From contig JARKQN010000119.1 of NCBI GenBank assembly GCA_029974835.1, forward strand, positions 1 through 32,197: a stretch of 32,197 nucleotides of DNA. Reading direction: 5' to 3'. Numbering within the stretch: position 1 is the first letter of the stretch; every line of letters starts with the position of its first letter. The position numbers and the translations under genes were made by a program. The notes under the pieces are model-generated. The model worked only from the letters and a program-made list of their open reading frames with translations, had not been told where the DNA came from and did no database searches. Source of the stretch: Bacteroidales bacterium. Lineage in GTDB: Bacteria > Bacteroidota > Bacteroidia > Bacteroidales > VadinHA17. Of the stretch, positions 1 to 32,197 are shown piece after piece.

Positions 1-131
1 CAGATGGTCCTGACACTCCTGTCCGAAGGGACAGTCGGTCAGGATCCCCGAAAATTCAAAGCCGCTTTCAGCGTCAGAATTTTCGGGGTTAGAGCGTCCC
101 GATCGCAGATCGGGAAGGTTGAGGGTTCAAT
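1..131 (+). repeat. Structured tRNA-derived repeat, copy 1 (5' end cut by the window)
   Basis: Positions 1-119 are identical to 586-704. The copy starts with CAGATGGT, which matches the D-loop of the tRNA at 141-214. Two hairpins follow: 9-14 with 38-43 around an inner 19-24/29-34 stem with a GAAG loop, and a perfect 12-bp stem CCCCGAAAATTC (46-57) with 77-88. Next come TTAGAGCG (89-96), again as in the tRNA D-arm, a 7-bp hairpin TCCCGAT/ATCGGGA (97-103/109-115), and a T-arm fragment (116-131) that stops 9 bases before the intact tRNA. The true 5' boundary is unknown because the window begins here. It looks like a tRNA D-loop interrupted by a hairpin block, with the anticodon arm replaced. 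Confidence 0.85.
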
Positions 132-140
132 GAAAATTAT

Positions 141-214
141 GGCGAGATAGCTCAGATGGTTAGAGCGTATGATTCATAATCATAAGGTCGAGGGTTCAAT
201 TCCCTCTCTCGCTA
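141..214 (+). tRNA. tRNA with CAT anticodon (elongator Met, or Ile2)
   Basis: A complete cloverleaf can be drawn. The acceptor stem is 141-147/207-213, with the first pair G-U. The D-stem is 150-153/163-166, the anticodon stem 168-172/180-184 with loop TTCATAA, the variable loop 185-189, and the T-stem 190-194/202-206 with loop TTCAATT. The discriminator is A214 and CCA is not encoded. Anticodon CAT (175-177) means methionine, or isoleucine if the C is lysidinylated. The anticodon stem lacks the three G-C pairs typical of the initiator, so an initiator is unlikely. Elongator Met is the default call, but Ile2 cannot be excluded from sequence alone. Confidence 0.92.
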
Positions 215-258
215 CAAAGTGCTATGCTGGAATATAATATTCTTCTTATTAATTCATC

Positions 259-531
259 ATGTCTTTCTTCGTGTATATCCTATACAGCCGCACACTTGAC
301 AAATATTATATAGGTTATACCCATAATCCTGAAGAGAGACTGCAGGAACATAATTCAGGTGCCACAATTTTTACCAGGAGAGGTAAACCATGGGACATGG
401 TATATATTGAGGAATTTTCGTGTAAAACAGAGGCGATAAAGCGGGAGAATAAAATCAAGAGGATGAAGAGCAGGAAATATATAGAGTCGTTAGTACAGGG
501 CAGATCCGGTACAATAGATAAAATAAGCTGA
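259..531 (+). CDS. Small GIY-YIG nuclease-domain protein
   Basis: This 90-residue protein is essentially one GIY-YIG domain. The VYI motif is at residues 5-7, YIG at 17-19, a conserved arginine at R27 in RLQEHN, and a glutamate-rich helix EAIKREN at 58-64 that supplies the likely metal-binding acid. The size matches the YhbQ/UPF0213-like stand-alone class rather than UvrC. There is no DNA-binding accessory domain. It lies between an intact tRNA and a second copy of that tRNA's 3' end, with no neighbour in an operon and no clear Shine-Dalgarno sequence. The nuclease fold is confident. The role (repair, or homing/mobility of the flanking repeat) is unknown. Its local composition is more AT-rich than the metabolic genes to the right. 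Confidence 0.88.
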   Translation: MSFFVYILYSRTLDKYYIGYTHNPEERLQEHNSGATIFTRRGKPWDMVYIEEFSCKTEAIKRENKIKRMKSRKYIESLVQGRSGTIDKIS

Positions 532-585
532 AATATAGACCTTTAGGGTTATTTATAACATGGAATTGCCCCGGTATTTACCAGA

Positions 586-735
586 CAGATGGTCCTGACA
601 CTCCTGTCCGAAGGGACAGTCGGTCAGGATCCCCGAAAATTCAAAGCCGCTTTCAGCGTCAGAATTTTCGGGGTTAGAGCGTCCCGATCGCAGATCGGGA
701 AGGTCGGGGGTTCAATTCTCTCTCTCGCTACAAAG
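586..735 (+). repeat. Structured tRNA-derived repeat, copy 2, ending in a duplicated tRNA 3' end
   Basis: Bases 586-704 repeat 1-119 exactly, with the same three hairpins. Unlike copy 1, this copy continues into a full T-arm and 3' acceptor strand: 700-735 matches 184-219 of the intact tRNA region at 34 of 36 bases. The 5' acceptor strand and the 5' half of the D-stem are missing before 586, so no cloverleaf can form. Both differences from the real tRNA (A191 to G707, C203 to T719) keep the T-stem paired as G-U wobbles. The hairpin in place of the anticodon arm would present GCA in a 7-base loop but with C at the position normally U33. I read this as a tRNA-derived repeat or tRNA pseudogene, not a functional tRNA. 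Confidence 0.8.
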
Positions 736-762
736 GAAAGTCAGATTTTTTTATTCCGGGTG

Positions 763-2073
763 CTAACGTGAGGAGCCCCTGAAATCGACTGTCACTTTTC
801 CTTCGGCCTTTCTGAGATCGGCTTCTTTTGTTATTCCGTTAACAGTAATTCTGTATTTGCCGTAAAAGGCCGGCACGGTATAGATGCCTTTCCTGTCTGC
901 CTTTCCCGCCTCTTTTGTCCACCATTCGCCAAATACGAGGTTTCTGTATGTTTCAGCAGCCGGAGTGGGCGTCCAGTCGCGTTTATATAATGAAGAGGAT
1001 GGAATCCAGTTGGCACCCTCCCAGAAACCCCATAGAAGGATACCGGTCACGGCCGGGTGGGCAAAGCATATACGGAAATAATCCGCCATTTCCCTTGCTT
1101 TTGCCTCTTCCTGTTCGGGTGTGAGTTGCATATTCCTGTATTTTGACCTCATGCCGGGCATGTTAAATTCAGTAACTCGTAAGGGTAAGTTAAATTGTGC
1201 GAGAGAGTCGAGGGCATCCCTAAGGTACTGACGGTCGAATGTTTCGAGATGACTATGTCCCTGGACGCCAATACCCGCTATGGGGACTCCCTGATTAAGA
1301 AGATTTCTGATCTGTGCCAGATATTCGGGAAGGCCAATGCCCAGCGGAGATTCCTGTTTCGGGATGAGTATGTCGTAATCATTTAACCAGAGTTTGGCTT
1401 CGGGATCACCGTTATGCGCCCATTCTGCCATTAATTTGGTAATTTCCGGACCCAGCCTGTCTTCGTAATAGTTACCGTGAATCATCTCGTTGTTCATATC
1501 ATATTCAGTGAACCGGCCTTTGTATTTTTTTGTTATCAGTTCAGCCCTATCCTTTATCCTCTGCCTCAGCTCCTCGTCGCTCAGGTCCATAACCCATTGC
1601 TGAACATATTGCTGACCGGTATTGGGCGATCTGACTATTCCCCAGAAAAGGTTATGCCCTCTGAGCGGAATATTGTTTTTTTCGGTCCAGTTAAGTATAG
1701 AGTCGATTACTGAGTAGTTTACCTGATCCTTCCTCGGTTCCATAATCATCCATTTAAGGGCATTTTCGGTAACTGCCGCGTTGAAATTCTCAAGGAATTT
1801 CTGCCTGAACATGCTGAGGTTGGATGCTGACATTCCACCTGCAAAGTTGTTGGGGATGGCACAACCAAACCAGAATTCGTGCCTGATCTGTTCAACAGTA
1901 ACCTGATCTCCCTTTTTAGCCTTAATGGTAATCAGGCCTTTCCGGTATTTTGCTATGGAGTCATTAATTCCGGGGTACTGGCATGGCACCGCGGCACCAA
2001 AAGAAAAAAGCATAATCACTGTAAGAAGCAGTTGTATTGGTAATTTCCCCGGTAATAAGAATTGTTTTTTCAT
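763..2073 (-). CDS. Secreted GH10 endo-beta-1,4-xylanase
   Basis: This 436-residue glycoside hydrolase of family 10 cleaves internal beta-1,4 bonds of xylan or glucuronoxylan. A hydrophobic signal sequence covers about residues 10-30. The GH10 barrel runs from about 45 to 385. Family signatures are HNLFWG (140-145), the acid/base glutamate in MNNE (E196), GVQGHSH (269-275), the nucleophile in VTEF (E302) and LLWGFWEG (346-353). The last 45 residues form a small beta-rich tail, common in Bacteroidota GH10 enzymes. The gene is transcribed divergently from susC and separated from it by 591 bases. GH10 enzymes typically release aldouronic acids with 4-O-methylglucuronate on the non-reducing xylose, the substrate of the GH67 enzyme encoded at 27803. 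The protein is probably exported to the periplasm or cell surface. The family call is firm; the exact substrate is inferred. Confidence 0.93.
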   Translation of the reverse strand: MKKQFLLPGKLPIQLLLTVIMLFSFGAAVPCQYPGINDSIAKYRKGLITIKAKKGDQVTVEQIRHEFWFGCAIPNNFAGGMSASNLSMFRQKFLENFNAAVTENALKWMIMEPRKDQVNYSVIDSILNWTEKNNIPLRGHNLFWGIVRSPNTGQQYVQQWVMDLSDEELRQRIKDRAELITKKYKGRFTEYDMNNEMIHGNYYEDRLGPEITKLMAEWAHNGDPEAKLWLNDYDILIPKQESPLGIGLPEYLAQIRNLLNQGVPIAGIGVQGHSHLETFDRQYLRDALDSLAQFNLPLRVTEFNMPGMRSKYRNMQLTPEQEEAKAREMADYFRICFAHPAVTGILLWGFWEGANWIPSSSLYKRDWTPTPAAETYRNLVFGEWWTKEAGKADRKGIYTVPAFYGKYRITVNGITKEADLRKAEGKVTVDFRGSSR

Positions 2074-2664
2074 ACCTTATTTATTATTTGATTAATCTGG
2101 CCTTTTGACACTGTTTTTCCAAAAATATACTTTATTAAAGGGTCCGGTAAAGCCATAAAGTGAAAATTACAGAATTATGATCCGGATTAACTTTTATTAA
2201 CAATCATTTTCAGGTTTTGAATCAAAAATTCTTTTTGGATTTCAGTGACCATTATGAGAACATTTCCGGGAAGATTTAAAGGTTTGCCACTTGTGTTACG
2301 GAACATGTCAATATACGACTGAAGTATAGATAATCAGTTATTTATAAAGAAAACCCTGTGATAGATGTAAAGATAATTAACTGAAAATTTAAAAAAATTG
2401 ATTAATTAATTAAAGCTTTCTTTTGCGTTCTTTCATTTCTTTATTTGCCTGAAAAATTAAAGTGGGGTAACCGGATGGAAATAATACATCTCCGAAATAT
2501 TTCCGATGTAATAATAATTAAGGTATAAAATAATTCATGGTTTTATTTAAAAATTCAGGATGCCTATGTAGAAAACTAAAAGATTTAACGATGAACATCA
2601 AACCGGAACACAGTTCCATACAAGAGTAATTTTAATTAATTAACCTAACCAAAAATTCTAAAGC
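2074..2664. promoter_or_regulatory. 591-bp divergent intergenic region, xylanase/susC
   Basis: No credible gene is present. The region is AT-rich and holds the candidate xylanase promoter near 2120-2151 and a dyad at 2485-2510: TACATC and GATGTA flank the perfect palindrome GAAATATTTC (2494-2503). It also contains two TTAATTAATTAA-type runs (about 2400-2412 and 2632-2643), and TTAACGAT (2585-2592), the reverse complement of a core found twice upstream of the lacI-type gene. No clear TAnnTTTG box was found for susC. The length suggests control of both divergent transcripts. Confidence 0.55.
2120..2151 (-). promoter_or_regulatory. Candidate Bacteroidetes-type promoter for the xylanase gene
   Basis: Read on the minus strand, TATTTTTG (2127-2120) matches the Bacteroidetes -7 consensus TAnnTTTG. 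TTTA (2151-2148) lies 20 bases upstream, close to the expected TTTG -33 box. The -7 element is about 47 bases from the ATG at 2073, which gives a short leader. The match is by eye and not tested. Confidence 0.4.
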
Positions 2665-5600
2665 ATGGAGAAACGTAATGTTTTATGGTTTTTCTCAAAC
2701 CGATTTTCAGGAAAACTTGCCGTTGCAGCTTTGCTTTTAATGGCAGTTTTTTCCAGTGCATTCGCGTTTCCGGATGATGCTTCCCGGAAGGGGGTACCCG
2801 GAAATGAACAACAACAGACCACAGTAACCGGTAAAATTGTCGATGCTACAACAGGAGAGCCGATGGCCGGTGTGAATATTCTTGTTGTGGGCACAACCAT
2901 CGGGGCTATATCCGGAGCCGACGGGTCTTACACCCTTCAGGCAGTCGACAGGAACGGCTCACTGAGATTTTCATTTATCGGATATGTAACCCAGACAGTG
3001 CCTGTCAACGGCCGCAGTGTTGTAAATGTTGCAATGCAGCCTGAGGTGACAGGACTTGAAGAGGTTGTGGTGGTCGGTTACGGATCGCAGAAGAAAGAAA
3101 CCCTGACCGGTTCTGTCGCAAGTGTCAAGACAGAACAGCTGGTGTCGACAAAATCAATCAGCGTCGCAGCAGCCATCCAGGGTAAAATCCCAGGCGTTCA
3201 GATCCGCCAGCAGACAGGCGAACCCGGAACCTTCAACAGCCGTATCAGCGTGAGGGGATTCGGTACACCGCTTCTGGTTATCGATGGTGTCGTTCGTGAC
3301 CAGATGGATGATTTTGAAAGGCTTAACCCTGAAGACATTGAAAGTATTTCGGTTCTGAAGGATGCTGCCGCTTCCATCTACGGTCTGGGTGCAGCAAACG
3401 GCGTTTTCATTGTAACAACAAAGAAAGGCTTTGCAGGTAAGACAGAGTTCTCTCTGAATACGATGTATTCATTCAAGAAACCCACAAACGACTGGAAGAC
3501 TATTAACGTTGACGCATACACCATGCGTTACATGTGGAATGAAATGTCGAGAAATTCGGAAAACTCAGCCAACGTAACCGCTCCGTCCGAACTTGAAAAA
3601 TGGAAAGCCGGCACTGAACCCGGATATACCGATTACAACTGGTGGGCAAACCTCGTAAGGGATTATGTCACTTCAAGCGAACTGACATTCAACGCCAGGG
3701 GTGGTAACGATGTTGTTACATACTTCACAAGTTTCGGTTACAATAATGACGGAGGCTATTTCAAGAACAATGAGCTGATGCAGTACGACAGGTACACCTT
3801 CCGTAACAATGTTGAAGCCAAACTTGCCAAAGGACTGAAAATGAATATCTCCTTTTACGGCAGGTATGAAAACACGCTTAACCCGACAAGGGGAACAACA
3901 TGGACATTCAAGAGGATTATCACCAACGACCGCGGTATAGGTCCCTACACCCTCGATGGCAAGCATAATTATACAATGGTACCATCGGAAAACACAAACG
4001 TTTTCGCTGAACTTTCGAGGGAGGCATCAGGATATAATCAGACCTTGAGGTTTCAGTATCAGTCAACAGTGGACCTTAATTACGAAGTCCCCTTTGTAAA
4101 AGGATTGTCCATAGGAGTACTTGGTGCTTACGACGGACAGGCCAATGATACAAGGAGACTATATAAGAATTTCATGCTGTACGACTACCTGTCTGGCAAC
4201 CCGGCAACAACATCGGTAGCTCCCACAACATTTCAAAATACAATCTCCACTTTCAGAAGAATGGAGGTCCAGACCAAGATGATTTACCGAAGGAACTTCG
4301 GCCCGCATAATGTTGCAGGTACTTTGGTCTACCAGGCCAGAAAGATCGACAATAACAGTGTTATGGGAAGAAGGCAGTACGACGACTTATACACGAAGGA
4401 TATCATTGACCAGGGAAGTCTTACCAACATGAGGGCGGAAGGTACGCGCAGCGAAGAGGCCTATCTTTCATTCCTCGGAAGATTTAATTACGACTACAAA
4501 GGCAAATATCTTCTTGAGGTCAGCTTCAGAGAGGATGGATCCTACAGGTATGCACCCTCACAGAGATGGGGTTTCTTCCCTGCAGTATCGGCAGGATGGA
4601 GAATAGGCCAGGAGTCATTCTTTAAGAATACATTTGCCTTTATTTCAGACATGAAGCTCAGAGCTTCATGGGGTAAATCGGGACAGGATGCTGGCTCAGC
4701 GTTCCAGTATTATGAAGGTTACAGCTGGGGAGGCGTGAGCGGAGGTTTCATTTTTGCGCCGGGCGTGCTTACTCTCGGTATGGTTCCTCCCGGGATTGTT
4801 AACAGTAATCTGACCTGGGTTAATACAACTACCTATGATGCAGGTTTCGACCTCGACATGTGGAGAGGTAAACTGGGATTAGTATTTGACGTGTTCAAAA
4901 GGGATGTGATCGGAGAACTGGCAACCAGGTCAACGCAGCTGCCCAACACTTTTGGCGCTTCATTCCCTCAGGAAAACTTAAACAGCCGGTGGCAGCAGGG
5001 ATTTGACTTCAGCATATCGCACCGTAATACAATCGGGCAGTTTAATTATGGTCTTTCCGGTTCATTTACTTATTCGCGTACATGGCTGAAGCACTATGAG
5101 CGCAACCCGAACCAGAGTACATGGGATGTATGGAAAAACGGAAATGACACCTACGATGATCAGGGCCGTATCCTCGGAAGACAGTGGGGTTATAAGAGGG
5201 ATGGTATCTACACTGATATTACCCAATACGAGACTGCTCCTCTTTGCGGAGGAAACCAGGGTAACTATATGATGCTTCCCGGAATGGACAGGATTGTTGA
5301 CGTAAACGGCGACGGAGTGATAGATGGTAATGATCAGCTTCCGATAATGTGGTCTGGATATGGAACCAACCCCCCTATGCAGTTCGGACTCAATATGAAT
5401 GCAAGCTACAAGAATTTTGAGTTGATTGTCAGTTTTGCCGGTTCGTCACTCTTTACAATGTCTAAATCCAGAACCGACCAGTGGGGCTACGGAACGCAAT
5501 ACAGGTTCTTCCTTGCAAGATATCTCGACCGCTGGCATACGGAGAATGATACCGATAACCCGCGTGACCCGGCAACAAAATGGATACCAGGCAAATGGGA

Positions 5601-5898
5601 GGCTCTTACTGTGAACGCCAATAATACTACCACTGGATTATCCACAGATAAATGGAGAGTGGATGCGACATACGTAAGGTTAAAATCAGTTGAGCTGGCA
5701 TACAATCTTCCCCAGAAGTATTCCAGAATGATCGGCCTTAACAATGTAAGGGTTTATCTGAACGGGTATAATATTTTCACGATCTGCAACGATTTTCTCA
5801 AGGACATGGATCCTGAAAGAGACGAAGGTGCTTATGCGGCAGGAAATACCTATCCCCTTATGCGATCATATAACATTGGTCTGAATATTAAATTTTAA
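2665..5898 (+). CDS. SusC/RagA-family TonB-dependent outer-membrane transporter
   Basis: This 1077-residue protein imports oligosaccharides across the outer membrane using TonB energy, with the SusD-like lipoprotein encoded next to it as the lid. A signal peptide covers about residues 1-35. A carboxypeptidase-D regulatory-like domain (about 53-125, VTGKIVDATTGEPMAGVNI) precedes a TonB-box-like LEEVVVVGYG (131-140), the plug (about 143-255) and a long beta-barrel that ends in the usual terminal phenylalanine. There is no N-terminal STN domain, so it is probably not part of an anti-sigma signalling circuit. An aspartate-rich loop, VDVNGDGVIDGNDQ, near residue 880 resembles calcium-binding loops seen in such transporters. 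susD follows after 11 bases. The xylan-oligosaccharide substrate is inferred from the GH10 and GH67 genes in the window. Confidence 0.95.
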   Translation: MEKRNVLWFFSNRFSGKLAVAALLLMAVFSSAFAFPDDASRKGVPGNEQQQTTVTGKIVDATTGEPMAGVNILVVGTTIGAISGADGSYTLQAVDRNGSLRFSFIGYVTQTVPVNGRSVVNVAMQPEVTGLEEVVVVGYGSQKKETLTGSVASVKTEQLVSTKSISVAAAIQGKIPGVQIRQQTGEPGTFNSRISVRGFGTPLLVIDGVVRDQMDDFERLNPEDIESISVLKDAAASIYGLGAANGVFIVTTKKGFAGKTEFSLNTMYSFKKPTNDWKTINVDAYTMRYMWNEMSRNSENSANVTAPSELEKWKAGTEPGYTDYNWWANLVRDYVTSSELTFNARGGNDVVTYFTSFGYNNDGGYFKNNELMQYDRYTFRNNVEAKLAKGLKMNISFYGRYENTLNPTRGTTWTFKRIITNDRGIGPYTLDGKHNYTMVPSENTNVFAELSREASGYNQTLRFQYQSTVDLNYEVPFVKGLSIGVLGAYDGQANDTRRLYKNFMLYDYLSGNPATTSVAPTTFQNTISTFRRMEVQTKMIYRRNFGPHNVAGTLVYQARKIDNNSVMGRRQYDDLYTKDIIDQGSLTNMRAEGTRSEEAYLSFLGRFNYDYKGKYLLEVSFREDGSYRYAPSQRWGFFPAVSAGWRIGQESFFKNTFAFISDMKLRASWGKSGQDAGSAFQYYEGYSWGGVSGGFIFAPGVLTLGMVPPGIVNSNLTWVNTTTYDAGFDLDMWRGKLGLVFDVFKRDVIGELATRSTQLPNTFGASFPQENLNSRWQQGFDFSISHRNTIGQFNYGLSGSFTYSRTWLKHYERNPNQSTWDVWKNGNDTYDDQGRILGRQWGYKRDGIYTDITQYETAPLCGGNQGNYMMLPGMDRIVDVNGDGVIDGNDQLPIMWSGYGTNPPMQFGLNMNASYKNFELIVSFAGSSLFTMSKSRTDQWGYGTQYRFFLARYLDRWHTENDTDNPRDPATKWIPGKWEALTVNANNTTTGLSTDKWRVDATYVRLKSVELAYNLPQKYSRMIGLNNVRVYLNGYNIFTICNDFLKDMDPERDEGAYAAGNTYPLMRSYNIGLNIKF

Positions 5899-5909
5899 CA
5901 ATTACTGAG

Positions 5910-7889
5910 ATGAGAAAAGGTTTAATATATATAATTGCAGTATTTCTCATGATCCTGGCTTCATGCAAGGATTTCCTTGAGATTAAGCCACTTACAAAGG
6001 TGGGTGCGGAAGACCTGCTGGCAACGTCTGCCGGGGTGAAGACCCTGATGGCAACCCTGTACAACAGGTGGCCGATGGAAGACTTCGTTTTTCATCCAAA
6101 CAACGGGTTTAATCAGCATCCCGGCGGAGGAGGTAACGGTGATGGTGGCTGGAGCCTTTCTTCAAACACAGACGACGCTATTATTTACGGTCCCAGCGGT
6201 TATACAACCAGTCCCGCTACCCAAATAGTAGGTAACTGGGATTATACAGGTATCAGGTATATAAACAGGTTCCTTGAAATAATAGATGAACTTAAAGCCA
6301 AAGGTCAGCTTTCCGACAACGACTATAAACAGTTGTTGGGCGAAGCCTACTTTTTACGCTCAACCATTTATTACTCGATGGTGAAACGTTACGGTGGTGT
6401 TCCCTTAATAGATAAGGTGCAGCAGTTGCCTAATGATGTTACTGAGGTAATGGTCCCCCGTGCCACTGAAAAAGAAACATGGGATTTTGTTATCAGCGAC
6501 CTCGACAAGGCTATTGAAAACCTGCCTGTAAACAGACCATCGGACGGTATATACAGGGTGACAAAATGGGTTGCCCTGGCCCAGAAATCGAGAGTGGCTC
6601 TCCATGCAGCTTCAACTGCCAAGTTCTGGAACAAGGCTCCCCTGACGGGAGCGGCTGTTGATGCCAAACTGGTCGGAGGAATGACGGCTGCCGACGCCAA
6701 CGCCTATTACCTGTTATGTATAAATGCATCGAAAGAGATAATGGACAATACGGCTTTCAAACTCTACAAACCTACTCCTGCCAATAAGGCTGAAGCCGCA
6801 AAGAACTACCAGGATATGTTCGAATATGCAACCTTTGATAATCCTGAGATAATCTATCTCAAAGCCTATATTGACGGTACTGCGGCAAGCGGACAGGGTC
6901 ATGTGACAGACTTCTGGTTCTACCCGAAACAGTCAGTGTTCCATTCCCTGTATATGTCGTCGAGGTGGGGAACCACACTTGATGCAGTGGACGTGTATGA
7001 AGATTATACCGACGACGGTACAGGAGCAAGCGCCCCGATAAAGACCAGAGTGGATGGTAATGAGAATTACATCATTCCCAACCCCAAAACACTGGGCACT
7101 CTCCCGCAGGATTATATTTACTACAATAATCAGTATGAACCCTTCCAGAACAAGGACGCAAGACTGACTGCCAGCGTACTGCTTCCGGGATCAATGTTCA
7201 AGGGAAGTACTCTTATCAATATGCAGGGTGGCATGATTAAACCCGACGGCAGCTTTATCGTTTACACTGATGCTTCCGCTGTCGGACCGGACGGAGTAAC
7301 ATATTACAGCTATGGGTCACCTAACGCCAGCGGCTATTCAGCTTTCGGCGCACTTGGTACCGCACAGGCAAACTACAGCAGCACAGGTTTTGCATTGAGA
7401 AAATATCTGCAGGATTCCAAAAATCCCACCAGCCTTGGAATGTACGGCTCAACACAGCCTTGGGTGGAATTCAGGCTTGCAGAGATATATCTTAATTATG
7501 CTGAAGCTGTTGCCGAAAGCGGACAGGGCGATGCTGTCCTTGCTGCCAAGTGCCTCAATGATATCCGCAAAAGAGCCGGTCATACCGATGATATCCCGCT
7601 TACAGTGGACAATGTGCTTAAGGAGAGAAGAGTTGAACTTATTTTCGAAAACACCCGCTACTGGGATCTCCGCCGCAGAAGGGATTTTCATACAAGGTTC
7701 AATGCCACAAGGAGATTCTCGCTTATACCTATTATCGACCTGAGAGTGAATCCGCCGAAGTATATCTTCCTCCGTGTTCATAACTATTATGATAATGCAG
7801 CCAACGGACTCACTTTCACGCCGAGAATGTATTATCTGGAGATACCCGGAGTTTCAACGAACAAGCTAATCCAGAACCCGGAATATTAA
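5910..7889 (+). CDS. SusD/RagB-family glycan-binding outer-membrane lipoprotein
   Basis: This 659-residue lipoprotein captures glycans at the cell surface and forms the lid of the SusC transporter. The lipobox LASC places the lipidated cysteine at residue 19, and the mature protein begins CKDFLEIKP, typical of the family. The C-terminal part has the family signatures: LAEIYLNYAEAV, a DIRKRAG segment, ERRVELIFEN and YWDLRRRRDF. The protein is longer than the roughly 500-600 residues usual for the family, with extra loops in the middle. It lies between susC (11 bp upstream) and the DUF3823 gene (19 bp downstream), so the three are almost certainly one operon. Binding of xylo- or glucuronoxylo-oligosaccharides is inferred from context. 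Confidence 0.94.
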   Translation: MRKGLIYIIAVFLMILASCKDFLEIKPLTKVGAEDLLATSAGVKTLMATLYNRWPMEDFVFHPNNGFNQHPGGGGNGDGGWSLSSNTDDAIIYGPSGYTTSPATQIVGNWDYTGIRYINRFLEIIDELKAKGQLSDNDYKQLLGEAYFLRSTIYYSMVKRYGGVPLIDKVQQLPNDVTEVMVPRATEKETWDFVISDLDKAIENLPVNRPSDGIYRVTKWVALAQKSRVALHAASTAKFWNKAPLTGAAVDAKLVGGMTAADANAYYLLCINASKEIMDNTAFKLYKPTPANKAEAAKNYQDMFEYATFDNPEIIYLKAYIDGTAASGQGHVTDFWFYPKQSVFHSLYMSSRWGTTLDAVDVYEDYTDDGTGASAPIKTRVDGNENYIIPNPKTLGTLPQDYIYYNNQYEPFQNKDARLTASVLLPGSMFKGSTLINMQGGMIKPDGSFIVYTDASAVGPDGVTYYSYGSPNASGYSAFGALGTAQANYSSTGFALRKYLQDSKNPTSLGMYGSTQPWVEFRLAEIYLNYAEAVAESGQGDAVLAAKCLNDIRKRAGHTDDIPLTVDNVLKERRVELIFENTRYWDLRRRRDFHTRFNATRRFSLIPIIDLRVNPPKYIFLRVHNYYDNAANGLTFTPRMYYLEIPGVSTNKLIQNPEY

Positions 7890-7908
7890 TCTGTAAAATC
7901 TGAAAAAT

Positions 7909-8688
7909 ATGAAGAAAATATATTATTTGATTTTCATGGTCGGATCACTGCTTTTCGCCGTTAACTCATGCCGGATAGACAATTATCCCTATCCCGATGC
8001 ACAGGTGTATGGATCTATCCTGGACAGCCTCGACGGCAGCCTTGTGGAAACTGATCCGAATACCACTACAGGCTCTGCTATCGGTGTTCGTGAGCTGGGA
8101 AGGTACGCCGCAAATCCGACACGTAAAACCTGGCTCATCAAGCCAAACGGTGAATACAGGAACAATCTTGTTTATTCAAATGAGTACTGGTTCGACTTTA
8201 CAAGCTGTAACTTTTTCCCGTTTCAGGATACCATAGTTGTTAAACCGGGTGAAAACAGGATTGACTTTACAGTTGTACCCTATATCCGCATCAAGAATCT
8301 TTCGATCACCCATGATGCAGCCAACAACAAGATTGTTGCAACATTCAGTCTGGAGGCCGGAAGACCCAACGTAAGACTCTCAAGGTTAAGACTGTATTCC
8401 TGGAGCGATATGTATGTTGGCGAGAACGTCAAGAAAACGCTTGTTGCTCAGGGTACAGGAACACCTTTGTCGTCGGGAGTGCCGCAGTTAAGTTTCTCCA
8501 ACGCGGTAATTAACCCTGCAACAACCTATACCATGTCGATTGACCTTGCAGCCAACTCCGCAACCGACAAGAACGGATTCGGTGTGCACAGAAATTACTA
8601 CTTCAGGGTCGGCGCCCTGGCGTCAGGACTTACAGGTGTGGGTACCATAAAGTATAACTATGCTCCCTATGTTGTAATACCGCTCTGA
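7909..8688 (+). CDS. DUF3823-type SusD-associated surface lipoprotein
   Basis: This is a 259-residue lipoprotein with lipobox AVNSC (C21), followed by the sequence type seen in DUF3823 proteins. An N-terminal beta-sandwich (about 25-130) starts with YGSILDSLDG and continues through TWLIKPNGEYRNN. A second beta-rich domain (about 130-259) follows. These proteins are usually encoded directly after susD and are thought to bind glycan at the cell surface alongside SusCD. It is the last gene of the operon before a strong terminator. No enzymatic motif is visible. The family call rests on sequence character and position; ligand and role are inferred. Confidence 0.75.
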   Translation: MKKIYYLIFMVGSLLFAVNSCRIDNYPYPDAQVYGSILDSLDGSLVETDPNTTTGSAIGVRELGRYAANPTRKTWLIKPNGEYRNNLVYSNEYWFDFTSCNFFPFQDTIVVKPGENRIDFTVVPYIRIKNLSITHDAANNKIVATFSLEAGRPNVRLSRLRLYSWSDMYVGENVKKTLVAQGTGTPLSSGVPQLSFSNAVINPATTYTMSIDLAANSATDKNGFGVHRNYYFRVGALASGLTGVGTIKYNYAPYVVIPL

Positions 8689-8716
8689 TAAAGAGAAGTT
8701 ATTATACCGGTAATAT

Positions 8717-8748
8717 AAAGGCAGTGCATCGGGCACTGCCTTTTTTTT
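8717..8748 (+). terminator. Rho-independent terminator of the susCD operon
   Basis: AAAGGCAGTGC (8717-8727) pairs perfectly with GCACTGCCTTT (8733-8743) around a 5-base loop. The T tract runs 8741-8748. It starts 29 bases after the stop codon of the DUF3823 gene and separates the polysaccharide locus from the signalling block. Confidence 0.93.
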
Positions 8749-8927
8749 ATATTATATTGGTTAATTAAGAATTTAAGAATCCCGGTGTTCCAGGCATGTG
8801 TCAGTGATATATTGCTTCATATAACAACCAAAAATTATAACCATTCCCTTATCTTCTTCCCGGAATATTTTTCGTAATTTTATAATATTGAATATAATTC
8901 ATTAATATAGAGTGATATTCTCCTGAA

Positions 8928-10928
8928 ATGGAAGAAATCGTCAATTATGAAGCAGTGTTCAGGAACAGCATGGATGCGCTGCTGATTACTTCTCCCGACG
9001 GAGGCATCTTCGCAGCCAATAATGCAGCCTGTAACCTCTTTCAGATGACCGAGGAAGAAATAATTAATTCGGGCCGGACCGGACTGGTTGATTCCTCTGA
9101 TAAAAGACTCACGGCACTCCTTGATGAGAGAAGGGCTAAAGGAAGAGCTCAGGGAGAGCTTTTTATGATCAGGAAGGACGGAAGCAGATTCCTGGCCGAT
9201 ATTTCTTCGGTGGTTTTTAAAATCCCCGGAGGCGCATTAAGAACTGTAATGATTATCAGGGATATTACAACAAAAAAGTTGAATGAAGATCTCAGATTGT
9301 GTTATATCGAAATCCTCAGAATTATTAACGGCACAGACACATTGGCTGACCTGGCTTCATCTGTTTCATCGTTTATAAAGACCTATTTCAGATTTGATGC
9401 TATGGCCTTACGCCTTAGGAATGGAATTGATTTTCCCTATTTTGTAACTCTTGGGCTGGCACAGGAATTTGTCAGATTGGAGAACACTCTTCTTTCATAC
9501 GATAAGGAAGGGAAAATTTTAACAGACGATGCCGGTAAACCAATACTTGAATGTATTTGCGGGATGGTTATTACAGGAAATTACGATCCGGGGAACCCCC
9601 TTTTTACTGCAAATGGCAGCTTCTGGACCAACGACATTTCAGGATTGATTGCTTCATACGACCTCTCAGAACTTGTGCCGCGGTCAAGGCTCCGTTGCTT
9701 GGGAGAGGGATATGAATCTGCTGCACTGTTGCCTCTAAAATCAGAAGGTGAAATTCTGGGGCTTTTACAAATACTGGACAGGGAGAAAAACAGGTTTTAT
9801 CCTGAACTTATTTCTTTCCTCGAGAATATTACAGACCTTATTGCCACAGCAATTAGAAAAAAACTTTCATCAGACCAGATAAGAGAATCTGCAAAGCTTT
9901 TATCCTCTGTAATAGAAAAATATGATTCCGCATTCTGGATTATTGATTCAGGAATGAAACTTATTGCAGGAAATTCAGTATTTCATAACCGGTTGCTAAA
10001 ATATTTGGGAAGCAGATTAAATGAAGGCCAGGAAATAACCCTCTGCCATAAGGGGAAGAATGGCAGGAAATGGATAGAGTACTACAGAAGGGGTTTGGAT
10101 GGTACGCAGTTTTCAGCCACCGAAAATGCAGTTCCGGGAATTAAAACAAGGATAATGCAGTACAGCTTTTATCCCGTTTTCGGAAATGATGGCAGCGTAA
10201 AATCCCTTTCCATTCTCGAGTCGGATGTTACGGGATTAATAAATCTGAAAAAGAAATATCAGAAATCAACCCGCGAGTTAAGGGCCCTTGCTAAACATAT
10301 TGACGAAATAGTTGAAAGAGAACGGGAAAGGATATCTCGCGATCTTCACGACGACCTGAGCCAGAAGCTTACTGCAATAAGCCTCGAACTGGCCTCTGTT
10401 AAATCTGGTACCGGGGTTAAGTCGCACAGGATTGAAGAGAAATTTGAGAAAATATTTAAACTCATTGCAGAAACACATGCGGCGGTGCGAAAAATCTTAT
10501 ATGGATTAAGACCAGGCCTGCTGAATGATCTGGAACTTGCCGAATCAATTGAATGGCAGCTGAACGATTTTGGCAAAAGCACCGGAATTCATACCATATT
10601 TATCTGCCCCGACAGGGATTTAAAACCAGACAATGAGCTTTCGTCAGATATGCTAAGGATAATTAGGGAAGCACTCACTAACATTGTGCGACATTCAGGT
10701 GCAAATAATGTTACAGTTGAGTTGAAACATACGCCATCAAAGATTTCCCTCTTTATTACAGATAATGGCAAGGGAATAAGTGCTGCAAGTGTTAACAGCA
10801 GCAGGTCTCTTGGTCTTGTGGGAATGAGGGAACGAACCATAAGACACAACGGCAGTTTTTATATCTCCGGTTCGGCCGGAAAGGGAACTACCATAAAAGT
10901 TACCTTTCCCGGAAAATTCTCCGGATAA
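8928..10928 (+). CDS. Cytoplasmic PAS-GAF-PAS histidine kinase (HisKA_3 type)
   Basis: This 666-residue sensor kinase has no membrane segment. An N-terminal PAS domain (about 5-118) is followed by a GAF-like domain (about 125-310) with two cysteines in ECICG (C209, C211), a second PAS-like region (about 320-440), a short coiled coil, and a NarL-partner-type HisKA_3 domain. The phospho-acceptor is H474 in SRDLHDDLSQK. The ATPase domain shows the N-box REALTNIVRHSG (580-591), DNGKG (612-616) and GLVGMRER (629-636). The closely following NarL-type regulator (29 bases) is the expected partner. The signal is unknown; PAS/GAF pairs often bind small ligands, cofactors or respond to redox. Its catalytic core is paralogous to that of the kinase at 17931. 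Confidence 0.93.
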   Translation: MEEIVNYEAVFRNSMDALLITSPDGGIFAANNAACNLFQMTEEEIINSGRTGLVDSSDKRLTALLDERRAKGRAQGELFMIRKDGSRFLADISSVVFKIPGGALRTVMIIRDITTKKLNEDLRLCYIEILRIINGTDTLADLASSVSSFIKTYFRFDAMALRLRNGIDFPYFVTLGLAQEFVRLENTLLSYDKEGKILTDDAGKPILECICGMVITGNYDPGNPLFTANGSFWTNDISGLIASYDLSELVPRSRLRCLGEGYESAALLPLKSEGEILGLLQILDREKNRFYPELISFLENITDLIATAIRKKLSSDQIRESAKLLSSVIEKYDSAFWIIDSGMKLIAGNSVFHNRLLKYLGSRLNEGQEITLCHKGKNGRKWIEYYRRGLDGTQFSATENAVPGIKTRIMQYSFYPVFGNDGSVKSLSILESDVTGLINLKKKYQKSTRELRALAKHIDEIVERERERISRDLHDDLSQKLTAISLELASVKSGTGVKSHRIEEKFEKIFKLIAETHAAVRKILYGLRPGLLNDLELAESIEWQLNDFGKSTGIHTIFICPDRDLKPDNELSSDMLRIIREALTNIVRHSGANNVTVELKHTPSKISLFITDNGKGISAASVNSSRSLGLVGMRERTIRHNGSFYISGSAGKGTTIKVTFPGKFSG

Positions 10929-10957
10929 TTTTTTGCAGGCAGAAAAACAAATTGTGT

Positions 10958-11620
10958 ATGATTAATGTACTCATTGCCGACGACCATCCTGTTGTCAGAA
11001 AGGGTCTGAGACAATTGCTTGAGGATGATGCACATTGCAGGTTCGGAAGAATTGATGAGGCCTGTTCGGGCAGGGAAGCACTGGAATTGCTTTCCGGTAA
11101 TGAATATGATTTATTGATTCTGGATATCAGCATGCCCGACAGAAACGGACTTGATGTCTTAAAAGATGTAAAGTTAAGTAAACCCGCTTTGCCGGTTCTG
11201 ATCCTGAGCATATTTCCCGAGGACCAGTATGGCATCAGAGCTATCAGGCTTGGAGCGTCAGGGTATGTTACAAAATCGCAGCCCCCTGAAGAGCTGATTA
11301 ATGCCATAATTACAATTGCCAAAGGGGGCAGGTATATATCTGACTCTCTCGCAGACCATATTATTTCACGAAATGATGTTAAGGAGCAAAGCATCGAAAA
11401 CATGCTGTCAGCAAGGGAACTTCAGGTGCTCGGGATGATAGGATCAGGAAAATCAATTAAGGAGATATCCTTTGAACTTTCTGTCAGCCCCAAAACTGTC
11501 AGTACCTACCGTGCGCGAATCATAAGAAAACTGAACCTTAAATCGACTGCCGATCTCATTAAACTTGTAATTGAAAGAAACCTGGTTTCCGGAAAAGAAA
11601 AAGACTCAGTTATCCAATAA
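10958..11620 (+). CDS. NarL/FixJ-family DNA-binding response regulator
   Basis: This 220-residue regulator has a receiver domain (1-120), with acidic pair DD at residues 8-9, phospho-acceptor D56 in LDISMP, and the conserved K in VTKSQ. A LuxR-type helix-turn-helix follows (about 150-210: LSARELQVLGMIGSGKS, VSPKTVSTYRARI). A reading frame open from a TTG at 10952 exists, but ATG 10958 gives the canonical MINVLIADDHPVV start, so I chose it. It follows the HisKA_3 kinase by 29 bases and is very similar to the regulator at 19390, suggesting duplication of the kinase-regulator pair. It is a candidate to bind the TGTAGG...TACA motifs at 11652 and 16851. Confidence 0.93.
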   Translation: MINVLIADDHPVVRKGLRQLLEDDAHCRFGRIDEACSGREALELLSGNEYDLLILDISMPDRNGLDVLKDVKLSKPALPVLILSIFPEDQYGIRAIRLGASGYVTKSQPPEELINAIITIAKGGRYISDSLADHIISRNDVKEQSIENMLSARELQVLGMIGSGKSIKEISFELSVSPKTVSTYRARIIRKLNLKSTADLIKLVIERNLVSGKEKDSVIQ

Positions 11621-11651
11621 TTCCATAAAATAATTCAGATTTGCAACTGTC

Positions 11652-11710
11652 TGTAGGTAAAATCTTACAAACTGAATGTATTTATGACTACAGGAATTAC
11701 AGGTTACATT
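11652..11710. promoter_or_regulatory. TGTAGG/TACA motif cluster upstream of the membrane kinase
   Basis: TGTAGGTAAAATCTTACA (11652-11669) is an imperfect inverted repeat. About 20 bases on, TACAGGAAT and TACAGGTTA are two direct half-sites (11689-11706). The same vocabulary (TGTAGGAA, CTACAGGA, CTTACA) recurs at 16851-16914. The gap of 128 bases between the regulator at 10958 and the kinase at 11749 therefore probably holds a controlled promoter. Confidence 0.45.
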
Positions 11711-11748
11711 ATTTATTTTTGAGAAAGGATCCTTAAAATCAAACCATC

Positions 11749-13944
11749 TTGGGCAAAAAGTACAGGTTTAAAAAGCCACGGAATATCACCTTCATCTCCA
11801 TTTGGTTCTTCTATTCTTTAATTGTAATAGCGGGCGGCATATTTTATTACAGCTACCTGCAAAATGAAGCTGACGAAAAGGTGAATGAAGAGCTTTCGGC
11901 CGTTGCAGACCTTAAAGCCGGCCAGATAGAGAGATGGATGAAAGAGAGGGTTGGAGACGGGCATTTGCTGATGAAGAATAAGATGGTCTCTGAAGCGGTT
12001 GATGATCTTATTTCAGGAAAACACTCAGGGTATTTCACTGACTATCTCAGGAGTCTTATGGAAGCCTACAGGGTCAGCTATGAATACCGGATACTGAGGT
12101 TAGCTGACAGTCAGATAAGAATTCTGATGGCCTCTCCTTCCGGCGACTCACTCATTGGCAACCCTGCAGGGCGGGATGTTGCTAAAGCAATAAGTGAGAA
12201 CAGGCTTATCATAAGCGACTTTCACAGTTCACCGGTAATCCCTTATCCTCATATCGATATGGTGGTGCCGATCCGCAGAAATAAAGAGGTTGATACATCA
12301 GCGTTTGCTGCAATGGTTTTTGTTATATCCCCACAGGAAACCCTGTATCCGCTTATTGAGAGCTGGCCCACACCAAGCAAAACATCAGAAACCCTTCTTG
12401 TAAGAAGAGAGGGCGATTCAGTGCTTTTTCTTAATGAACTCAGACATTTTAAGGAAACAGCTCTGAAACTTCGTTTGCCCCTCACGGATAAAAGCATCCC
12501 TGCAGTAAGGGCCGCACTTGGCTTTGAAGGATCCTTCAAAGGGAAGGATTACAGAGGAGTGCCGGTAATAACCAATATCAGACGTATTAAAGGCACCAAC
12601 TGGTATATGGTGGCCAAGGTCGACTCTCATGAAATATATACACCTTTAAGGTTTCAGGCTGGAGCGATTATAATTATCTGCCTGCTCCTCATTGTGGCGG
12701 CAGGTTTTGCCACAGGCTATCTGCGCCGGAACCTCGAAACCAGGTACTATCAGCTTCAATATGAAACAGAAAAGGAGCGGGCCGCCGCTGAAACGAGATA
12801 CCGCGAACAATATAACATTCTAAGAGGATTGAACGAAAGTTCCGAAATGCCGATATTTTCCCTCGACAGGAATTACAGGTATACAAGTTTTAACTCGGCT
12901 CATGCAAATACCATGAAAAAGATTTATGATACTTCTCCAGATCTGGGAGTATCCATTTTTGATTGTATGACAAATGAATCCGACAGGGAATTGGCAAAGA
13001 AAAACATTGACAGGGCCCTTGCCGGTGAGAAAGTTGTGGAGGAGGCCTTCTCGGGCGAACAAGAGCTACAGAGAATATATTTTGAAGAGACTCATAACCC
13101 AATCGTTAATGATTCAAATGAAGTAGTGGGAGTTGCTGTAGTGGTAAGAGATCTGACAAGGAGAAAGCAGATGGAAAATGAGCTGAGAAGGATGAATGAC
13201 ATTCTGGAGGAAAAGGTTAAGGAAAGGACTTCTCAATTGGAGGCTGCCAACAGGGAGCTTGAGGCATTCAGCTATTCTGTCTCTCATGACCTGAGGGCTC
13301 CGTTGAGAGCAATTCACAGCTTCACTTCAATTCTCAGGGAAGATTACGGAAATCGCCTTAACGAAGAAGGCCTGAGAATATGTGACATAATTGAGTCAAG
13401 TTCTGTACATCTCGGACAGCTTATTGATGACCTGCTGGCATTTTCACGGGTAGGAAGAGCAACCATGAAGCCTGTCAGGATTGATATGGAGGCAATCGCA
13501 GGTTCAGTGTATAATGAACTGCTTAGCGGTTCGGAAGGAAGGGATGTCAAAATCAATATTATGAAACTTCCGCGTACATGGGGAGATGCCACAACCATCA
13601 GGCTCGTCTGGACGAACCTGATTTCAAACGCACTAAAGTACACTTCAAAGAACACTAATACAGAAATAACCATAGGTTATGAACAGCATAAGGGTGAGAC
13701 AATTTACTATGTGAAGGATAACGGTGTGGGATTTGATATGAAATATTATCACAAATTATTCGGAGTTTTCCAGCGTCTTCACAGCCAGAAAGAATTTGAG
13801 GGGAACGGTGTTGGACTGGCTATTGTTTACAGGATTATCTCAAGGCACGGCGGTAAGGTATGGGCCGAGAGTAAACCAGGGGAGGGTTCGGTATTCTTCT
13901 TTTCCCTCCCTTCAGTGAAACCAAATGAAGTTGAACAGGAGTAA
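11749..13944 (+). CDS. Membrane histidine kinase with extracytoplasmic sensor and PAS domain
   Basis: This 731-residue sensor kinase starts at a TTG. The upstream in-frame TAA (11734) leaves no ATG, and the first internal ATG (codon 64) would remove the first membrane helix, so TTG is the best start. A transmembrane helix at about 14-36 and a second at about 303-325 enclose a periplasmic domain of about 265 residues with Cache-like character. A PAS domain (about 352-472), a coiled coil (475-505), HisKA with H513 in SYSVSHDLRAP, and an ATPase domain with DNGVGFD (657-663) and GNGVGLAI (685-692) follow. The core resembles phytochrome-type kinases that pair with Rcp1-like single-domain regulators, and exactly such a gene follows after 18 bases. 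The ligand is unknown; an external metabolite is inferred from the sensor topology. Confidence 0.9.
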   Translation: MGKKYRFKKPRNITFISIWFFYSLIVIAGGIFYYSYLQNEADEKVNEELSAVADLKAGQIERWMKERVGDGHLLMKNKMVSEAVDDLISGKHSGYFTDYLRSLMEAYRVSYEYRILRLADSQIRILMASPSGDSLIGNPAGRDVAKAISENRLIISDFHSSPVIPYPHIDMVVPIRRNKEVDTSAFAAMVFVISPQETLYPLIESWPTPSKTSETLLVRREGDSVLFLNELRHFKETALKLRLPLTDKSIPAVRAALGFEGSFKGKDYRGVPVITNIRRIKGTNWYMVAKVDSHEIYTPLRFQAGAIIIICLLLIVAAGFATGYLRRNLETRYYQLQYETEKERAAAETRYREQYNILRGLNESSEMPIFSLDRNYRYTSFNSAHANTMKKIYDTSPDLGVSIFDCMTNESDRELAKKNIDRALAGEKVVEEAFSGEQELQRIYFEETHNPIVNDSNEVVGVAVVVRDLTRRKQMENELRRMNDILEEKVKERTSQLEAANRELEAFSYSVSHDLRAPLRAIHSFTSILREDYGNRLNEEGLRICDIIESSSVHLGQLIDDLLAFSRVGRATMKPVRIDMEAIAGSVYNELLSGSEGRDVKINIMKLPRTWGDATTIRLVWTNLISNALKYTSKNTNTEITIGYEQHKGETIYYVKDNGVGFDMKYYHKLFGVFQRLHSQKEFEGNGVGLAIVYRIISRHGGKVWAESKPGEGSVFFFSLPSVKPNEVEQE

Positions 13945-13962
13945 AATATAAATTAAATCTGT

Positions 13963-14415
13963 ATGGGAACAACAAACAATCTATCAGCAGTGGATATTTT
14001 GATTGTGGAGGATAACCCCAAAGATGCGGAGCTTACTCTCAGGGCTCTAAGAAAAAATAACCTGGCAAATAACGTACTTATTGCTGAAGACGGCGAAGAA
14101 GCCCTTGACTTCTTTTTCTACAGGAATAAATACAAAGGCCGGTGCCCTGATTCACCTCCGAAAGTGGTTCTTCTCGATCTTAAGCTGCCAAAAGTAAGCG
14201 GTCTGGAAGTCCTGAGAGAGGTGAAAAGCAACAGCAAGATAAAAAACATCCCTGTTGTGGTGGTAACCTCTTCCAGAGAAGAGCCGGATATGATTGAGGC
14301 GTATAACATGGGTGTGAACAGCTATGTTGTAAAGCCGGTCGATTTTGAGCAGTTTATGAATGCCATGAGCAGTCTCGGTCTGTACTGGCTACTCGTAAAT
14401 GATACGCCCCGTTAA
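13963..14415 (+). CDS. Rcp1-like single-domain response regulator
   Basis: This 150-residue protein consists of one receiver domain with no output domain. Acidic residues lie in VEDNPKDAE (15-23), the phospho-acceptor is D72 in LLDLKLP, the switch T/S is in VVTSS, and the lysine is in VVKPVDF. The insertion FFFYRNKYKGRC before the phospho-acceptor strand and the IEAYNMGVNSYVVKP segment are typical of the Rcp1 group, which partners phytochrome-like kinases. It lies 18 bases after such a kinase and 36 bases before a hybrid kinase, so it could shuttle phosphate between them. No DNA-binding domain means it acts by protein contact. Confidence 0.92.
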   Translation: MGTTNNLSAVDILIVEDNPKDAELTLRALRKNNLANNVLIAEDGEEALDFFFYRNKYKGRCPDSPPKVVLLDLKLPKVSGLEVLREVKSNSKIKNIPVVVVTSSREEPDMIEAYNMGVNSYVVKPVDFEQFMNAMSSLGLYWLLVNDTPR

Positions 14416-14451
14416 GAAGTAATTTTCACTGAGAATAAGAATTTAAAGTGA

Positions 14452-16764
14452 ATGGATAAACCTTTAAAAATACTACTTGTTGAAGATAACCCTGCCGATG
14501 CACAACTGGTACTGAAGCAGCTGAAAAGGGAAAAAATTGATTTTGCGGAAGAGCTGGTCGAAAACCAGGATCAATACGTTCAGGCTCTTGCAAACATGAA
14601 TCCGGATATTATTCTATCAGATTATACTCTTCCCAGGTTTGACGGCATGCAGGCACTGTTAATCAGGAACGAACTGAAGCCTAACATCCCGTTTATCCTT
14701 GTAACCGGCTCTGTCAATGAAGATGTGGCCGTAAAATGCATGAAGTCGGGAGCGGATGATTACATTATCAAAAAAAATTATTACAGGTTGGGCGAAGCAA
14801 TCCGGGCCGCCATTTCCAAAAGAGAACTTATAGCAAGGAAGGAAGAGGTAGAGAAAGAGCTCCAGAGGTCAAGGGAAGAGTTCAGATTGTACTTTGAAAA
14901 TGCTGCCGTTGGAATGAGTGTGACCTCTCCCGACCGCTCATTTCTTGAAATCAATAAGACCCTGTGTGAAATGACCGGTTACAGCAAAGAGGAGCTGACA
15001 GGTAAGAAATGGACAGATATTACATACCACGAAGACCTGGATAAGAATATGATTCTTTTTCAGGAAGCACTCGACGGGTTAAGGGACAACTATGCGTTGG
15101 ATAAACGGTTCATAAGAAAAGACGGATCTCTCGTTAATGTTGCTTTGTCGGTTGTCTGCATAAGAAATGAAGATGGCTCCGTAAAACATTTCCTCTCTTC
15201 TTACCTTGATATTACTGAAAGGATTAAACTTGAGGAAAATATCCGGCAGGAAAGGATGATGCTCAGAACACTTCTTGATAATCTCCCTAACCCAATATAT
15301 TTCCTCGACAGGTATGGAAAGAAAATACTGACCAACAAAGCAGATATCGCATTAGCCGGCCTGACCAAACCGGAGGAGGTTCTTTACAAAACTGACCTGG
15401 AATTATACCCGGGTGAGATAGGAGAACGGGGACATGCCGACAATATTTTTGTTCTCGAAACAGGGATGCCCATCATAAACAGGGAAGAGTATTTTTTTGA
15501 CAGAAATAACAGGAAAAGGTGGCTTTTAACCTCTAAGTTTCCCCTGAAGGATGCATCGGGAGCCGTTCAGGGGCTTGTTGGCATCGGGCATGATATTACC
15601 GAAAGAAAACTTTTCGAAAATGAGATGGTTAAGGCAAAGGAAAAAGCTGAGGAAAGTGACAGACTGAAAACAGCCTTCCTGCAGAATATCTCGCATGAAA
15701 TAAGAACCCCCCTTAACGCAATTGTCGGAGTCTCAACCCTTCTGAACGAAGAAGACATCGTTCAGACCGCCAGAAAATCATATGCCGAAATGATTGTCCA
15801 GAGCAGCAACCACCTGTTATCCGTAATTTCCGACATAGTTGACATTTCAAACATTGAGGCAAATATTGTCAAGATAAATAAATCCGAAACGGATATCGGT
15901 GCAATTTTAGCTTCTGTAAAAAGGCAATTTGAAAATGCTGCCTGGGAAAAAGGACTTCAATTTATCGTTGATAACAAGCTTAATGAGGATGAAAGAATAA
16001 TCATTACAGATAAGGCGAGGTTTACTCAGATATTAATCAATCTGGTAAATAACGCCGTAAAATTTACAGACAAGGGACACATTTCCGTGGTCGCCGAGCA
16101 TAAGGATAGCAATATCAGGGTTACAGTATCGGATACCGGTATCGGAATTCCACCCGAATTTCATGCAAGAATATTTGAAAGGTTTTTCAAGGTGCCACAT
16201 GCCGGACCTAAACTTTATGAAGGCACCGGACTTGGTCTCGCTATCTCGAAGGCATATGCCGGTCTTCTGGGTGGTAATTTAACGTTCTCTTCCCGCCCTG
16301 AAGCAGGTTCTTCTTTTGTTTTTACCGTTCCATATATTAAACCCGTTGCAGAAATAAAGGAATCAACCCAACCTGATTCCGAACAAAATCAGAGTTTCAG
16401 GGAAAAGAAAAGGATATTGATCGCCGAGGATATCGACAGTAACTACAAGCTTCTTACATATTTCATAAGGGACATAAATGCAGAACATGTTAGAGCAAGG
16501 AATGGAAAGGAGGCAGTTGAAATTTGCAAAAGGGGAGAGAATTTTGATCTGATACTCATGGACATAAAAATGCCTGAAATGGACGGATATACCGCAACCA
16601 GGCTGATCAGGGAGTTGTACCCCAACGTTCCGATTATTGCCCAGACCGCATATGCCGATGAGAGAGAACAGGTCATGAATTCAGGTTTTAATGCCTATAT
16701 CTCAAAACCATTTGATAAAAAACGATTGCTTTCCGTCATCTTTGATCTTGTCAGTCCCGTTTAA
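14452..16764 (+). CDS. Hybrid histidine kinase, REC-PAS-PAS-HisKA-HATPase-REC
   Basis: This 770-residue cytoplasmic hybrid kinase has a receiver at each end. REC1 (about 5-125) has D57 in LSDYTLP. Two PAS domains follow (about 143-260 and 268-385), then HisKA with H415 in NISHEIRTPLNA, an ATPase domain with DTGIGIP (561-567) and GTGLGLAI (591-598), and REC2 (about 652-765) with D704 in LMDIKMP. There is no membrane segment. An N-terminal receiver lets another kinase gate the activity, and the C-terminal receiver allows onward relay. REC1 is strikingly similar to the N-terminal receiver of the kinase at 17931 (shared SD-LP-F-G-QAL and ADDY--KKN blocks). It lies 36 bases after the Rcp1-like regulator, so it is probably cotranscribed with the genes from 11749. 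Confidence 0.93.
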   Translation: MDKPLKILLVEDNPADAQLVLKQLKREKIDFAEELVENQDQYVQALANMNPDIILSDYTLPRFDGMQALLIRNELKPNIPFILVTGSVNEDVAVKCMKSGADDYIIKKNYYRLGEAIRAAISKRELIARKEEVEKELQRSREEFRLYFENAAVGMSVTSPDRSFLEINKTLCEMTGYSKEELTGKKWTDITYHEDLDKNMILFQEALDGLRDNYALDKRFIRKDGSLVNVALSVVCIRNEDGSVKHFLSSYLDITERIKLEENIRQERMMLRTLLDNLPNPIYFLDRYGKKILTNKADIALAGLTKPEEVLYKTDLELYPGEIGERGHADNIFVLETGMPIINREEYFFDRNNRKRWLLTSKFPLKDASGAVQGLVGIGHDITERKLFENEMVKAKEKAEESDRLKTAFLQNISHEIRTPLNAIVGVSTLLNEEDIVQTARKSYAEMIVQSSNHLLSVISDIVDISNIEANIVKINKSETDIGAILASVKRQFENAAWEKGLQFIVDNKLNEDERIIITDKARFTQILINLVNNAVKFTDKGHISVVAEHKDSNIRVTVSDTGIGIPPEFHARIFERFFKVPHAGPKLYEGTGLGLAISKAYAGLLGGNLTFSSRPEAGSSFVFTVPYIKPVAEIKESTQPDSEQNQSFREKKRILIAEDIDSNYKLLTYFIRDINAEHVRARNGKEAVEICKRGENFDLILMDIKMPEMDGYTATRLIRELYPNVPIIAQTAYADEREQVMNSGFNAYISKPFDKKRLLSVIFDLVSPV

Positions 16765-16850
16765 AAAAAGACACAGGCATTTTAACTCACCAACAAGCCT
16801 CATCCCTGACAGCGTGCTCCAATGATTTTTTGATTTTCCGGATTGCAGAA

Positions 16851-16966
16851 TGTAGGAAAAATTCCTACAGGATAAGTCGGAATTCCTTACATGTAATCAG
16901 GAAAGAATCCTACATTATAAACAACAGTTTTACAATATCTTAGCTCAGGATTTACAAATTCCTGAG
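16851..16966. promoter_or_regulatory. Phased TCCTACA sites and start-proximal dyad upstream of the secreted-protein gene
   Basis: The 206-base gap before 16971 holds a perfect 8-bp inverted repeat TGTAGGAA-AAA-TTCCTACA (16851-16869), then TTCCTTACA (16883-16891) and ATCCTACA (16907-16914). The three TCCT(T)ACA elements start 21 and about 24 bases apart, near two helical turns. A second dyad, CTCAGGA...TCCTGAG (16944-16950/16960-16966), ends 4 bases before the ATG. The layout fits cooperative binding by a dimeric response regulator. The dyad next to the start could also affect translation. Confidence 0.5.
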
Positions 16967-16970
16967 AGCT

Positions 16971-17807
16971 ATGAAAAGGTATCTGATTCTTTCCCTTGCA
17001 GCAGCAGGTATTTACGGCCTGATTCCTTCCGCAGCACAGGAAACAGAGAAAAACAATTCTTTTACGACTCAGCAGGAAGAGAAGGGACCAGACGGCGGTA
17101 AAGGAGACAGGTCACTGTTAAGGATTGTTGCCGGGTATTCTGATAATATTGACTCTTTCGATCCGATGGTTATTTATTATGATTACAGGTCGACTTATAA
17201 TTTTGACAGTCAGTATGATGCCTTGAAGATTCCAAACACTGACCAGGCAGTCACAAATTTCTATGTTTTCAGCAATGATGCAAGAAGTCTGTCAATCAGC
17301 GCAATCCCCTATACCGGCGGTTCATCAGTAACTCTCCGCCTCGGAATTAAAACAGACCGAAGCTCTGAGGTTGTGATCAGGATAAGGGATATTTCAGGTA
17401 TTTATCTCGATAAATCAGTTGTACTTAAAGACCAGCAGACCGGAGCAGTAATAAATCTGAATGATGGCGGTGAATACAGGATTTTCCTGCCTGCAGGAGA
17501 TTATCAGCAGAGGTTTTATCTGACACTCTCTGATGCTGTTTTTACAGGGATCGAAAAAGAGTATACAGTAGCTGATCATATTTACGCATACAGCTCCGGA
17601 AATATGATCAGAGCCGAAATCAGAATCCCTGACGGGTCAAAAGGATTTTTATCGGTATTTTCTGCCTCCGGGCAATTATTGTTCGCTAAAAAAATAGAAG
17701 CCTCGGGTGATTATGAAATTATTCCTTTTCAGAAAAGCAGTATCTATATTGTCAGGTTCACAGAGGCTGGAAAGGCAGTATCCGTGAAAGTTCCCGGGAT
17801 TTTATAA
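16971..17807 (+). CDS. Secreted protein with type IX-secretion-like C-terminal domain
   Basis: This 278-residue protein has a signal peptide (about 1-22, ending SAAQ). The segment around 75-113 (FDSQYDALKIPNTDQAV, then FSNDARSLSISAIP) resembles a motif often found shortly before the C-terminal sorting domain in Bacteroidota type IX cargo. The last about 75 residues (203-278: GFLSVFSASGQLLF, then SSIYIVRFTEAGKAVSVKV) have the rhythm of a type A sorting domain, although the usual PNP near its start is absent. No catalytic motif is visible, and the N-terminal functional part is missing or very short. It is flanked by kinase genes and preceded by an unusually elaborate promoter, so it may be an output or a sensed surface component of this signalling block. 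Function unknown. Confidence 0.6.
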   Translation: MKRYLILSLAAAGIYGLIPSAAQETEKNNSFTTQQEEKGPDGGKGDRSLLRIVAGYSDNIDSFDPMVIYYDYRSTYNFDSQYDALKIPNTDQAVTNFYVFSNDARSLSISAIPYTGGSSVTLRLGIKTDRSSEVVIRIRDISGIYLDKSVVLKDQQTGAVINLNDGGEYRIFLPAGDYQQRFYLTLSDAVFTGIEKEYTVADHIYAYSSGNMIRAEIRIPDGSKGFLSVFSASGQLLFAKKIEASGDYEIIPFQKSSIYIVRFTEAGKAVSVKVPGIL

Positions 17808-17930
17808 ATTCAGTCAAAAATTTGTTTTTAGTTTTAAAGCATAATTTGTATTTTTACATATTTGATAATAAGACTGTTAGAGGCTTGAATTGAACAACCC
17901 CCGGGCTTATACCGTATTAAAGAGAAGCTG

Positions 17931-19397
17931 GTGGCAGAAAAACTGAAAATATTATTCATAGAGGATGACTTAAGCGATCTTAATCTGATATGTCATTATA
18001 TTGCCAGGAGTGATATTCAGTTTGAGAGACAGATTGTTACGACAGAATATGGATTTATTGAAGCACTCACGGAGCGTCAACCTGATATTATCCTGTCAGA
18101 TTTTTCATTGCCCCAGTTCAACGGATTACAGGCTCTTAAAATCAGGAATGAAATAAATCATTATGTTCCGTTTATTCTTATTACCGGCGCTGTCGATGAC
18201 GAAATTGCAGTTGAATGCATGAAACTGGGGGCAGATGACTATCTGCTGAAGAAGAACCTGACAAGGGTCGGACATGCCATTATTTCAGCTATCGAAAAGA
18301 AACGGGCAGTCAGGGAGAAGGAAATTGCGGAGAAAAACCTGATTGAAAGTGAAAAGAGGAATGCCCTGATTAACAATTCCACGCTTGATTTTATCTTAAG
18401 CTATGACCTTACCGGAAGGATAACCTATGCAAACAGGGCATTTTGTGAAGCTCTGGGAATGAGCTACGAACAAGTTACAGGCAGAAGGAACCAGGACCTG
18501 GGCTTAAGACCCGAAGATTCCAGACAGTTTGATTCAGCCATTCATGATGTAATTCTTAAGGGTGAAAGTCTCAGGAGAAGAATAAAATTTTCAAGTGACA
18601 ATTCAGGCTTAAGGCATTATGATGCATATATCCACCCGATTTTTAACTTTTCCTGCCTGTTGATTGGAATCAGCGCTATTTTAAGGGATATCACCGATAT
18701 TATTAACTATGAGGAGATGCTCAGAAATTCCAGGGATGAGCTGAGAGAACTTTCAAGAAAAATGGAGAGTATCCGTGAGATGGAAAGAAAGGAAATTGCA
18801 ATTAACCTCCACGACGACCTTGGTCAGAAACTCACAATCCTTAAGATGGGCCTGAATATGCTTAAAACCGGAGAGAAAACAGGTGATGCAGGGTTCATTG
18901 AAAAGGTTAATGATCTGATGCATATGGTGGATGATACCGTTAAAATAGTTCACAGGATATCATCCGATCTGAGACCTTCACTGCTCTATGACTTCGGACT
19001 CCAGGAAGCACTTAAATATCACCTTGAAGAATTCTCAGGAAATACTGCGATAAAATATGAACTTTCCATAATTCCGGATGACCTTAAAATGGATGAAGAA
19101 TTATCAGTTGTAGCATTCAGGATTATCCAGGAATCACTTACCAATACCGCAAGGCATTCAAAGGCAGAAAAAGTGAAGGTGGTCCTTCGGTTGATGGAGG
19201 AGGATATTTTCCTTGAAATCTCCGATGACGGTATTGGCATAAGGGAGTCTGATTTGATTAACCCCAACGCTTTTGGACTTACAGGCATACGGGAAAGGGC
19301 AAGGATTATGGGAGGTAAGGCTGAGATTACAGGGATCCCCGGAAGTGGTACTACAGTAAAAGTCACGATTCCGCTTAAAAAGATAATAAATGATTAA
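17931..19397 (+). CDS. REC-PAS histidine kinase (HisKA_3 type)
   Basis: This 488-residue cytoplasmic kinase probably starts at GTG 17931, since no in-frame ATG lies nearby and AGAGAAG sits just upstream. An N-terminal receiver (about 4-125) has D57 in LSDFSLP. A PAS domain follows (about 143-255), then a HisKA_3 domain with H294 in INLHDDLGQK and an ATPase domain with QESLTNTARHSKA (400-412) and DDGIGI (432-437). The receiver is paralogous to REC1 of the hybrid kinase at 14452, while the catalytic core is paralogous to the kinase at 8928, as if this gene combined both. Its last 8 bases overlap the downstream NarL-type regulator, so the two are translationally coupled partners. The N-terminal receiver would let the upstream kinases gate this pair. 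Confidence 0.92.
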   Translation: MAEKLKILFIEDDLSDLNLICHYIARSDIQFERQIVTTEYGFIEALTERQPDIILSDFSLPQFNGLQALKIRNEINHYVPFILITGAVDDEIAVECMKLGADDYLLKKNLTRVGHAIISAIEKKRAVREKEIAEKNLIESEKRNALINNSTLDFILSYDLTGRITYANRAFCEALGMSYEQVTGRRNQDLGLRPEDSRQFDSAIHDVILKGESLRRRIKFSSDNSGLRHYDAYIHPIFNFSCLLIGISAILRDITDIINYEEMLRNSRDELRELSRKMESIREMERKEIAINLHDDLGQKLTILKMGLNMLKTGEKTGDAGFIEKVNDLMHMVDDTVKIVHRISSDLRPSLLYDFGLQEALKYHLEEFSGNTAIKYELSIIPDDLKMDEELSVVAFRIIQESLTNTARHSKAEKVKVVLRLMEEDIFLEISDDGIGIRESDLINPNAFGLTGIRERARIMGGKAEITGIPGSGTTVKVTIPLKKIIND

Positions 19398-20025
19398 GGT
19401 ATTGATTACTGACGATCATCCGGTTGTAAGGCAGGGCATAAAAATGATCCTCGAGTCTGATCCTGCCAGGAGTTTCGGACCCATAGATGAGGCTTCTTCC
19501 GGCCAGGAGATGATGAATAAACTTGTAACATCAGGTTATGATATAATTGTTCTCGATATTTCAATGCCAGGGAGGAGCGGTCTCGATCTGCTGGGAGATA
19601 TCAAAAAGGGCTGGCCGGAAATTTCAGTGGTTATTTTAAGTATGCATCCTGAGGAACAATATGCAATAAAAGCCCTGAAAATGGGTGCTTCAGCATATCT
19701 TACCAAAACAAGCGCAACCGAAGAGCTGATTTCCTGCCTTTTGAAAGTGAGAGAAGGAGGCAGGTATATTACGCGCTCCCTGGCCGAAAAGATCTCCATG
19801 GCCGTTCTTGATGAAACGGAGAAACCCGTTACCGAGAAATTATCGGCAAGAGAGCTTGAAGTTGTGACATTGCTGGCATCAGGCAAAACAATATCCGCAA
19901 TAGCCGGGGAATTGTCGTTAAGCCCCAAAACCATAAGTACCTACCGTGAACGAATTCTCGAAAAGCTTAAACTGAAAACCACCTCGGATATAATACGCTT
20001 TGCCCTGAAGGAGGGACTTGTTTAA
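19390..20025 (+). CDS. NarL/FixJ-family DNA-binding response regulator
   Basis: This 211-residue regulator has a receiver domain (1-120) with DD at 8-9, phospho-acceptor D56 in LDISMP and the conserved lysine in LTKTS. A LuxR-type helix-turn-helix follows (about 146-207: LSARELEVVTLLASGKT, LSPKTISTYRERI). It overlaps the preceding kinase gene by 8 bases, the usual sign of a cognate pair. Its sequence closely parallels the regulator at 10958 (shared DDHPVVR-G, LDISMPGRSGLD-type and SPKT-STYR-RI blocks). The corrinoid operon starts 213 bases downstream, so that operon is one plausible target, besides the TGTAGG motif promoters. Confidence 0.93.
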   Translation: MIKVLITDDHPVVRQGIKMILESDPARSFGPIDEASSGQEMMNKLVTSGYDIIVLDISMPGRSGLDLLGDIKKGWPEISVVILSMHPEEQYAIKALKMGASAYLTKTSATEELISCLLKVREGGRYITRSLAEKISMAVLDETEKPVTEKLSARELEVVTLLASGKTISAIAGELSLSPKTISTYRERILEKLKLKTTSDIIRFALKEGLV

Positions 20026-20238
20026 ATTTCATCACGAACTTTTTCAGAATTGGGAGAAATCTGCCCGGTTAGATCAGACAAAAGAGAGATTCTCATCTTC
20101 TATCATAAAGTCTTCATTATGTGATTTCAATTCCGGATTAGGTCTGATTAATTGCGAAAATCACAAAACAGACATTTACCTGTGTTAATTGAACATTTTT
20201 CTGATAAATTCGCATTCTGTACCAATAAACCGGCCAAG
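20026..20238. promoter_or_regulatory. 213-bp leader region before the corrinoid operon
   Basis: No gene is assigned. An open frame from TTG 20152 runs into the corrinoid protein, but the family starts at ATG 20239, so this stretch is treated as upstream leader. I looked for a cobalamin-riboswitch B12 box and saw none. A weak TAAATTCG resembling the Bacteroidetes -7 box lies near 20204-20211. No TGTAGG motif is present. Confidence 0.35.
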
Positions 20239-20907
20239 ATGGAAGAAATCCTTAAACAATTGTCATATTGTGTCGAAATGGGGAAAATTAACAAGGCATC
20301 TCCCTATCCGCCTTCGCTGAAAGACCAGGAAGGCGCCGATGAGCTTGCAAGGAAAGCTCTCGACGCGGGTATCAGTCCGGGTGTTCTTCTCGAAGAGGCA
20401 CTCATTCCGGCCATGACAATCGTCGGCAATAAGTTCAGCCGGCAGGAAATATTCGTTCCTCAGATGCTGATGTCGGCAAAGGCGATGAGCAGCGCAATGG
20501 CGCACCTTAAACCTTTTTTCCTTTCGGGTGAAACAAAAAGGAAAGGTACCTTTATAATCGGTACGGTTACGGGCGACCTTCACGATATCGGAAAGAATCT
20601 GGTTGCAATGATGGTGGAAGGCGGAGGATGGGAAGTTGTTGACGTGGGTGTTGATGCCGGGGCAGTAAAATTCTTTAATGCCATCAGCCGGCATCCCGAC
20701 GCAATTGTGGGTCTTTCGGCTCTGCTTACGACAACAATGGATAATATGAAGAAAATCGTGGAAGAGATCAAAAGTAAAGACCCCGCAAGGACAATTCTGG
20801 TCGGAGGTGCTCCGGTAACAATGGAGTTCTGTCAGAAAATTGGAGCCGACTTCTATTCTCCCGATCCCCAGGGGGCTGTCAATTATCTTAATAAACTGGT
20901 TTCATAG
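20239..20907 (+). CDS. Corrinoid (B12-binding) methyl-carrier protein
   Basis: This is a 222-residue corrinoid protein of the MtaC/MtmC/MtvC-like class. The N-terminal helical cap domain (about 1-90) covers the cofactor. The Rossmann-like B12 domain (about 100-222) carries the base-off/His-on motif GDLHDIGKN, with the cobalt-ligating H115, plus the SALLTTTM and GGAPV segments typical of the fold. The protein carries a methyl group on cobalt between methyltransferases. I chose ATG 20239 because the extra 29 residues from TTG 20152 have no family counterpart. The next gene, a methyl-THF:corrinoid methyltransferase, follows after 7 bases and is its natural partner. The other methyl donor or acceptor is not encoded nearby. 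Confidence 0.92.
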   Translation: MEEILKQLSYCVEMGKINKASPYPPSLKDQEGADELARKALDAGISPGVLLEEALIPAMTIVGNKFSRQEIFVPQMLMSAKAMSSAMAHLKPFFLSGETKRKGTFIIGTVTGDLHDIGKNLVAMMVEGGGWEVVDVGVDAGAVKFFNAISRHPDAIVGLSALLTTTMDNMKKIVEEIKSKDPARTILVGGAPVTMEFCQKIGADFYSPDPQGAVNYLNKLVS

Positions 20908-20914
20908 AAATAAC

Positions 20915-21763
20915 ATGGAAACAATACTCAGGGGCACGACCCGCGAAGTTGTAATCAGCACTGCAGGGCCGGTGGTGATTATCGGAGAGTGTATCAATCC
21001 CACGCGGAGGAAAAAACTGGTATCAACACTCCGGGAGGGAAATTTTGAATATGTACTTGAACTGGCACGCGAACAAATCGATGATTTTGCCGATGTACTT
21101 GACGTAAATGTAGGATTCCCGGGTGTGGAGGATGAGAAGTTGCTTCCTGAAGTCGTGAAAGCACTTGAGGATAATTTCGACATCCCGCTTTGCCTCGATT
21201 CGCCCAACCCGAAAGCCATTGAGGCAGCCCTTAAGGTTTCGAAGGGGAAATGTCTTATTAACTCTGTAAACGGAGAGGAAAGATCGCTTAGGGCGCTTCT
21301 GCCGGTAGCAAAGGAATACGGGGCTGCAATAATAGGTCTGGTGATGGATGATGACGGCATTACACACGATCCGGAGAAGAGGCTGGCAATAGCAGGAAAA
21401 ATAATAAACAGGGCCGTAGCAGAAGGAATCCCTGCAGCAGACGTTATCATCGACCCCCTTGCAATGGCCGTGAGCGCCGACCCCGGGGCATGCATGGTGA
21501 CCCTCGGAACAATTAAACTTATCAGTTCACGGCTGGGTCACAACATGACGATGGGAGCAAGCAATATTTCATTCGGACTTCCCGAAAGAGAATACCTTAA
21601 CTCGTCATTCCTTGCACTTGCCATAGCCGCAGGTATAACCTGTCCGATTGCCCATCCCGGAAAATCAGCAATGGCAGTGAGGGCAACCGACCTTGTGCTG
21701 GGCAGGGATGACTATGCCATCAGGTACATTGAAGCGGCTCAGAAGCTGAAAAAGAACACATAA
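20915..21763 (+). CDS. Methyltetrahydrofolate:corrinoid methyltransferase (AcsE/MetH pterin-domain type)
   Basis: This 282-residue TIM-barrel enzyme of the pterin-binding family moves methyl between tetrahydrofolate and a corrinoid protein. Motifs in order are GECINPT (24-30), DVNVGFPG (63-70), the LDSPNP loop (94-99), LINSVNGE (114-121), IIDPLAM (178-184) and GASNISFGLP (214-223), the last being a hallmark of this family. The frame is open from 20840, but ATG 20915 follows the upstream stop by 7 bases and gives the normal length. It corresponds to the pterin module of MetH or to AcsE of acetogens, and could act in either direction. Four bases separate it from the MetV-MetF gene. Confidence 0.93.
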   Translation: METILRGTTREVVISTAGPVVIIGECINPTRRKKLVSTLREGNFEYVLELAREQIDDFADVLDVNVGFPGVEDEKLLPEVVKALEDNFDIPLCLDSPNPKAIEAALKVSKGKCLINSVNGEERSLRALLPVAKEYGAAIIGLVMDDDGITHDPEKRLAIAGKIINRAVAEGIPAADVIIDPLAMAVSADPGACMVTLGTIKLISSRLGHNMTMGASNISFGLPEREYLNSSFLALAIAAGITCPIAHPGKSAMAVRATDLVLGRDDYAIRYIEAAQKLKKNT

Positions 21764-21767
21764 AGAC

Positions 21768-23222
21768 ATGGCGTTATTCACACCGGTTCGAAGATGGCAG
21801 CCTCCTTTTCTTCCCTTTAAGCGACAGAAGTTCTCATTAAGGCTGCTGGCATGGATTGAACGGGTCGTAAAGGGACCTCTTTTCGGATGCCGTATGTGCG
21901 GTAACTGCCTTTTACAGGAGACAGCATTTATCTGCCCGATGGAATGCCCGAAGGGTCTGCGTAACGGCCCGTGCGGCGGTTCAACACCTGAGTACTGCTA
22001 TGTCGATAAAACCAGGAAATGTGTCTGGTATCTGATATACAGGAGAGCATTCAGCAAGGGCAGGGAGGAAAAACTTATGGAGGTACTGCCACCGCTCGAT
22101 TGGGAAAAGGTTGGGGGTGAAACATGGGCTGATGTGGTAAGGCAGCTGCGGAAAACCGGTACAGGGAAATTTTTCAGGGGAATGCTTTCACGAAACCCTG
22201 AAGTCCGTAACGAGACATGGGAAAACGTATTTCGCCCTGTGCGACAGCCTGAATGGTGGAACGGAGATGCAGTTTATCATCCTTCCTCTAATCACGAATC
22301 GGCAGGCAGCCTCGAAAGGAGGCTGAAAAACGGGGAATTTGTGTTCACCACGGAAGTCATTCCGCCGCTGCATCCCGATATATCAAGACTTAAAAAGAAT
22401 ATAGAAGCAGTAAAACCGTTTGTTTCAGCTTTAAATTTTACCGATAATTCCGCTGCCGTCCCAAGGATGTCGGGTCAGGCCTGCTGTAAAGTTGCGGCCT
22501 CAATGGGAGCTGACCCCGTGCTGCAACTGACCGGACGCGATAATAACCGTTACAGCCTCCAGGCAAAAGCCCTTGGCGCGAATATGGAGGGAATAAAAAA
22601 TATTCTGTGTATCACCGGCGACAGCCCCGTAATAGGAAGTAAACCAACAGGATCACTTGAAATGTTCGATCTCGACGCCGTGCAGATGCTCTGGATTCTG
22701 AGAAGAATGAGAGATGAGGGGAAATATCTCGACGGCCGTGAAATAAAATGCAAACCATCATATTTTCTGGGAGCTGCGGCTTCGCCTTTTGCATCAAAAC
22801 CAAAATACCAGGCATGGAGAGAACATAAAAAAGTCAATGCCGGAGCACAGTTCCTTCAAACCAACCTGATATTTGATGTCGATGGACTGGAAGAGTGGCT
22901 TGAAGAACTTTACAGGAAAGACATACTCGACAAAGTATATATTATTGTCGGCATTGCCCCTCTGAGAAGCCTCAGGATGGCAAATCACCTCAGGTACGAA
23001 GTGCCGGGAGTAGTTGTGCCTGACAGTGTCGTCAGAAGGATTGAGAAAGCTGGTGATGAAGCGGGAGAGGAGGGTATTCAGATAGCACTTGAATTGACTG
23101 AGAAAATCAGGAAGATGAGAGGAGTGAACGGCATTCACCTTACAACAATGGGATGTGAAAGCACAGTGGAAAGAATAGTAAGGGAATCGGGTGCAATTAT
23201 TGATGATACAGGACGGCCATGA
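21768..23222 (+). CDS. MetV-MetF fusion: methylenetetrahydrofolate reductase with N-terminal zinc/cysteine domain
   Basis: This 484-residue protein has an N-terminal cysteine-rich MetV-like domain (about 35-130; cysteines at 41, 44, 47, 56, 60, 69, 77 and 85, with GPCGG). A MetF TIM barrel follows (about 187-480), with the flavin-enzyme motifs TTEVIPPLHPD (194-204, E196 as the likely catalytic acid), TDNSAAVPRMS, QLTGRDNN and CITGDSP. In many anaerobes MetV and MetF are separate subunits; here they are one chain, MetV first. The enzyme interconverts methylene- and methyl-THF. An unknown electron partner is expected, because MetV-type proteins usually link MetF to other donors. The stop codon overlaps the next start (ATGA), so the pair is translationally coupled. 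Confidence 0.88.
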   Translation: MALFTPVRRWQPPFLPFKRQKFSLRLLAWIERVVKGPLFGCRMCGNCLLQETAFICPMECPKGLRNGPCGGSTPEYCYVDKTRKCVWYLIYRRAFSKGREEKLMEVLPPLDWEKVGGETWADVVRQLRKTGTGKFFRGMLSRNPEVRNETWENVFRPVRQPEWWNGDAVYHPSSNHESAGSLERRLKNGEFVFTTEVIPPLHPDISRLKKNIEAVKPFVSALNFTDNSAAVPRMSGQACCKVAASMGADPVLQLTGRDNNRYSLQAKALGANMEGIKNILCITGDSPVIGSKPTGSLEMFDLDAVQMLWILRRMRDEGKYLDGREIKCKPSYFLGAAASPFASKPKYQAWREHKKVNAGAQFLQTNLIFDVDGLEEWLEELYRKDILDKVYIIVGIAPLRSLRMANHLRYEVPGVVVPDSVVRRIEKAGDEAGEEGIQIALELTEKIRKMRGVNGIHLTTMGCESTVERIVRESGAIIDDTGRP

Positions 23223-23920
23223 AAAGATATACATACCGGTTCGGATTTGACGAACTGGATATTGATCCGGTAAAAATCGGCCGCCTGATCGACCACGAAA
23301 AGGGCGGAGACAATGACCTTATTGCAGAAATTATAGAAGATACCCTGAAGGAAGCTGCAGGTATATGCGACATCAGGGCCGAGTTTGCAATATTTGATGA
23401 TGTTTCGGCCGATAAAGCCTCCGGTACTCTCAGAATAAACGGGATAGATTTCAAGGCAGGTAAAATCATCGTAACTCAGTTAAGAAAAATTGAGAAAGCC
23501 GCCGTTTTTCTCTGTACGGCAGGCCCGGGTCCGGGAGAGAGGGCAGGGCAGCTGTTGAAGGAGAAGGATTTTCTCAGGGGCTATATCCTCGACATAACCG
23601 GCAGCGAAATTGCCGAGTCTGCAGCCGATTTGATGCAGGAGAAACTGAAAAATATTGCCGGAGCAGAGGGTCATTCAATAACCAACCGTTACAGTCCGGG
23701 TTACTGCGGCTGGGATGTCGCGGAACAGCATAAGCTTTTAAGCCTGCTGCCCGATAATTTCTGCGGCATTAGGCTTACCGGGTCTGCCCTTATGATACCT
23801 GTTAAGTCGGTAAGCGGCATAATAGGAATAGGAAGAAATGTCAGGTTCAGCGATTACACATGCAGCCTTTGTGATGATCAAAACTGCATTTACAGGCGCC
23901 TGAAGGAGAAGAGTCAGTAA
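23219..23920 (+). CDS. Stand-alone MetH activation-domain-like protein
   Basis: This 233-residue protein resembles the S-adenosylmethionine-binding reactivation domain of cobalamin-dependent methionine synthase. The key segment RYSPGYCGWDVAEQ (157-170) corresponds to the family's R-x-SPGY-x-x-W signature, and MIPVKSVSGIIGIG (192-205) matches its core. The C-terminus adds a cysteine cluster, CSLCDDQNC (C215, C218, C223), as in free-standing clostridial forms. Its expected role is reductive reactivation of oxidised cob(II)alamin on the corrinoid protein at 20239. It overlaps the MetV-MetF gene by 4 bases and the convergent DUF6807 gene by 7 bases. An RACE-type ATP-dependent activator is absent here. 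Confidence 0.82.
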   Translation: MKRYTYRFGFDELDIDPVKIGRLIDHEKGGDNDLIAEIIEDTLKEAAGICDIRAEFAIFDDVSADKASGTLRINGIDFKAGKIIVTQLRKIEKAAVFLCTAGPGPGERAGQLLKEKDFLRGYILDITGSEIAESAADLMQEKLKNIAGAEGHSITNRYSPGYCGWDVAEQHKLLSLLPDNFCGIRLTGSALMIPVKSVSGIIGIGRNVRFSDYTCSLCDDQNCIYRRLKEKSQ

Positions 23921-24822
23921 CTTTTCCTGCTGAAATCCGAGAATATTTCCCCTATGCGTGCCTGAGAAGCATCGCCCGAGTGCACCAGCACAAGATACCT
24001 GAGGGCAAGAACTGTTCCCTTTTTCATAAAGATATCCTTATCGTTTTCGGGCCAGTACATTGGTGTGGGCGACATGAAACCATAGTCACGTGTGAACCAC
24101 GGTGCGGGATACCAGGGGTTTGAAGGATGCTGCAGGATTGCTATCCCCTCAGTAACAGCTCCTCTTTTGCCATAAAAACCGAGCCATGCCGATTTTTTCC
24201 CAAAGGTTTCCTTTTCGCTTCTGAGGCCTTCGGCATTGATCATGGTGCCTCCGTATTTTACCGATATGTCAGGGGCCGTTCTCACGGAAAAGAATGAGTG
24301 GTTGGTTTTAAGTATCCTGACATCAGTAAGCATTTCCATTACTATTTCAGCTTCGATCTGATAGAGGTCCTTTGATGGTGAGGTAATCGTAAATTTTCTC
24401 CTGTCTTTTATCGGAGAGACTGCACCGGGTCTGCTCCAGATGCATTCATCGGTGATAATGACCGTATCGCCTCCCTGTTTAATTATTTCGGGGTTGACTG
24501 AGATTATTCTGCCCCTTTCCAGGCCTTCCTGCCACCAGTTGCCACCGTTAACAAGATCGCATCCGAAGAAAAGCGAGCTGTGATGAGGATACTCTGCGTT
24601 TCTCATGGAAGTAACGGAAAGTCCTGTTGCGGGGCCGTTAACAGGAAAGAAGAAAGGATATTTTTCGTCCTCTGAAAAAATATAACTGGTAAAAAACTTA
24701 CCGTCGACCGACACATTAATTTTTGTGCCGACGCGTACTGCTGTGATTTTGGCCGCAGAGGCGGGCAACGATAAAAGGATAGCCCCGGCAAATGCCAGGG
24801 CTGAATATTTAAAGATTTTCAT
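23914..24822 (-). CDS. DUF6807 (PmoA-like) secreted protein
   Basis: This 302-residue protein has a signal peptide (about 1-23, ending ASA). The fold family is often labelled PmoA or DUF6807 in databases, but it is unrelated in role to methane monooxygenase. Signatures are YPFFFPVNGPATG (55-67), YPHHSSLFFG (78-87) and NGGNWWQEG (92-100), with a conserved histidine pair that could bind a metal or sugar. Family members in Bacteroidota lie next to Gfo/Idh/MocA oxidoreductases and sugar-processing genes, as here (4 bases after the oxidoreductase). A periplasmic sugar role is inferred; the reaction is unknown. Its 3' end overlaps the convergent C1 operon by 7 bases. Confidence 0.78.
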   Translation of the reverse strand: MKIFKYSALAFAGAILLSLPASAAKITAVRVGTKINVSVDGKFFTSYIFSEDEKYPFFFPVNGPATGLSVTSMRNAEYPHHSSLFFGCDLVNGGNWWQEGLERGRIISVNPEIIKQGGDTVIITDECIWSRPGAVSPIKDRRKFTITSPSKDLYQIEAEIVMEMLTDVRILKTNHSFFSVRTAPDISVKYGGTMINAEGLRSEKETFGKKSAWLGFYGKRGAVTEGIAILQHPSNPWYPAPWFTRDYGFMSPTPMYWPENDKDIFMKKGTVLALRYLVLVHSGDASQARIGEIFSDFSRKSY

Positions 24823-24826
24823 GTAT

Positions 24827-26200
24827 TTACATATTTATATAGTTTGTTCCATAGGGTTTTCTCTGCGGCCTCGACAACATTTTATTGGCTTCGTCATCGT
24901 TTATAAACAGTTCTTTTGCCGGATCCCATTTGAGTCTTCTTCCGAGCTTCATTGCAATGTGGGTGATAAGGCACACGGTACAAGCATAGTGCCCGATATC
25001 GACCGGCGAGATGGGTTCTTTGCGCGATTTTATGCAGTCGAGCCAGTTACCCTGCTGGTTATTGCTTACGTAGAGATGAATTTCATTTTCTCCGATTGGA
25101 GCCAGGATTTTCGGATCGCTTGCCGATAGCGGTGGATTATCCTGACCCTGTGGTATCGGGTCGCTTTCCGTTGCCCTGTAATTGCCGCGTGTAACAAAAA
25201 TCCACCCATCGGTTCCTTCATACCTTATGCCGTTTGGATATCCTCCGCTTGTGAGCATGGTTATGCCGTTGGCGTAAACAGCTTTTGCCATAAAGTCGCC
25301 GTGAACATCCCATAGTCCGGATTTCGGGAAATCAGCGACTGCTTCTATTGAAACCGGCGTAGTATGCTCGGTATCCATTCCCCACATGGCGGAGTCAAAG
25401 TGGTGCTGTCCCCATCCGGTTATCATTCCTGCACCGAACTGTTCGCATCTAAGCCATCCTGGCCTGTCAGTAATGCTGTTTTGCGGATGAACTCTCATCT
25501 CGGTGTAATACACATAAGGAGTGGAACCGAGCCACATATCGTAATTAAGGTTTTTGGGTATCGGCATCTCCGGTGCCTCGGGGCCTGAGGGATCACCCGG
25601 CAGACCAATCTTCACGGTATGAAGCTTTCCTATTCTTCCGTTTCTCACCAGCTCGGCGGCAACCCTGAACTGGGCGCTGGACCTCTGCTGTGTTCCCACC
25701 TGCAGGATGACTTTCTTACGTTTGACGACGTCAACAAGCTGTCTTCCTTCCACGACCGTCAAGGAAGTGGGTTTTTCAAGATAAATGTCCTTGCCGGCCA
25801 GCGCTGCCTCTATTGCAGGCTGGGCATGCCAGTGATCGGGAGTTGTTATCATTACGGCATCGATCGATTTATCGAGAAGCATCTCTTTGTAATCGCCGTA
25901 CATTCTGACGTTGGAATACTTGCTGTTGCCGGTCTGTTTGGTATAGAAGTCGTCGATCATCTTCTTGCCGATCTCCATTCTCCTCGAATCGACGTCGGAG
26001 CAGGCGACGAACATGCATGAGTCAAATCTGAGGGTTCCTCTTACATCTCCTGTTCCCTGTCTGCCGCAGCCTATCCATCCGATATTAATTCTGTCGCTCG
26101 GCGGGTTTTTGCCTATCACGGATGCAGGCACAATAGTGGGAATAACGATTGTTCCTGCTGCTGCAGAAACGGTGCTGGTAATGAATTTTCTTCTTTTCAT
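24827..26200 (-). CDS. Tat-exported Gfo/Idh/MocA-family oxidoreductase
   Basis: This 457-residue NAD(P)-dependent sugar oxidoreductase-like protein begins with a twin-arginine type signal (RRKFITSTVSAAAG), so it is probably folded with cofactor in the cytoplasm and exported. The nucleotide-binding motif is GWIGCGRQG (41-49), EKP is at 142-144, and GQHHFDSAMW (264-273) includes the family's G-x-H-x-x-D catalytic region with H266. Such exported members oxidise or rearrange sugars, some using a tightly bound NAD cycle to cleave glycosides. It is the first gene of a two-gene minus-strand operon with the DUF6807 gene and diverges from the LacI-type regulator across 198 bases. The exact substrate is unknown; a xylan- or glucuronate-derived sugar is inferred. 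Confidence 0.88.
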   Translation of the reverse strand: MKRRKFITSTVSAAAGTIVIPTIVPASVIGKNPPSDRINIGWIGCGRQGTGDVRGTLRFDSCMFVACSDVDSRRMEIGKKMIDDFYTKQTGNSKYSNVRMYGDYKEMLLDKSIDAVMITTPDHWHAQPAIEAALAGKDIYLEKPTSLTVVEGRQLVDVVKRKKVILQVGTQQRSSAQFRVAAELVRNGRIGKLHTVKIGLPGDPSGPEAPEMPIPKNLNYDMWLGSTPYVYYTEMRVHPQNSITDRPGWLRCEQFGAGMITGWGQHHFDSAMWGMDTEHTTPVSIEAVADFPKSGLWDVHGDFMAKAVYANGITMLTSGGYPNGIRYEGTDGWIFVTRGNYRATESDPIPQGQDNPPLSASDPKILAPIGENEIHLYVSNNQQGNWLDCIKSRKEPISPVDIGHYACTVCLITHIAMKLGRRLKWDPAKELFINDDEANKMLSRPQRKPYGTNYINM

Positions 26201-26224
26201 GACATAAGCTGGTTATAAAGGTTA

Positions 26225-26278
26225 TGGTAAATCGTTAAGCTGAAATTAAATTGTCAGATCAAAATGGTTACTCGTTAA
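26225..26278. repeat. Pair of TGGTWAMTCGTTAA direct repeats, 40 bp apart
   Basis: TGGTAAATCGTTAA (26225-26238) and TGGTTACTCGTTAA (26265-26278) agree at 12 of 14 bases with an offset of exactly 40, near four helical turns. They lie just upstream of the oxidoreductase gene and are candidate regulator sites. The core ATCGTTAA also occurs inverted at 2585-2592 upstream of susC. Confidence 0.45.
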
Positions 26279-26332
26279 AACCCCTTAAAATTATATTTTT
26301 TTATATACAAAGTGAGTTAAAAAATAGTAAAA

Positions 26333-26348
26333 TTGCAATCGGTTGCAT
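26333..26348. promoter_or_regulatory. LacI/GalR-type operator candidate
   Basis: TTGCAATCGGTTGCAT is a near-palindrome centred on CG (between 26340 and 26341), matching the GCAA-nCGn-TTGC pattern of LacI/GalR-family operators. It lies 50 bases upstream of the LacI-type gene and in the promoter gap shared with the divergent oxidoreductase gene, so autoregulation and control of the divergent operon are both plausible. Confidence 0.6.
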
Positions 26349-26398
26349 AAATTTATTTTTTCCTGGTGATATTCAAACCAGGTTAAAAGCAGGGTAAA

Positions 26399-27427
26399 AT
26401 GAAAGAAGAGAAAGATGTAACAATCTATGATATTGCTGAAAAGCTGGGTATTTCACCGTCAACAGTCAGCAGGGCGCTCAGCAATCATAAGGGTATCAGC
26501 GAAAGGACAAGACTCCGTATTCAGGATACTGCCCGTAAGATGAATTACCGTCCGAACAGGTTTGCAAGCAGCCTGAGGTTAAAGAAAACGTTAACACTGG
26601 GAGTTCTTGTTCCAAAACTGAACAGTTACTTTATGGCTTCAGTGATAGCAGGTATAGAGAGTGTTGCCAGCAGGTATGGCTATAATCTTATCATTGCAAA
26701 TTCCCAGGAGAGCGGGAAAAAGGAAGCTGAGGGGTTGTACACACTGTATAACAGCAGGGTGGACGGAATGATTGTTTCACTGGCTTATGACACCAGCAGT
26801 ATGAAGCATTTCAGCATGGTTTTGAAAAAAGGTATCCCTGTTGTTTTTTTTGACCGTGTTTCCGAATGCAATGGGTGTGCAAGAGTTTACATTGATAATG
26901 TAAAGGCCGGGTATGAGGTAACTTCACATCTGGTGCAACAGGGTTGCAGAAGGATAATGCATGTGGGAGGCAATATGCTCAGAAATGTCTACCGCGACAG
27001 ATATATTGGGTACAAAAAGGCACTCGAAGAGAGCGGTCTGGAATACAGGGAGTCGCTGGTGGTGGTTAATGATTTAACGGAAAGAGCTGGAGCAGAGGTT
27101 GCTGGAAAGATACTGAAAATGAAAGATCTGCCTGATGCAGTGTTTACCTCGAATGACACTACGGCGGTTTCGATCATTCTGAATCTTAAGAAAGAGGGAG
27201 TATCGGTACCCGGCGACATTGCCATTGCAGGATTTAACAACGAGCCTGTCAGCAGGGTAATTGAGCCCAATCTGACCACAGTGAATTATCCTGCCAGAGA
27301 GGTGGGGGAAACGGCTGCCATGACTTTGGTTAACAATCTGACATCGGAATTGAATAATACGGGGTCGGATATTGTACTAAGGCACGAGCTTATAGTGAGA
27401 GAATCATCGATGAAGAAGGCAGTTTGA
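26399..27427 (+). CDS. LacI-family transcriptional regulator
   Basis: This 342-residue sugar-responsive regulator has an N-terminal helix-turn-helix (about 7-60: VTIYDIAEKLGISPSTVSRALSNH is the DNA-reading part), a hinge helix near RPNRFASSLR, and a periplasmic-binding-protein-like effector domain (about 65-335, with FDRVS, FTSNDTTA and IAGFNNEP). Length and architecture are standard for the family. It lies divergent to the oxidoreductase/DUF6807 operon and upstream of the GH67-SDR-ManD genes, with a matching operator candidate 50 bases before its start. The inducer is probably a uronate or xylose-derived sugar, inferred only from neighbours. Confidence 0.94.
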   Translation: MKEEKDVTIYDIAEKLGISPSTVSRALSNHKGISERTRLRIQDTARKMNYRPNRFASSLRLKKTLTLGVLVPKLNSYFMASVIAGIESVASRYGYNLIIANSQESGKKEAEGLYTLYNSRVDGMIVSLAYDTSSMKHFSMVLKKGIPVVFFDRVSECNGCARVYIDNVKAGYEVTSHLVQQGCRRIMHVGGNMLRNVYRDRYIGYKKALEESGLEYRESLVVVNDLTERAGAEVAGKILKMKDLPDAVFTSNDTTAVSIILNLKKEGVSVPGDIAIAGFNNEPVSRVIEPNLTTVNYPAREVGETAAMTLVNNLTSELNNTGSDIVLRHELIVRESSMKKAV

Positions 27428-27802
27428 ATTATGGAGGTTTGCAAAATGAGGGAGTTTCTGCGTATGATGAGATCTGGTCGGGTGCGGCAGTTTTCTGAGA
27501 GGCTGGTAAGCGATTTGGCGGGTAGGAGTGAGCCGGGAGGTTGTCAGATTAGAAAAATTATCAAATAAAAAAAATTCTCAAATAAGAAATTTTATCAGGT
27601 AATAAAAATTATTAAATAATAAAATTTATCAAATAGAAATATTTTTCAAATAAGAAATTTTATCAGATAGTAAAAATTCTTAAGTAATAAGAAATATCAA
27701 ATAGTAAGAATTATTAAATAAGAAAAATTATCAAATAATAAAAAATACAAAACAGTAAAAACTACAATCCGGAACCGGCCCCGCAACCTTACGAAAACAT
27801 TA
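27428..27802. other. 375-bp intergenic region, lacI-type gene to GH67 gene
   Basis: There is no gene. The first about 110 bases are G-rich unique sequence without a clear terminator. The rest is the 17-bp tandem array described separately, then a short stretch CCGGAACCGGCCCCGCAACC (27770-27789) before the GH67 start. No TAnnTTTG promoter is obvious. Confidence 0.6.
27541..27766. repeat. Degenerate 17-bp tandem repeat, about 13 units in strict register
   Basis: The core TTATC (or a one- or two-base variant) recurs every 17 bases without an indel at 27541, 27558, 27575, 27592, 27609, 27626, 27643, 27660, 27677, 27694, 27711 and 27728, with weaker units at 27745 and 27762. The consensus unit is close to TTATCAAATAATAAAAA. 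The array fills most of the gap between the LacI-type gene and the GH67 gene and ends about 36 bases before the GH67 start. It is not a CRISPR, as there are no unique spacers between repeats. Its strong A/T content may bend DNA or act on the downstream promoter; function unknown. Confidence 0.85.
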
Positions 27803-29989
27803 ATGAACAGAAAATTAATTATTATGAAAAGCTCGTACAATCCGATAATCCTTGCCTTAATCGCCCTGTTCTCCGCTGCCACACCGGCTGCCCCTGAATC
27901 AGGGTACCGGCTCTGGCTGAGATATGACAGAATCTCCGACCCCGCAACCCTGACACTCTACCGCAAAAACATCACCGGCTTTGTAATCCCGGGCGAAAGC
28001 CCGCTTATTAAATCAGCAAGACAGGAACTCAGTACCGGTCTTTCAGGCCTGCTCGGTCAGAATATCCCTGAACTCAGAAGCCCTGCCAGATCTCCCTTTC
28101 TGATTGCAGGAACACCGGCATCGTCAAAAATTATCCGATCACTGATCCCCCCCGAGGACCTTCTGAAAACAGGTGATGAGGGTTTCATAATACGCTCTGC
28201 CATTTACCGTAAAAACAAAATTATTGTCATCACAGCCAATACCGAAAAGGGTATCCTTTACGGCTCATTCTTCTTTCTCCGCCTTCTTCAGACTCATTCG
28301 GATATCTCCGCGCTTAACATCTCCGAGGCACCCAAAACCAAAGTGCGTATTCTTAATCACTGGGATAACCTTGACAGATCGGTAGAAAGAGGCTATGCAG
28401 GTCTTTCGCTCTGGGATTGGGCCGCCCTGCCCGACAGCTTATCACCCCGCTATACCGACTACGCCAGAGCCAATGCCTCAATCGGGATTAACAGCACAGT
28501 CCTTACCAATGTCAATGCCAACGCTATGGTGCTGACAACCGATTATCTGAAAAAAGTGGCTGCCCTGGCAGATATATTCCGGCCTTACGGCATAAAAGTT
28601 TATCTTACGGCACGCTTCAGTGCTCCGGTCGAGACAGGTAAGCTAAAAACGGCCGACCCTCTCGACCCGGAAGTCATTGCCTGGTGGAAGAATAAAGTCG
28701 AAGAGATTTACAGTTATATCCCCGACTTCGGGGGCTTTACCGTAAAGGCAAACTCCGAAGGACAGCCCGGCCCCCAGAATTACAACCGTTCACACGCCGA
28801 CGGAGCCAACATGCTTGCCGATGCCCTGGCACCTCACGGCGGAATAGTGATGTGGAGGGCATTCGTTTATGACAATAACGTTCCCGACGACAGGGCTAAA
28901 CAGGCATATAATGAATTCGTGCCTCTCGACGGTAAATTCAGGGAGAATGTCCTTATACAGGTTAAAAACGGACCAATCGATTTCCAGCCCCGCGAACCTT
29001 TTCACCCCCTTTTCGGAGCCATGCCGAAAACAAATATTATGCCTGAACTCCAGATAACACAGGAATACCTGGGGGCTTCCGTGCACCTGGTCTACCTCGC
29101 ACCACTGTTCGAAGAGTGCCTGAAATCTGATACTTATGCAAGAGGAAAAGGATCAACAGTAGCTTCGGTAATTGACGGTTCTCTTTTCGGACACAGTCTA
29201 ACAGCCATGGCAGGTGTTGCAAATACCGGCAGCGCCGAAAACTGGACAGGGCATCCTTTTGCACAGGCAAACTGGTACTCCTTCGGACGACTGGCATGGA
29301 ATCCTTATGAGAAATCTGAAAAAATTGCCGAAGAATGGATCAGAATGACTTTCTCAAATAACCAGGATTGCATTGACGGAATGAAAAAAATCATGATGTC
29401 ATCGTGGGAAAACACAATCAAATATATGACTCCGCTGGGCCTTCATCACATAATGTACTCTGGTCATCATTATGGTCCGGGCCCGTGGGTGAACAGGGGC
29501 AGGCAGGATTGGACATCGGTATATTACCACCGTGCCGATTCATCAGGAATAGGATTCAACAGGACAACAACCGGCAGCGATGCCGTATCCCAATACTTCA
29601 GTCCGGTAAAAGAGATGTTCAATAATGTTGAAACATGCCCCGAAAACCTTCTGCTGTGGTTTCATCACCTGCCATGGGATTACAGAATGAAATCGGGCAG
29701 AACCCTGTGGGAAGAACTTTGTTATGAATATCACGAGGGAGTAAACGCCGTGAGACAAATGAGAAAAGAATGGCAGAAACTGCAAAACTGCACCGACAGG
29801 GAAAGATTTGAACAGGTAAGCGGACTGATGGAAAAACAGGAACGGGATGCAATAATCTGGAGGGACGGCTGCCTGCTTTATTTCCAGTCTTTCTCCAGGA
29901 AAGAAATACCATCCGGCCTTGAGAAACCTGCTTTTAATCTGAATTATTACATAAACCATAAATATACCGACATCCCGGGAATAAGATAA
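27803..29989 (+). CDS. GH67 alpha-glucuronidase
   Basis: This 728-residue enzyme removes terminal alpha-1,2-linked (4-O-methyl-)glucuronate from aldouronic acids released from glucuronoxylan. The N-terminal region has a signal peptide (M1 or, more neatly, from M8 at 27824) and a GH67N-type domain (about 35-170). The catalytic barrel (about 175-500) shows E319 in VKANSEGQPGP as the expected general acid, D393 in NGPIDFQPREP and E421 in LQITQEYLG, spaced as in characterised GH67 enzymes. The C-terminal helical domain (about 500-725) includes the conserved HHLPWDYRMKSGRTLWEEL-like segment. SDR and ManD genes follow within 11 bases each, so it heads a glucuronate operon. GH10 products from the xylanase at 763 are its natural substrate. 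Periplasmic location is inferred. Confidence 0.95.
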   Translation: MNRKLIIMKSSYNPIILALIALFSAATPAAPESGYRLWLRYDRISDPATLTLYRKNITGFVIPGESPLIKSARQELSTGLSGLLGQNIPELRSPARSPFLIAGTPASSKIIRSLIPPEDLLKTGDEGFIIRSAIYRKNKIIVITANTEKGILYGSFFFLRLLQTHSDISALNISEAPKTKVRILNHWDNLDRSVERGYAGLSLWDWAALPDSLSPRYTDYARANASIGINSTVLTNVNANAMVLTTDYLKKVAALADIFRPYGIKVYLTARFSAPVETGKLKTADPLDPEVIAWWKNKVEEIYSYIPDFGGFTVKANSEGQPGPQNYNRSHADGANMLADALAPHGGIVMWRAFVYDNNVPDDRAKQAYNEFVPLDGKFRENVLIQVKNGPIDFQPREPFHPLFGAMPKTNIMPELQITQEYLGASVHLVYLAPLFEECLKSDTYARGKGSTVASVIDGSLFGHSLTAMAGVANTGSAENWTGHPFAQANWYSFGRLAWNPYEKSEKIAEEWIRMTFSNNQDCIDGMKKIMMSSWENTIKYMTPLGLHHIMYSGHHYGPGPWVNRGRQDWTSVYYHRADSSGIGFNRTTTGSDAVSQYFSPVKEMFNNVETCPENLLLWFHHLPWDYRMKSGRTLWEELCYEYHEGVNAVRQMRKEWQKLQNCTDRERFEQVSGLMEKQERDAIIWRDGCLLYFQSFSRKEIPSGLEKPAFNLNYYINHKYTDIPGIR

Positions 29990-30000
29990 ACAGAATTGCC

Positions 30001-30768
30001 ATGGTTAAAATGTCAGACAATTTGACGGGGCAGAAGAAAACTGCCGTGATCACCGGCGGATCATCAGGAATCGGGTTTGCAGTTGCTTCCAGGCTGGCGG
30101 CCGATGGACTTACCTGCATTTTAATTGGACGAAACCGCCAGAAACTTGAAGAGGCCTGCAGAAAAACAGGCAACAACTCTTACGGCTTCCCTGCCGACCT
30201 TACGGATCTTTCATCTCTGCCTGCTCTGGTCAGGGAGATAGCTTCAAAATTCGGAAGGATCGATGTCCTTGTCAATAACGCCGGTATTCATCTTAAGAAA
30301 CCGGCCCTCGAAGTTACCGATGAAGAATATCAGAGGGTTATCCTTACCAACCAGACTTCAGTATTTGTGCTTACAAGGGAAACAGCAAAGATTATGGCAG
30401 CCGCAGGAGGAGGGTCCGTAATAAATATCAGCTCGATGGCCTCACATTACGGCCTGCCGGGCGTAATTGCCTATGCAGCTTCCAAATCGGCTGTCGAAGG
30501 AATGACCAGATCACTGGCTGTTGAACTCGCCCCGTATAACATCCGGGTAAACTGCATTGCTCCGGGTTTTATTAAAACTGATATGTCTTCCTCAGCCCTT
30601 GATTCTGATCCGTCAAGAAAAGAAAGAGTATTGGCCCGCACACCGATGGCAAGGCTGGGTAAGCCTTCAGAAGTCGCTGATGCAGTATCCTTCCTTGTTT
30701 CAGAAGCTGCATCTTTTATTACAGGAATCGTTATGCCTGTCGACGGAGGAAATTCAATTGGCTTTTAA
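30001..30768 (+). CDS. SDR oxidoreductase, probable D-fructuronate/D-mannonate oxidoreductase
   Basis: This 255-residue classical short-chain dehydrogenase has TGGSSGIG (18-25) for NAD(P), NNAG (92-95), and the catalytic S145, Y158 and K162 (YAASK). The C-terminus IVMPVDGGNSIGF is typical of the family. It lies 11 bases after the GH67 gene and 11 bases before mannonate dehydratase. The missing step between glucuronate isomerase product (fructuronate) and ManD is reduction to mannonate, so I infer that this SDR does it, as an alternative to UxuB. Gluconate 5-dehydrogenase-like activity is the main alternative. The family is certain, the substrate is not. Confidence 0.85.
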   Translation: MVKMSDNLTGQKKTAVITGGSSGIGFAVASRLAADGLTCILIGRNRQKLEEACRKTGNNSYGFPADLTDLSSLPALVREIASKFGRIDVLVNNAGIHLKKPALEVTDEEYQRVILTNQTSVFVLTRETAKIMAAAGGGSVINISSMASHYGLPGVIAYAASKSAVEGMTRSLAVELAPYNIRVNCIAPGFIKTDMSSSALDSDPSRKERVLARTPMARLGKPSEVADAVSFLVSEAASFITGIVMPVDGGNSIGF

Positions 30769-30779
30769 AATTTAACTTT

Positions 30780-31988
30780 ATGAAAATAACAGACGCAAGG
30801 GTAATAGTGTGTTCTCCCGGAAGAAACTTTGTGACTCTTAAAATTTTCACAGACCAGGGTATTTACGGTCTGGGTGATGCCACTCTTAACGGAATGGAGA
30901 AAAGCGTTGCAACTTATCTCACCGAGTATTGCATCCCTGCACTGATCGGAAAAGACCCGGGGAATATCGAAGATATCTGGCAATATTTCTACCGGGGAGT
31001 TTACTGGCGCAGAGGGGCCGTTTCCATGACTGCAGTATCTGCTATTGATATGGCGCTTTGGGATATTAAGGCGAAATTGCTCGATACACCTCTGTATAAT
31101 CTTCTGGGAGGAAGAAGCAGGGACAGGATACTTGTTTATGCACATGCCAACGGGGCAAACCTCGGCGAAGCGGTTGAAAACACTGCCAGGGAGGTGGAGA
31201 AAGGTTTTAAAGCGGTAAGGGTCCAGTGCGGTATTCCGGGCGTAGGTAATGCTTATGGCGTGGTAACGGATAAGAAACCGTATGAACCGGCTAAACGGGG
31301 ATTACCTCCCGAAGAAATCTGGGATACTTCGCTTTACCTTAATTATATTCCGAAGGTATTCGGTAAGATAAGGGAAGTCTTTGGCAATGACCTGCATCTG
31401 CTTCACGACGTTCACCACCGGTGTACCCCCATTGAGGCTGCCCGCCTAGCTAAAGAACTCGAACCTTTCCATCTTTTCTGGTTGGAAGACCCTGTTGCCT
31501 GCGAACTGCAGGAGAGCCTGAGGCTTATCAGACAGCACTCAACCACGCCGGTGGCTGTCGGAGAGGTGTTTAACTCAGTTTTCGATTATACCACGCTCAT
31601 TACAGAACAACTGATAGATTACATCAGGATGCCCCTCTCACATGGCGGCGGAATTACTCACCTTCAGAAAGTTGCCGCCTTTGCTTCATTCTATCATATT
31701 GCAACGGGTTTCCATGGAGCGACCGACCTGTCACCGGTCACCCTGGCAGCAGCAATACATTTCAACACGGCGATAAATAATTTCGGAATACAGGAATATA
31801 TGCCCCACAGTGAGGTAGTGGGAGATGTTTTCAAAACCAATTATAAATTTGAAAACGGATTTCTTACCATTGACGATTCCCCAGGGATAGGGGTTGATAT
31901 TGATGAAAAAGCAGCGGCCAGATATCCTTACATCACGGCACGACTGCCTGTGAACAGGAAATCGGACGGAACTCTCTTTAACTGGTGA
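30780..31988 (+). CDS. manD: D-mannonate dehydratase, ManD family (enolase superfamily)
   Basis: This 402-residue enolase-superfamily enzyme dehydrates D-mannonate to 2-keto-3-deoxygluconate. Metal ligands are D210 (HDVHH), E236 (WLEDP) and E262 (VGEVF). Catalytic partners are R147, Y159, H212, H312 and E339. From memory these positions coincide with the numbering of the characterised Novosphingobium ManD, which is also 402 residues. The N-terminal capping domain is about 1-125. Related family members have low promiscuous activity on gluconate, so specificity is inferred from the operon with GH67 and the SDR. It is the last gene of the operon; the downstream 209 bases hold no gene. Confidence 0.9.
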   Translation: MKITDARVIVCSPGRNFVTLKIFTDQGIYGLGDATLNGMEKSVATYLTEYCIPALIGKDPGNIEDIWQYFYRGVYWRRGAVSMTAVSAIDMALWDIKAKLLDTPLYNLLGGRSRDRILVYAHANGANLGEAVENTAREVEKGFKAVRVQCGIPGVGNAYGVVTDKKPYEPAKRGLPPEEIWDTSLYLNYIPKVFGKIREVFGNDLHLLHDVHHRCTPIEAARLAKELEPFHLFWLEDPVACELQESLRLIRQHSTTPVAVGEVFNSVFDYTTLITEQLIDYIRMPLSHGGGITHLQKVAAFASFYHIATGFHGATDLSPVTLAAAIHFNTAINNFGIQEYMPHSEVVGDVFKTNYKFENGFLTIDDSPGIGVDIDEKAAARYPYITARLPVNRKSDGTLFNW

Positions 31989-32117
31989 CACCGGTTTGCT
32001 TAGTGCCCTGTGATAAAATCAGACAGGTCTTTGAAAGTATATTAATTTTCATTAGTATCCGGATAAAAACCCGCAATCCGAAAAGTAGCTGTTCCTTATT
32101 ACTCCGGTTCAACACGA
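31989..32117. other. Non-coding stretch after manD
   Basis: There is no gene with support. A small open frame overlapping this stretch runs into the inverted repeat and has low-complexity proline/arginine codons there, so it is not called. No classic terminator with a T tract was seen directly after manD. Confidence 0.6.
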
Positions 32118-32191
32118 ACTCACCCCCTCAATCCCCCTCTCTACGCCGTAGAGAGGGGGAAGCCTGAGCCTTGCGAAGGCAGGGGGTGAGT
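32118..32191. repeat. Nested inverted repeat (REP/MITE-like) near the right end
   Basis: ACTCACCCCCT (32118-32128) pairs with AGGGGGTGAGT (32181-32191). Inside, a 13-bp stem TCCCCCTCTCTAC (32132-32144) pairs with 32148-32160 around a 3-base loop, and a smaller GCCT/AGGC stem (32162-32165/32177-32180) follows. The whole could fold as a three-way junction. Elements of this form are dispersed in Bacteroidota genomes as far as I recall. The window ends 6 bases later, consistent with a contig break at a repeat. Confidence 0.8.
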
Positions 32192-32197
32192 ACATGA

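Follow-up and report, generated by a model that had tools for sequence, protein, structure and literature searches.

A packed operon of four one-carbon (C1) genes and a UroD-family methyltransferase encoded elsewhere in the same genome, here called UroDMT, may form the two halves of a corrinoid-dependent O-demethylase. The operon would supply the methyl shuttle and UroDMT the substrate half, an overall explanation to which we give about an even chance. That UroDMT takes part in corrinoid-dependent demethylation is very probable, and its substrate is probably a sugar-type ether. The best single candidate for this substrate in the organism studied is the 4-O-methylglucuronate of xylan, a proposal that could go either way.

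4-O-methylglucuronate side chains are common on plant xylan. To our knowledge, the removal of their methyl group by bacteria independently of oxygen has not been described, and a full-text literature search (mostly strict all-term queries, excluding subscription journals and preprints, and therefore weak evidence) found no report of it. If the explanation is correct, it would provide named genes for this reaction, connect the degradation of plant polysaccharides with one-carbon metabolism, and offer a function for DUF6807 and for a UroD-family group of at least 554 stretches.

The C1 operon and its xylan gene surroundings

A four-part corrinoid C1 operon had been predicted at 20239-23920 of the window (the whole stretch of DNA analysed, 32,197 nucleotides). 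All four genes were confirmed there on the plus strand, with matching families and intergenic distances of 7, 4 and -4 bases. The first gene (20239-20907, ATG at 20239) encodes CORR, a corrinoid (B12-binding) methyl-carrier protein with B12-binding_2 and B12-binding domains (PF02607, PF02310). Its translation contains the motif D-L-H-D-I-G, and this D-x-H-x-x-G pattern together with both B12 domains is what marks the dedicated corrinoid protein of a corrinoid O-demethylase. PTMT (20915-21763) is a probable methyl-THF:corrinoid methyltransferase with a Pterin_bind domain (PF00809, 93 bits). Its top NCBIfam match was the methyl-THF:corrinoid/iron-sulfur protein methyltransferase model PRK07535, with a score under the cut-off (254.6 versus 259 bits); judged by family, PTMT would be the methyl-THF:corrinoid methyltransferase of an O-demethylase system, encoded in the same operon. 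METVF (21768-23222) is a MetV-MetF fusion of the methylene-THF reductase type (DUF5981, PF12225; MTHFR, PF02219). The last gene (23219-23920) encodes ACTdom, a MetH-activation-like protein with a Met_synt_B12 domain (PF02965, 36.7 bits, cut-off 25) and extra C-terminal cysteines (alignment A3), which probably reactivates the corrinoid. A Pfam scan of the operon detected no RACo-type activator in addition to this MetH-like one; RACo domains adjoin C1 genes in two other loci (L054 and L055). Relatives carry genes for formate-THF ligase and a formate channel within the same operon, and in the sister genome G112 a GH3 gene overlaps ACTdom by 4 bases.

The GH10, GH67, SDR and ManD genes of the original prediction were all recovered by domain matches. 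The GH10 xylanase family protein is encoded at 763-2073 (minus strand, PF00331), and a SusC-like and SusD-like pair at 2665-7889 (2665-5898 and 5910-7889, plus strand, PF07715 and PF07980). The GH67 alpha-glucuronidase (27803-29989, PF07488/PF07477/PF03648), an SDR dehydrogenase that may serve uronate breakdown (30001-30768, PF13561) and the D-mannonate dehydratase ManD (30780-31988, NF043051, 673 bits, cut-off 550) lie on the plus strand in an order that is conserved in loci L233 and L234. Between the operon and GH67, the minus strand encodes a DUF6807 protein (23914-24822, PF14100) and GFOw, a Gfo/Idh/MocA oxidoreductase (24827-26200, PF01408/PF19051). Orthologues of both flank UroDMT in relatives, so that these two genes provide a link from the window to the methyltransferase. 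GFOw has a twin-arginine-like start, shared by 33 of 35 relatives with at least 50% identity. Inspection by eye indicated a lipobox-like start for GFOc39 and signal-like starts for both DUF6807 proteins. A fold search with DUF6807 returned weak matches resembling mutarotase and glycosidase sandwiches (TM to query 0.30-0.48).

UroDMT as the candidate substrate methyltransferase

A substrate-specific methyltransferase had been noted as missing from the window, and profile searches indeed found none among the window proteins scanned. The proposed search of the genome for a UroD-fold enzyme was successful. UroDMT (contig C39, 10137-11171) is the single UroD-family protein of the genome, which is 92% complete, and its start overlaps the end of gcvP. 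The enzyme is not adjacent to the operon in its own genome, but gene neighbourhoods in relatives, a shared distribution across genomes and one joint loss connect the two. No MttB-type methyltransferase matched in this genome, and only two of its proteins have a B12-binding_2 domain, CORR and MetH (a frame of 1225 aa on contig C63).

In a structure comparison, UroDMT aligned with MtaA (4ay8_A) at TM 0.80/0.81, and its TIGR01463 score of 53 bits (cut-off 235) indicated weak sequence kinship. UroDMT is thus akin to the UroD-fold methylcobamide methyltransferases MtaA, MtbA and CmuA in fold and, weakly, in sequence. It differs from MtaA in having H240-N-D242 in the position of the MtaA motif H-x-C. 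H-N-D was invariant in 17 of 17 sequences, whereas a later cysteine was not (alignment A1, representing 17 of the 19 UroDMT genomes, with one near-duplicate and one partial sequence left out), so the H-x-C...C zinc site of MtaA and CmuA appears to be absent. The catalytic histidine of HemE lies in a C-terminal G-H-G segment. UroDMT has G-G-G at the aligned position and scored 46.6 bits against hemE (cut-off 302.95), and a HemE function was rejected.

Neighbourhoods, distribution and regulation in relatives

UroDMT adjoins CORR and ACTdom in loci L081 and L082. UroDMT had at least one GFO/DUF6807 type as a neighbour in 73 of the 80 loci from named genomes and in 9 of the 18 loci of the order sample, the link being weaker in this evenly drawn sample than in the nearest 80. 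The named loci are the best 80 of at least 554 confirmed stretches of the UroD-family group and therefore lean towards the nearest relatives; the UroDMT label was recovered in 77, and the other three were apparently lost to the choice of overlapping frames. UroDMT also occurs in cultured, named strains, with records from Maribellus, Mariniphaga and Draconibacterium. No GFO/DUF6807 type was present within the examined stretch of L072 and L073, the loci that supply the xylan link. Other neighbours included a sulfatase (L075, L083), GH2 (L119) and ThuA (L071, L118). L137 alone was confirmed to have KduI, GH95 and a 3-keto-disaccharide hydrolase; L156 and L163 have neighbours of similar size. Neighbour genes were scanned with Pfam in part, and the xylan check of the 80 loci covered GH10, GH51, GH67 and GH115 references, none of which matched in any locus.

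CORR was present in 17 of 19 UroDMT genomes and in 14 of 276 others, and GH67 or GH115 in 14/19 versus 35/276 (11/19 versus 33/276 for strict matches, E<1e-100), according to manually compiled presence lists and with kinship ignored. The control family GH28 was likewise enriched (14/19 versus 70/276, kinship again ignored), which weakens the GH67/GH115 association as proof of the substrate, and we do not use it as such. MetV occurred in only 5 of the 19 genomes, suggesting that other members dispose of the methyl group differently. A co-loss was seen in G294, a genome of the same genus. It had no UroDMT match, CORR residues 2-43 were fused to PTMT residues 195-276, and ACTdom was reduced to residues 123-228, with METVF whole.

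The original prediction had named occurrence of the operon in relatives without xylan genes as evidence against a role in xylan use, and this is partly what we observed. G007 and G125 have CORR, PTMT, METVF and UroDMT and no GH67 or GH115 match, and the sister genome G112 retains the operon and UroDMT with GH67 truncated to residues 8-291; the 80 named loci, as stated, had no GH67, GH115 or GH10 match. G014, G270 and G228 also have UroDMT and neither GH67 nor GH115. A quick tree of 62 out of 101 UroDMT rows (about every second named-genome row was omitted) contained a clade of eight rows with other residues after H-N-D. Outside this clade, GH67 or GH115 was found in 10 of 11 UroDMT genomes (7 of 11 with strict matches), with G228 placed from a partial sequence that is absent from the tree.

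A LacI-family regulator (26399-27427, plus strand, PF00356) is encoded upstream of GH67, and a LacI-type palindrome, TTGCAATCGGTTGCAT, lies between GFOw and this gene (26333-26348). In L072 and L073, the gene for a 53% identical relative of the regulator lies 36 bases ahead of UroDMT, which there faces genes for GH115, a SASA esterase and a glucuronoyl esterase. In G043 and G248, the operator motif of the window was present at UroDMT/GH115, at GH67-SDR-ManD and at SusCD, that is, at three of three sites in each genome. The predicted connection with methylglucuronoxylan gains support, short of proof, from a common type of regulator and a common operator in another family. The UroDMT of L072 (G248) is 49% identical to that of the genome studied, so that a common substrate is an extrapolation. 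At the genome's own UroDMT and C1 operon, a search allowing up to 2 mismatches found no operator. The operator search yielded 27 forward sites, and the genomic context was viewed for 23 of them (the other four are one each in G176 and G018 and two in G055), in some cases only against reference proteins. Ten of these contexts were the window site itself or GH67, GH115, UroDMT or SusCD genes, two were beside another LacI, one preceded a sugar-acid-like operon (C7), and ten were elsewhere or inside frames.

Proposed methyl route and competing explanations

We infer the direction of methyl flow, each reaction and the substrate as follows. Exported GH67, Gfo/Idh/MocA and DUF6807 proteins would set free a methylated plant sugar and process it. 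UroDMT would act in the cytoplasm and transfer the ether methyl group to CORR, from which PTMT would hand it to tetrahydrofolate. MetV-MetF would oxidise methyl-THF to methylene-THF and so feed the C1 pool, with the glycine cleavage system as a possible outlet, or formate, as the formate-THF ligase and formate channel of relatives suggest. ACTdom would re-reduce oxidised corrinoid. In the organism studied, the methyl ether would most likely be the 4-O-methyl group of xylan glucuronate. We also considered that the Gfo/Idh/MocA enzymes might be coupled directly to UroDMT within the same compartment, but dropped this idea because GFOw, GFOc39 and DUF6807 have export-type starts and UroDMT has none. 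More broadly, Bacteroidota may possess a widespread oxygen-independent corrinoid demethylation of polysaccharide sugars, in which exported GFO/DUF6807 proteins prepare substrates for UroDMT, the methyl group passes to folate, and 4-O-methylglucuronate is one substrate; we consider the arguments for and against this generalization to be balanced.

The most serious competitor, although clearly less probable, is that the same machinery acts on other O-methyl sugars or on cyclitols, that the substrate of the family at large is, for instance, a methyl sugar from polysaccharides that are sulfated or rich in side chains, and that the xylan link in the window and in G043/G248 is a local recruitment. 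The neighbourhoods with sulfatase, GH2, ThuA, KduI, GH95 and 3-keto-disaccharide hydrolase, the genomes that combine C1 genes and UroDMT without GH67 or GH115, and the divergent eight-row clade are consistent with this. The regulator and operator by which UroDMT is associated with the glucuronoxylan genes of G043/G248, and the frequency of GH67/GH115 outside that clade, argue against it. Demethylation of an aryl methyl ether, such as ferulate, vanillate or another methoxylated aromatic on xylan or lignin, as in acetogens, is unlikely. Known corrinoid O-demethylases do use aryl methyl ethers, and the enzyme encoded near UroDMT in L072/L073, glucuronoyl esterase, cleaves lignin-carbohydrate esters; yet UroDMT has sugar oxidoreductases, DUF6807 and glycoside hydrolases as partners, and no aromatic-degradation or feruloyl esterase match was found among the part of the neighbours that was scanned.

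CORR, PTMT and ACTdom each resemble one module of MetH, and UroDMT overlaps gcvP, as might be expected if the operon were biosynthetic or a split methionine synthase and no demethylation shuttle. We rejected this very improbable reading because the Pfam scan of the operon found no match to a homocysteine-binding module and a MetH-length frame exists elsewhere in the genome; CORR also tracks UroDMT across genomes, and a GH3 gene is next in the operon of G112. An acetogenic or reversed Wood-Ljungdahl methyl branch could account for the top NCBIfam match of PTMT and for MetV, which is typical of such pathways. The acetyl-CoA synthase CdhC was absent from all 29 genomes searched, including that of the organism itself, and this reading, the least probable of all, was therefore rejected.

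Corrinoid-dependent demethylation of a sugar ether, the reading that we prefer, can be compared with several known systems. The four-component corrinoid O-demethylases of the Acetobacterium Odm/Vdm type, which occur in acetogens, likewise comprise a substrate methyltransferase, a corrinoid protein, a methyl-THF:corrinoid methyltransferase and a reactivator, together with a MetV-MetF-type reductase. In contrast to these, UroDMT forms a UroD-fold group of its own and is encoded next to sugar genes, the host is Bacteroidota-like, the operon activator is MetH-like and not of the RACo type, and CdhC is lacking. The MetH activation protein of the Thermotoga type is a standalone protein, and ACTdom resembles it in its standalone Met_synt_B12 domain, but has an extra C-terminal cysteine motif and is encoded with a dedicated corrinoid protein. 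Marine Bacteroidota demethylate 6-O-methylgalactose by means of a P450. There, too, a methyl ether is taken off a polysaccharide sugar, but that reaction depends on oxygen, whereas the route proposed here depends on a corrinoid.

The C1 operon and a candidate substrate methyltransferase

The C1 operon (window 20239-23920) encodes, in order, a corrinoid protein (CORR), a pterin-type methyltransferase (PTMT), a MetV-MetF fusion (METVF) and a MetH-activation-like protein (ACTdom), with intergenic distances of 7, 4 and -4 bases. Beyond it lie a convergent pair encoding a DUF6807 protein (DUF6807w) and a Gfo/Idh/MocA oxidoreductase (GFOw), then a LacI regulator, and then GH67, SDR and ManD; GH10, SusC-like and SusD-like genes are also present in the window. 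The four-part operon amid xylan genes that had originally been predicted was thus seen with all its parts. Standalone MetH-activation-like proteins (window 23219-23920; alignment A3) share a C-terminal cysteine motif, C-x-x-C...C-x-Y, which is absent from the MetH of the same genome. PAS/GAF histidine kinases, a hybrid kinase and a LuxR-type regulator are encoded in series immediately upstream of the operon (8928-20025), and an AT-rich tandem array of period 17 (about 11 copies; also period 68) separates LacI from GH67 (27553-27744).

The original prediction had called for a search for UroD-fold methyltransferases elsewhere in the genome (2.9 Mb, 92% complete), whose SusC/SusD genes and nearest named relatives point to Bacteroidota. 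A single UroD-family protein of 344 aa, UroDMT, was found outside the window on contig C39 (10137-11171). MttB had no match in this genome, and B12-binding_2 proteins numbered two, MetH (C63) and CORR, which leaves UroDMT as the sole UroD- or MttB-type candidate to pair with CORR in the assembled part. UroDMT reached no NCBIfam cut-off (best 56.6 bits vs 244). Its structure model (pLDDT 90.5) superposes on Methanosarcina mazei MtaA at TM 0.80/0.81, and its match to HemE structures is almost equally good, but identity with HemE was rejected, since Gly replaces His of the G-H-G segment of HemE. Residues D206, D207 and H240-N-D242 were invariant in all 17 aligned sequences.

The UroDMT start overlaps the gcvP end by 4 bases. 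Downstream on C39 are a second DUF6807 protein and a second Gfo/Idh/MocA-type protein (GFOc39; PF16490), and GH51-like and GH10-like frames, families judged by eye, lie 6-9 kb upstream. The position after gcvP recurs in a Bacteroidales group (own locus L006:7246-11171; many of L084 to L116), and a GcvP match was present in 30 of 80 loci from named genomes (the best 80 of at least 554 matching stretches).

Links between UroDMT and the operon in relatives

Relatives tie the UroDMT locus and the C1 operon together in four ways: by neighbours, adjacency, co-occurrence and co-loss. One or more of four neighbour types, two of Gfo/Idh/MocA and two of DUF6807 (identity at least 40%), stood beside UroDMT in 73 of the 80 named loci (best 80 of at least 554) and in 9 of 18 loci of the order sample; the neighbours include orthologues of GFOw and DUF6807w themselves (e.g., L070, L075, L119). 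In two loci (L081 and L082), CORR and ACTdom adjoin UroDMT. Among 295 genomes of the order, CORR (at least 55% identity) occurred in 17 of 19 with UroDMT vs 14 of 276 without, and the two UroDMT genomes without CORR are 76% and 80% complete. Genome G294, of the same genus, had no match for UroDMT, CORR or GH67, nor for GFOw and DUF6807w within the 19-kb stretch examined. Its C1 operon (L058:7889-10133) is decayed: a deletion fuses CORR residues 2-43 to PTMT residues 195-276, ACTdom is reduced to 123-228, and METVF is intact. In L197, L205, L206, L210, L212 and L213, CORR also adjoins UroD proteins that share just 20-25% identity with UroDMT, so partnership of the CORR family with UroD-fold enzymes extends beyond UroDMT.

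A shared operator and the candidate substrate

Two genomes from a single genus of family f44, G043 and G248, have UroDMT 36 bases downstream of a LacI gene whose product is 53% identical to the LacI of the window; UroDMT there faces genes for GH115, a glucuronoyl esterase (PF22244) and an esterase of SASA type. The gap at UroDMT contains TTGCAATCGGTTGCAA; at window position 26333, between GFOw and LacI, we found TTGCAATCGGTTGCAT. A selection of 30 genomes, of which 19 have UroDMT and 11 do not, was searched with at most one mismatch; the operator pattern gave 27 sites in 14 genomes, vs 2 for the reversed pattern used as control. G043 and G248 have three sites each, and every one adjoins genes of glucuronoxylan type: one is in the UroDMT/GH115 gap, one at the GH67-SDR-ManD start and one at SusCD. 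A site in G247 separates an MFS-GH3-GH115 run from SDR-ManD, exact operators were found between SusCD and LacI in G223 and, in G018 (no UroDMT match), 110 bases within the called LacI frame, adjoining GH67. These sites place UroDMT of one genus and, judging from the motif, GFOw-DUF6807w of the window in a regulon of methylglucuronoxylan-type genes. A second operator of our organism, with one mismatch (C7, L230, at 9336), precedes genes for RraA-like, DUF362, transaldolase-like, DHDPS-like, 2-hydroxyacid dehydrogenase and PfkB proteins, possibly a run for sugar-acid breakdown. Next to the UroDMT cluster of L137, L156 and L163, a further LacI (41-42% identity), accompanied by a variant of the operator such as GTGCAATCGATTGCAA, faces KduI, SDR, GH95 and 3-keto-disaccharide hydrolase genes (families confirmed in L137 alone).

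Methylglucuronate, the substrate originally proposed, is the best candidate in our organism. The regulon in G043 and G248 speaks for it, as does the GH67 or GH115 content of UroDMT genomes (14 of 19 vs 35 of 276 others; strict matches, 11 of 19 vs 33 of 276), in counts that ignore kinship and in which the control GH28 was likewise enriched (14 of 19 vs 70 of 276). With kinship again ignored, GH67/GH115 occurred in 11 of 14 genomes with UroDMT vs 27 of 70 without among GH28-positive genomes, and in 3 of 5 vs 8 of 206 among GH28-negative ones; the corresponding GH28 fractions were 11 of 14 vs 27 of 35 among GH67/GH115-positive and 3 of 5 vs 43 of 241 among GH67/GH115-negative genomes. Evidence against methylglucuronate as sole substrate comes from G007 and G125, which have CORR, PTMT, METVF and UroDMT and no matched GH67 or GH115. 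UroDMT likewise occurs without GH67 or GH115 in G014, G270 and G228, and references for GH67, GH115, GH10 and GH51 had no match in the 80 named loci (best 80 of at least 554). Genes for GH2, GH95, KduI, ThuA, sulfatase and 3-keto-disaccharide hydrolase occur as neighbours of UroDMT. The loci that supply the xylan link (L072 and L073, of G043 and G248) had no GFO or DUF6807 within the stretch, and UroDMT of L072 is 49% identical to ours. In the C1 operon of G112, ACTdom shares 4 bases with a GH3 gene, so that a glycoside hydrolase comes next there; the GH67 of this genome is a fragment. Of the five UroDMT genomes in which GH67/GH115 had no match, four belong to an eight-row UroDMT clade that has different residues following H-N-D and may act on a different substrate; UroDMT of our organism and of G043 and G248 fall outside it.

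Proposed mechanism and fate of the methyl group

The system is real, well linked and set in a sugar-side context, and corrinoid demethylation is its likely role. Its parts, protein families and fold, and the neighbourhoods, co-occurrence, co-loss and operator motif, were observed directly. We infer that UroDMT would take the methyl group off a sugar ether, CORR would carry it, PTMT would pass it to THF and METVF would oxidise it, with ACTdom repairing the cobalt. GFOw, GFOc39 and both DUF6807 proteins have twin-arginine-like or signal-like starts (partly judged by eye), which points to a location outside the cytoplasm, where they would process the sugar ahead of its import. Matches of the modelled DUF6807 structure (pLDDT 79) to mutarotase- and glycosidase-type sandwiches were weak. 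The chemistry is of a known kind, and the substrate class would be new if confirmed; literature search listings showed nothing on such a corrinoid sugar-ether demethylation system.

In locus L055, genes for a GntR-type regulator, CORR, PTMT, METVF, formate-THF ligase, a formate channel and a RACo-type activator follow one another; L054 and L057 cluster CORR, formate-THF ligase, PTMT and METVF, with a RACo protein in L054. These gene sets are compatible with methyl-THF oxidation toward formate. A Wood-Ljungdahl reading was ruled out, as CdhC is missing from all 29 genomes having UroDMT or MetV. MetV was found in just 5 of the 19 UroDMT genomes, and a protein of 539-541 aa is encoded beside or near CORR in L196, L198, L199, L200 and L205; the one scanned (L199:10052-11671) combines an MtaA-like UroD domain with a thioredoxin-like domain. 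Together, these findings make another methyl exit possible there, and in genomes without MetV the protein of about 540 aa may transfer the methyl group to a thiol.
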